Assembly: GCF_964340395.1 (NCBI RefSeq)
Contig: NC_135555.1
Location: 26,872,725 to 26,936,724 of the forward strand
From: Glandiceps talaboti
Lineage: Eukaryota; Hemichordata; Enteropneusta; Spengelidae
Reading direction: 5' to 3'
DNA: 64,000 bases
Shown: piece by piece, positions 1 through 64,000 of the stretch
How positions within the stretch are numbered: position 1 is the stretch's first letter
Layout: each line of letters begins with the position of its first letter
The notes under the pieces: generated by a model
Database searches by the model: none
What the model was told of the DNA's origin: nothing
What the model saw: only the letters and a program-made list of their open reading frames with translations
Program-made: the position numbers and the translations under genes

Positions 1-950
1 TGGAGTACCTGGTACATTGCAACGGGATGGGGTACATTTTTTACAGGGATGGGATACACTGATTAGCACTATGCTGTTCACGGGTGATTACTATTGTTGC
101 TAGGAATTTGAATAGAACCCTGGGTATTTGGAGGTTTATCTTCTACCTCCAAGGTAAATTACTGTATCTTTTGTTATTTGACATTGTTTTTCCTTGAGTT
201 ATCCTCTCTCACTCTAAACTCGGCCATCGCCCGTGGTGAGACTTTCTTTCAAAGAGCAAAATACGGGAAGGCCAGTATAAATAAACGAAGAAATTATGTT
301 CATTGCTGTACCAAACTATGTCCCTGTACATCTGCAGTACAATTTCATTTTCGCAGTAATTTTAACCTCTTGAAGGTTGATCGTACCTTATACTAGAGAA
401 AGCACGGGGTACACCGACAATAACTGAGTATGCACACGTCTAGTCTGTACGTTAATGTACGTTATAATGCCCGCTAAGCCGGAAAACTACGACATGATAA
501 TTGTACGTGGTATGGGCCGGGGGTTTGGCCAACATTGAATTCGGCCTCAGTGACCGGCAAGATTTACACCAATTTGAGGCAATTTTGGGCTGAAAATGTA
601 TATTCCATGAGTCGTTCGATGAAATAGTTTGACTCACAGTAATATTAACACACGTACTACAGTCTACAGATTCAAAACAAATGCAAATAATAGCAGTCCA
701 TCTTCTTCATCAGGTAGGTTGGTTAACATTGTCGTTATTTTTCGGCTTTGGAAACCGTAAAAAAAAAAAATTCAACTTCTCTATCCTCTGGGATAGCGAT
801 CGTGTATATTATACCGATCTTTATACTGGAATTTCCGTGTTTGTAAGTAAAGACTACGTAAGAGAATCGATGGTAAGGTCAAGGTCCTGACTACCACAAA
901 TATGTCTTGGGTTGTGATAAGTACAGGCGCACAAGGCAAAATTACGCTCA
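1..950. other. no recognisable feature
   Basis: No gene, RNA or repeat could be supported here. Short open frames of 60-72 codons occur on both strands, but none resembles a known family and none is flanked by convincing splice sites. Confidence 0.5.
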
Positions 951-1204
951 CAATCAATTGACAATCTGTCAATCAATGGCATCCGTCAATCAATGACATC
1001 TGTCAATCAATGACATCCGTCAATCAATGACATCCGTCAATCAATTGACAATCTGTCAATCAATGACATCCGTCAATTAATTGACAATCTGTCAATAAAT
1101 GACATCCGTCAATCAATTGACAATCTGTCAATCAATGACATCTGTCAATCAATGACATCTGTCAATCAATGACATCCGTCAATCAATGACATCTGTCAAT
1201 CAAT
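951..1204. repeat. short minisatellite, 17-19 bp unit
   Basis: Tandem units built on GTCAATCAATGACATCC and close variants; some units carry an extra TGACAAT step. About 14 copies. Non-coding. Confidence 0.9.
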
Positions 1205-1392
1205 CTCGGTGAACTCTCTCGCGCTAAGTTTTATCGTTACTGTTGTCATTGCAATGGCGTCTATTTCGCCCATTTCATAACGTATTATATACGCGGTACT
1301 TCTTTCTTGAGCAAATTGAAGTTTACTAATTTCAGAGATAGTAAATGAACCGCAGATATTGTTTTAAATATTCACCATATGTATTCACCAAA

Positions 1393-1552
1393 AGAAGCCC
1401 ACTGTAAATCGGGATGCAGGCATGGAGATCCCCACTCTAAACCGGGATGCAGGCATGGAGATCCCCACTCTAAACCGGGATGCAGGCATGGAGATCCCCA
1501 TTCTAAACCGGGATGCAGGCATGGAGATCCCCATTCTAAACCGGGATGCAGC
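1393..1552. repeat. 33-bp GC-rich tandem repeat
   Basis: Five near-identical 33-bp units containing GGGATGCAGGCATGGAGATC. Because 33 is divisible by three and the unit has no stop, frames stay open on both strands (11-residue repeats). This is not evidence of a protein. The unit core recurs once at about 1868-1890. Confidence 0.9.
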
Positions 1553-1689
1553 CCGGGGGCAACTCCCATAGACGGCAATACGGGGAGGGTCCGCGCGAAA
1601 GGGGGTCGGATTTTTATGCTGGTTGGTCGATCTAGGTCTAGCTCCCAGACTAGCTTCCCGTGGGAGCCCTGGCTAGGCTAATCAAAATT

Positions 1690-1790
1690 CAACTTGGTAT
1701 CAGAAAGGGTAATACAACTATTTGCATAAAATTGGTATCAGAAAGGGTGTATATATACTTTTTGCATAAAATTGGTATCACAACACATTG
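1690..1790. repeat. three copies of a ~50-bp repeat
   Basis: The phrase TTGGTATCAGAAAGGGT followed by an A/T-rich stretch and TTTGCATAAAA occurs two and a half times in succession. The rest of 1790-2520, including a C-run at about 1848-1857, holds nothing recognisable. Confidence 0.7.
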
Positions 1791-2529
1791 TTTTTTTTTT
1801 CAATGCTTATGAGAAGCCTCCCCATAATGTTTACCCCATTTAGTTACCCCCCCCCCCACACACACACCCGGGATGCAAGCATAGAGATCTCAGCTGTTTC
1901 TGTCAAGCTCATTTCATGTGTCTCTTTTGCGTCATGTAACAATAGCACATTGCAGTACACTCTTGAGAATGTTGATACAATAAATATTATGCAATAAAGT
2001 TGATTGAGATGTAAGAAAATTTGGGAAAATTTGGGAATCACTTCCAAGAATTTGTATGAATAGAAATGTTCATTAATGACTACAATCTGGTAACAGAGAA
2101 GATACCTTATTGGAATCTAGTTTTTGAAGCGATACAATCTACGTACAGTTGATAGCTTGAATGCTAAGCCTGTATTTGGGGATCTCGATCTGTTACTTCT
2201 ATTCTGTCACAAAACCACCATAATCCAGATAAAGTAAAGAATTACAAATTATCGTATGTACTGTAATATATGACGTAAGTAAACAATATGCTAGTCTGAG
2301 TAAAGACCCAGGTGTTTTTTCTGTTAAACTGTTGAATTTGCAACCATGCATGACACGGTCATGAATTTAATATGAATAATAAAGAATTATTTTACAACCT
2401 TCAGAGTAGATTATTTTTTCTTTGATAACATTTGTGATCGTCATAAGAATGACAGCTCGTAAACATGTCATGATTGTGACTAGGTTAGTCTGATTGGTGA
2501 TTTACGTTTTACTCAATGTTGAACAAAAA

Positions 2530-2962
2530 ATGGAAATACCGGGGATAGTAAAGAGATGGGAGTCAAATATGGAAATACCGGGGATAGTAAAGAGATGGGA
2601 GTCAAATATGGAAATACCGGGGATAGTAAAGAGATGGGAGTCAAATATGGAAATACCGGGGTTAGTAAAGAGATGGGAGTCAAATATGGAAATACCGGGG
2701 TTAGTAAAGAGATGGGAGTCAAATATGGAAATACCGGGGATAGTAAAGAGATGGGAGTCAAATATGGAAATACCGGGGATAGTAAAGAGATGGGAGTCAA
2801 ATATGGAAATACCGGGGATAGTAAAGAGATGGGAGTCAAATATGGAAATACCGGGGATAGTAAAGAGATGGGAGTCAAATATGGAAATACCGGGGAAAGT
2901 AAAGAGATGGGAGTCAAATATGGAAATACCGGGGATAGTAAGGAGATGGGAGTCAAATATGG
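2530..2962. repeat. 39-bp tandem repeat, 11 copies
   Basis: Eleven units of 39 bp starting ATGGAAATACCGGGG, almost identical. The unit length is a multiple of three, so two plus-strand frames and one minus-strand frame stay open through the array. The plus frame reads as 13-residue repeats (MEIPGIVKRWESN). With both strands open and no flanking conserved sequence, an expressed protein is unlikely. The region 2963-3245 holds nothing recognisable. Confidence 0.93.
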
Positions 2963-3245
2963 AAAAAAACTAAATGAGATACTATTACAGACTGAGAATC
3001 ATCTGCTACAAACCTGTAAAACGAACACCAGTGTTCTCTGAATCACCATGTGAGGGCGCAATTGAATTGAACTCTTGTGCTGGCGAGTTATACTTTTCCT
3101 CCAAAATTAACATTCAGTTTTAGATTTGATATCTTAAACATGTCCCCTCCAATGTCAAAATACAAGAAAAGTGTACGTCTATGACAACAAACACTACTAT
3201 ATTCAAGCACATTTCGAAGGCCAACATATACTGAATTGGGTTGTA

Positions 3246-3306
3246 TGTATGCATAGCAGTACAGCTACTACTAGTAGAAATGTATGCATAGTAGTAGTAG
3301 TAGTAG

Positions 3307-3342
<36 letters not shown>

Positions 3343-3793
3343 CACTACTACTACTAGTAGTAGTAGTAGAAATGAATGCATAGTACTACTGCTACTATTA
3401 GTAGAAATGTATGCATAGTAGTACTGCTACTACTAGTAGAAATGTATGCATAGTACTGCATACTAGTAGAAATGAATGCATAGTAGTACTGCTACTACTA
3501 CTAGTAGAAATGTATGCATATTAGTACTGCTACTACTAGTAGAAACGTATGTATAGCAGTACTGCTACTACTACTAGTAGAAATGAATGCATAGTAGTAC
3601 TGCTGCTACTACTACTAGTAGAAACGTATGCATAGTAGTACTGCTACTACTAGTAGAAACGTATGCATAGTAGTACTGCTACTACTAGTAGAAACGTATG
3701 CATAGTAGTACTGCTACTACTAGTAGAAATGTATGCATAGTAGTACTGCTACTACTAGTAGAAACGTATGTATAGCAGTACTGCTACTACTAG
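3246..3793. repeat. left arm of ~35-bp palindrome-rich satellite
   Basis: Units follow the plan CTACTACTAGTAG, then AAATG, then TATGCATAGTAGTACTG. It includes a (TAG)n/(CTA)n expansion at about 3292-3370. The same satellite resumes after the retrotransposon at 6774, so both arms are one array split by an insertion. Confidence 0.93.
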
Positions 3794-3820
3794 TTTGATG
3801 AACAGGACTGGTCAGAGGTA

Positions 3821-4669
3821 ATGGAATGTAACATTATAGAGGAAGCTTGGTCTAATTTCAAAACAAAGTTCTTATCTGTTCTTGACATATTGGCACCAGT
3901 CAAGGAGATTCGGCTAAAGCAGCGATCAGATCCTTGGATCACCAGTGACATATTATACCTAATTAGCCAGAGGGACAAATATTTTACCAAATTCAGAAGG
4001 TCAAAAGATATTTCTGATTTCAAACAATTCCAACATTATAGAAATCAGGTTAGATATAAGAAAGATAAAGCTAAATCTCAATACTATGTAAATACTGTTA
4101 ACAATAATCAGGTTAGATATAAGAAAGCTAAAGCTAAATCTCAATATTATGTAAATGCTGTTAACAATAATCAGGTTAGATATAAGAAAGCTAAAGCTAA
4201 ATCTCAATATTATGTAAATGCTGTTAACAATAATCAGGTTAGATATAAGAAAGCTAAAGCTAAATCTCAATATTATGTAAATGCTGTTAACAATAATCAG
4301 GTTAGATATAAGAAAGCTAAAGCTAAATCTCAATATTATGTAAATGCTGTTAACAATAATCAGGTTAGATATAAGAAAGATAAAGCTAAATCTCAATATT
4401 ATGTAAATGCTGTTAACAATAATCAGGTTAGATATAAGAAAGATAAAGCTAAATCTCAATATTATGTAAATGCTGTTAACAATAATCAGGTTAGATATAA
4501 GAAAGCTAAAGCTAAATCTCAATATTATGTAAATGTTGTTAACAATAATCAGGTTAGATATAAGAAAGATAAAGCTAAATCTCAATATTATGTAAATGCT
4601 GTTAACAATAATCAGAATCATCCCAAAAAAATATGGAAAGTTTTAAAAAGATCTTGGCTCTTCTTTTAG
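3821..4669 (+). pseudogene. non-LTR linker region with nine in-frame 21-residue repeats
   Basis: This segment precedes the RT domain. It contains DPWITSDILYLISQRDKYFTKF, the usual W-I/basic linker of non-LTR ORF2 proteins, followed by a tandem block and NHPKKIWKVLK. The block (4046-4612) is exactly nine 63-bp units, each encoding QVRYKKAKAKSQYYVNAVNNN with few changes, so the frame is kept. The frame ends at 4669 in a stop shortly after the block; RT sequence continues in another frame from about 4716. The long hydrophobic minus-strand frame over the block is a shadow of the repeat. Confidence 0.85.
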
Positions 4670-4715
4670 ATGCAAAACGAAATCCAGTAATATTGTTCTG
4701 AATGTTGATAATGGT

Positions 4716-5537
4716 TTGTGTTTCGATAAATCGAAGGTTGCTAATCATTTTAATTCAGTTTTTACAACTATTGCCTCTTCACTTGTTGATAAACTTTCAG
4801 CTTGTACCGGTCGCTATGGTGTTTCCCATATTACACAATTTTATCGTTGTAAAGATATCTCGGACAACATGTTTGGTTTATCATCTGTTTCAGAAGATCA
4901 AATTTATAAGCTATTGGGTAGTGTGAGTGACAGTAAAGCGACAGGTTTAGACAATATTCCTGCAAGATTTGTAAAAGATGGTGCTTCGATTATTGCCAAA
5001 CCCCGAGCTCATATTATGAATATTTCTATCCATACGGGTACTCTTCCCGATGATCTGAAGAAAGCTAGAGTTGTGCCTCTGTACAAAAAGAAGTGTAAAA
5101 CTGAAGCTGGTAATTATAGGCCTGTGTCTGTATTGAGTATTGTTTCAAAGGTGTTTGAAAGAGTGGTGTACAATCAAATTAATGATTATCTTGTCCAAAA
5201 TAGTTTACTGTATGAATTCCAGTCTGGTTTTAGGCCCTCTTATTCTACCGATACATGTCTAATTCACCTGTCAGACTATATCAAACAAGAAAATGATAAA
5301 GGGAACCTCACCGGTATGGTTATGTTAGATCTCCAAAAGGCCTTCGATACGGTACATCATGATATACTATTAACTAAACTTAAATATTTAGGGATAAATG
5401 AAATATCAGTAAAGTGGTTCAAATCGTATCTAACTGGTAGGTCACAAGTCGTTGATGTCCATGGTGTTCATTCTGGATCTAAAGAAATTGCATGTGGGGT
5501 CCCCAAGGCTCCATTCTCGGGCCTCTTCTGTTTCTGA
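4716..5537 (+). pseudogene. non-LTR reverse transcriptase, N-terminal half
   Basis: The frame shows RT motifs in order: ATGLDNIPARFVK, the YRPVSVLSIVSKVFERV segment, FQSGFRPSYSTDTCL, MLDLQKAFDTVHHDILLTKL (the first catalytic Asp is in DLQKAFD), and WFKSYLTGRSQVV. It loses frame at the GVP-QGS motif near 5500. There the reading moves to the frame that begins at 5492. The mutation makes this copy a pseudogene. Confidence 0.9.
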
Positions 5538-5968
5538 TATATGTGAATGATATGAAGGCTGCAGTTAAGTGCAAACTTATGCTGTATGCTGACGACTCAG
5601 CATTGTTGGTATCAGGGAAGGATATATCAGAGATAGAGGAGACCCTGAGTATGGAGTTGACATCCGTTAGTGAATGGTTAACAGACAATAAGCTATCTTT
5701 ACATCTGGGTAAAACTGAGTCTATTTTATTTGCCTCCAAGAAACGTTTGCATACAACAAATAAAGTAAATGTGCGTTGTAACGGGAATGAGATTGAATCT
5801 AAGGTGAGTGTGTCATACTTGGGGGTTTCATTGGATCAGTCTTTATCTGGTGAGATTATAGCTTCTAGCGTGCTATCAAAATGCGCAAACAAACTTAAAT
5901 TTTTATACCGTAATACTCGATCTTTTAATCTGAAAACAAAGAAATTACTTGTCTCTTGTCGGCTTTGA
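5492..5968 (+). pseudogene. non-LTR reverse transcriptase, YADD half
   Basis: Continues the RT after the frameshift with PQGSILGPLLFLIYVNDM and the intact catalytic YADD box (LMLYADDSALLV), then the thumb-type segments WLTDNKLSLHLGKTESILF and VSYLGVSLDQSL. It ends in a stop at 5968, after which homology resumes in the previous frame. Confidence 0.9.
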
Positions 5969-6023
5969 TTCAGTGTCATTTCGACTATGCCTGTTCATCG
6001 TGGTATAGGGTCTCACAAAGAAG

Positions 6024-6449
6024 TTGAAGGGTAGACTACAAGTTCTGCAAAATAACATCATAAGATACATACTTAGTGCTGCTCCTAGAACACACATTGG
6101 ATATAATCAATTTAAACTTGTAGGCATGTTTCCTGTAGAATTGAGGGTTGAGCAATTAAAACTCAATCATATGTTCAACATCATAACTCATTGTGCTCCT
6201 GAGTACTTAAATTGCAATATAGAAATGGTCCGTAATCGGCACAGTTATAGAACAAGAGCGAGTGAACTGTCATGTGTAGTTCCAAGAGTCAGTGGTATGG
6301 GTAAGAGTTCATTCGCCTACACAGGCATTGGTCTTTGGAATAGTCTCCCACTCTCAGTGAAACAATCTCATACAAAACATAGTTTTAAAAACCATGTCAA
6401 ATCTTTTTTATGGAACAAATTAGAGGTTAAAGAACATAATATTTTGTAA
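6024..6449 (+). pseudogene. non-LTR ORF2 C-terminal domain
   Basis: The terminal part of the same ORF2, with LQVLQNNIIRYILSAAPRTH, IGYNQFKLVGMFPVELRVEQ and the closing GIGLWNSLPLSVKQ / FKNHVKSFLW motif typical of CR1/L2/Jockey-like proteins. It ends at a natural stop. It is in a different frame from the preceding YADD segment. Confidence 0.88.
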
Positions 6450-6773
6450 CTTTTTAGTCCTTCCTTTTTAAATTGAGGGTGTAGTCTGTGTATTTTATAA
6501 TTTTTTTTGTGCTCTGTCATTTGTATTTCATTTATTTTTTTTATATTTTGTTTGTTTGTTTGTTTGTTTGTTTGTTTGTTTGTTTGTTTGTTTGTTTGTT
6601 TGTTGTTGTTGTGTCATTGTTGCCATGGCGTTTTGAATACCCCTATGAGGACCACATTGGAAATAAGTGTTTTTAAAAAATACTTTTATGTGTTATCCTC
6701 GGTGATTTTTTATCCTTGTATTTTAATATGTACTTGTATAAATTTTTACCCAAATAAAATCATATCATATCAT

Positions 6774-9700
6774 AGTAGAAACGTATGCATAGTAGTACTG
6801 CTACTACTAGTAGAAATGTATGCATAGTAGTACTGCTACTACTAGTAGAAATGTATGCATAGTAGTACTGCTACTATGAGTAGAAACGTATGCATAGTAG
6901 TACTGCTACTACTACTAGTAGAAACGTATGCATAGTAGTACTGCTACTACTAATAGAAAGGTATGCATAGTAGTACTGCTACTACTAGTAGAAACGTATG
7001 CATAGTAGTACTGCTACTACTAGTAGAAAGGTATGCATAGTAGTAGTACTACTACTAGTAGAAAGGTATGCATAGTAGTACTGCTACTACTAGTAGAAAC
7101 GTATGCATAGTAGTACTGCTACTACTAGTAGAAATGTATGCATAGTAGTACTGCTACTACTAGTAGAAACGTACGCATAGTAGTACTGCTACTACTAGTA
7201 GAAAGGTATGCATAGTAGTACTACTACTACTAGTAGAAAGGTATGCATAGTAGTACTGCTACTACTAGTAGAAATGTATGCATAGTAGTACTGCTACTAC
7301 TAGTAGAAAGGTATGCATAGTAGTACTACTACTAGTAGAAAGGTATGCATAGTAGTACTGCTACTACTAGTAGAAATGTATGCATAGTAGTACTACTACT
7401 ACTAGTAGAAACGTATGCATAGTAGTACTGCTACTAAGAGTAGAAACGTATGCATAGTAGTACTGCTACTACTAGTAGAAATGTATGCATAGTAGTACTG
7501 CTGCTACTAGTAGAAATGTATGCATAGTAGTACTGCTACTACTAGTAGAAACGTATGCATAGTAGTACTGCTACTACTAGTAGTAGTAGAAATGTATGCA
7601 TAGTAGTACTGCTACTACGAGTAGAAACGTATGCATAGTAGTACTGCTACTACTACTAGTAGAAACGTATGCATAGTAGTACTGCTACTACTAGTAGTAG
7701 TAGAAATGTATGCATAGTAGTACTGCTACTACTACTACTAGTACAAATGTATGCATAGTAGTAGTACTACTACTACTAATAGTAGAAATGTATGCATAGT
7801 AGTATTACTACTACTTGTAGAAAGGTATGCATAGTAGTACTGCTACTACTAGTAGAAGTGTATGCATAGTAGTACTGCTACTACTAGTAGAAACGTATGC
7901 ATAGTAGTACTGCTACTACTAGTAGAAACGTATGCATAGTAGTACTGCTACTACTAGTAGAAATGTGTGCATAGTAGTACTGCTACAAATAGTAGAAACG
8001 TATGCATAGTAGTACTGCTACTACTACTAGTAGAAACGTATGCATAGTAGTACTGCTACTACTAGTAGAAACGTATGCATAGTAGTACTGCTACTACTAG
8101 TAGTAGTAGAAATGTATGCATAGTAGTACTACTGCTACTAGTAGAAATATATGCACAGTAGTACTGCTACTAGTAGAAATGTATGCATTGTAGTACTACT
8201 ACTACTACTAGTAGAAACGTATGCATAGTAGTACTGCTACTACTAGTAGAAATGTATGCATAGTAGTACTGCTACTACTTGTAGAAATATATGCACAGTA
8301 GTACTGCTACTAGTAGAAAGGTATGCATAGTAGTACTGCTACTACTAGTAGAAATGTATGTATAGTAGTACTATTACTACTAGTAGAAATATATGCACAG
8401 TAGTACTGCTACTAGTAGAAATGTATGCATAGTAGTAGTACTACTACTACTACAAGTAGAAACGTATGCATAGTAGTACTGCTACTACTAGTAGAAATGT
8501 ATGCATAGTAGTACTGCTACTACTTGTAGAAACGTATGCATAGCAGTACTGCTGCTACTAGTACAAATGTATATAGTAGTACTGCTACTACTAGTAGAAA
8601 TGTATGCTACTACTAGTAGAAATGTATGCATAGTAGTACTGCTGCTACTAGTAGAAATGTATGCATAGTAGTACTGCTGCTACTAGTACAAATGTATGCA
8701 TAGTAGTACTGCTGCTACTAGTACAAATGTATGCATAGTAGTAGTACTACTACTAGAAATGTATGCATAGTAGTACTGCTGCCACTAGTAGAAATGTATG
8801 CATAGCAGTACTGCTACTACTAGTAGAAATGTATGCATAGTAGTACTGCTGCTACTAGTACAAATGTATGCGTAGTAGTACTACTACTACTAGAAATGTA
8901 TGCCTAGTAGTACTGCTGCTACTAGTACAAATGTATGCATAGTTGTTCTGCTACTACTACTACTACTAGTAAAAATGTATGCATAGTAGTACTACTACTA
9001 CTAGAAATGTATGCATAGCAGTACTGCTACTAGTAGAAATGTATGCATAGTAGTACTGCTACTACTAGTAGAAAGGTATGCATAGTAGTACTGCTACTAC
9101 TACTAATAGAAATGTATGCATAGTAGTACTGCTACTACTAGTAGAAAGGTATGCATAGTAGTACTGCTACTACTACTCGTAGAAATGTATGCATAGTAGT
9201 ACTGCTACTACTAGTAGAAACGTATGCATAGCAGTACTGCTACTACTAGTAGAAACATATGCATAGTAGTACTGCTACTACGAGTAGAAATGTATGCATA
9301 GTAGTACTGCTACAAATAGTAGAAACGTATGCATAGTAGTACTGCTACTACTACTAGTAGAAATGTATGCATGGTAGTACTGCTACTACTACTAGTAGAA
9401 ACGTATGCATAGTAGTACTGCTACTACTTGTAGAAATATATGCACAGTAGTACTGCTACTACTTGTAGAAATGTATGCATAGTAGTACTGCTACTAGTAG
9501 AAATGTATGCATAGTAGTACTGCTACTACTAGTAGAAATGTATGTGTAATAGTACTACTACTACTAGTAGAAATGTATGCATAGTAGTACTGCTACTACT
9601 AGTAGAAATGTATGCATAGTAGTACTGCTACTACTTGTAGAAATATATGCACAGTAGTACTGCTACTAGTAGAAATGTATGCATAGTAGTACTGCTACTA

Positions 9701-12700
9701 CTAGTAGAAATGTATGTGTAATAGTACTACTACTACTAGTAGAAATGTATGCATAGTAGTACTACTACTACTACTAGTAGAAACGTATGCATAGTAGTAC
9801 TGCTACTACTAGTAGAAATGTATGCATAGTAGTACTGCTACTACTTGTAGAAACGTATGCATAGCAGTACTGCTGCTACTAGTACAAATGTATATAGTAG
9901 TACTGCTACTACTAGTAGAAATGTATGCTACTACTAGTAGAAATGTATGCATAGTAGTACTGCTGCTACTAGTACAAATGTATGCATAGTAGTACTGCTG
10001 CTACTAGTACAAATGTATGCATAGTAGTACTGCTGCTACTAGTACAAATGTATGCATAGTAGTAGTACTACTACTAGAAATGTATGCATAGTAGTACTGC
10101 TGCCACTAGTAGAAATGTATGCATAGCAGTACTGCTACTACTAGTAGAAATGTATGCATAGTAGTACTGCTGCTACTAGTACAAATGTATGCGTAGTAGT
10201 ACTACTACTACTAGAAATGTATGCATAGTAGTACTGCTGCTACTAGTACAAATGTATGCATAGTAGTTCTGCTACTACTACTACTAGTAAAAATGTATGC
10301 ATAGTAGTACTACTACTACTAGAAATGTATGCATAGCAGTACTGCTACTACTAATAGAAATGTATGCATAGTAGTACTGCTACTACTGCTACTAGTAGTA
10401 GAAATGTATGCATAGTAGTACTGCTACTACTAGTAGAAACGTATGCATAGTAGTACTGCTACTACTACTAATAGAAATGTATGCATAGTAGTACTGCTAC
10501 TACTAGTAGAAAGGTATGCATAGTAGTACTGCTACTACTACTCGTAGAAACGTATGCATATAGTAGCACTGCTACTACTAGTAGAAACGTATGCATAGCA
10601 GTACTGCTACTACTAGTAGAAACATATGCATAGTAGTACTGCTACTACTAGTAGAAATGTATGCATAGTAGTACTGCTACAAATAGTAGAAACGTATGCA
10701 TAGTAGTACTGCTACTAGTACTAGTAGAAATGTATGCATGGTAGCACTGCTACTACTAGTAGAAACGTATGCATAGTAGTACTGCTACTACTACTAATAG
10801 AAACGTATACATAGTAGTACTGCTACTACTAGTAGAAACGTATGCATGGTAGTACTGCTACTAGTAGTAGTAGTAGAAATGTATGCATAGTAGTACTACT
10901 GCTACTAATAATAGAATTGTATGTATAGTAGTACTACTACTACTAGTAGAAATGTATGCACAGTAGTACTGCTACTAGTAGAAATGTATGCATAGTAGTA
11001 CTACTACTACTACTAGTAGAAACGTATGCATATAGTATTACTGCTACTACTAGTAGAAATGTATGCATAGTAGTACTGCTACTACTAGTAGAAATGTATG
11101 CTACTACTAGTAGAAATGTATGCATAGTAGTACTGCTGCTACTAGTACAAATGTATGCATAGTAGTACTGCTGCTACTAGTACTAATGTATGCATAGTAG
11201 TACTGCTGCTACTAGTACAAATGTATGCATAGTAGTACTACTACTACTTGAAATGTATGCATAGTAGTACTGCTGCTACTAGTACAAATGTATGCATAGT
11301 AGTTCTGCTACTACTAGTACAAATGTATGCATAGTAGTACTACTACTACTAGAAATGTATGCATAGTAGTACTGCTGCTACTAGTACAAATGTATGCATA
11401 GTAGTTCTGCTACTACTACTACTACTAGTAAAAATGTATGCATAGTAGTACTACTACTACTAGAAATGTATGCATAGCAGTACTGCTACTACTAGTAGAA
11501 ATGTATGCATAGTAGTACTGCTACTACTACTACTACTACTAGTAGAAACGTATGCATAGTAGTACTGCTACTACTAGTAGTAGTAGAAATGTATGCATAG
11601 TAGTACTGCTACTACGAGTAGAAACGTATGCATAGTAGTACTGCTACTGGGGTACTACTAGTAGAAACGTATGCATAGCAGTACTGCTAGTACTAGTAGA
11701 ATCGTATGCATAGTAGTACTGCTACTACTAGTAGTAGAAATGCATGCATAGTAGTACAGCTACTGGGGTACTACTGGTAGACACGTATGCATAGCAGTAC
11801 TGCTACTAATAGTAGAAACATATGCATAGTAGTACTGCTACTACTAGTAGAAATGTATGCATAGTAGTACTGCTACTAATAGTAGACACGTACGTATGCA
11901 TAGTAGTACTACTACTACTAGTAGAATCGTATGCATAGTAGTACTGCTACTACTAGTAGAAATGTATGCATAGTAGTACTGCTACTGGGGTACTACTAGT
12001 AGAAACGTATGCATAGCAGTACTGCTAGTACTAGTAGAATCGTATGCATAGTAGTACTGCTACTACTAGTAGTAGAAATGCATGCATAGTAGTACAGCTA
12101 CTGGGGTACTACTGGTAGAAACGTATGCATAGCAGTACTGCTACTAATAGTAGAAACATATGCATAGTAGTACTGCTACTACTAGTAGAAATGTATGCAT
12201 AGTAGTACTGCTACTAATAGTAGACACGTACGTATGCATAGTAGTACTGCTACTACTACTAGTAGAAACGTATGCATAGTAGTACTGCTACTACTAGTAG
12301 AAACGTATGCATAGTAGTACTACTACTACTAGTAGAAATATAAGCATAGTAGTACTGCTACTACTAGTAGAAATGTATACATAGTAGTACTGCTACTACT
12401 AGTAGAAATATAAGCATAGTAGTACTGCTACTACTAGTAGAAACGTATACATAGTAGTACTGCTACTACTAGTAGAAATATAAGCATAGTAGTACTGCTA
12501 CTACTAGTAGAAATGTACTACTACTAGTAGTAGAAATGTATGCATAGTAGTACTACTGCTACTAATAGTAGAAATGTATGTATAGTAGTACTACTGCTAC
12601 TAATAGTAGAAATGTATGCATAGCAGTACTGCTACTACTAGTAGAAATGTATGCACAGTAGTACTGCTACTACTAGTAGACATGTATGCATAGTAGTACT

Positions 12701-14797
12701 GCTACTACTAGTAGAAATGTATGCATAGTAGTACTGCTACTACTAGTAGAAACGTATGCATTGTAGTACTGCTACTACTAGTAGAAATGTATGCATAGCA
12801 GTACTGCTGCTACTAGTACAAATGTATGCATAGTAGTACTGCTACTACTAGTACAAATGTATGCATAGTAGTACTGCTGCTACTAATAGTAGAAATGTAT
12901 GCATAGTAGTACTGCTACTACTAGTAGAAATGTATGCATAGCAGTACTGCTACTACTAGTAGAAATGTATGCATAGCAGTACTTCTACTACTAGTAGAAA
13001 TGTATGCACAGTAGTACTGCTACTACTAGTAGACATGTATGCATAGTACTGCTACTACTAGTAGAAATGTATGCATTGTAGTACTGCTACTACTAGTAGA
13101 AATGTATGCATAGCAGTACTGCTGCTACTAGTACAAATGTATGCATAGTAGTACTGGTAGTACTAGTACACATGTATGCATAGTAGTTCTGCTACTACTA
13201 GTACAAATGTATGCCTAGTAGTACTGCTGCTACTAGTACAAATGTATGCATAGCAGTACTACTACTACTAGAAATGTATGCATAGCAGTACTGCTTCTAC
13301 TAGTAGAAATGTATGCATAGTAGTACTGCTGCTACTAGTACAAATGTATGCATAGTAGTACTGCTGCTACTAGTACAAATGTATGCATAGTAGTACTACT
13401 ACTACTAGAAATGTATGCATAGCAGTACTGCTTCTACTAGTAGAAATGTATGCATAGTAGTACTGCTGCTACTAGTAGAAATGTATGCATAGTAGTACTA
13501 CTACTACTACTACTAGAAATGTATGCATAGTGGTACTGCTGCTACTAGTACAAATGTATGCATAGTAGTACTGCTACTACTACTAGTAGAAATGTATGCA
13601 TAGTAGTACTGCTACTACTACTACTAGTAGAAATGTATGCATAGTAGTACTGCTACTACTAGTAGAAATGTATGCATAGTAGTACTGCTACTACTAGTAG
13701 AAACGTATGCATAGTAGTACTGCTACTACTAGTAGAAATAAATGCATGGTAGTACTGCTGCTACTAGTACAAATGTTTGCATAGTAGTACTGCTGCTACT
13801 AGTACAAATGTATGCATAGCAGTACTGCTACTACTAGTAGAAATGTATGCATAGTAGTACTGCTACTACTACTAGTAGAAATGTATGCATAGTAGTATTG
13901 CTGCTACTAGTACAAATGTATGCATAGCAGTACTGCTACTACTAGTAGAAATGTATGCATAGTAGTACTGCTGCTACTAGTACAAATGTATGCATAGCAG
14001 TACTGCTACTACTAGTAGAAATGTATGCATAGTAGTACTGCTGCTACTAGTACAAATGTATGCATAGCAGTACTGAGCTACTAATAGTAGAAATGTATGC
14101 ATAGTAGTACTGCTGCTACTAGTACAAATGTATGCATAGCAGTACTGCTACTACTAGTAGAAATGCATGCATAGTGGTACTGCTGCTACTAGTACAAATG
14201 TATGCATAGCAGTACAGCTACTACTAGTAGAAATGTATGCATAGTAGTACTGCTGCTACTAGTACAAATGTATGCATAGCAGTACTGCTACTACTAGTAG
14301 AAATGTATGCATAGTAGTACTGCTGCTACTAGTACAAATGTATGCATAGCAGTACTGAGCTACTAATAGTAGAAATGTATGCATAGTAGTACTGCTACTA
14401 ATAGTAGAAAGGTATGCATAGTAGTACTGCTACTAATAGTAGAAATGTATGCATAGTAGTACTGCTACTAATAGTAGAAATGTATGCATAGTAGTACTGC
14501 TACTACTAGTAGAAATGTATGCATAGTAGTACTGCTACTACTAGTAGAAATGTATGCATAGTAGTACTACTACTACTAGTGGAAATGTATGCATAGTAGT
14601 ACTGCTACTAATAGTAGAAAGGTATGCATAGTAGTACTGCTACTAATAGTAGAAATGTATGCATAGTAGTACTGCTACTAATAGTAGAAACGTATGCATA
14701 GTAGTACTGCTACTACTAGTAGAAATAAATGCATAGTAGTACTGCTACTACTAGTAGAAATGTATGCACAGTAGTACTGCTACTAGTAGAAATGTCT
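6774..14797. repeat. right arm of ~35-bp palindrome-rich satellite (8 kb)
   Basis: About 8.0 kb of tandem units near 35 bp, on the order of 230 copies. Each unit holds three short palindromes: CTACTAGTAG, TATGCATA and AGTACT. Variants differ in CTA expansion and in AAACG/AAATG/AAAGG. Higher-order copies exist: a block with the deletion variant AAATGTATATAG recurs about 1.32 kb apart (about 8571 and 9892), and a CTACTGGGG variant recurs 338 bp apart (11644 and 11982). Around 13.9-14.35 kb alternating unit types form ~70-bp dimers. No coding sequence; open frames of 60-70 codons here are repeat artefacts. Confidence 0.95.
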
Positions 14798-14959
14798 GTG
14801 GTAATAATGTGTTGTTATATTTGACAACTATATCTATAATACTACAAATGCTATTTCATAGATTTTTTTTTTCAAATAGGCTTGAATATTGACCCAGAAG
14901 GGCAAAGTCAAGGTCAAAGGTAAAGATATCAAAAGAAAGTTTATTTCTAAAAATACTGT

Positions 14960-16020
14960 AATGGTGCTATAGTTAGCTGTTGGTATGGGTGTGGTCTTCA
15001 ATGTTATATCTTTGAATCTTTATTAATTTGCCTATCCTTTCCAGTGTTTCTCTTTGCACTATAAAAGCCTATGGGCCTAGTCCTACCGCTAGGCATATTT
15101 GCATACATTTTAAAAATATTTTTTCAACCACCTACCCATCTCTGTGGTTATCCTTGTAATATGCATCATCATTTCACCATATGGTTGCTAGGACGGCAAT
15201 TGTGTCAATATGTCAAAATGTTTTGAACAATCACTGCAGAATAACACTTCCAGAAACATCCCTACCGTCTAATAACAGTCCAAACAAGATATGTTTTTTA
15301 CCAAAATTGAGATTTTTAGACATAATTTGCATATCGCTGATGGGATCCTCATAATGTGGATACAGCTTCATCTACATATCCCCATTAAATTTCAGCTCAA
15401 TCTGTTTGATAATTTTGGAATTAAAGATTTTTGACCAAACTGACATTGTTAAACCTAATTTGCATATAACTGATGGGATCATCACGTTGTGAATACAGTT
15501 TCATTTACACATCCCCAGATGCATCCGTTAAATTCGTGCCCAATCTACTAGATGGTTTTGGAATGATAGATATTTTTACCCAAAAGACACACTTTTAGAC
15601 CTAATTTGCATGTCACTGATGGGATCGTCATTCCCATCAAATTTCAACCCAATCTGCTCAATAATTTTGGAATTATAGATTTTTGACCAAAAGGACACAT
15701 TTTTAGTCCTAATTTGCATATCACTTATGGTATCACGTCATGAACAATTCTCAATCTAAACACTCCTAAGAATGTTCTCATCAAATTTCAGAGTGATCTG
15801 CTCAGTAGTTTTTCAATTTTTCAACCAAAACTCAAATTTATTGACCCAAATCACACACCAGAGGTAAGATCATTTTGGATTGAACAATTTCCTAACTAGA
15901 CACCAAAGGCAATACACCCACCAAATATCATGGTCCAGCGGTTTTTGACAGAAAGATAGCCAGACACTTTGCTATGCCTACAGCACTAGTGAACCTTATC
16001 AGTTCAGTTGTGATAGACAC
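14960..16020 (+). mobile_element. F1 tandem-core element, 5'-truncated
   Basis: Contains F1 core monomers: a TTTGCATACATTTT monomer, then several ~150-bp monomers with TAATTTGCATATCACTGATGGG and AATTTTGGAATTATAGATTTTTGACC. It ends with an F1-type hairpin and CAGTTGTG near 16015. The (CA)n tract is missing. The stretch 16021-16404 is A/T-rich and holds nothing else recognisable. Confidence 0.7.
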
Positions 16021-16404
16021 TTGAATGGAGTCTTGCAGTTGTTGAGTTATGAGGTAAATCAAATGGTGGTCCACAAGTAACACCACAAACTCTATTGCTT
16101 TGGACAACTTTTTTTCATATAACAAACTATTTTTTAACACTTTTATGAAGTATTTGTTTTTGAAGAGCAAACTTTTAAAACTTTTGTTTCCAAAAAAAAG
16201 AACTTTCAATTCTTGAAAGGAAACTTTCAATACTTTGAACAAAACTTAGTATATATCTTTAATAGTTTACACAAAAATTTTATCACAAGAACAATCTGTT
16301 GAATACTTTGAATTAACCTTTTATTGTCCTAAAACAAACTTATAATACTATGCAACTTTTGTTTTCAAAGAGCTTTGCTAATGTTGTTGTATGAACATTC
16401 ATTA

Positions 16405-16871
16405 TACAACGGAAATCACAAACCCTGAAACAAAACGTCGCCTGGTGCAACAAAAATCTCACTAACATTGCTACAGTTTTTGTCTGGCCCGACAAAATTT
16501 CTCTTTGACGTCGTAAATGTTCTCGTCTGGCTCGACAAAAATCTAATTAATATTTCCACATGTTATCGTCTGGCACAACAAGAACTGAACTACAATTGAT
16601 ACATTTTAGTCAATTGACTGTCTCAAAAATATCAAAGAACGCACCAGACCTTAGGTTTACCAGGCAGGGACATATGAATTTGGCGTTGATCTCCTAAGAT
16701 AATGGTAGTTCACGCAAAGAAAGTGTAACAATATCGGTAAAGATGTTTGTCACACCAGACAATTGATGAAACGCTGTTGGTAAGATTTTTGTCTAGCCAG
16801 CCGATAGATTGTAGCTTTGTTAATGAGATTTTTGACGACGTTTTGTTTCAGGGTTTATGATTTCCATCGTA
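16405..16871. mobile_element. MITE-like element with ~75-bp terminal inverted repeats
   Basis: The left end (GGAAATCACAAACCCTGAAA...) and the reverse complement of the right end match along about 75 bp with few differences, including AACCCTGAAACAAAACGTCG and AAAAATCTCA(C/T)TAAC. The total length is 467 bp with no open frame. Superfamily not assigned. Confidence 0.8.
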
Positions 16872-16949
16872 TTAGAGAGGATGACATCAACTATGACTAT
16901 TAACAATGTTTCCAGTATGTATGAAATACATATACAGTTAAACTGGTAA

Positions 16950-17624
16950 GGCCAGAAAAAATAAAAAAGCTGTTCAACGGGCAACCTAACCCATTACATT
17001 GGCATAAAATATCAAACCACAGACATAATTTAAAGTCTTACAATGCTTTAATATGGTATTACCAGAATTGAGAGACAATTGTACTATGCAGTACATATTA
17101 TCTGGAAGTGTATTTTGTTGTGGCAAAGCTGAAAGATATTTTGCGGATGTGCACTTGGTAAATGACTTCTCCTGAAGTTTAATTTGATTCCAAAAATTCA
17201 TGAATAAAGAGCAAAGCATTTCATGACTTTCAGACTACCAGACTTCTAATGGCCCAAAGACTGCTCAGCCCCCTCCCCCCTTCCCATTGTCATAAAGTTT
17301 TGCTCATTCCTTTTAGTGCACGTTGGATATGCAACAGCTTAGTTTAATCTCACTTCACTCTTGTATGCATCATCAGACCCAAGTAAACCACTGTATAAGA
17401 TATTATATAATTTGTAAATGACTGTATATGGTCACGTATTCAGTCCAAAAATATAAAGAAATCGCCTTAATTTTGAAACAAAGTGTGCATTTTACTGACA
17501 TGCAAAGCCAACATGAGGTTATTTTGCACATTACCAAAAAAAATAAAAATAAATAAATATTGAAATGCCATAAATATGGGGAGGTCCAGCTGTTGAACAG
17601 CTTTTAAAATTTTTTTTTCTGGCC
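16950..17624. mobile_element. TIR element with TAA target duplication (Harbinger-like?)
   Basis: Inverted ends GGCCAGAAAAAA...AAAGCTGTTCAAC at 16950 and its complement ending CTGGCC at 17624. TAA flanks both sides (16947-16949 and 17625-17627). A 3-bp TAA duplication suits PIF/Harbinger, but no transposase is present, so the assignment is an inference. The minus-strand open frame at 16986-17219 shows no recognisable family. Confidence 0.7.
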
Positions 17625-17639
17625 TAAGATAAACAAACA

Positions 17640-18487
17640 TAAATGACCTGATAAAACTAATAAAGTATTACAATCAAAATATTAAACTTCATTCATACAG
17701 TCCATAATGCTGTTTTCAGCTCACGTTTAAAATGTTCCACACTATCAATGCCCTTAAGTTCTTCGGTTAGAGAGTTCCATAGTTTTGGCCCACATATGGC
17801 AAAAGCTCTGTCATTCAATTTAGTGAACAACCTGGGCACTACTAGTATTACATTATCACTGTTGGGAGCAAATGTAATTCTCTAAGTGATTGAGACACAC
17901 CATCATATTTATTGAAACCTTTCACTACACATATGGCATAATTTTCCAGACATTGTAATCTGTCAAATAGATATTGTATCATTCCATATAAAATCAAATT
18001 TGCACAATCCAAGTGGGAACTAATAAGAGAATGAACTAAACTTTCAGTGGCACTGTGATTAAGGTATTTGTGTATACGACGCAGATTATACAGGCTATGA
18101 TGTACTCTTTTGGACACTTGATTTACATGGCATTCCATTGACAGATTGGAATGCATCCAACCACCAAGATTGCGTACATGGTCTACTACTTTGATTTCAT
18201 CATTACCAATTTTGACATGATCAAAGTTTACTCTAGCTTTTTGTTGTTGTCTGGTACCAAAGAGAATGACCTCCGTTTTGTTCTCATTTAATTTCAGTTT
18301 GTGATCCAACATCCACATTTGAATGTCCACAATACATTTTTCGACAGATTTGACAGCACCAGACTGGTTATCTGTTCGAGGTCTAAACACCTTCAATAGC
18401 GGAGTTTTATCAGCATAGCCGTGGAAAATTATCATGAGATTATTTATTACATTAAAAAGTGAACTAGAATAAGCAGTGACCAGATTT
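17640..18487 (-). pseudogene. non-LTR reverse transcriptase, C-terminal remnant
   Basis: Minus-strand fragment beginning at the RT active-site region, where FHGYADKTPLL stands for the usual F-YADDTQL, so the second catalytic Asp is lost. It continues through WMLDHKLKLNENKTEVILFGTRQ, the SSHLDCAN-type segment and RLQCLENYAICVV. After a stop it ends with FAICGPKLWNSLTEEL and FKRELKTALW (about 17640-17820). The upstream RT body is missing. The fragment is cut at 18487 by the F4 element; a likely 5' piece of the same retrotransposon lies at 19930-20100. Confidence 0.85.
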
Positions 18488-19735
18488 AAACTGAATGCCT
18501 CACGTAAGGGAATCACTAATTATGCAAATAACTCATTAAACTAAAAAAAAACTATGGTAACATGCTTTGTTTTTGGACAAACATGCTTTCTTAGGTTAAT
18601 GTATGTGCCAAATTATACGGAATTTGAAGAGTGCATGATACTGCTTAATTACTGAATATCGTTCATTATTCAAAATACTCATTAAAGGTAAAAGTTGTAG
18701 CAACAAACTTCATAGGAGAGGTGCATATTACTATGGTTGATATATGTATCATATTATACGAAATTTGAAGCTTGCATTTTTAAGATACAACCTAGTTACC
18801 TAAAATCATTAATTATACACATTTTTCATTAAAACTGTACGCTATATCAACAAATTTTATAGGACATATCCACTTTGTTATGGTTAACGTATGTACTAAA
18901 TGATATTGAAATTCAAGTATGCATTCTTAAGATATATCCTAATTACCGAAAATCATTAATTATGCAATTTTTTCATTAAAACTGTAATGGTATATCAACA
19001 AAGTTTATAGGACATATCCGCTTTGTTATGGTTATCGTATGTACTAAATTATATTGAAATTCAAGTATGCATTCTTATGATATATCTTAATTACCGAAAA
19101 TCATTAATCATGCAAATTAGTTATTAACACTGTAATGGTACATCAACAAACTTTCTAGGGCATATAAACTTTGTTATGTTTAATGTATGAAGTAAATTAT
19201 ATTGAAATTGAAGTATGCAGTCTTAAGATATCGCCTAATTACCGAAAATAATTAATTATGCAAATTATTCATTAACACTGAAAGGTACACCAACAAGCTT
19301 TACAGGACATATGCGATTGTTATGTTTAACGTATGTACTGAATTATATTGAAATTGAAGTATGTATCTTAAGATATGGCCTAATTACCAAAAATAAATAA
19401 TTATGCAAATTATTCATTAACGCTGTAAGGTCCATCAACAAATTTTATAGGACAAATGTATGTTGTTATGTTTGACTAAATTATATTGAAATTGAAGTAT
19501 GCAGTCTTAAGATATTGCTTAATTAGTTGATTTCATTGGTATGCAAATTTCTCTAATCAAACATCTGGCTCAAAACCTAATCAGGTCTAGCCATTACCCT
19601 AAAGATTATATATTCCAAATTTCATTACAATTGAGCCATCCAATTTTTAGAAAATGATGATACAGACACACACACGGACAGACAGAGAGACAGACGGACA
19701 CACAGACAGACATTCCCCTTTTAATACCGATTAAA
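18488..19735 (+). mobile_element. F4 tandem-core element
   Basis: Starts CAGATTTAAACTGAATGCCT, followed by a short inverted CCT...AGG motif. The core has about seven ~146-bp monomers with TTAATTATGCAAATTATTCA and ATTATATTGAAATTGAAGTA. A non-repeated 3' part with a mixed (CA)n/(GACA)n tract (about 19669-19710) follows. No protein-coding frame. It interrupts a non-LTR remnant. Confidence 0.75.
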
Positions 19736-19929
19736 TGAGTTTGCAAGTTCAGACTTTGACTCATGATCAGGCATCGGTTTCTTTCTGGCTTCAGTAGAGA
19801 AGTAACGATACTATAGAGTTTGTTCTGATCACCTTGACATTCAGATACTTTGGTACATTAATAATTGACACAGACACTTTCTACTTTGTTTGTCATTCGA
19901 TTTCAAAGTTGTTTACAAATTAGTCAGCT

Positions 19930-20170
19930 TATTACAATTAGCTGTTTTCTCCATTTTCTTTCTGCTCGTCTCCTCAGTCAGTCGCCTGGTAATTTTAATT
20001 TGATCATCAATCCATGGTAGTTGTGGTCTTTCAGTTACCTGCCACTTTTCCATAGGATTGTGTTTATCTAACAGTTCTCTCAGGACAGAGTTGTATTAAG
20101 TGGTAACCAAAGTGTCTAAATGATGACTAGACAGAAAGTCTTGATCACATAGCTGCGATGCTAAAATATC
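19930..20170 (-). pseudogene. non-LTR linker remnant
   Basis: On the minus strand, around 19965-20045, the translation reads LPWIDDQIKITRRLTEETSRK, a W-I-D linker like those between endonuclease and RT in CR1-like ORF2 proteins. It is in the same orientation as the RT remnant at 17640-18487 and is probably part of the same degraded copy. The region 19736-19930 shows nothing else recognisable. Confidence 0.5.
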
Positions 20171-20201
20171 ATTTCTGAATTGTAATTTCTACTGAAATGA
20201 A

Positions 20202-20360
20202 TTTCTGTATAAGACTAATACCCACCTTTTAGCTTACTTTTGGGTGTCCCTCTGCTTCCCCTTGTGTATTGCCAAATATAAATTAATGCCTCCGGCACCC
20301 TGTGGCCTGTCGTCCTAGTGGTCACATGACCTTGACTAGCCAATCCCCAGTATTCCTTGG
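20202..20360. repeat. DIRS inverted terminal repeat (coding-strand 3' end)
   Basis: Matches the reverse complement of 25947-26104 with only scattered differences over about 155 bp, including AGCTTACTTTTGGGTGTCCC and CACCCTGTGGCCTGTCGTCC. Confidence 0.93.
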
Positions 20361-20419
20361 TCCTAAACATAACCGAAGGTTACAAGGACTGGAGACTGGG
20401 GGGAGGAGGATGGGAGCAT

Positions 20420-20515
20420 AAAAGGTGGGTATTAGTCTTATACAGAAATTCATTTCAGTATAAATTACAATTCTGTACAGACAAATACCCACCTTTTAGC
20501 TTACTTTTGGGTAAG
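20420..20515. repeat. DIRS internal complementary region
   Basis: Positions 20420-20460 are the exact reverse complement of the outer end at 20191-20230. The following part (about 20468-20515) matches the outer end of the opposite repeat (AGCTAAAAGGTGGGTATTTG-type sequence near 26070-26104). A block complementary to both outer ends is the hallmark of DIRS elements and is thought to template closure of the circular intermediate. Confidence 0.9.
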
Positions 20516-20530
20516 CCTAGAATACGACAC

Positions 20531-22129
20531 CTAGTTGGTGGAGGGAGTCTCCACACTGAAAGGCATAGCAACATTTTGAGCAGACATCCTGACTGCCTCT
20601 TGGGCCATGTCCCGCAAGTAAAAGCTAATGAATGAGTTCTGAGAGCGCCAGGTTCCTGCCTCAATGACTGACTTAATGGATACGCCAGCCCAGAGTGCCC
20701 AGGAAGTAGCCACTGCACGAACTTCATGAGCAGCAACTTTAGAAAGTGCCTGTGTATCAGCTGTGGAAGAACTGTATGCTACTTTAATAGTATTAACTAT
20801 CCACTTAGAAATGTCGGCCGTTGTACAATCCATTTTGTCCGATTTCCAAGGGATGAACAAGTGGGTACGATCGCCCCTAATATCCTTAGTGCGATTACAG
20901 TACCACTTGAGAGCTCTGACTGGACATAACAGACGTTCTTTTCGGTCCCTTCCCACCAGCGTGGCTAAATCCTTTATGATAATGGGAGAAGCCACGGAAC
21001 CTAAAACCTGATTTTTAGCAATGAACTTAGGATGAGTCTGAAGTACAACTTGGTGCTGTAACCACTGGATTCGACCCTGTCCAATATCTAGTGTGTGGAT
21101 CTTGCTTCTACGACTGCCTGAAGCAAGAGCTAGTAGGAACGTCGTTTTAAGAGTGAGAAATTCCAATGAAATCTGGTGAAGAGGTTCAAAAGGGGGAGAT
21201 TGTAATGCAATGAGCACTAGAGACAGACTCCACTGGGGAGCTGAAATGGGCCGAGGTGGTCTCTTAATGTGGAAGTTCCTTATCAAACTAGATAAGATCT
21301 TATTTTGTCCAAAGTCCGGGCCCACAACACTCCTAATGGTACTAGAAATAGCTGAGCGGTATACCATTATGGTGTGGACAGCTAACTTCTGTACATCAAA
21401 CAGTTCAAACAGAAAGGCAGTTAACTGTTGTGTAGTAACTTGGAGTGGATCAATCGATCGTTGATTACACCAACTAGAGAATCTCTTCCACTTTTCCCTG
21501 TAAGTGGCAAGGGTACCCGCATGCTGGGGTCTTGCGATGACCGCGGCAGTCTTGTAAGAAAATCCCTTTGCAATGAGAGATTGTTCGACAATCTGAATGC
21601 GTGTAGATGGAACGTCTCTGGATGTGGGTGAAGGATGTTCCATCCCTGTGACAACAGATCCTCCCTCTGGGGCAGTTTGCATGGGAGATCTATTAGGAGA
21701 GACAGTAACACTGGGAACCACGAGCGGTTCGGCCACAGTGGAGCGACTAGAGATAGTACACACTTTTCCTCTTGAATTTTTCTGAGGACTAGTGGTAGTA
21801 GGGGGAGAGGCAGGAAGGCGTAAGCCTCCAGCCCCTCCCAACTGAAAGACATGGCGTCCACAGCCATTGCTCTGAGATCTGGTACAGGAGATACAAAGAG
21901 AGGCAGTTTGCGATTGAGAAATGTCGCGAACAGGTCGACTACAGGCTTGTTCCACCTGATGGAGATTTGATTGGCTACATTCTGTGGAATCTCCCATTCC
22001 GTGGGGCGAACTTGAATGCAGCGCGAGAGTGCGTCTGCAATCCCGTTGCGCTTCCCAGGAAGGTGCTGCGCCCTTAGTGTTATCTTCCTGTCTTTGCACC
22101 AGAACATTAGGTCCCAGGTTAGATAACAT
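20531..22129 (-). CDS. DIRS tyrosine recombinase
   Basis: A 532-codon frame. The first ~170 residues are an antisense-like overlap with the preceding ORF and may not be used. The recombinase proper starts near residue 175 (IVEQSLIAKGFS, then the SAM-like segment LATYREKWKRFSSWC). Catalytic-type residues are seen in order: Arg in ASGSRRSKIHTL, HEVR (His-x-x-Arg), Trp in AGTWRSQ, and the nucleophile Tyr in FISFYLRDM near the C-terminus. It would catalyse strand exchange that inserts the circular DNA copy. The frame is intact from the core domain to its stop at 20531, so this is the best-preserved ORF of the element. The true start or expression mode (splicing or reinitiation) is unknown. Confidence 0.92.
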   Translation of the reverse strand: MLSNLGPNVLVQRQEDNTKGAAPSWEAQRDCRRTLALHSSSPHGMGDSTECSQSNLHQVEQACSRPVRDISQSQTASLCISCTRSQSNGCGRHVFQLGGAGGLRLPASPPTTTSPQKNSRGKVCTISSRSTVAEPLVVPSVTVSPNRSPMQTAPEGGSVVTGMEHPSPTSRDVPSTRIQIVEQSLIAKGFSYKTAAVIARPQHAGTLATYREKWKRFSSWCNQRSIDPLQVTTQQLTAFLFELFDVQKLAVHTIMVYRSAISSTIRSVVGPDFGQNKILSSLIRNFHIKRPPRPISAPQWSLSLVLIALQSPPFEPLHQISLEFLTLKTTFLLALASGSRRSKIHTLDIGQGRIQWLQHQVVLQTHPKFIAKNQVLGSVASPIIIKDLATLVGRDRKERLLCPVRALKWYCNRTKDIRGDRTHLFIPWKSDKMDCTTADISKWIVNTIKVAYSSSTADTQALSKVAAHEVRAVATSWALWAGVSIKSVIEAGTWRSQNSFISFYLRDMAQEAVRMSAQNVAMPFSVETPSTN

Positions 22130-22140
22130 AGCATCGGTGA
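21421..22140 (-). CDS. DIRS RNase H C-terminus and methyltransferase-like domain, shifted frame
   Basis: Downstream continuation of the RT ORF in another frame. It shows HLPGKRNGIADALSR, which carries the last RNase H Asp, then VDLFATFLNRKLPLFVSPVPD, DAMSFSW and LVAPLWPNRSWFP, which match the DAM-like methyltransferase region that follows RNase H in DIRS elements. The larger open frame that contains it reaches back to 23172, but the part upstream of about 22140 is a shadow of the RT frame. The shift from the RT frame falls at a run of six G (minus strand) near 22148. It overlaps the recombinase ORF over about 700 bp, as expected for DIRS. Confidence 0.85.
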   Translation of the reverse strand, partial: SPMLCYLTWDLMFWCKDRKITLRAQHLPGKRNGIADALSRCIQVRPTEWEIPQNVANQISIRWNKPVVDLFATFLNRKLPLFVSPVPDLRAMAVDAMSFSWEGLEAYAFLPLPLLPLVLRKIQEEKCVLSLVAPLWPNRSWFPVLLSLLIDLPCKLPQREDLLSQGWNILHPHPETFHLHAFRLSNNLSLQRDFLTRLPRSSQDPSMRVPLPLTGKSGRDSLVGVINDRLIHSKLLHNS

Positions 22141-23417
22141 CCTGGTCCCCCCATTTTGTTGATGTAAGCCACCACTGTTGTGTTGTCGGTATTGACTAGC
22201 ACACAGCGGTGTGACACCAGGTGTTCGAACTGGCGAAGAGCTAGAACAACTGCCTGCATTTCCAACCAGTTGATATGATGGAGGGTGGATGGTAGATCCC
22301 AAGTACCTGAGGTCCAGTGGTGGTCCATATGGGCTCCCCATCCCACCTTGGACGCGTCGGTAAAAAGGGAAATATCTGTTTTCCAACTCGACAATTGTTT
22401 TCCTTCCAACATTGCCTCTTTGTCCAACCACCATCGTAGGTGTGGAAAAAGGGGTGGTAGGATGGGAACCATAGACTCTGCTGATTGGATACTGGGGTGC
22501 CAGTGAGCCAACAGGTAGAGCTGAATTGGTCGCATTCTGAGGCGTGCCCATGGTGAAATGTCGATGATGGAATTCATCAAACCCACCAGGGACAGAAATA
22601 GTTTGGCTTGTATGCGGGTTTGTTTCGCTACAAGTCTTACCAGTACTACAATCTTGTCTACTCGCTCTTGCGGTGGACAGACTATTCCCTGTTTGGTCAT
22701 AAAACGCATCCCGATAAAAATCATGTCCTGAGTAGGAACTAGAATCGATTTGTCGGGACTCAAAAGGAATCCGAGAGACCTCAGAATAATCTGGGTGTCT
22801 TGAACAAAATGACGTAGCTGTTCGACTTTCTTGTAGTGTAGCAGCCAGCCGTCCAGATAAGGATTTAGTAGAAAACCGCACGCATGGAGAGTGGTCACCG
22901 GTGTGGAAACTACTCGAGTAAAGTCTCTCGGTGCTGTTGTGAGGCCGAACGGTAGTGCTACGTATTCGAACACTCGACCGTCGGTTGCAAAGCGGAGAAA
23001 GTGACGACACGACTCGTGAACGGGAATGTGGAAGTAGGCGTCCTTCAAATCTATGGATGCCATCCATTCGCCTGGCTGAATAGAGGCGAGGACGGATCGG
23101 CTTGTTTCCATCTTGAATCTGGGCACTCGCAGGTACTTGTTGAGAGTGGATAGATTCAGTATCGGACGCCATCCCCCCGACTTTTTTGGAACCAGGAAAA
23201 AGTGGCTGTAAAAGCCAGGTCCCGATGACTGGGCATCGATTTCCCTTATTGCGTTTTGGCCTATTAGGCAGTCGATAGCTTCCAGAAATGCCGTTCGTTG
23301 ACTGGCCAGTCTTGGAACTGGAGTAACGAACGGTACGACCGAAAGAGGGGGATCGCGTACGAAAGATAGGCGGTAACCCTCTCTTAAATCCATTCGTCTG
23401 ACGTAATGCATTCCCAA
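22119..23417 (-). CDS. DIRS reverse transcriptase/RNase H (YLDG active site)
   Basis: A 432-codon frame with RT motifs PKKSGGWRPILNLSTLNKYL, SIDLKDAYFHIPVHE (first catalytic Asp), LPFGLTTAPRDFTRV and NPYLDGWLLHY. The last is the catalytic box. DIRS and related RTs have YLDD or HLDD there, so residue 190 (codon 22848-22850, GGC) replaces an essential Asp by Gly, one base from GAC. RNase H follows with SLFTDASKVGWGAHM, INWLEMQAVVLAL and VLVNTDNTTVVAYINKM, holding three of the acidic residues. The frame ends just after, at a G-run where it should pass into the methyltransferase-like frame. The RT of this copy is probably inactive, though the rest is well kept. Confidence 0.93.
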   Translation of the reverse strand: MGMHYVRRMDLREGYRLSFVRDPPLSVVPFVTPVPRLASQRTAFLEAIDCLIGQNAIREIDAQSSGPGFYSHFFLVPKKSGGWRPILNLSTLNKYLRVPRFKMETSRSVLASIQPGEWMASIDLKDAYFHIPVHESCRHFLRFATDGRVFEYVALPFGLTTAPRDFTRVVSTPVTTLHACGFLLNPYLDGWLLHYKKVEQLRHFVQDTQIILRSLGFLLSPDKSILVPTQDMIFIGMRFMTKQGIVCPPQERVDKIVVLVRLVAKQTRIQAKLFLSLVGLMNSIIDISPWARLRMRPIQLYLLAHWHPSIQSAESMVPILPPLFPHLRWWLDKEAMLEGKQLSSWKTDISLFTDASKVGWGAHMDHHWTSGTWDLPSTLHHINWLEMQAVVLALRQFEHLVSHRCVLVNTDNTTVVAYINKMGGPGHRCYVI

Positions 23418-23440
23418 TGTTTTGCGTATAAACCTATACG

Positions 23441-23456
23441 CCCCCCCCCCCCCCCC
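23441..23456. repeat. C16 homopolymer in the DIRS gag-RT junction
   Basis: Sixteen consecutive C on the plus strand (G on the coding strand) between the gag stop at 23502 and the RT start at 23417. Its length sets which upstream frame connects to RT, and it is a likely site of both replication slippage and sequencing error. Confidence 0.9.
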
Positions 23457-23501
23457 ACTGGACCGCTGTCTGTGGGGTTCACGGCCCTGTCGGGAAGGAA
23501 G

Positions 23502-24611
23502 TCAGGAGAACTGCTGACGACTTCCTGACCCCTGTGTTTGATTGGTCGAGGAAGTGGACGGCTTACCCGGCTGACTCGAGCGTCTAGTGTTCGCAGCCTG
23601 AACCTGTTTGGGTTTACGGGTGCGTTTCTTACTCTGACTTCGACGCTTGTATCCACTAGTTTGCGGTTGCTGTCTTGTAGTCGGAGTAAACGTAGACGCT
23701 TTAGGCATAGCAGTGGCCTGGAATTGAGGGGGTTTTGTAAATTTTGCATCCCTCTCAGTTGCGGTCGGAACTTGCTTAGCCATCTCGCTCAGCGAGCCCC
23801 CAAATAAAAATCTAGAATTGCTCGTCTTGCTAGCCCTAGCTTCTAGTTTTAGTTCGGGGGTGTATTTCGGTGCTAGTTGCTCAAGGAAGGCATCACGTTC
23901 TGACAAAATGAGCGATGCCCGCTGACGTAATGACGAGTCTGTGAGATCAGTCACACTCGTCGCTACTGCGCGAAAAAGAAGGAGGAGTTTGCTCTGCGTG
24001 TCTGACACAGGACCACTCTTAGTCAACTCAATCGCTGTGGCGATAAACCAGTCCAGGTGTGATAGAATGCGTATGTTCTTAGACAACGATTCACCCACGG
24101 ACCTCACGAAGGAGCGAGAAACCATATAAGATTTGAAAGCAGTATAGTTGTCGTCAACTAACCTTGCTTCCTTCTCCAACGTTGGATACCCTAGCCATTG
24201 TTCAGATGTATGAACCTGGTAAGACTTCGACCTGGATTTGAACCATGGGAAACGACCCGGTGGAAGGGGATCCCTGTCGTTCATACCTGCCAGTTCGTTC
24301 TCAATTTGTGCTTGTCGAGACGAGACTGAATCGGCCCAAGGAAGAGACGTAGTAGGGTAAGATGACACTCGCGACTCCTCCCCCAGCGACTGAAACATTC
24401 GGGATTCAAGCGGTTTGGGTGGAGCCGGCCGTTTACAGTCGGGAAACTGCTCGTAAATCCATGAAATTACCTCTTCATAGGTCACTTCATCACTAGTAGT
24501 GGCCGCTGACGGACAGCGACTGGCTGCCTCGACTGATATTTCAGAACGGGATTCCATGTCGCTAAAATCATCATCACCTGTGGAGACCTGTGTCCTTCCT
24601 GAGTTAAACAA
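23502..24611 (-). CDS. DIRS gag-like ORF, second part
   Basis: A 369-codon frame beginning in an acidic segment (STGDDDFSDMESRSEISVEA), with TYEEVISWIYEQFPDCKRP and a helical middle (YTAFKSYMVSRSFVRSVGES, LLLLFRAVATSVTDLTDSSL). It ends in a basic tail (KRRSQSKKRTRKPKQVQ) likely to bind nucleic acid. This matches the layout of DIRS/Ngaro gag-like proteins, which lack retroviral capsid signatures. It overlaps the first gag frame by 130 bp in another frame. Either one frameshift mutation split a single gag, or the two are separate ORFs; the sequence alone does not decide. Confidence 0.75.
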   Translation of the reverse strand: MFNSGRTQVSTGDDDFSDMESRSEISVEAASRCPSAATTSDEVTYEEVISWIYEQFPDCKRPAPPKPLESRMFQSLGEESRVSSYPTTSLPWADSVSSRQAQIENELAGMNDRDPLPPGRFPWFKSRSKSYQVHTSEQWLGYPTLEKEARLVDDNYTAFKSYMVSRSFVRSVGESLSKNIRILSHLDWFIATAIELTKSGPVSDTQSKLLLLFRAVATSVTDLTDSSLRQRASLILSERDAFLEQLAPKYTPELKLEARASKTSNSRFLFGGSLSEMAKQVPTATERDAKFTKPPQFQATAMPKASTFTPTTRQQPQTSGYKRRSQSKKRTRKPKQVQAANTRRSSQPGKPSTSSTNQTQGSGSRQQFS

Positions 24612-25693
24612 TCAAAACGATCTGGAAGGTCTCTATGCGGGGAGCATGACCGATCACCGTGTCTTGACCCTGAGATGGAATGATCGGATGATGACGCTCT
24701 ATCCTGAGTAGTAGACCTACTACTGGAACGAGACGGCCGAGAGGGTGAAGGTTGACTTCCTGCTTCGGCCTCCTGGTTCCCCTGGGGGTGGGGGCTCATT
24801 GTCACTAGGCCCGGTGTGGGGTTAGTAACAGGTGGAGTCCGCCCTTGAAAACCATGTTGAATGGTTTGCTGCCAGGCATTGGGAACACTGGGTACCATAG
24901 AGGGTGCTGTTCCCTGTGGTAAATAGGGTACTGCTCCCTGTGGTAAAAAGGCAGTGTTCCCAGTCATCTGTGGATGAACCCCTGTATACTGATGGAAATA
25001 CTGAGGGTTTGTCACAGAAAACTGATTATAAGGAACGTAGGAGTGTCCCCAAGGAGAGAAATAAACTCCAGGTTGTACTCCTGTTTGGTCGATCACAGAA
25101 TTGATGGGTGTCCGGTATCTGGACTGCCCCCTCGAATTTGCCGCCTGTGGTAAATTACTACGTACCGCAGCAGTGGTTTGACCTTGACCAAAGGAAATGT
25201 CCCTGACCTCCGTAGTGGGGATACGTTCTGCCTCTCCCTGAACGATCGTATTTTTGACCTGTCCGTCATTGGGCTGGGAACACCAAGGGAGGTAATATGG
25301 ATCCCATCTATCGGGTTCTGCGGAGCATAAATCCCTCTGTGGGTTCGACCGGGATGGTGCGGCGACAACCGCAGGCACTCTAGGATCCCTAATGGAGGTA
25401 AAACTGTCGCCTTGAAAAAGGCAGTTTTCCTGAAAAGGAGAAACGGACTTACCTTCTTTGGAAGTACTTACCGTAGAGGAAGTCTGCTCGACTAGCATAG
25501 ACGTGCGTTGAGGGATGACGTCATTGATCTCGCTAAGTCTTTCTGAAAACTTTTTCCACTGACAATCGGTCCAGTTACTGTAGAAATCGCATTTCTGGTC
25601 GGGCCGACAGGATCTGCAGTCCGCACAAAGATCATGGCCATCTCCCGCAACGATTGGGTGGCCACACTTACTTACGGGAGACTGATCCGACAT
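24482..25693 (-). CDS. DIRS gag-like ORF, first part
   Basis: A 403-codon frame starting about 410 bp inside the element. The N-terminus has a Cys/His-rich segment (CGHPIVAGDGHDLCADC-RSC, then KCDFYSNWTDCQW) that may fold around zinc. A long low-complexity Pro/Gln/Ser-rich region and a Ser/Arg-rich end (RPSRSSSRSTTQDRASSSDH) follow. It has no enzyme motifs. The start is chosen as the first ATG after the terminal repeat that opens the longest frame. The tail after about 24600 is probably out of frame with respect to the original gag. Confidence 0.75.
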   Translation of the reverse strand: MSDQSPVSKCGHPIVAGDGHDLCADCRSCRPDQKCDFYSNWTDCQWKKFSERLSEINDVIPQRTSMLVEQTSSTVSTSKEGKSVSPFQENCLFQGDSFTSIRDPRVPAVVAAPSRSNPQRDLCSAEPDRWDPYYLPWCSQPNDGQVKNTIVQGEAERIPTTEVRDISFGQGQTTAAVRSNLPQAANSRGQSRYRTPINSVIDQTGVQPGVYFSPWGHSYVPYNQFSVTNPQYFHQYTGVHPQMTGNTAFLPQGAVPYLPQGTAPSMVPSVPNAWQQTIQHGFQGRTPPVTNPTPGLVTMSPHPQGNQEAEAGSQPSPSRPSRSSSRSTTQDRASSSDHSISGSRHGDRSCSPHRDLPDRFDCLTQEGHRSPQVMMILATWNPVLKYQSRQPVAVRQRPLLVMK

Positions 25694-25946
25694 TGTGAAG
25701 GAAGTTCAAATGCTAAAAAAAAATATACAAGTACAACAATGGCGCCCGATTTACCAAATGAGGCGCCAACGAACTTGAGAAAAATAAGGTGTCCACGAAA
25801 CGTAGACGCAACACACGAGAATAAAAAGGAACGACTTAGCTGGAATCCTGAGGTATTCAGCGAAGTGTCCACCGCTTATTAGGAGATAACTCATGTCAAT
25901 TTTGGCACAAGAGTCCTTTAGCTATTCTACGCAATTCGTCGATTTG

Positions 25947-26104
25947 CCAAGGAATACTGGGGTTTGGCTAGTCAAGATCATGTGACCACTAGGACGACAG
26001 GCCACAGGGTGCCGAAGGCATTAATTTATATTTGGCAATACACAAGGGGAAGTAGAGGGACACCCAAAAGTAAGCTAAAAGATGGGTATTTGTCTGTACA
26101 GAAT
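25947..26104. repeat. DIRS inverted terminal repeat (coding-strand 5' end)
   Basis: Partner of 20202-20360 in inverted orientation. Its outer end (TTTGTCTGTACAGAA) is also represented in the internal complementary region. As the 5' end of the coding strand it should carry the element's promoter. Confidence 0.93.
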
Positions 26105-26192
26105 GCCAATTTATCCATCTTTCGGTATTAAAAGGTTAGAATTTGACTGACTTTAACCGATCTTGCTAAGATTCATCATAACAAAGCAAACA

Positions 26193-26500
26193 CATACATA
26201 AATACATACATGTATGCATACATACATACATACATACATACATACATACATACATACATAGAAATGCAAAAGGAACTTGTGAGACAGTCCAAATAAATGT
26301 AATCCAACATTTTGAATAAAAATTCTTTACATACATATGTGCACACACACACATACATACGTACGTACGTACATACATACATACATACATACATACATAC
26401 ATACATACATACATACATACATACATACATACATACATACACACATGCATGCATACATATATACATATATACGTATGTACGTACGTACATACATACATAA
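26193..26500. repeat. (CATA)n microsatellite, two blocks
   Basis: Tetranucleotide runs at 26193-26260 and about 26340-26500, the second mixed with GTAC and CA steps. The long Met-Tyr-Val-Cys and Tyr-Ile-His-Thr open frames here come only from the repeat. Confidence 0.95.
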
Positions 26501-26544
26501 CAAACGACCATTAGTTTAAAGGATTTCAAATAATACCAACACTT

Positions 26545-26729
26545 CAAATGAATACATTTAATGTTTTAATTCCAGACACAAGTGAAAAGTACGCTTATGG
26601 TACAAATATATGTAGCTACATGCCACTGGAAAACATAGAGACACAGATTGTACATGTACAGTGTACCAGACATATCCAATAGGCAGTGAGTAAGTTTGTT
26701 ACAGAAAGTACCAGCTGAGCAAAATTATT
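26545..26729 (-). other. CTNNBL1 3' UTR with polyadenylation signals
   Basis: Minus-strand sequence following the stop codon. Two ATTAAA hexamers lie at 26565-26570 and 26557-26562, about 160-170 nt after the stop, a plausible 3' end. The exact cleavage site cannot be read from sequence. Confidence 0.6.
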
Positions 26730-26818
26730 TCAAAACTTGTCAACTAAAGCTAATAGTCTTTGTTTCTCTACTTCAGCACTGTCTTTACTCTTTGCATCAC
26801 CAATATTACCAGCATACT
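26730..26818 (-). CDS. CTNNBL1 last coding exon
   Basis: Acceptor TTCTTTCAG precedes AGTATGCTGG. Two bases complete a split Glu codon, and the exon reads YAGNIGDAKSKDSAEVEKQR then LLALVDKF and TGA at 26730-26732. This matches the C-terminus of vertebrate CTNNBL1 (YAENIGDGRS ... KRILGLLENF) in length and in the final helix. The stop position agrees with the family. Confidence 0.9.
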
Positions 26819-26859
26819 CTGAAAGAATTGAAAAAAACAAAAATAGCACAATACATTAT

Positions 26860-28186
26860 TTTTTGTGTATGTTTATCTGGCAGCCTATCCAACACTGTTG
26901 TTACCTTTACCTTATATGCTATCATTTCAATGTTGCCATGGTATAGTCTTATGGCTAGTCATATTTGCATTCATCTTTTGGATGTTTATCCACTTGCCTA
27001 ACCATCCCTGTTGTTGTCTTAGTGACAGTATGACACCATCATTTGGCATGGTATTGTTGCTAGGCATATTTGCATACACTGTTTGAATGTTTATGCCCTT
27101 TCACATTAATGTCTGTTAGTATCTTCACAATATACTTCATCATTTGGCTGTTTCTATGGGACGTGGTTGTGTTGCTAGCCCTATTTGTATACATTTGTGT
27201 AATCTTTTTTCATTTGCCTTCCCTTCCCAGTTTTCAGCTTTGCACTATAAACCATCATTTGGCTGTAACTATGGGTGTGGTCTTGTTGCTATGGAAATTT
27301 GCATACATTTTTAAAATCTTTATTTATTTACCCATCCCTGTTATCTCTGTAATATGCATCACTATTTCACCATTGCTAAGGATGTGGTCATGGTTGCTAA
27401 GGCCAGTTGTGTCAAAATGTTTTGAACAATCACTGCAGAATAACACCCATCCCCCATGTAGTTTTCGAGATGAACGTTTTTGAACAAAATTGACCTACTT
27501 TGCACATTGTCAATAGAATCATCATGCTGTGAATTCAGCTTCATCTACACATCCCCATTAAATGTCAGTTCAATCTGTTCAGCAAATTTGGAATGATAGA
27601 TTTTTGACCAAAAACACATCCTTTCAGACATAATTTGCATATCACTGATGGGATCATCATATCATGAACAATTCTTAATATAAACACCCTAAGAATGTTA
27701 CCACCAACTTTCAGCTCAGTAATTTTGGAAATGTAGATTTTTGACCAAAAAGAAACATTTTTAGACCTAATTTACATATCACTGATGGGATCATCATGTA
27801 ATGAACATTTCTTAATATAAATACCCCTAAGAATGTCACTACCAAATTTCAGCTCAGTAGTTTTGGAATTATAGATTTTTTACCTAAAATACACATTTTA
27901 GACCTAATTTGCATATCACTGATGAAATCATCACGCTGTGTACAATTCTTAATCTAACCACCTCTAAGAATGTTCCCACCAAATTTCAGACTGATCTGCC
28001 CAGTAGTTTTTGAGTTAAAGTTTTTTTGTTTTTACCAAAAAACACATTTTTCGACCCAAATCACACACTGGTGGTAGAATCATTTTGATTTGGACAATTT
28101 CCCAACCCAATACCTAAGGTAGCTAGTAAACCCAACAAATATCATGGCAATCGGTCCAGTGGTTTCTGATTTTCAGTTGTTCACAC

Positions 28187-28217
<31 letters not shown>

Positions 28218-28242
28218 ATTTTCCATGCCTATAGCACTACTG

Positions 28243-28277
<35 letters not shown>

Positions 28278-28325
28278 TTCCATGACTATAGCACTACTGA
28301 ACTTTAGTTCAGTTTTACTAAAAAG
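26860..28325 (+). mobile_element. F1 tandem-core element in the last CTNNBL1 intron
   Basis: Fills nearly all of the 1.6-kb intron. Core monomers of two kinds occur: one with TTGCTAGGCATATTTGCATACA, and one of ~150 bp with TTTGCATATCACTGATGGGA. Two (CA)n blocks (28182-28216, 28244-28274) follow, then the terminal hairpin and CTAAAAAG. It is opposite to gene orientation. Open frames at 26696-27483 are products of the monomers. Confidence 0.85.
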
Positions 28326-28409
28326 AAAGTTTAAACACAGACACTGATATTCCATTGATCCAAGTGGTGGCTGCTGGGGGCAAATGATGATAGCATATTT
28401 CTTCCTTAC

Positions 28410-28620
28410 CTCTTACAACATTCCTTATTGCCGTAATGGATCCACCTCTCAAATTCAGTATTTGTATAATTCGTTGTTTGATTGATGGAATTCCGGCATT
28501 ACAACTTTCGATCATGATATAATCAACAAGTTGTAATGTAAACAACCCTACGTCCAGACGACGTAAGTAAAACTCATCCTCCATATCATCTGTGATCTCT
28601 TCACCACTTCTTCGAATTTT
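28410..28620 (-). CDS. CTNNBL1 exon, conserved EFYLRRLD segment
   Basis: A 211-bp exon in phase 0, preceded by CCACACAG and followed by donor GTAAGG. It encodes KIRRSGEEITDDMEDEFYLR, then RLDVGLFTLQLVDYIMIESC and IKQRIIQILNLRGGSITAIR, the most conserved C-terminal region of CTNNBL1 (human EEEFYLRRLDAGLFVLQHIC, IRQRVHQILNMRGSSIK). It ends one base into a Glu codon finished by the last exon. Confidence 0.95.
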
Positions 28621-28757
28621 CTGTGTGGAGAAATTATGAAATTTGAAACAACATAATTGGAAAGACATACATGAACATATTTACATATACAGTTTCATAA
28701 AATGTTACTGCAAACAATTGTAAATTTGTACCAAGTATAATACTTCATTTCATATGC

Positions 28758-31662
28758 CTGTCTACAGTACTGGATCTATCACTGTACTACAATGTAGTTC
28801 TCATCTATTATCCCAGCCTGTCTACAGCACTGGATCTATCACTATAGTAGTTCTCATCTACTATCCCAGCCTGTCTATAGCACTGGATCTATCACTATGC
28901 TAGCTCTCATCTATTATCCCAGCCTGTCTATAGCAATGGATCTATCACTATGGTAGTTCTCATCTACTATCCCAGCCTGTCTATAGCACTGGATCTATCA
29001 CTATGGTAGTTCTCATCTACTATCCTAGCCTGTCTATAGCAATGGATCTATCACTATGGTAGTTCTCATCTACTATCCCAGCCTGTCTATAGCACTGGAT
29101 CTATCACTATGGTAGTTCTCATCTACTATCCCAGCCTGTCTATAGCACTGGATCTATCACTATGGTAGTTCTCATCTACTATCCCAGCCTGTCTATAGCA
29201 CTGGATCTATCACTATGGTAGTTCTCATCTACTATCCCAGCCTGTCTACAGCACTGGATCTATCACTATGGTAGTTCTCATCTACTATCCCAGCCTGTCT
29301 ATAGCACTGGATCTATCACTATGGTAGTTCTCATCTACTATCCCAGCCTGTCTATAGCACTGGATCTATCACTATGGTAGTTCTCATCTACTATCCTAGC
29401 CTGTCTATAGCACTGGATCTATCACTATGGTAGTTCTCATCTACTATCCTAGCCTGTCTATAGCACTGGATCTATCACTACAGTAGTTCTCATCTACTAT
29501 CCCAGCCTGTCTACAGCACTGGATCTATCACTATGGTAGTTCTCATCTACTATCCCAGCCTGTCTATAGCACTGGATCTATCACTGTGCTAGTTCTCATC
29601 TACTATCCCAGCCTGTCTATAGCACTGGATCTATCACTACAGTAGTTCTCATCTACTATCCCAGCCTGTCTACAGCAATGGATCTATCACTATGGTAGTT
29701 CTCATCTACTATCCCAGCCTGTCTACAGCAATGGATCTATCACTATGGTAGTTCTCATCTACTATCCCAGCCTGTCTACAGCACTGGATCTATCACTACA
29801 GTAGTTCTCATCTACTATCCCAGCCTGTCTACAGCAATGGATCTATCACTATGGTAGTTCTCATCTACTATCCCAGCCTGTCTACAGCACTGGATCTATC
29901 ACTATGGTAGTTCTCATCTACTATCCTAGCCTGTCTATAGCACTGGATCTATCACTACAGTAGTTCTCATCTACTATCCCAGCCTGTCTACAGCAATGGA
30001 TCTATCACTATGGTAGTTCTCATCTACTATCCTAGCCTGTCTATAGCAATGGATCTATCACTATGGTAGTTCTCATCTACTATCCTAGCCTGTCTACAGC
30101 AATGGATCTATCACTATGGTAGTTCTCATCTACTATCCTAGCCTGTCTATAGCAATGGATCTATCACTACAGTAGTTCTCATCTACTATCCTAGCCTGTC
30201 TACAGCAATGGATCTATCACTATGGTAGTTCTCATCTACTATCCTAGCCTGTCTATAGCACTGGATCTATCACTACAGTAGTTCTCATCTACTATCCTAG
30301 CCTGTCTACAGCAATGGATCTATCACTATGGTAGTTCTCATCTACTATCCCAGCCTGTCTATAGCACTGGATCTATCACTATGGTAGCTCTCATCTATTA
30401 TCCTAGCCTGTCTATAGCACTGGATCTATCACTATGGTAGTTCTCATCTACTATCCCAGCCTGTCTACAGCAATGGATCTATCACTATGCTAGCTCTCAT
30501 CTATTATCCCAGCCTGTCTATAGCACTGGATCTATCACTATGGTAGTTCTCATCTACTATCCCAGCCTGTCTATAGCACTGGATCTATCACTATGCTAGT
30601 TCTCATCTACTATCCCAGCCTGTCTACAGCAATGGATCTATCACTATGGTAGTTCTCATCTACTATCCCAGCCTGTCTACAGCACTGGATCTATCACTAC
30701 AGTAGATCTCATCTACTATCCCAGCCTGTCTATAGCACTGGATCTATCACTATGGTAGCTCTCATCTATTATCCCAGCCTGTCTATAGCACTGGATCTAT
30801 CACTATGGTAGTTCTCATCTACTATCCCAGCCTGTCTACATTGTATAGCACTGGATCTATCACTACAGTAGTTCTCATCTACTATCCTAGCCTGTCTATA
30901 GCACTGGATCTATCACTATGGTAGTTCTCATCTACTATCCCAGCCTGTCTATAGCACTGGATCTATCACTATGGTAGTTCTCATCTACTATCCCAGCCTG
31001 TCTACATTGTATAGCACTGGATCTATCACTACAGCAGTTCTCATCTATTATCCCAGCCTGTCTATAGCACTGGATCTATCACTATGGTAGTTCTCATCTA
31101 CTATCCCAGCCTGTCTATAGCACTGGATCTATCACTATGGTAGTTCTCATCTACTATCCTAGCCTGTCTATAGCACTGGATCTATCACTATGGTAGTTCT
31201 CATCTATTATCCCAGCCTGTCTACAGCACTGGATCTATCACTATGGTAGTTCTCATCTACTATCCTAGCCTGTCTATAGCAATGGATCTATCACTATGGT
31301 AGTTCTCATCTACTATCCCAGCCTGTCTATAGCACTGGATCTATCACTATGGTAGTTCTCATCTACTATCCTAGCCTGTCTATAGCACTGGATCTATCAC
31401 TATGGTAGTTCTCATCTACTATCCTAGCCTGTCTATAGCAATGGATCTATCACTATGGTAGTTCTCATCTATTATCCCAGCCTGTCTATAGCACTGGATC
31501 TATCACTATGGTAGTTCTCATCTACTATCCTAGCCTGTCTATAGCAATGGATCTATCACTATGGTAGTTCTCATCTACTATCCTAGCCTGTCTATAGCAC
31601 TGGATCTATCACTGTGCTAGTTCTCATCTACTATCCTAGCCTGTCTACAGCACTGGATCTAC
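28758..31662. repeat. 53-bp minisatellite, about 55 copies
   Basis: Units such as GGATCTATCACTATGGTAGT plus TCTCATCTACTATCCCAGCC and TGTCTATAGCACT. Variation is confined to a few sites (TATGG/TACAG/TATGC; CCCAG/CCTAG; ATAGCA/ACAGCA; CT/AT). It starts about 137 bp from the acceptor of exon 28410-28620 and ends exactly where an F3 element begins. All lies in the 7.9-kb intron. It has no open frames of note. Confidence 0.97.
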
Positions 31663-32247
31663 AAGTCATTGAGAATGACATAGTCCCCGCTATAATTGGG
31701 TTTTAAGGAATTATCACTACTCTGATCATGCAACAACATTTGTGAACCTAAAACAAACAGACTTAGATATGTTGTGTGTGCTTGTTGGACATGGAATATG
31801 CCTCCAACAATAAAGGATTGGCTGGGTATGGGGGATCATATCACGATGAAAATGGAGTCTTTGGACATGGAAAATTCACAAACAAAATGGCTGCCAGGCA
31901 GCCATATTGGATCGTATCACGACGAAAATGGATATGCACATGTATGTCATAGAACACTGTCCTAATACCAACTTTGAATGAGATCTGTTAAAGCATGTCT
32001 GAGTTATGGCTTTAGACAGGGACAATTCGCAAATAAAATGGTTGCTAGGCGGCCATATTGGATCGTATCATAACACAAATTGACGTGCATATGTATGCCA
32101 TAGTATGTTGCCCCTGTACCAAGTTTGAAAAAAATCGGTCCAGGCATCTCCAAGAAACGGCTGCGGACGGACAGACGGACGGACGCACGGACAGACGGAA
32201 CCCAATCCATAAGTCCCCGTTCCGGACTTCGTCCGCGGGGTCTAAAA
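31663..32247 (+). mobile_element. F3 tandem-core element, complete
   Basis: Starts AAGTCATTGAGAATGACATA followed by TAGTCCCCGC. It has about two ~150-bp core monomers (TATGTCATAGAACACTGTCC, GAGTTATGGCTTTAGACA), then an (ACGG)n tract (about 32167-32200). A 3' hairpin of CCCCG-TTC-CGGAC / GTCCGCGGGG follows, then TCTAAAAA. The 5' TAGTCCCCGC and the 3' GCGGGGTCTA form inverted ends with one mismatch. Non-coding. Confidence 0.85.
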
Positions 32248-32344
32248 ATGGGGAACTCTAGTGAAAGTTACGGCGAGTTGAAAATACCGAAAAATAAGGC
32301 CCGTGAGCAGCCATTCATAGTGTCGCTATCTGGAGCATATGAGG

Positions 32345-33007
32345 ATAGATTGTATGCAAATGAGGGTATTGCGGACTGGCTGATTATGTAGAAGGGGTGC
32401 AAAATTTGGATTTGAAGTTTACAACCCTGTTTCGAACAAACACTTATCATTTGGGTGCACAATGCGTAGAATTGTGACTATAGCACATATTACATTGCTT
32501 GTTTGACGTCAATAGTGTCTTTTGAAAAGTGGCAGTTTACTTAAAGTCTCGTCGACTGATTTCCAATATGGCGTCGGTCATTATGCTCATTAACATATTC
32601 ATTTTTTTTTCAAATTACAAAAAAAAAATCATAAAAAATAAAAATGAGGATGTGCTGACTTGAAATTAACAAATCTGAGTAAGCTACCCCCTGCGCATCA
32701 ACACGCCAGATATCAAAGCAATCTAATAAGAGGTTTTCAAGGAGTTGATGAAAATGACATTTTATGAAAAAAAATCATAAAAAATTGAAAATGGCACAGA
32801 TCAACTTGGCATGAACAAATCTGAATAGCCTCCCCCCAGGGAACATGCACACCAAATATCGAAGAATTCCGACTGTCACTTTTGGAGTAGATAGTAAAGA
32901 TATAAAAGTTTGACGGACACCTATGATTCACTCTACTCTCTATACCTCAATACCCACCTATACCTAAAGCTACGCTTTCAGCTTTCGCTGACAGCGGAGC
33001 TAAAAAA
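32345..33007 (+). mobile_element. F2 element, copy 1
   Basis: Closely matches 52350-53010, from TTGCGGACTGGCTGATTATG to GCTGACAGCGGAGCTAAAAAA. The end folds into a 15-bp stem (13 pairs) with a TTTC loop just before CTAAAA. The 5' end is uncertain because the two copies diverge near 32345. Non-coding. Confidence 0.8.
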
Positions 33008-33010
33008 AGA

Positions 33011-33720
33011 GGATTTTGAGGTTGGCTATAAATAATTCCAGTGTCTTACAGCTTTAACCCTGGAAAATTTTAATGATGATTGAAATAAACTAGGGATCTA
33101 AAATAATTTTGAGGCAATTTGAATTTCAATTTTCTAACAAATTTACCAAGTCAACAACATTCAACTTGTACTAGTTGTAGTAGATATATATAGGGAAGAA
33201 ATGTATTAATCGCCATCTTAGTTTCCATACGGCGACAATCCCAAGTACCCGGAAGAGAGTCATTCTCAGCCATACGTTACTGTGGTAACACTCAATTACC
33301 TTTCATAAAGAAAACACAATGAAATGGTTGAAGTGATCTTTTTTTTTAATTTCTTTTCATCACAACAACAAAATCTGCGTGATCAAAAGTGTTGTAAACT
33401 AAACCAGAAAGAATTATCAGACTGGCTAAACTTCCCGATGAACTGGAGTAAGGTCCAAGTCCAAGTAAGCCCCGATAGTACGTGAGAAAATCGTCTCAAA
33501 CTAGCGATACAACTTTCAAAATATAACTTGACATGTCTTCATTTGTTAGAGTTATATAATTCAAGACGGGTTTTCACTCGAAAACAACAATTCTGTGAAT
33601 AATGACAGTCTGAACGCAGCAATTTCTCGGACGACGTTACCACTGCACTGAAACATATGGCTGACAATGACTTGCTTCCAGGTTAGTCCCTCGTGCATTC
33701 GGGTACTTGGGATTGTCGTG
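33011..33720. mobile_element. duplicate of the 50929-51660 repeat, containing a truncated TIR element
   Basis: TTTGAGGTTGGCTATAAATA to ATGTATTAATCGCCATCTTA matches 50929-51130. From 33201 it is the TIR element described at 51110-51685, but the right terminal repeat is cut after GGGATTGTCG. The stretch 33721-33909 holds nothing recognisable. Confidence 0.8.
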
Positions 33721-33909
33721 TATTACCACATAGGCAATTTTGATGCTGTAATTTTGCCACCAATATTGATCATACAAAAACAAAACTCCATAAATGAACC
33801 ACAAAGTACTTTCCCTTTCAAAATGTGGTATTATCGTTTTTATTGACGGCTGACTCTGTCAAAAATCGTTCCATACACTTCAGTTCAGGCATGCACGACT
33901 TCTCACTTG

Positions 33910-34084
33910 ATTGTGAGGTGCGTATGCACACCAAATATCGAAGAATTCTGACTGTCACTTTCGGAGAAGATGATGAAAATATAAAAATTTGACGGACACC
34001 AATGATTCCACCTATACTCTATACCTTAATATACACCTATTAAAGCTACGCTTTCAGCTTTTGCTGACAGCGGAGCTAAAAAAG
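33910..34084 (+). mobile_element. F2 element, 3' fragment
   Basis: Only the last ~170 bp of F2, from CACACCAAATATCGAAGAAT to the terminal hairpin and AGCTAAAAAA. The region 34085-34440 shows nothing recognisable. Confidence 0.75.
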
Positions 34085-34440
34085 TGTCAAATTCGGAAAT
34101 TTCCCAGTTCTGGTTGTAATTTCAACGTCCAACCTTACAAAAAGGCAGAACCCTGAAATTATGGTTGAACTTGTGATTTCGGGATTTTTGGTCCTCTGAA
34201 CGGCGAGGTAAAATTACTAAATAGTCAATTTATTGCTAATATTTAACCACAGGGTGTGTTAATTCTTTAGTTACCAGCATTTTTGGTAAGCCCATGTTTC
34301 ATGGCTGGCTCTTCGCAGGACGGAGAAGTAAGGGACGACTTACTCTGTATGCAAGTAGGACTATGACCACTGTGATTATATAACATTATGCAACACTACA
34401 GCTAAGCTGCTATGGTTACACAGTCACTCTTTTGGACATA

Positions 34441-36306
34441 CAGTAAAACTCCAATTATCCGAACTCCGATTATCCGAATTGTTCGGTCATCCGAACCGCT
34501 GTCATGTCTCCCAAAATTTTCTATTGTTCCTTCGACCCATTGTTTTCATCACCACGCAAACACTGGCGATTCTGTGATTACTGTAACAACGCATTGCCTG
34601 CTGTCTTTTGTCTTTCGTCGGCTTATCTTCTGTGTTTCCTTTATACATGAGTTAACATACATACAATTGTTACAATTCAATTCCAGTGTCTAATTTACTT
34701 CAAAACAATACAGAGTGTGAAGTGACTAAGTGTACATGAATGGTCAGATCGACGTGTGGGCCGAAGTGTGAATTAAAGTGTGAATAACAACTTGATCTGA
34801 AAGGTCTTTTTCATGTAAGTTAGAACAATTGATTGCAAGGAAAATGATAAAAATGAAACGTTCAGCAGAAAATCAAAAAAAACCGGGAAGATCACACAAA
34901 CCATATCTTTGTCAGAAAGCCGCTGATCGGCGGGAAAGTCATCACAACATAAAATGTAGGTGTCCTTTCATGTCGGAACGACAAATACTCTCACGATGGC
35001 CACCAGTGACGAACCCAAGCTGTGAAATTTCTTTTCAACACACACTATAAATTCAGACGATTTTGCGAAAAATGCTCACTCGAAAACCAAACACTGATTG
35101 AACACATCTCTACGAAACTGCTCTTCTCATCGATTCTACAACACTATATCCCATAAGTCTACGTCATCATGTCAAATCGCAAGCGCACTGTACTCGACCT
35201 CGACACCAAACTGTCAATCATCAACCGACCAGGGCGTACTTCATGCAACCAAACGTCGTTACAAAGCCAAGATGTTGCGTCGGATCGTAATGGAAAACAA
35301 CGAAGAGACAACTCTGCCTGAGAGCGTGAAGACTGTGAATTTGAAAGACGTCTGCTATATGTTGGGAGATGCGTGGTCTGATTTGAGCGGGGACACTTTA
35401 CGGAACGCATGGCACAAGTTGAAGCTAAATCTACCGACAGATGAAGTTGACATGAACTCTAGATCTGATACAGGTACGATTACAGCGGAAGCAGAGAACG
35501 AAAATGAAGACGACCAGGACATTACAGAGACACTGACGTCAGAAGACCGCGATAATGTTGAAGAATGGCTGAACTGTGATGAAAATGATCCTGGTTACCA
35601 ACAGCTAGACGACCATGAAATTATGCAATCGGTATGTGAAGCTGAAGACAAGTGTGAAGAAAAATGCGACAGTGACATAGAAGATGAACCAAGTTTGCCA
35701 GTTCCCTCACACAGCGAAGCAGCTGACATGTTTTCCAAGTGTTTACTGTGGATGGAAGCTCAAGCTGATATCGAACCCACGCAATTGTTGTTGGTGCGAT
35801 CGTTACACAAGAAAGCTGTACAGAAAAGATACAACAACAAGAAGCAGCATTCCCTCAAGTCTTTCTTTCAGAAGGTGGGGAAATGGTGAGTGTACTGTAA
35901 TCTGTGTGTGAACATTTCAACAAGTTAAATTGAACAGACTTTGTTTACATTTTGATACGCAGCTGACCTCATTGAACTCTGCTACGAACATTTGTGTGCT
36001 GTAACGACGATATGCGAACCCTTTATGTCACATTTCCAATATTTTTGCTTTATTTTCTTCGTCGATTTTGAAATACATGTACATGTACAGTAATAAACTT
36101 TATTTCATTTTAAAACTTTGTGGCTATTTCTAATTTTATTGATCGTGTGAGGTGTGTATGTTGTGTGCATGTGGGTTTTGGTGTAGACATGGATGTACAT
36201 TGTATGGTTTCAAAACGTCACGCCCCATATCCGAATATCCGAACTGTCCGCATATCCGAACAAAATCGATGTCCCCCCTTGAGTTCGGATAATTGGAGTT
36301 TTACTG
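34441..36306 (+). mobile_element. Tigger/pogo-like DNA transposon, internally deleted
   Basis: Perfect 26-bp terminal inverted repeats starting CAGTAAAACTCCAATTATCC, flanked by TA on both sides (34439-34440, 36307-36308), the target duplication of Tc1/mariner-type elements. Repeated ATCCGAA motifs just inside both ends look like transposase-binding sites. The inside keeps the first ~20 codons and the C-terminal third of a Tigger-like transposase; the catalytic core is missing. It sits in an F1 element, whose 3' end follows at 36310. Confidence 0.9.
35169..35889 (+). pseudogene. Tigger/pogo-like transposase remnant
   Basis: From 35169 the frame reads MSNRKRTVLDLDTKLSIINR, the start of a CENP-B-type DNA-binding domain. 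Within a few codons the sequence jumps to DQGVLHATKRRYKAKMLRRI in another frame, which in intact Tigger transposases lies after the second catalytic Asp. The C-terminal part follows: VNLKDVCYMLGDAWSDL, DRDNVEEWLNCDENDPGYQQ, and a basic end. The rest of the DNA-binding domain and the DDE core are deleted and the frame is broken, so this copy cannot move itself. The C-terminal frame runs to a stop at 35889. Confidence 0.85.
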
Positions 36307-36309
36307 TAA

Positions 36310-36417
36310 CTTCAAAACCTTTGATCTGATCATTTTCATTTGAACAATTTCCCATCTATGCACTGTAAGTAATGTCCCCACCAAATACCAAGGGCCAAGG
36401 TTTTTGACTTCAAGTCG

Positions 36418-36484
<67 letters not shown>

Positions 36485-36504
36485 CAGTTCAGTTGTGCTA
36501 AAAA
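36310..36504 (+). mobile_element. F1 element 3' end with (CA)n
   Basis: F1 tail: TTTCATTTGAACAATTTCCC, then a (CA)n of about 31 repeats (36420-36481), then CAGTTCAGTTGTGCTAAAAA. The 5' remainder is on the other side of the Tigger-like insertion, at or before 34438. Confidence 0.8.
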
Positions 36505-36560
36505 TGACAAGCCCATTCTATGCAAGGTAAAACCTAAATAAATTTGATTCTCTGACTTAC

Positions 36561-36739
36561 TTGTTTTTCTCTTTCTATTTGATCATCACAGTGTTGAACC
36601 TTATCCAGATACTTGAAATGTAATTCCATAAGTCTGTCCACTTTAGCATGATCATTTTCAGTGAATTTACCCATCAGTCTCTGGCGATGTGCTCCATCAC
36701 AATTTCGTATCAGGGATGCAATCACTGAGGCAGCATGCT
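36561..36739 (-). CDS. CTNNBL1 exon (FTENDHAKVDRLMELHFKYL)
   Basis: A 179-bp exon with acceptor ACCATCAG and donor GTAAGT. It starts with two bases that complete a Glu and encodes HAASVIASLIRNCDGAHRQR, LMGKFTENDHAKVDRLMELH, FKYLDKVQHCDDQIEREKQ. Human CTNNBL1 has KFTENDSEKVDRLMELHFKY at the same place. The acceptor has a poor pyrimidine tract because a minisatellite begins about 18 bp upstream of the exon. Confidence 0.95.
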
Positions 36740-36756
36740 CTGATGGTAAGATTTAC

Positions 36757-38262
36757 AGTCATAGTTTATATTTTAATGATGTCATAGTTTATATCTTAAT
36801 GATATCATAGTTTATATTTTAATGATGTCATAGTTTATATCTTAATGATGTCATAGTTTATATTTCAATATCATAGTTTATAGTTTAATGATGTCATAGT
36901 TTATAGTTTAATGTCATAGTTTATATTTCAATGATATCATAGTTTATAGTTTAATGATGTCATAGTTTATGGTTTGTAGTTAAATGATGTCATACTTTAT
37001 ATTTTAATGATGTCATAGTTTATATTTTAATGTCAGTTTATATTTTAATGATATCATAGTTTATATTTTATTGATGTCATAGTTTATAGTTTAATGTCAT
37101 TGTTTATATTTTAATGTCATAGTTTATAGTTTAATGATATCATAGTTTATATTTTAATGATGTCATAGTTTATATTTTAATGATGTCATAGTTTATAGTT
37201 TAATGATGTCATAGTTTATAGTTTAATGATGTCATAGTTTATAGTTTAATGATGTCATAGTTTATAGCTTAATGATGTCATAGTTTATAGTTTAATGATG
37301 TCATAGTTTATAGTTTAATGATGTCATAGTTTATAGTTTAATGATGTCATAGTTTATAGCTTAATGATGTCATAGTTTATATTTTAATGTCAGTTTATAT
37401 TTTAATATCATAGTTTATATTTTATTGATGTCATAGTTTATAGTTTAATGTCATTGTTTATATTTTAATGTCATAGTTTATAGTTTAATGATATCATAGT
37501 TTATAGTTTAATGATGTCATAGTTTATATTTTAATGATGTCATAGTTTATAGTTTAATGATGTCATAGTTTATAGTTTAATGATGTCATAGTTTATAGTT
37601 TAATGTCATAGTTTATAGTTTAATGATGTCATAGTTTATAGTTTAATGATGTCATAGTTTATATTTTAATGATGTCATAGTTTATATTTTAATGTCATAG
37701 TTTATAGTTTAATGATATCATAGTTTATAGTTTAATGATGTCATAGTTTATAGTTTAATGATGTCATAGTTTATAGTTTAATGATGTCATAGTTTATAGT
37801 TTAATGATGTCATAGTTTATATTTTAATGTCATAGTTTATAGTTTAATGATGTCATTGTTTATATTTTAATGTCATAGTTTATAGTTTAATGTCATAGTT
37901 TATAGTTTAATGATGTCATTGTTTATATTTTAATGTCATAGTTTATATTTTAATGATGTCATAGTTTATAGTTTAATGATGTCATAGTTTATAGTTTAAT
38001 GTCATTGTTCATATTTTAATGTCATAGTTTATAGTTTAATTAGTTTAATGATATCGTAGTTTATAGTTTAATGATGTCATAGTTTATATTTTAATGATGT
38101 CATAGTTTATAGTTTAATGATGTCATAGTTTATAGTTTAATGTCATAGTTTATATTTTAATGTCATAGTTTATAGTTTAATGTCATAGTTTATAGTTTAA
38201 TGTCATAGTTTATAGTTTAATGTCATAGTTTATATTTTAATGATGTCATTGTTTATAGTTTA
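36757..38262. repeat. AT-rich 23/20/17-bp minisatellite
   Basis: Units of TGATGTCATAGTTTATAGTT plus TAA, with shorter units lacking TGA or GATG, about 65 copies. It begins within 18 bp of the acceptor of exon 36561-36739 and fills most of the 2.2-kb intron up to the F4 fragment. Confidence 0.97.
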
Positions 38263-38263
38263 C

Positions 38264-38776
38264 AGCGTTAATGAATAATTTGCATAATTAATTATTTTTG
38301 GTAATTAGGCTATATCTTAAGAATACATACTTCAATTCCAATATAATTCAGTACACACGTTAACCATAACAATCGCATATGTCCTGTAAAGCTTGTTGGT
38401 GTACCATTCAGTGTTAATGAATAATTTGCATAATTAATGATTCTTGGTAATTAGGCTATATCTTACGACTGCATTCTTCAATTTCAATACAATTCAGTAC
38501 ATACATTAACCATAACAAATTGTGTATGTCCTATAAAGTTAGTTGATGTACCTTACAGTGTTAATGAATAATTTGCATAATTAATGATTTTCGGTAATTA
38601 GGCTATATCTTAAGACTGCATTAAGTAGTATCATACACTCTTACATACATTTACCTAAGAAAGCACGCTTGTCCAAAAAACAAAGCCTGTTACCATAGTT
38701 TTTTTAGTTTAATGAGTTATTTGCATAATTAGTGATTCCCTTACCTCCCGGGAGGCATTCAGTTTAAATCTGTTTT
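38264..38776 (-). mobile_element. F4 element, inverted, truncated at the minisatellite
   Basis: Reverse complement of the F4 5' part: monomers with GAATAATTTGCATAATTAAT and TTGGTAATTAGGCTATATCTTA, ending at CCTCCCGGGAGGCATTCAGT and TTAAATCTG. The palindrome CCTCCCGGGAGG is at the inverted end. The 3' half is absent where the minisatellite starts. Confidence 0.75.
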
Positions 38777-38979
38777 TTTTTTTCTTTTTGCACTGAATTT
38801 CCCTGTATCAATCCAAGCTTCACCAAAGCCTGTGGTTAGCATTACTGTCCTCAAACTTCAGTTATGCTAATAAGAGCATGATTTTGTCTTGATATTGGCT
38901 GATCTTTCCAACAGAAAAATAGTAATTTTGTGGAAATTTGGTTGCTACTGACAGTGTTTATTAACTAATACATACACAC

Positions 38980-39158
38980 CTTCATGTTCTTCTTCTGATG
39001 GTCCTTGTTTTGTTTTCTTAGGTGTCTTCATAAACAATGGGAAGACAGTTCTAAGTCCAAGAATCTCTATAAACTTGATACAGTTGTCTGTACCTTCATT
39101 TCCAGACATAGCGTGGTCTAATACTTTCAATGCACTGTTCCTGGACAGTTTCTTCTCC
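38980..39158 (-). CDS. CTNNBL1 exon (ALKVLDHAMSGNEGTDNC)
   Basis: A 179-bp exon with acceptor GCATACAG and donor GTGTGT, a non-optimal but allowed donor. It encodes EKKLSRNSALKVLDHAMSGN, EGTDNCIKFIEILGLRTVFP and LFMKTPKKTKQGPSEEEHE, ending one base into a Glu codon. Human CTNNBL1 has SALKVLDHAMIGPEGTDNCH here. One base (completing Arg) at the exon start joins correctly with the previous exon. Confidence 0.95.
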
Positions 39159-39184
39159 CTGTATGCACATCACAGAACCATGTC

Positions 39185-39357
39185 AATATATATTATCAAC
39201 TTAACATGAAATGCATCTAAGACATAAACTGTGTAAACTTCGCTGATATCAACTTAACATGAAATGCATCTAAGACATAAACTGTGCAAAACTTCGCTGA
39301 TATCAACTTAACATGAAATGCATCCAAGACATAAACTGTGTAAACTTCGCTGTTACT
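39185..39357. repeat. three copies of a ~53-bp repeat beside a CTNNBL1 acceptor
   Basis: ATATCAACTTAACATGAAAT followed by GCATCTAAGACATAAACTGT and an AACTTCGCTG end, three times with few changes, about 27 bp upstream of exon 38980-39158. The stretch 39358-39604 holds nothing recognisable. Confidence 0.9.
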
Positions 39358-39611
39358 TTGTACAAGAAAACTGAAACCCACTCTGTTAAATTCAACAAAA
39401 ATCAGTTGTCAATGTACAAATTTTTGAAAAAGGTTAGGATGTGATCAAAATTATGTCATTTTAGAATCCAACATGGCTGCCAAATACAGTGTTCACTCTA
39501 CTGGAAAATAAGATGGTGGCCCCAAAATTCATTATCACTGATATTTTAAAATGAACCAAATCTTAACAAAACAAAGTGAACACCTAAGTTACAGAGTATG
39601 TCCCTTTCCAT

Positions 39612-39893
39612 AGGCATTTTCTACGTCCAACGAGCAGACACAACATATCTAAGTCTGTTTGATTTAGGTTCACAATGCATTGTGTTTATCACCAAGTCAG
39701 TGGCTACAATAGACAAACAATGCACAGTGTTTATCACCAAGTCAGTGGCTACAATAGACAAACAATGCACAGTGTTTATCACCAAGTCAGTGGCTACAAT
39801 AGACAAACAATGCACAGTGTTTATCACCAAGTCAGTGGCTACAATAGACAAACAATGCATGGTGTTTATCACCAAGTCAGATTCTACAAAAGC
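39612..39893. repeat. inverted F3 fragment with 45-bp tandem repeat
   Basis: 39625-39675 is the reverse complement of the F3 segment with TTGTTGGACATGGAA / TAGATATGTTGTGTCTGCTT. It runs into about five 45-bp units (GTGTTTATCACCAAGTCAGT, GGCTACAATAGACAAACAAT, GCACA). The unit keeps frames open on both strands. The 146-codon frame at 39598-40038 is judged non-coding. Confidence 0.8.
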
Positions 39894-40194
39894 GTGTTCT
39901 CAAGATTTTTCCTATATATTTTTGTTACGAAGAAATATAAATGAGTGGTACACAGTGCTGTTTACATGCAATGACGTGAATCAGATCGAATCAATTATTA
40001 TGGAACAAGAATATGTATATCGTGATACACCTTCTTGAAGTTTTCCGTGGGTATTCTAGTAGATACTAGTATATTTTATTTGAGATGGAATATGTTCACT
40101 TTGTTGTTAAATGAGCCGTTCACAAGGCGACATGAGTGAGTGGGCTAAAACTTATGCTGTCGTGGAGGTATCGCAGTGCTCTTATCGGCAAATG

Positions 40195-40655
40195 GTAAAT
40201 ATAATGCACAACTGTACAGTTTTTAAAAATGTCTATCCACATGGTTAGCCATGCTAGGTATAGGTGTTCATTTGCTAAATGACTATCTAGTTGCCTTGCC
40301 AACCCTGTTGTTATCTTTGCGATATACATGATTATTTGGCTGTTGCTATGGGCATGGTGTTGCTAGGCACATTTACATACATTTTTTGAATGTTTACGCA
40401 TTTGTCTATTAATTCTTGCTGTTATCCTTGCAATATATGTGATCATTTGGCTGTTGCCATGGGCGTGGTCTTGTTGCTAGGCATATTTGCATATACTTTT
40501 TGAATGGTTGTTCACTCGTCTAAGAATCCATGTTGTTAGATTTGTGAAATACACAATTGTTTGGCTGTTGCTATGGGTGTGATCATGGTTGCTAGGGATA
40601 TTTGCATACATTTTTGAATCTATACCTTATCGGTTCAGTTGTGCTAACAAAATGC
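40195..40655 (+). mobile_element. F1 element, short copy
   Basis: Starts near the F1 5' signature (GCACAACTGTACAGTTTTTA) and has about three ~115-bp monomers with TTTGGCTGTTGCTATGGGC and TTGCTAGGCA. It ends at a CGGTTCAGTTGTGCTAACAAA tail without the middle part. 39894-40194 holds nothing else recognisable. Confidence 0.75.
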
Positions 40656-40833
40656 CAACATTCATAAAGTTTAGTCAGGCACCTAAAATACTCAATCATC
40701 TTTATGTCCAACCCTCTCTGTACGAAATATCACCCGGCATATACATTGTACACTGATTCGTTCATTCACAGATTAAATGCGTGGTGGCATTCATATACAG
40801 GAACGTGTGCACACTATAGTTAATTGCTTTGAA

Positions 40834-42660
40834 TAGGCAGGTCAGACGCACTGAAAAATTTTCTGCCACTGTGTGTTCACAGCATAAACCCTGACATTGA
40901 CAAGACAATATCTCTGCTTCGAAAAGTCAGATTTTTATGAATAAAACATCTTTTTGTTCACATTTAAAAGGTCAATATTTCTGTTAAAACAATTTTTAGT
41001 AAATTTTGGAAGCAATCCGAAAAAAATACCTTAAAAATGACATTTATTCAACTGCGCACAGCGGTAAAAATCAGGCGTTTTTACTTCCTCACTTTATTTT
41101 CAAAGTGCAGGGGACTGTGTCACTTGACCTACACACATGACCCCTTATTTGAAAGGTCATGACATTGTGCGATGTGTCACAGCCTCGTTCTGGTGATTCT
41201 CCGCCGTTCATTGCCGTTTGAAATCAAAGTTCAAGTTTGCAGTCAATTTGCTACCAGAAGCCCGAGGAATTTCAGGTAAACGATACTTTCATGTTAAAAT
41301 TTGGTGTTTTTTCTATCAAATCATATATTTTTCGTGATTTTTAATGAGCGAGTCCTCTGCACTATGATTTTAGTTTTACTAGTGAACCATCAGTTCGGAA
41401 TGACACGCGAGTGGAGTTTGAGTGTGAATAGGACGCCATTGTTCATGTACCAGGTCGCAGTGACCGTCACATACCACTAATTCTAAGTGGCCTGAAAGTT
41501 GGTTAAAGTGATCAATATTGATTTTCGCTACTTGTGTATACGTATACAGACTACAGTAAGTTGAAATTAGAACAGTACACTAGCATATATCACTGTTGTA
41601 ATGTTGTGGAGAGTTTACAAATCCGTATGCAGATTTTTTTTCATTTTCTTGTAATTATTGTCAACTTATAATTGTTTTTAAAGTATTGGTTCAAATTTTT
41701 ACATGCTGCACAGAATGATTGTGCATTTTAATGTTGATTCAAAATTACTGAACAAGTGTTTATGACTGGATGATAGTATTATACTACAGTACCAGGTACA
41801 AAGATGCCACACTTACACAGTATTTCCTCTTGCTTTTTTTCAGAGAAAAACTGAACTGAAACGTTCATTAGTGGTTGTCATGGTGAAGACGTCACTGTCT
41901 AGTTTGTCTTTTGTAACAGGATCATATCAGAAATATGCATTTTTGGAAAAATCAAAAATGTTTTTTTTTTTTTTTTTGGGTGCAGGGACAATTTAAAATT
42001 CAAAGATAACTTGACTAATTATAATAAATGCAGTTTATTTTATTCTCTTTCATATTTTACGTGTGCATTTGCATAATTTGGCCCTCCTCATTTGCATATT
42101 TGTGGAATCTCATATTTGTAGCCCTATTACAATTTTTTTGAATGGTGACATTGGATTCAGCACCCATTGAAACATACAAATCCCAAATTTCATGTTGATA
42201 GCATGAACAGAAAGAGCTCTACAAGAAATATGTATACGTAATATGTATACGTAATTACGGGGACTTTTTCAGGAAAACAGTTTCCTGCCGCAACTGATTT
42301 TTAGACAAGTTGTGATTTCAGTGTACGTTTATTCACATATATGATATATACTTGCAATAATGCCATTTTGCCCAAGTTTACAAATACTTTTTCTGTATGT
42401 AAAACAAATTAAATGCTCTTAAGATGTCATTTTCTTGTTGAAATTATGGTTTTAAAATGAAGGACACTCAAATTTTCAAAATTTCAAAATGGTGGCAGAA
42501 AAAAATCGGAAAATTTAATACTTTAAAAATCGGTATCTTCAACAGTTCTTGTAAGATTTTAGTCATTCAAGTATCATTTTCCTTCCTTCACCGAGATCTA
42601 TCTAAGTATGGCAGATTTAATGAGCAATATGTGCACTGAAAAAAGTGCCTGACCTGCCTA
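40834..42660. mobile_element. 1.8-kb TIR element with 7-bp target duplication
   Basis: Ends TAGGCAGGTCAG... and ...CTGACCTGCCTA are inverted. Both sides are flanked by CTTTGAA (40827-40833 and 42661-42667). Inside the terminal repeat, GACGCACTG and its partner GTGC align loosely. No transposase frame was found; the longest open frame is 60 codons. A 7-8 bp duplication is seen in hAT, P, Dada and related groups, so the superfamily is left open. Confidence 0.8.
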
Positions 42661-42667
42661 CTTTGAA

Positions 42668-43450
42668 ACATGCATACAAACAAACATATATTTTGTCTAA
42701 TAACTTCACTTATCCACTCTTGCTTTTCATCTTTTTAAACTTGTAATTCATGGAAATTATCGTAGATATATCATTTTGAGTACTGTCTTGATAGTCTAGT
42801 GTGAATGTCTATTTGCTGCTGTGCTGCTAAGGAAGTCGTAATCACTCGACGTCTCATGCACAGGCACTTGTTTCCCGAGATATGTATCAGAATACAATAA
42901 AATGTCGATAATATCGATAATATTGACGTGTTTTAGCCAACTGTATATGAAAGGGGTAAAATAACACTTGTTTCTGTGATCGCGCAAGTCTACAAGTCTG
43001 CAAGATATAGACAAGGTTTGAAACAGAACACAATTACCATACTGCAACATGAACTTTCAACCGGCCTTTATACTTAGCAAATATTTCGAATATTTTACCT
43101 TCTGTCACTTGCTAGTTCCCAAATTTAATAAACTTCTGATAAATTGCGTCATTGTCACAATCAGACCATGTCTACCAAAGATATTAACCAATTTTTGACG
43201 CCATGTAAGGGAATTGGAGTAAATAGTTTTTTTCTAACTGTCTTCAATGAATGTGATTGGCCATGATATTGCCGATAGCAGCGCTCTCCATAAACATCGA
43301 TATCCAAATGCATTCATTTTATGCATGCATGTTTCACGTACACGTACATACAAGAACAAACAAAAGAAGCCACTCAAATCTTAACATTGAACTTGATGTC
43401 CATTTACTCTTCATTCTCAGTACATAATATTACATAGTACATAATATTAG
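42668..43450. other. no recognisable feature
   Basis: Apparently single-copy intron sequence of CTNNBL1. An 84-codon minus-strand frame at 42796-43050 has no recognisable motif and no splice context that fits the gene. Confidence 0.5.
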
Positions 43451-43454
43451 TGCT

Positions 43455-44978
43455 TTTAATTTTCAAAAAAATACTGCCAATGGCATTGTAGCACAACTGT
43501 ACAGTTGTTTATCCATATGCTAGTCCATGCTAACAATAGGTGTTCATTTGCTGACTCCAGTTGCCTATCCAACCATGTTGCTATCTTTGCGATATACGAC
43601 GTGATCATTTGGCTGTTGCTATGGGCGTGGTCATGTTGCTAGATATATTTGCATATATTTTTTGAATGTTTTTGTTCACCTGTGTATGAATTCCTGATAT
43701 TATCTTTGCAATATACGTGATCAGTTGGCTGTTGCTATGGGCGTGGTCTTGTTGCCAGGCAAATTTACATATATTTGTTGAATATTTATTCAATTGCCTA
43801 TTAATCCCCATTGTTATCTTCGCAATATATGTGATCATTTGGCTGTTGCTATGGGCGTGGTCTTGTTGCTAGGCACATTTGCATACATTTTTGAATGTAT
43901 ATTCATTTGTCTTCCAATTCCTGTTATATCTTTGCGATATAAGTGACTATTTGGCTGTTGCTATGGGTGTGGTCATGTTGCTAGATATATTTGCATACAT
44001 TTTTAAATGTTTTTGTTCACTTGTGTATGAATTCCTGATATTATCTTTGCGATATACGTGATTATTTGGTTGTTGCTATGGACATGGTCATGTTGCTAGG
44101 TAAATTTACATACATTTTTGAATGATTATTCAATAGTCTATTAATCTCTTGTTATCTTCGCAATATATGTGATTGTTTGGCTGTTGCTATGGGCATGTCT
44201 TGTTGCTAGGCACATTTGCATACAGTTTTTGAATGTGATGATGATGAATGATTATTCAATGGTCTATTAATCTCTTGTTATCTTCGCAATATATGTGATT
44301 GTTTGGCTGTTGCTATGGGCATGTCTTGTTGCTAGGCACATTTGCATACAGTTTTTGAATGTTTCTTAAATTGTCTTTCAATTCCTGTTACCTTCGCAAT
44401 ATACATGATCATTTGGCTGTTGCCAGGGGCGTGGTCTTGTTGCTAGGCAAATTTACTTACATTTTTCTAATGTTAATTATCTATTAATCCCTGTTATATT
44501 TGTGAAATACATGACCGTTTGGCTGTTACTATGGGCATGGTCATGGTTGCTAGGGATATTTGCATACATTTTTTAAATGTTTACTCACTTGCCTACCAGA
44601 AGATGTTATTTAACCAAAATATACTGCCATTTTGTTGTTGCTAAGGGCGTGGTCATTGACAAAGTACTTTTTGAGATATAAGTTTTTGACCAAAAATGAA
44701 CATTTTTACACCTAATTTGCATATCACTCATGGAATCATTGTATGCTTAATATTTCTTTGTCCATACATCCCTAGATGCATTCCCATTGAATTTCAGCCC
44801 AATCTATTCTGTGGTTTTGGAATTATAGATTTTTGACCAAAAATCACATTTTTTGACCCGAATCACAAACCGGTGGTAACATCATTTTGATTTGAACAAT
44901 TTCCCAACTAGACACCCAAGGTAATGGACCTGCCAAATATCATGGCTATCGGTTCAGCAGTTTTTGACTTTAAGTTGT

Positions 44979-45045
<67 letters not shown>

Positions 45046-45097
45046 CGTCAGGCGATCCCTGTAGCACTACTGAACTTCAGTTGAGTTGTGCTAAAAA
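43455..45097 (+). mobile_element. F1 element, near complete
   Basis: The 5' end has ATACTGCCAATGGCATTGTAGC and ACAACTGTACAG. About ten ~112-bp monomers follow (GGCTGTTGCTATGGGCGTGG, TTGTTGCTAGGCA, TTTGCATACATTTTTGAATG). Then come the non-repeated part ending AACAATTTCCCAACTAGACA, a (CA)n(GA)n tract (44980-45044) and the terminal hairpin TAGCACTACTGAAC / GTTGAGTTGTGCTA with CTAAAAA. Non-coding. 45098-45540 shows nothing recognisable. Confidence 0.88.
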
Positions 45098-46129
45098 TAT
45101 ACCAGTTTGTACTTGGACCAAGAATGTCAAATAATAACATTTGTCTAGTCTTAAAGTTTATTGTACACTATACAGTCAATCAGTCCTTTGATAAAAAAAG
45201 ACAGAATGCATCATGAAATAAGATCAGTCTACCTGAAAGTATTCAGAGATTGACAGCTGGAAGTCAAAATTTCTGGAAATGTTTCACCTCAAGGAAAGCT
45301 CCATGCTGTAACCAATTTTAACGGTTATTTAACTAGACCCAGTGTATAGCTTTTATTTATAATGTTTTATTCTTTTGGTCAAAGTCTATGTACGCACTAT
45401 TATCATTATTGCTTTGTTTTTTACATAATGTTTGTCGTTTTTGTATGTTTCAAAGCATACATTTCAGTTTCTCCCAATGAGAGTAAAATGTATTGTATGA
45501 TGAGGTAGTTAAAAAAATATCTCTTTAGCTTTAGCAGTAAAAAAAAAATAGTGCCAATGGCGTTGTAGTACAACTGTACAGTTTTTAAAAATGTTTGCCC
45601 ATACGCTGATCCATGCTGGGTATACATAGGTATTCATTTGCTGAATGATTATCCATACATCATTGAATGTTTATTCATTTGTCTATTTATCCCTGTTATC
45701 TTTGCAATATGTGTGATCACTTGGCTGTTGCTATGGGCGTGGTCTTGATGCTGGGCACATTTGCATACATTTTTTTGATTGGTTATTCATTTGTCTATCA
45801 ATACCTATTGTTATCTTTGCAATATATGTGATTATTTGGTTGTTGCTATAGGCGTGGTCTTGTTGCTAGGCAAATTACATACATTTTAAAAATGTTTATT
45901 CAATTGTCTATTCATCCCCATGGTTATCTTTGTGAAATACACCACCAATTGGCTGTTGCTATGGGCATGGTCTTGTTGCTAGGCAAATTTACATACATTT
46001 TTGGAATGTTCATTCAATTATCTATTAATCCCTGTTGTTATCTTTGCAAAATATCTGATCATTTGGCTGTTGCGTTGGGCGTGGTCTTGTTGCTAGGCAT
46101 ATTTGCATACATTTTTTGAATGCTTAATT

Positions 46130-47262
46130 CAGTGTTCTCCCTTGAGGGTTTTCAGGTATTGGGCCCGATATCCTTTAATTTTCGCCGATACGCTATCAGT
46201 TGTCCCAATACGCTATCAGATTGCTTAGGGTTTGGTAAATATTGTTCATCTGTCAATCGGTCAGCTGATGCCTTTGTTGTTTTCAATGTATACTTGCAAC
46301 CTTTGTATTGATCCTTCACACATAAGCGGCAAGTAAAACTAAAGAGTTTCTAATTAGTTCAAATGACTATTCAACCCTCTACCACTACCCAGACAGATTT
46401 CATTCATGCCATCAGTATTATTTTCAATAGGAATAACCTGCGTAAACCCGCTAATGGTAGTGTGATTCACACTATGGTACAGGCTTTCGGTAAATCAAAC
46501 GCAAAACCAGCCTATCTGTAACGTCGGTGCCATTTTGCTATAATAAAGTATGAAAGTTCGACAAACACATGACTTTGGCATTCAGTGTCTCATTCGAGTA
46601 TGTCTCAACCCAAGAGCGATTTGTGTAGTTGGTTTACTCCCATGTCGTGAAATGAGTTGAACAGACTAATACAATGTACAATGTACAATGTACCTTTCGA
46701 TAAAGTGGCGATGTTATCTCCGATTATCAGTTTCATGTTCAATTTTACTCCGAAAACACTTTTTGTTTGTAGTTAGACATTGTAGACTGGTACATCGTAC
46801 GACTAAGATCATGACGATGAGAGCATGGATTTTCCAATATGACGGCCATGACGTCACAAACTATCACAAGTTTTTGAAGTCCTCCATAGGGAAGTATAGT
46901 AATTCTCGTGTATCACAAAATTTCAGACTAACACGATGTCTGCAGGTAGCTAGCTGTACACAAACCTTTCATGTTTTGAAAGTCTAATTTATCTGTGGAC
47001 ATTTAGATTGAAATGATTTCAGCTTTCCTAAGAATAATAATAATAAAAAACACAGGTTTTAAAAAAACTGTTATGAGTTTCTTATTGGTGCTAATATTTT
47101 GTAGTAATAAATTGGCCTTCAACTTTCCTTTGGCCACATAATACATGTACCACTTGTTTGATATAATGATGTACATTGATTTTATCATTAAGTTACTCAA
47201 GAATATAATTATTTTGTCATGTAAATTTATGCTAATGAGCCAATATCCTGGGGAGAACACTG
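46130..47262. mobile_element. hAT-like non-autonomous element
   Basis: Inverted ends CAGTGTTCTCCC at 46130 and its complement ending at 47262, the CAGTG-type end common in hAT elements. The flanks (GCTTAATT left, CTTATTCA right) resemble a mutated 8-bp duplication. No transposase frame is recognised in the 1.1 kb. Confidence 0.7.
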
Positions 47263-47357
47263 CTTATTCAATTGTCTTTTAATCCCAGTGATTATTTTTG
47301 TGAAATACCTCACCGTTTAGCTGTTGCTATGGGGGTGGTCTTGTTGCTAGACACATT

Positions 47358-48363
47358 TAGGTATCTAGGTGTCTCAATCGATTCCTTCCTAAATTGGAAG
47401 TCTCATATCGAAAAAGTGTGTAACATAATCAATCCTAAGGTTGGAATCATTTCTCGTATTCGTCACTATGTGTCAAGATCTGTTTTCATACTCCTTTACA
47501 ACACTTTAATTCTACCTCATCTTAGTTATTGCGTGGAAGTGTGGGGAAACACCTTCCCAACAGCACTACACCCCCTCCTTCGTCTACAAAAAAAGCTTGT
47601 CCGCTTCATAACTTTCTCAGATTACCATGCCCATTCAACTCCTCTCTTTCATCAACTTAAAATTCTTGATTTTTACAAACTCTGTAGTCTTCAAACTTGC
47701 ATTTTCATCTTCGATTTAATACACAATTGCTATATTCACAATCTTGAGCATTACTTCGAAGTTCATTTGACCCATAACTATCCAATCAAAGCAAGATCCA
47801 ATGCAAATTTACCAATCCCAAAGGCCAACTTGACACAAACTTAGTGTAATTTTAACTACGCAGCAGTCAAGGCATGGAATGCAGTACCCCTACCAATTAA
47901 ATCGCTTCACAGTCGGGAAAAATTTAAGTCTGAATTAAAACAGTTTTTATTCAGTTAGTGACATTCCATATACATGTATATAGCCCATTTATTTATTTGT
48001 GACAGCAGTGATTTGTAAAATTTGTACAACTTTAGTTTATGAATATTAAATTAGTATGTGTATGAATGTATGATTGGTTTGTTTTGTTTTTTCTATGAGT
48101 GAGTGTGATGCGTGTGTATATAAAGAACATTTGTTATGTATATATTTATTTTTATAACAGTGTAACCAGCAATACATTATATTAAGCATGTCTGTCAGGA
48201 CCTTGGACCTCGATTAGTTCAGAAAGAACTACTGTCCTTGGTCCTCACCAGAATTTTATTTTGTCCCTAGACATTGTATTTTTTTTTCTCTTTCATTTCT
48301 ATATATTTATTCAATATCTGTATAAACTGTATAAGTTCTGGTGAAATAAATTTCAATTCAATT
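47358..48363 (+). pseudogene. 5'-truncated non-LTR retrotransposon, ORF2 C-terminus
   Basis: Begins in the middle of ORF2 with FRYLGVSIDSFLNWKSHIEK, followed by SRSVFILLYNTLILPHLSYC, LRLQKKLVRFITFSDYHAHS and LHNLEHYFEVHLTHNYPI-type segments, the C-terminal part of a CR1/L2/RTE-like protein. A stop at 47844 precedes the last part (YAAVKAWNAVPLPIKSLHSR, FKSELKQFLFS). A ~420-bp 3' UTR ends in AATAAATTTC and an (ATTCA)-type short repeat at 48350-48363. It is inserted in an F1 monomer. Confidence 0.88.
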
Positions 48364-48511
48364 CATATTTGCAAACATTTTTTGAATGCTTAGACACCCC
48401 TAAGAATGTTTCCATCATATTTCAGACCAATCTGACCAATAGTTTTTGAGTAAATTTTTTGACCAAAAAATTGTATTTTTCGACCCAAATCACACACCAG
48501 TAGTAATATCA

Positions 48512-49932
48512 TTTTTGCCTTCTGTAAGGAAGGTTTTAATATAGCGATGAAGTCTGTGTGTCGGTGCGCGTGCGCGTGCATGTGTGTGTGTGTGTGTGTG
48601 TGTATCACCATTTCCGAAAAAACGGCTGCATCAATTAAAACGAAATTTCATAGACATCTTCCGTAGGGTAATGGCAAGAACTGATTAGGTTTTGGTAATA
48701 ATCCGATGAATATTAATGACCAATTTGAGTGAGTATTTAATCGATCGAACGAGTATAAAGTTGGCGTCAGATTCAGATTCAGGTAGCGTTATCTTATGAA
48801 TGTTATATTGAGCGTCAGATGGCCTCAGATCCAAAGACACCCGATGGACTCAAACCTGAAATAATACCATTGAGACTACAGGGAAGGATTCTGCTTTGGG
48901 TGTATTCGGATCTGAGGCTATCTGACACTCAATATGACGCTACCTGAATCTGAATCTGACACCAACTTTATACTCGTGCTCTACATAGCTCTACACTGAG
49001 AAAGACTGTTTTCAGGGGTTTCGTATGTGCCAACCTTATTTTGTGTTTCCCTTGGATCTGCACTCTGCATTGGCTGGACAAACACGAGAAAAAAGAAGAC
49101 CGAGGCAGGGTATTTAAATGATTCAAACTCACCAGAAAACAATTTTTTTTCTTGGCCTTAAAATAGGTTTACAATGAGCACGGAGTTCACAAATAGGTGA
49201 AATATTTATCATCGTTTCAATTTCGTCAAATATGGACTAATCGTTTTCAAATTTCACACACTAATGCGCAGATAAATAAAGAGAAATTGTGTCTTTTTAA
49301 ATTTTCGATTAGAAGTTTAGAAAGTATGATATTGACCTCGAACCGTCTCCTTTTTACCATGTTCTTTTCCGATTTCTCTCGATAACAAACTACCGCTGTT
49401 TATTGCAAGGCTTGTACATAATCATTTATCTAGCTCTGTATCTCAGGATATAAATACACTCTCACATATTTATGAAGTGTAATAATCTATAATTTATACC
49501 CAAATCATGTGTGTGGTCAAAATATGGAAAATAGACCAAGCCTCGCCTAGCCTACGAAGAAAATTTCGCGACAATGTATCAATAATGGTGACCTATACAT
49601 TGACCTCTATATAATTAGTGTACAGTGAGGGCGCGCCACTCAACAAAATCTTCACAATTTTCCCGTAGTGATTAAAGGAATGTGTAAACTCGTGGTGGGA
49701 CAGAAGGAAGTTCAACATGCACATGCCATATCTCGGGTATGTAGGGGATCGCGAAAGCCGAGTGAAGTCGAAGATGGCAAGCTTTCCTGTGCTGAGAATA
49801 GGAGGCATGGCGGGCAGTTCAACAACATTTTTGACAACTAACTTTCATTGGGACTTGACGAATCACAGATATAGAGCTAAATTTCTTGCAAAAATCATGA
49901 AATTCCTTACGGAAGGCATTCAGTTTAAATCT
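48512..49932 (-). mobile_element. F4 element nested in F1
   Basis: On the minus strand it starts CAGATTTAAACTGAATGCCT at 49932 and ends with a (CA)n/(GC) tract (about 48553-48605) and CCTTCCTTACAGAAGGCA at 48515. The end motifs TGCCTTCCGTAAGG and TGCCTTCTGTAAGG are inverted copies with one mismatch. A fold-back element lies inside at 48749-48977. 49000-49900 has no recognisable gene. Confidence 0.75.
48749..48977. mobile_element. fold-back MITE
   Basis: Two ~95-bp arms in inverted orientation: ACGAGTATAAAGTTGGCGTC ... CAGATTCAGATTCAGGTAGC ... CCTCAGATCC, with about ten differences and one short insertion in the left arm. The central loop is about 35 bp. It would form a long hairpin. Confidence 0.85.
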
Positions 49933-50384
49933 GGTGATTTGAACAATTTCCCAACTAGACACCCAAGGTAATACACCCATCAAATATCATGGCAATCAGT
50001 ACATGCAGGAAATTTAACCTGTCAAACACAGTATGATCATGGAGGTCTTGATATGACTATTTTTCTTTCCCCATAAAATGTATGACTTCTTATTCTTTGT
50101 ACAAATTGCTTTTTTGAATGCCTAAGGATTGTGCATTTATAGGAACCTGTTTTAATCATAGTGTCTAAGATTTAATTCAGCTGTGCTAAAAACAGGCCTA
50201 GGTTGCCAAGCAACCTTAAACAGATGTTAATCTTTATGCCACTGACACTGACATGTGAAGTAGCCCATAAAAGATTTAATGATTTCATTGCATCAATAAA
50301 ACAAGAATCTTTCATTTCCAGGCTGAAGTCAAAGCATTTTGTAATACAACAAATCACATTTTGAAACGTAAAATGCACATTTCT

Positions 50385-50495
50385 GATGCGATCATTTTCA
50401 TTTGAACAATTTCCCAACTAGACACCCAAGGTAATGCACCCATCAAATATGGCAATCGGCCCAACAGTTTTTCACTTTAAGTCAATTTTAAAATA
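50385..50495 (+). mobile_element. F1 tail fragment
   Basis: Only TTTGAACAATTTCCCAACTA ... CAGTTTTTCACTTTAAGT of the F1 non-repeated part, without a (CA)n or hairpin. 50496-50928 shows nothing recognisable. Confidence 0.7.
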
Positions 50496-50928
50496 GGCGG
50501 GGTAGGTAGATTTTTGTTTTATTTTATTTCATTATAAATTTTTTTCATGTGTGAGTGTCTAGTTCTGGTTTTCCAATGTTTTCTAAACGGTCTCTGTGTT
50601 GTTTATTTCTTCCTATATCAGATGTACAGCCATTACAGATTGGAAGAATAGTTTTATATTGTCTTTTTAAGTTGACATGTAGAAGTGGTTCAGTTCTTCA
50701 GCTCTTCAATATGCAGTTTTGTTTTAGCGATGCAATAAAGTGGTTAGTGGTTCATATGATGTCTCACTATAAAACACATTTTACACAGAAGTTGGTAATG
50801 TATTGTACTTTTATACCATAGTCACCATTTTTATAACAAAAATCTACTGTTATGAAAAATTGCACAAAATCTCAGAAAAAAAATGACTGGGAAATGCACA
50901 CAAGAAAAAGAAAAATAAGAGGAATTTG

Positions 50929-51109
50929 AGGTTGGCTATAAATAATTCCAGTGTCTTACAGCTTTAACCCTGGAAAATTTTAATGATGAATGAAATAAAC
51001 TAGTGATCTAAAATAATTTTGAGGCAATTTGAATTTCAATTTCTAACAAATTTACCAAGTCAACAACATTCAACTTGTACAAGTTGTAGTAGATATATAT
51101 AGGGAAGAA
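50929..51109. repeat. flank shared with 33011-33200
   Basis: ATTTGAGGTTGGCTATAAAT ... CAACTTGTAC is nearly identical to 33013-33200, so the MITE and its left flank were copied together. Confidence 0.8.
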
Positions 51110-51685
51110 ATGTATTAATCGCCATCTTAGTTTCCGGACGGCGACAATCCCCGCCAAGTACCCGAAAGAGAGTCATTCTCAGCCATACGTTACAGTGGTA
51201 ACACTCGTTCATGTTCTATTACCTTTCATAAAGAAAACACAACGAAATGGTTGAAGTGATCTTTTTTTTTCTTTCTTTTCATCACAACAACAAAATCTGC
51301 GTGATCAAAAGTGTTGTAAACTAAACCAGAAAGAATTATCGGACTGGCTAAACTTCCCGATGAACTGGAGTAAGGTCCAAGTCCAAGTCCAAGTAAGCCT
51401 CGATAGTACTATAGTACGTGAAAAAATCGTCTCAAACTAGCGATACAACTTTCAAAATATAACTTGACATGTCTTCATTTGTTAGAGTTATACAATTCAA
51501 GACGGGTTTTCACTCGAAAACAACAATTCTGTTAATTTGACACTCTGAACGCAGCGATTTCTCGGACGATGTTACCACTGTAACGTATGGCTGACAACGA
51601 CTGGCTTCCGGGTTAGTCCCTCGTGCATCCGGGTACCTGGGATTGTCGCCGTACGGAAACTTAAGAAAGATGGCGATTAATACAT
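51110..51685. mobile_element. 576-bp MITE with long imperfect TIRs
   Basis: Left ATGTATTAATCGCCATCTTA ... GCGACAATCC ... AGTACCC and right GGGTACCTGGGATTGTCGCC ... GATGGCGATTAATACAT are inverted over about 90 bp, including CAGCCATACGTTACAGTGGT and its complement. It is nested in a repeat also present at 33011-33720. Confidence 0.85.
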
Positions 51686-52345
51686 ACATCGTCTGATATT
51701 TTAATTTACAGTGTGTGACCGGCGCCTGTCAGCAGACTCGGCCATTTTTTTCATCATTCCATTGTATTTAAACCTTGTACTTGACATTTCGCAATATTTA
51801 TAATTCTCAACAAAATACCTCAACATGCCTCACTTCGCTCGTACTCAAAGCAGCCCCTCGCGGTATGATCACTGATGACATGACGAGAGAGAACCTTTTC
51901 GGATTTACATGTAAAACGGGGAGAGATACGCAAAACGTAATGCAAAGTCTGAAGCCAAATTAAAGTTGTAATTATTTTAATTATTTTTACTTGCCAAATA
52001 TTTGCATTTTGGAAAGGCAAGACACGTTCATGTCGTTTAACATTACATGTGACTGTCGGCCAATAAACAAAGTTTGGTTGATTCACAGTCCGCAGTTAGA
52101 CTGCTCTTGCATAACTTCAACCGCATGCCTAGGCATGCCTTCCTTACGCAAGTTGTCTTAATTCTGGTTCACTGTCACTCCAAATTGCACGATAATATAG
52201 AATTAATCACAAGTTACATGTTATCTGAAAACCACATTTTTATAGTGGGTCTGAAGTGTGATTTTAGTGAGTACCAAGAACGTCCTGTGTTACTTGCTGT
52301 GGAAATTCACCCGGTCAAATGAGGTCAGCTTCAGCTTCTGGTCGA
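51686..52345. other. no recognisable feature
   Basis: Between the MITE and an F2 copy. Short open frames on both strands (up to 88 codons) have no family resemblance. Confidence 0.45.
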
Positions 52346-52349
52346 ATCA

Positions 52350-53010
52350 GGATAGAGTATGCAAATAAGGATGTTGCGGACTGGCTGATTATGTAGAAGG
52401 GGTGCAGAATTTGGATTTGAAGTTTACAACCCTGTTTCGAATAAACGCTTGTCACTTCATGCATTTGGGCGCCCAATGCGTAGAATTATGACTATAGCAC
52501 ATATTACATTGCTTGTTTGACGTCAATAGTGTCTTTTGAAAAGTGGCAGTTTACTTAAAGTCTCGTCGACTGATTTCCAATATGGCGTCGGTCATAATAC
52601 TCATTAATATATTCATTTTTTTTTCAAATTACAAAAAAAAAATCATAAAAATGAAGATGTGCTGACTTGAAATTAACAAACCTGAGTAAGCTACCCCCTG
52701 CGCATCAACACACCAGATATCAAAGCAATCTAACAAGAAGTTTTCACGGAGATGATGAAAATGACATTTTATGAAAAAAAATCATAAAAAATTGAAAATG
52801 GCACAGATCAACTTGGCATGAACAAAGCTGAATAGCCTCCCCCCAGGGAACATGCACACCAAATATCTAAGAATACTGACTGTCACTTTCGGAGAAAATA
52901 ATGAAAATATAAAAGTTTGACGGACACCTATGATTCACTCTACTCTCTATACTCTATACAACCTATACCTAAAGCTACGCTTTCAGCTTTCGCTGACAGC
53001 GGAGCTAAAA
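52350..53010 (+). mobile_element. F2 element, copy 2
   Basis: Matches 32345-33007 closely over about 660 bp, through the terminal hairpin (AGCTACGCTTTCAGC / GCTGACAGCGGAGCT) and CTAAAAAAA. The neighbouring repeat lies on the other side here than at 33 kb, so the F2 copies moved separately. 53011-53381 holds nothing recognisable. Confidence 0.85.
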
Positions 53011-53381
53011 AAAGGTTTTGGGTTGGCGTCAAAAACTAAGAGGGGTTGGGTAACCGGAACCAAACAACTTTTTTTTTATTTGGCCATATCAAGGTATCAA
53101 GACTTTGTTCACATTATGAACAAGAGACATGAAGCAGCCAAACTTGCATTAACTTACACAATACGCAACACATTCACCATGTGCATCACCATATTGTAAA
53201 CATGCAGTCCAACTGTTGTGCTTCTAATTGCCACAAAACCTCTCAACAAACAAAGATTTAAATGTTTAGTGGCTTCAAAAGAGTGCTAAGATATTGAAGA
53301 GATTTACAATTCTCATTCAGATTGAATGGTTCTTTTCACTAGCATTATGTAACGCCCAGATATGCTGAAAATACTAATTAC

Positions 53382-53530
53382 CTTAACATAAGATTCATCA
53401 GTTGAAGTCCTTCTCCTTGCAGGAATTTAGCTCTGTTTGACATAAACATCAAAGCTGAACACAAACAGTTGAACAGATTCTCCATCATTTCAAATTCTTC
53501 ATTTGATGATGGATCATGTCGTTTAAAGGC
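53382..53530 (-). CDS. CTNNBL1 exon (FKRHDPSSNEEFEMMENLF)
   Basis: A 149-bp exon with acceptor CTTGGACAG and donor GTAATT. It starts in phase 0 and encodes AFKRHDPSSNEEFEMMENLF, NCLCSALMFMSNRAKFLQGE and GLQLMNLML plus two bases of Arg. Human CTNNBL1 has VFKRHNPSTAEEQEMMENLF and FLKGEGLQLMNLML. This belongs to the armadillo-like superhelix. Confidence 0.96.
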
Positions 53531-53565
53531 CTGTCCAAGAATTAAAAATGCAGAAAAACACATTA

Positions 53566-55322
53566 ATTGTGATGTTACAATACACTACACATGTGGTATG
53601 GTGCTTGTGATGTTACAGTACTCTACACATATGGTATGGTGCTTGTGATGTCACCGAAAATGCCACATGTGGTATGGTGCATGTGATGTCACAGTAAACT
53701 CCACATGTGGTATGGTGCATGTGATGTTACAATACACTACACATGTGGTATGGTGCTTGTGATGTTACAGTAAACTACACATGTGGAATGTTGCTTGTGA
53801 TGTTACAATACACTGCACATGTGGTGCATGTGCTTGTGATGTCACAGTAAACTACACATGTGGTGTAAGGTGCATGTGATGTCACAGTAAACTCCACATG
53901 TGGTATGGTGCATGTGATGTTACAGTACACTACACATGTGGTGCATGTGCTTTTGATGTCACAGAATATGACACATGTGGTATGGTGCATGTGATGTTAC
54001 TGTACACTACACATGTGGTATGGTGCATGTGATGTCACAGTAAACTCCACATGTGGTATGGTGCATGTGATGTTACAGTAAACTACACATGTGGTATGGT
54101 GCATGTGATGTTACAATACACTACACATGTGGTATGGTGCATGTGTTGTTACAGTTAACTACACATGTGGTATGGTGCATGTGATGTTACAATACACTAC
54201 ACATGTGGTATGGTGCATGTGTTGTTACAGTTAACTACACATGTGGTATGGTGCATGTGATGTCACAGTAAACTACACATGTGGTATGGTGCATGTGATG
54301 TTACAGTAAACTACACATGTGGTATGGTGCTTGTGATGTTACAATACACTACACATGTGGTATGGTGCTTGTGATGTTACAATACACTACACATGTGGTA
54401 TGGTGCTTGTGATGTTACAGTACAATACACATGTGGTATGGTGCATGTGATGTTACTGTACACTACACATGTGGTATGGTGCATGTGATGTCACAGTAAA
54501 CTACACATGTGGTATGGTGCACGTGATGTCACAGTAAACTACACATGAGGTATGGTGCATGTGATGTCACAGTACGATACACATGTGGTATGGTGCATGT
54601 GATGTCACAGTACAATACATATGTGGTATGGTGCATGTGATGTTACAATACACTACACATGTGGTATGGTGCATGTGATGTCACAGTAAACGTCACATGT
54701 GGTATGGTGCATGTGATGTCACAGTAAACTACACATGTGGTATGGTGCATGTGATGTTACAATACACTACACATGTGGTATGGTGCATGTGATGTTACAG
54801 TAAACGTCACATGCGGTATGGTGCTTGTGATGTCACAGTAAACGTCACATGTGGTATGGTGCATGTGATGTCACAGTAAACTACACATGTGGTATGGTGC
54901 ATGTGATGTTACAATACACTACACATGTGGTATGGTGCATGTGATGTCACAGTAAACGTCACATGCGGTATGGTGCTTGTGATGTCACAGTACAATACAC
55001 GTGGTATGGTGCATGTTATGTTACAATACACTACACATGTGGTATGGTGCATGTGATGTTAAGTAAACGTCACATGTGGTATGGTGCGTGTGATGTTACA
55101 GTAAACTACACATGTGGTATGGTGCATGTGATGTTACAGTAAACTCCACATGTGGTATGGTGCTTGTGATGTTACTGTACACTACGTATGTGGTATGGTG
55201 CATGTGATGTTACAGTAAACTCCACATGTGGTATGGTGCATGTGATGTTACAGTAAACTACACATGTGGTGTATGGTGCTTGTGATGTTACTGTACACTA
55301 CATACGTGGTATGGTGCATGTT
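53566..55322. repeat. 38-bp minisatellite, about 46 copies
   Basis: Units ACACATGTGGTATGGTGCAT and GTGATGTTACAGTAAACT with variants (TTAC/TCAC, CAGTAAAC/CAATACAC, CATG/CTTG). The first unit lies about 35 bp upstream of exon 53382-53530, so branch point and pyrimidine tract fall at the edge of the array. Non-coding. Confidence 0.97.
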
Positions 55323-55680
55323 TATGGAACAGATGTCAATAAGCTTAAGTGTGGTAATACACATCTTTAATGAAATCAATATCCCAATTTAGGGTTTAGG
55401 TGAAAAAATGATCACTAACCAAGAGTGAGATCTATATATTTTTATGAAATCAAAGCAAACATTTTCCTTGGAAAATACATCACTTCAGTCAATGAAATGG
55501 ACATGTATAAAAATCTAATCTCTTTCCACTAGAAGGAAATATTTCTCATGAAGTTTAAACACTTGCTTTGTCATTGTGTCTTGACAAAGATGATTGATGG
55601 CTAAATCTCACAGATTTTGACAACTATGGACACACTTTCTGTGCATATTTTCATTAATAATGGACACCATTATTAACGTA
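55323..55680. other. no recognisable feature
   Basis: A/T-rich intron sequence between the 38-bp array and the 55.7-58.7 kb nest. No gene or repeat seen. Confidence 0.5.
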
Positions 55681-55779
55681 TATAGTCTGGTTCCAATTTC
55701 AGAAAATGTGAACGCTGTAGGCATTTTGGACTAAATACTGGAAGGCAACTTTTTGGGGTAATTTGATGGTGCTGATTCA

Positions 55780-57036
55780 AAAAAAATACCACCAATGGCA
55801 TTGTAGCACAACTGTACAGTTTTTAAAAATATTTATCCATATGCTAGTACATGCTAAGAATAGGTGTTCATTTGCTGAATCCAGTTGCCTATCCAACCAC
55901 GTTTGCGATATACAACGTGATCATTTGGCTGTTGCTATGGGCGTGGTCATGTTGCTAGATATATTTGCATATATTTTTTAATGTTTTTGTTCACCTGTGT
56001 ATGAATTCCTGATATTATCTTTGCAATATACGTGATTATTTGGCTGTTGCTAAGGGCATGGTCTTGTTGCTAGGCAAATTTACATATATTTTTTAATATT
56101 TATTCAATTGTCTATTAATCCCTATTGTTATCTTCGCAATAAATGTGATCATTTGGTTGTTGCTATGGGCATGGTCTTGTTGCTAGGCACATTTACATAC
56201 ATTTTTAATATATTTGTCTTTCAATTCCTGTTATTTTTGCAATATACATGGTTATTTGGCAGTTGTAGTGTGGTCTTGTTGCTAGGCAAATTTACATACA
56301 TTTCTTGAATGTTTGTTCAATTGTCTATTAATCCCTGTTACCTTTGTGAAATACACCACCATTTGGCGGGTGCTGGTTGCTAGGGATATTTGCATACATT
56401 TTTTGAATGTTTACACACTTGCCTATCAGATGATATTGTTATTTAACCAAAATATACTGCCATTTGGTTGTTGCTCATAGCGTGGTCATGGTTGCTAGGG
56501 CAAATTGTGTCAAAATATTTGAAGATCTGCAGAATAACAATTCCAGAAACATCTCACCTAGTTTTAGTCTCATTGACTAAGTACTTTTTGCGATGTACAT
56601 TTTTAAAACCAAAATTCACATTTTAACACATAATTTGCATATTGCTGATGAGATCATTATATGCTTCACATTTCTTCATCTATACACCCACAGATGCGTC
56701 CCTATTAAATTTCAGCTGCTGAGTAGTTTTGGAATTATAGGTTTTTGACTAAAAATACACATTGTTAGCCCTAATTTGCATATTACTGAGGTAATCATAA
56801 TGTCATGAACAAATCTTAATTTACTCACCCCTAAGAATGTTCCCACCAAATTCCATGCCAATCTGCCCAGTGATTTTGGAGTTTAAGTTTTTTGACCAAA
56901 AATCACATATTTTGACCTAAAACCCACATATCTGATTCAATCATTTTCATTTGAACAATTTCCCAACTAGACACCAGAAGTAACATGACCACCAAATATC
57001 AAAGCAATCGGTCAAGCAGTTTTTGGCTTTAAGTTG

Positions 57037-57117
<81 letters not shown>

Positions 57118-57165
57118 ACAGACACACACACACACACATACACACACACACATACAGAAGGACAC

Positions 57166-57200
<35 letters not shown>

Positions 57201-57250
57201 CTGCACCATGCCTATTGCACCACTGAGCCTTATCAATTCAGTTGTGTTAA
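55780..57250 (+). mobile_element. F1 element, near complete
   Basis: 5' ATACCACCAATGGCATTGTAGC, about six ~115-bp monomers, ~150-bp monomers with TAATTTGCATATTGCTGATG, a tail with AACAATTTCCCAACTAGACA, a long (CA)n then (GACA)n (57040-57200), and the hairpin ending CAGTTGTGTTAAAAA. Confidence 0.88.
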
Positions 57251-58340
57251 AAATCGCTCTTCTTTTTCAACATCGCTCTTCTGTTTAAAAAATCGCTCTT
57301 CTGTTTAGACATCACTTTTCTGTTTGAAAATCACTCCTGGGGACCTCGTTAGTTTCTCTGGATCTGACACCAAAGAGAGTTGACCATACTTTTTCTACTG
57401 TTCTCAACACTACGTTTCTAATGGTACTTCGTTGTGAAGTTTATTCTCCGTATCTGTGTTATTGTCTACCATACTTCTTTTGTCACCTGATAATTTTATT
57501 ATTATCATTTCAGATGTATCGTTATCACTGCTTGTTTTGTCTGTTGATAATGTGTCATTCAGTGAGGCCATATTAATTTTGTTGATGTTGTACTATAATA
57601 GTGGTTGCATTGATAAAATTAAGAGTTTGAATATTGTCGGTTTCTCTTGTTCTCAAAAATGAACATTTTGAATAAACACAAACAAACCCACATCCCACTG
57701 CTGCCACCAATGTGAAGTTCCATAGTTTCTATTGTGGGATTATGGCAAATAAACAAGACATAATTAACAAAGTTAATGCTCAGCACACCAAATGATATGA
57801 GAACACAAGAAATGAAGTGAAAAGTCAATAAACAAATATTTATTAACTCTGAAATCAAATTGACAATAATAAGAATAATATGCTGTATGATAAAAGGAAA
57901 AGGGGGTGGGGGCGTCTACTGTAAGGGCAAGAGGGATAATATTTACTCAACACACTAGTCAAGTGTCTATCATAGGGAATAAGTTCACACTGGCCCAATG
58001 ACACACAGGTCAGGGCTATCGTCTACTACGTACAGAGTCCAGACTTAGGACCCAAGCTAAGATTCTTCCAGGGACAATAAAAATAAGGGAAGATGATTTG
58101 TGTACAATTTAGCATGCAAACCAAAAGTATGGACCAAAATCTTAGTGTGCTAAACTGAGAAAGCCTTTGGCAAGAAAAGGGGGGACTGCTCATCGAGCTG
58201 TGGTAAACATGGGTTATTTATACCCTACAGGTGGATCCCATTTTGAAACAGAAAAGCAATGTTGAAACAGAAGAGTGATTTTTCAAACAGAAGAGCAAGT
58301 TTTCAAACAGCCATTGATAATACAAACAGAAGAGCGATTT
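57251..58340. mobile_element. TIR element with multiple subterminal AATCGCTCTTCTGTTT repeats
   Basis: The left end has four direct copies of (A)ATCGCTCTTCTGTTT-like units (57251-57345). The right end has four in inverted orientation (AAACAGAAGAGCGATTT, about 58238-58340). The middle includes no recognisable transposase. Arrays of subterminal repeats like these usually bind a transposase, but the superfamily is unknown. Confidence 0.7.
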
Positions 58341-58856
58341 GTCGCTTTTTTGGCCACAGTAACATAGGAAAAACTGTGCACAAAATATCAAAGATTCAAC
58401 ATGGCCACTGTATTGAATTCTCCCCATGATGATACATTGCTCACAACATGTATCTTACTTGATCAGAAGTTGGGAAAAAGGCATCGTGATGGCTTTATTA
58501 AAGTATTTTTACTCAATGATGTTTCTTTCTAGCTAATTTTAATACAAAAAGTCAAATATACGCAAATGTATGCAAATTTGACAGGTAAGATCTCAAAATT
58601 TCACTTTGAAGGCATGTTTTTTTAATTGACCACCATAAAATTACTATATAAAGTAAAGTTGCCTTCCAACTTCTACCTAAAAAATGCCTACAAGACAATT
58701 TTCCAGCGACTTTTTCTGGTATTAGAACTATAGTATGATACTATAATTATAGTAAATTATAGATAGGTGATATGTGAATATAGTTAAATAAGCATGTAAT
58801 TATAGTAAATTATAGAACAGGTGATATGTGAATGCATGAATGCAGTGAGAAATATA
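58341..58856. other. no recognisable gene; end of the nest
   Basis: Contains the right inverted repeat of the 55.7-58.7 kb element and two copies of an ATAGTAAATTATAGA motif. Nothing else is supported. Confidence 0.5.
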
Positions 58857-61490
58857 GAATCATATGACACTACTTACTACTAGTTGTTGTAGTAAAGAAT
58901 CATATGACAGTACTTACTGCTAGTTGTTGTAGTAAAGAATCATATGACAGTACTTACTACTAGTTGTTGTAGTAAAGAATCATATGACAGTACTTACTAC
59001 TAGTTGTTGTAGTAAAGAATCATATGACAGTACTTACTACTAGTTGTTGTAGTAAAGAATCATATGACAGTACATACTACTAGTTGTTGTAGTAAAGAAT
59101 CATATGACAGTACTTACTACTAGTTGTTGTAGTAAAGAATCATATGACAGTACTTACTACTAGTTGTTGTAGTAAAGAATCATATGACACTACTTACTGC
59201 TAGTTGTTGTAGTAAAGAATCATATGACACTACTTACTACTAGTTGTTGTAGTAAAGAATCATATGACACTACTTACTACTAGTTGTTGTAGTAAAGAAT
59301 CATATGACAGTACTTACTACTAGTTGTTGTAGTAAAGAATCATATGACACTACTTACTGCTAGTTGTTGTAGTAAAGAATCATATGACACTACTTACTAC
59401 TAGTTGTTGTAGTAAAGAATCATATGACAGTACTTACTACTAGTTGTTGTAGTAAAGAATCATATGACAGTACTTACTACTAGTTGTTGTAGTAAAGAAT
59501 CACATGACAGTACTTACTACTAGTTGTTGTAGTAAAGAATCATATGACAGTACTTACTGCTAGTTGTTGTAGTAAAGTATCATATGACACTACTTACTAC
59601 TAGTTGTTGTAGTAAAGAATCATATGACACTACTTACTGCTAGTTGTTGTAGTAAAGAATCACATGACAGTACTTACTGCTAGTTGTTGTAGTAAAGAAT
59701 CATATGACAGTACTTACTGCTAGTTGTTGTAGTAAAGAATCATATGACAGTACTTACTACTAGTTGTTGTAGTAAAGTATATGACACTACTTACTACTAG
59801 TTGTTGTAGTAAAGAATCATATGACAGTACTTACTGCTAGTTGTTGTAGTAAAGAATCATATGACAGTACTTACTACTAGTTGTTGTAGTAAAGAATCAT
59901 ATGACAGTACTTACTGCTAGTTGTTGTAGTAAAGTATCATATGACACTACTTACTACTAGTTGTTGTAGTAAAGAATCATATGACACTACTTACTGCTAG
60001 TTGTTGTAGTAAAGAATCACATGACAGTACTTACTGCTAGTTGTTGTAGTAAAGTATCATATGACAGTACTTACTGCTAGTTGTTGTAGTAAAGAATCAT
60101 ATGACACTACTTACTGGTAGTTGTTGTAGTAAAGAATCATATGACACTACTTACTACTAGTTGTTGTAGTAAAGAATCATATGACAGTACTTACTACTAG
60201 TTGTTGTAGTAAAGAATCATGACAGTACTTACTACTAGTTGTTGTAGTAAAGAATCATATGACAGTACTTACTACTAGTTTTTGTAGTAAAGAATCATAT
60301 GACAGTACTTACTGCTAGTTGTTGTAGTAAAGAATCATATGACACTACTTACTACTAGTTTTTGTAGTAAAGAATCATATGACAGTACTTACTACTAGTT
60401 GTTGTAGTAAAGAATCATATGACAGTACTTACTACTAGTTGTTGTAGTAAAGAATCATGACAGTACTTACTACTAGTTGTTGTAGTAAAGAATCATATGA
60501 CAGTACTTACTACTAGTTGTTGTAGTAAAGAATCATATGACAGTACTTACTACTAGTTGTTGTTGTAGTAAAGAATCATATGACACTACTTACTACTAGT
60601 TGTTGTAGTAAAGAATCATGACACTACTTACTACTAGTTGTTGTAGTAAAGAATCATATGACACTACTTACTACTAGTTGTTGTAGTAAAGAATCATATG
60701 ACACTACTTACTACTAGTTGTTGTAGTAAAGAATCATATGACACTACTTACTACTAGTTGTTGTAGTAAAGAATCATATGACAGTACTTACTACTAGTTG
60801 TTGTAGTAAAGAATCATATGACACTACTTACTGCTAGTTGTTGTAGTAAAGAATCATATGACAGTACTTACTGCTAGTTGTTGTAGTAAAGAATCATATG
60901 ACAGTACTTACTACTAGTTGTTGTAGTAAAGAATCATATGACAGTACTTACTGCTAGTTGTTGTAGTAAAGTATCATATGACACTACTTACTACTAGTTG
61001 TTGTAGTAAAGAATCATATGACACTACTTACTGCTAGTTGTTGTAGTAAAGAATCATATGACAGTACTTACTGCTAGTTGTTGTAGTAAAGAATCATATG
61101 ACAGTACTTACTACTAGTTGTTGTAGTAAAGAATCATATGACAGTACTTACTGCTAGTTGTTGTAGTAAAGTATCATATGACACTACTTACTACTAGTTG
61201 TTGTAGTAAAGCATCATATGACACTACTTACTACTAGTTGTTGTAGTAAAGAATCATATGACACTACTTACTGCTAGTTGTTGTAGTAAAGAATCACATG
61301 ACAGTACTTACTGCTAGTTGTTGTAGTAAAGTATCATATGACAGTACTTACTGCTAGTTGTTGTAGTAAAGAATCATATGACAGTACTTACTACTAGTTG
61401 TTGTAGTAAAGAATCACATGACAGTACTTACTGCTAGTTGTTGTAGTAAAGTATCATATGACAGTACTTACTGCTAGTTGTTGGAGTAAA
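58857..61490 (-). repeat. 40-bp minisatellite made of a CTNNBL1 5' splice site, about 65 copies
   Basis: Read on the gene's strand, each 40-bp unit is ACTTTACTACAACAACTAG(C/T)A, which copies the last 21 bases of exon 61472-61530, followed by GTAAGTA(C/G)TGTCATATGAT, which copies the first bases of the intron. The copy nearest the exon is the exon end itself. Units differ mainly at GCA/GTA before the donor, ACTG/AGTG after it, and GATAC/GATTC. The exon-proximal units are those most like the exon (GCA, GATAC). The GTAAGT donor is kept in virtually every unit, and some units lack 2 bp elsewhere. No open frame. Confidence 0.96.
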
Positions 61491-61530
61491 GTATCTATTC
61501 CATCTAATTCACCAAGAAGTTCTCGGTTTT
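61472..61530 (-). CDS. CTNNBL1 exon whose 3' end starts the 40-bp array
   Basis: A 59-bp exon with acceptor ATTGTTTTCAG and donor GTAAGT directly after GCA. The first two bases complete a Glu, then NRELLGELDGIDTLLQQLA. Human CTNNBL1 has ENRELLGELDGIDVLLQQLS followed by VFKR, so the join to exon 53382-53530 (AFKRHD) is exact and in phase. The exon copy has CTC where most array units have CTA; both code for Leu. The preceding exon is not in the window. Confidence 0.95.
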
Positions 61531-61920
61531 CTGAAAACAATAACAAGCCCCCTGAATTTAATCCTGTTATTCCAAACTTGTTGTTTTGTTACATGCAAAA
61601 ATAAATATCCCCGTGACAGATAGAGGATTAACAAGATGTATACTGAATGCCTCCCATATGGGATGGTTGAACAAGATTAGCAAATGAAGGTTGCTTGATT
61701 TGACACTGAGATATGGACGACTGGTATCATTATACATATACAATGCAGGAGACTCGTCCAATGGAAATAAAATCGAGTGAACATGTAAATATTATTGATA
61801 AATATCAGACATGTGTCAAATGTATTTATAAAACTATCAATTATTCTGTAGTTTCAAATAATTGACCATAGTGTGTTAGTTGTGTAGCTCTCGTAAGTTC
61901 AAATTTTGCAGTTACTGTTA
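61531..61920. other. no recognisable feature (upstream CTNNBL1 intron)
   Basis: Intron sequence directly upstream of the exon. GAATGCCTCCCATATGGGATG at about 61645 resembles the F4 end motif but stands alone. No gene. Confidence 0.5.
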
Positions 61921-62275
61921 CAAAAATAGTGCCAATGGTGTTGTAGCACAACTGTACAGTTTTTAAAACTGTTTACCACATCCATACTAGGTATAGGTGT
62001 TCATTTGCTGAATGATTATCCAGTTGCCTATCCAACCCTGTTGTTATCTTTGCAATATATGTGATCATTTGGCTGTTGCTATGGGTGTGGTCTTGTTGCT
62101 AGGCACATTTACACACATTTTTTGAATGTTTATTCAGTTGTCTAATAATTCCTGTTACCTTTGCAATATACCTGATCATTTGGCTGTTGCTATGGGTGTG
62201 GTCTTGTTGCTAGGAATATTTGCAGACACCTTTTGAATGTTTGTTCACTTGTCTAAAGAATCCCTGTTATCTTAG
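61921..62275 (+). mobile_element. F1 element, 5' part
   Basis: ATAGTGCCAATGGTGTTGTAGC and ACAACTGTACAGTTTTTAAA, then two monomers with GGCTGTTGCTATGGGTGTGG; it stops without the 3' half. 62276-62865 holds nothing recognisable; a G-run lies near 62328-62339. Confidence 0.8.
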
Positions 62276-62867
62276 GGGCTGTGTCATTTTAAAACTGATG
62301 CACGACAAACATAATACCTTCATTTAGGGGGGAGGGGGTAAGAGTTCATTTCGTTTTGCATGCATCAAAATTGCAATATGGATTTTTAATTCTTATTAAA
62401 ATGGTATAAAAAGAGGCAATGCTATTTTTCTCGTCTTGCATGTTGTTCTAAAATAACCGTATGGCCAAGTAAACCACCTGGCCTGGGAGTGATGTACAAA
62501 TAAATGAATGACAAAAACAACCACTTGAATGCTACGAAAACATAGTTTTATTCACCAACACCTAAACAGAAGTTCCTGAATTCAAGAGACTTTTTTCCGT
62601 TGTTGCGTCATCACAACTATAAATGATGGTACATGACAAATGCACATGTCAACCAATTCAATTTCTTGCGACTAGGATCATAATTTCACAGCTAGCCCAA
62701 GCAAGGCACGACACTTATTGTATACATTACCTCATTTACTTGTACCTGTAACTCTTGGTTTTTAAAACATCCGACATAGCTTTAGGTTTTAGGATCACCT
62801 GATGCCAAATTCTAGACGGGTTAGCTGTTTAGACACGATGAGATTCATCAAACATAAATATAAACAA

Positions 62868-63465
62868 GTCATTGAGAATGACATAGTCCCCGCTATGATT
62901 GGGTTTTAAGGAATTATCACTACTCTGATCACGCAACAATACTTGTGAACCTAAATCAAACAGATTTAGATATGTTGTGTCTGCTTGTTGGACATGGAAC
63001 ATGCCTACAACAATAAAGGATGGGTCGGGTGTGGGGGATTGTATCACGACAAAAATGGATATGCACATGTATGTTATAGAACACTGTCCTAATACCAACT
63101 TTGAATGAGATCTGTTCAAGCATGTCTGAGTTATGGCTTTGGACATGGAAAATTCATAAACAAAATGGCTGCCAGGCAGCCACATTGGATAGTATCATGA
63201 CAACAATGAATATGCACATGTATGTCATAGAACACTGTCCTAATACCAATTTTGAATGAGATCTGTTCAAGCATGTCTGAGTTATGGCTTTGGACATGGA
63301 AAATTCACAAACAAAATGGCTGCTAGGTGGCCATATTGGATCGTATCACGACAACAATGAATATGCACATGTATGTCATAGAACACTGTCCTAATACCAA
63401 CTTTGAATGAGATCTGTTCAAGCATGTCTGAGTTATGGCTTTGGACATGGAAAATTCACAAACAA
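62868..63465 (+). mobile_element. F3 element, 5' part with four core monomers
   Basis: Starts AAGTCATTGAGAATGACATA like the 31.66-kb copy and has TAGTCCCCGC. Then come about four ~145-bp monomers (CATGTATGTCATAGAACACT, TGAGTTATGGCTTTGGACAT). The (ACGG)n tract and hairpin are missing: the sequence passes into the 20-bp array after ACAAACAAAATG. Confidence 0.82.
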
Positions 63466-63633
63466 AATGTGTGGCATTGCGAGCAAATGTGTGGCATTGC
63501 GGGCCAATGTGTGGCAATGCGGGTCAATGTGTGGCATTGCGGGTCAATGTGTGGCATTGCGGGCCAATGTGTGGCAATGCGGGCCAATGTGTGGCATTGC
63601 GGGTCAATGTGTGGCATTGCGGGCAAATGTGTC
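63466..63633. repeat. 20-bp tandem repeat, about 8 copies
   Basis: Units AATGTGTGGCATTGCGGGCC with GGCAATG and GGTC variants, replacing the end of an F3 element. Three plus frames stay open by chance. 63634-64000 holds nothing recognisable. Confidence 0.92.
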
Positions 63634-64000
63634 CCTACTGAATGCCTACTGTATAGTGAATGCCTAAAGAAGCCCTATTTTATCACTATAAACTCACGAT
63701 ATTTGCATACAACTAAGACGGTTGACAGAGGATTATGCAAAATATATGCGGTGTCAAATTCGCACATGCTCAGATCACACACGGATCACTAGCACTGTAA
63801 CCATATAGAGTAAAAGGGGAGATATCTCCATGACGGTACCACGAAGGAAAGAAAAAGATGTGGGTATCCCAGGCGTAACTTCCTTTCTCTTCCAGTAGTA
63901 ACATTGCAACGTTAATAACGTCTATATAACACATATGAACAAACGAGTAAAACCTCTCAAAGAATACCGACATTTGCAAATATATTTCCGAAATTCACTG

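Follow-up and report, generated by a model that had tools for sequence, protein, structure and literature searches.

A large donor-side mirage minisatellite in the CTNNBL1 gene of the hemichordate Glandiceps talaboti

Lancelet genes contain minisatellites built from exon-intron borders, which are called mirages. In the available parts of the sources they are described for Adh3, globins and troponin C and, in an imperfect form, for PGBD5. Among the globins, the accessible text of PMC3087553 names BflGb6, with six and three units in two haplotypes, and BflGb9. Citing Canestro 2002, the same text gives units of 10-72 bp and somatic instability for the Adh3 mirage. It also states that mirages are seemingly no hindrance to regular splicing, proposes intron gain from such repeats and discusses intron gain via tandem genomic duplication. 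For Adh and troponin C, the lancelet mirages reportedly give rise to no aberrant mRNAs. In the human gene IFI6/6-16 (G1P3), two downstream repeat units of a minisatellite serve as splice donors, according to the available portion of PMC4526556 citing Turri 1995. Repeats at exon-intron boundaries have also been described in human duplicated genes, where they can form novel introns (PMC2812944, available in part).

Glandiceps talaboti is a hemichordate of the family Spengelidae. The window, that is, the whole stretch of 64,000 nucleotides analysed here, contains six exons of CTNNBL1 (A to F, Table 1), and the introns from A to F measure 7941, 14223, 2240, 7940 and 1591 bp. A first-pass annotation made from the letters had already named the gene as CTNNBL1, which was borne out by tblastn with the human protein. 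Joined together, the exons of the window encode 288 residues showing 100% identity over 100% of the length to Glandiceps talaboti beta-catenin-like protein 1 (NCBI). The next-best protein matches are those of Ptychodera flava (90%) and Saccoglossus kowalevskii (85%). Exon A codes for (E)NRELLGELDGIDTLLQQLA, corresponding to residues 275-294 of human CTNNBL1 (tblastn), and is flanked by ...ttgttttcag on its 5' side and gtaagtactgtc on its 3' side. The annotated protein in the database record runs ...LLQQLA-AFKRH..., which equals the join of the first donor after the exon (donor 1) to exon B; the protein record thereby implies donor 1 as the donor in use. Two minisatellites make up 4369 bp of intron A-B, counting the array described below to 58857.

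Table 1. Coordinates of the features discussed, numbered from the first letter of the window.
Feature	Coordinates	Strand	Details and basis
CTNNBL1 exon A	61472..61530	-	59 nt; source of the unit's exonic 24 nt; tblastn with human CTNNBL1, splice signals, annotated protein
True 5' splice site GTAAGT (donor 1)	61466..61471	-	donor 1-exon B join reproduces annotated protein
40-bp minisatellite, in register	58862..61495	-	66 units including the exon's own; 65 GTAAGT, 1 GTATGT
Exonic GATACT	61490..61495	-	proposed left side of birth microhomology; sequence
Intronic GATTCT directly after last unit	58856..58861	-	proposed right side of birth microhomology; sequence
Intron A-B	53531..61471	-	7941 bp; two minisatellites, one near either end
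38-bp minisatellite, intron A-B	53568..55321	-	46 copies; ends 37 bp before exon B; TRF
CTNNBL1 exon B	53382..53530	-	149 nt; tblastn, splice signals
Minisatellite upstream of exon C	39194-39352		ends 35 bp upstream; TRF
CTNNBL1 exon C	39158-38980	-	human CTNNBL1 match
23-bp minisatellite upstream of exon D	36758-38262		67.8 copies; ends 18 bp upstream; TRF
CTNNBL1 exon D	36739-36561	-	human CTNNBL1 match
Minisatellite upstream of exon E	28794-31661		ends 173 bp upstream; TRF
CTNNBL1 exon E	28620-28410	-	human CTNNBL1 match
CTNNBL1 exon F	26818-26730	-	human CTNNBL1 match
Arrays of ~111-114 bp repeat	40309-40619, 43576-44595, 45663-46131, 55915-56346, 62042-62273		TRF

The array behind exon A was called by TRF with a period of 40, 66.2 copies and 95% matches (58856-61495). 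Units were counted by cutting the minus strand at every CTTTACT, the first of them being the exon's own end, besides which the array holds 65 copies. The length is 40 bp in 61 of the 66 units, 38 bp in three, 43 bp in one and 37 bp in one. Each unit spans the real exon-intron border, joining GATACTTTACTMCAACAACTAGCA (24 nt, the end of the exon) to GTAAGTACTGTCATAT (16 nt, the start of the intron). The same 40-bp unit had been given in the first-pass annotation as 21 exonic and 19 intronic bases; the unit stands, and the 21+19 division is a rotation of the 24+16 register. Its derivation from the border and its unbroken continuation into the exon hold as well. Copies match as many as 23 of the 24 exon letters on the same strand and adjoin the exon, the units starting at 61495 inside it, and chance is excluded as the source of this match. 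The roughly 65 donors announced behind the true one are 64 exact GTAAGT hexamers and one GTATGT (unit 61).

The copies are similar but not uniform. The 61 full-length units all agree at 31 of the 40 positions, and the main variants lie at -21 (A/T, 9/51, plus one G), -2 (C/T, 25/36), +8 (C/G, 38/23) and +15 (A/G, 56/5). At position -13 the exon has C and all 65 copies have A; in units 9, 14, 40 and 49 this is the sole difference from the 40-mer of the exon. The array consists of 19 distinct unit types arranged in runs that recur (units 12-16 equal units 38-42, and units 4-7 equal units 36-39), which shows later block turnover. A higher-order periodicity is not claimed, its best lag of 35 units (p = 0.006) having come from 36 lags tried. 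The expectation that exon-proximal units would be most like the exon failed: edit distance to the exon unit shows no significant correlation with position over the 65 copies (Spearman 0.08, p = 0.50), with means in six successive blocks of 2.6 (the first 10 copies, the lowest), 3.4, 3.8, 3.2, 3.0 and 3.3. The make-up of the array also bears on whether a short repeat was inflated during assembly. Long tandem arrays commonly cause such errors and this one is known from one assembly; however, 19 unit types, the odd lengths of 37, 38 and 43 bp and the interspersed block repeats resemble biology. In addition, the contig of the matching protein measures 28.1 Mb, which probably indicates a long-read assembly, by which 2.6 kb would be easily spanned. 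An artefact is therefore highly improbable.

The peptide DGIDTLLQQLA is common to the Glandiceps, Ptychodera and Saccoglossus proteins, and the human protein has DGIDVLLQQLS. Since this coding sequence is kept across species, the exon is ancestral and the array derives from it. At E < 0.05 the unit matches nothing else in the window, and an origin from another repeat there was rejected on this ground. The array was probably born by a tandem duplication across the border of exon A and its intron, probably between the 6-base near-repeats GATACT and GATTCT. GATT stands at the unit start in 51 of the 61 full-length units, as a first duplication with the intronic GATTCT on its right side would predict. 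Slippage or unequal exchange would then have expanded the array to about 65 copies.

The GTAAGT donors of the array are hardly distinguishable in computed pairing with U1. The duplex energy is near-equal over the 65 GTAAGT donors (-7.0 for 40 of them and -7.2 for 25); exons B to E have donors with energies of -5.6 to -10.1. Their consequences for the protein differ. The frame of exon A meets a TGA at the sixth intron codon, due to which all 64 downstream GTAAGT donors yield the same truncated product, ...LLQQLAVSTVI and a stop; only donor 1 leaves the frame open. As an identical stop follows from every copy, selection should disfavour all copies alike and favour donor 1. This donor lies 59 nt from the true 3' splice site; the distance grows by 40 nt at the first copy and by about 2600 nt at the last. 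Under exon definition, a donor is paired across the exon with a nearby 3' splice site, and the nearest donor is preferred. Donor 1, being close to the real 3' splice site, would form such a pair and become committed ahead of the copies; it is proposed that the spliceosome uses donor 1 because only 59 nt separate it from that site. From established knowledge, exon definition is most likely what chooses donor 1, and selection would maintain its use since the copies bring in a stop. The choice of donor, which had been called open, is partly answered in this way: the annotated protein points to donor 1, the other GTAAGT donors lead to one and the same stop, and splicing in lancelets is described as undisturbed in the available sources.

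Variation within the units was also considered with respect to the donor hexamer. Rare variants, present in at most two copies, occupy 1 of 360 sites in GTAAGT and 5 of 2040 sites in the rest of the unit; with rates this alike and events this few, selection on the hexamer was rejected as a claim. There is no sign, among these few events, that the copies are either kept or purged as donors. The same rates bear on the idea that the array is a landing strip for U1, guarding a long intron against premature polyadenylation (telescripting). Such a role would suit an intron of 7.9 kb that opens with 65 GTAAGT sites, but the hexamer shows no special constraint (1/360 vs 5/2040, too few events for a strong test), and this role is extremely improbable. 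The reading preferred here, with a probability of roughly 75%, is a donor-side mirage, probably functionless in itself, behind a donor 1 that would be picked by exon definition and kept by selection.

CTNNBL1 is a spliceosome-associated protein. If its copy donors were used to an appreciable extent, the result would be a series of poison isoforms sharing one stop, which would lower or tune CTNNBL1. The near-equal U1 pairing of the 65 GTAAGT donors, 64 of which lead to the same early stop, would permit this, and repeat units of human IFI6 act as alternative donors in the account available. Reportedly, from Eperon 1993 and Hodson 2012, the intron-proximal site is preferred in vitro among several strong donors, which would favour the copies too. 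Against such use, the annotated protein points to donor 1, the lancelet Adh and troponin C mirages reportedly produce no aberrant transcripts in the sources as available, and use of the most distal donors would stretch the exon to about 2.6 kb, much longer than is usual for exon definition according to established knowledge. Regulation by poison isoforms is very unlikely.

The copies might also be silent for a structural reason, each donor being hidden in a local hairpin that the exon unit cannot form. According to the folding model, A(-13) pairs with T(-2) and thereby completes an 8-bp stem, UUUACUAC/GUAGUAAG, in which most of GUAAGU is covered. The true exon carries C at -13 and at -2. The predicted minimum free energy of the 40-mer is -4.7 kcal/mol for the exon; the two main copy types with T(-2), whose donor lies in the stem, reach -8.1 and -9.1 kcal/mol. 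Of 200 shuffles, 14 and 10 fold at least as well as these two copy types and 40 as well as the exon unit. In 160/120-nt windows donor 1 is predicted to be the most open of the 66 (opening cost of 2.7 kcal/mol, the median of the copies being 4.5), and a donor 1 given both changes in silico would cost 5.8 kcal/mol to open. However, its rank shifts from 1 of 66 at 160/120 to 44 at 80/60 and 6 at 240/160, and the accessibility ranking was dropped as not robust to window size. The observed stability was reached by 5-8% of random substitution sets for a single unit and by 4.5-11% for trimers. A copy with A(-13) alone folds like the exon unit (-4.7), and 25 of the 61 full-length units, the exon included, have C(-2) and thus an incomplete stem. 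Moreover, richness in hairpins may just make a unit more prone to expand as DNA; the folding score of the 35-bp array in the window is similar. The case for masking is weak and the mechanism itself unlikely, although the fixed C/A difference at -13 together with the predicted hairpin leaves room for active masking of some kind.

The donor-side mirage of exon A is not the only array lying next to an exon of this gene. TRF arrays were found within 40 bp of four of the six exons, namely A (0), B (37), C (35) and D (18 bp). For exon E the nearest array lies at 107 bp and the nearest minisatellite at 173 bp, and for exon F at 230 and 1975 bp. When exons were placed randomly outside arrays, this proximity had p = 0.00005 and 0.0001 (15 and 14 minisatellites) and 0.0035 (all 42 arrays), the 40-bp limit having been set after the distances were known and for one gene. 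By circular shift, which allows exons to land within arrays, it was not significant (p 0.09, 0.09 and 0.38). The clustering is a lead which, if real, suggests something more than a single accident. The arrays at B, C and D could not be taken as further mirages: searching the window with their consensus units (E < 0.05) hit only the arrays themselves, leaving no evidence there of derivation from an exon. It is very unlikely that splice borders are birthplaces of minisatellites in this gene and that the A-13/T-2 pair folds the copies away while the real donor stays open. If true, near-identical donors would be sorted through RNA folding and not through sequence.

Several other repeats were observed. 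A scan of positions -15 to -50 before exon D gave four branch-point candidates (-20, -34, -38 and -43), each matching the pattern yTnAy at 3 of 4 positions; all four lie inside the last units of the 23-bp array (region 36740-36799), and the repeat may supply the branch point of exon D. One 35-bp unit occurs in two arrays, at 3245-3794 (12.1 copies) and 6773-14789 (227.1 copies; TRF). Between them, reading frames at 3794-6449 look reverse transcriptase-like by eye, and a 63-bp unit repeated 9.1 times at 4043-4615 lies in frame (21 residues per unit) within the open frame 3794-4669. Overlapping minus-strand frames at 20531-25705, in a stretch of higher G+C (45-51%), appear by eye retroelement-like, with a reverse transcriptase and a recombinase-like part. 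A dispersed repeat of ~111-114 bp (TTTGGCTGTTGCTATGGGC...) forms short tandem arrays in at least five places (TRF; Table 1).

With 64 exact GTAAGT copies of near-equal U1 pairing behind its one real donor, exon A constitutes a natural experiment on donor choice. It pits two splicing rules against each other, the intron-proximal preference that is said to hold among equal donors and exon definition. Since every copy leads to the same stop, the choice of donor can be read directly from RNA.

The array of Glandiceps has been compared with the known systems. The first-pass annotation was right that it is a real splice-site-derived array and overstated how unusual this is, lancelet mirages and human IFI6 being precedents in the available accounts. 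The repeat unit of IFI6 is 12 bp long. Both IFI6 and the present locus have tandem repeat units as potential splice donors; IFI6, as far as its description is available, uses two downstream units, whereas in Glandiceps donor 1 alone is implied. Intron gain by tandem duplication, as presented in the accessible text, likewise starts from a duplicated exon-intron border or proto-splice site. Unlike there, the Glandiceps copies lie inside an existing intron, and no new intron or exon has resulted. The closest likeness is with the mirages of lancelets. In the available descriptions these too are tandem duplications of an exon-intron border, which may lie at either end of the exon, and many of their units carry splice signals. 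The differences are the host, a hemichordate and not a cephalochordate, the size (65 copies compared with the six and three units given for the BflGb6 haplotypes) and the retention of GTAAGT in every unit but one, whereas in lancelets many units but not all are described as keeping the signal. The literature searched held no report of a mirage-type array in a hemichordate. A mirage is described by its structure, irrespective of host group, and for this reason the array is filed as one. It is a large and clean donor-side mirage, of a kind already known and new in its size and, within the literature searched, in its host phylum, by which mirage-type repeats extend from lancelets to a second deuterostome phylum.
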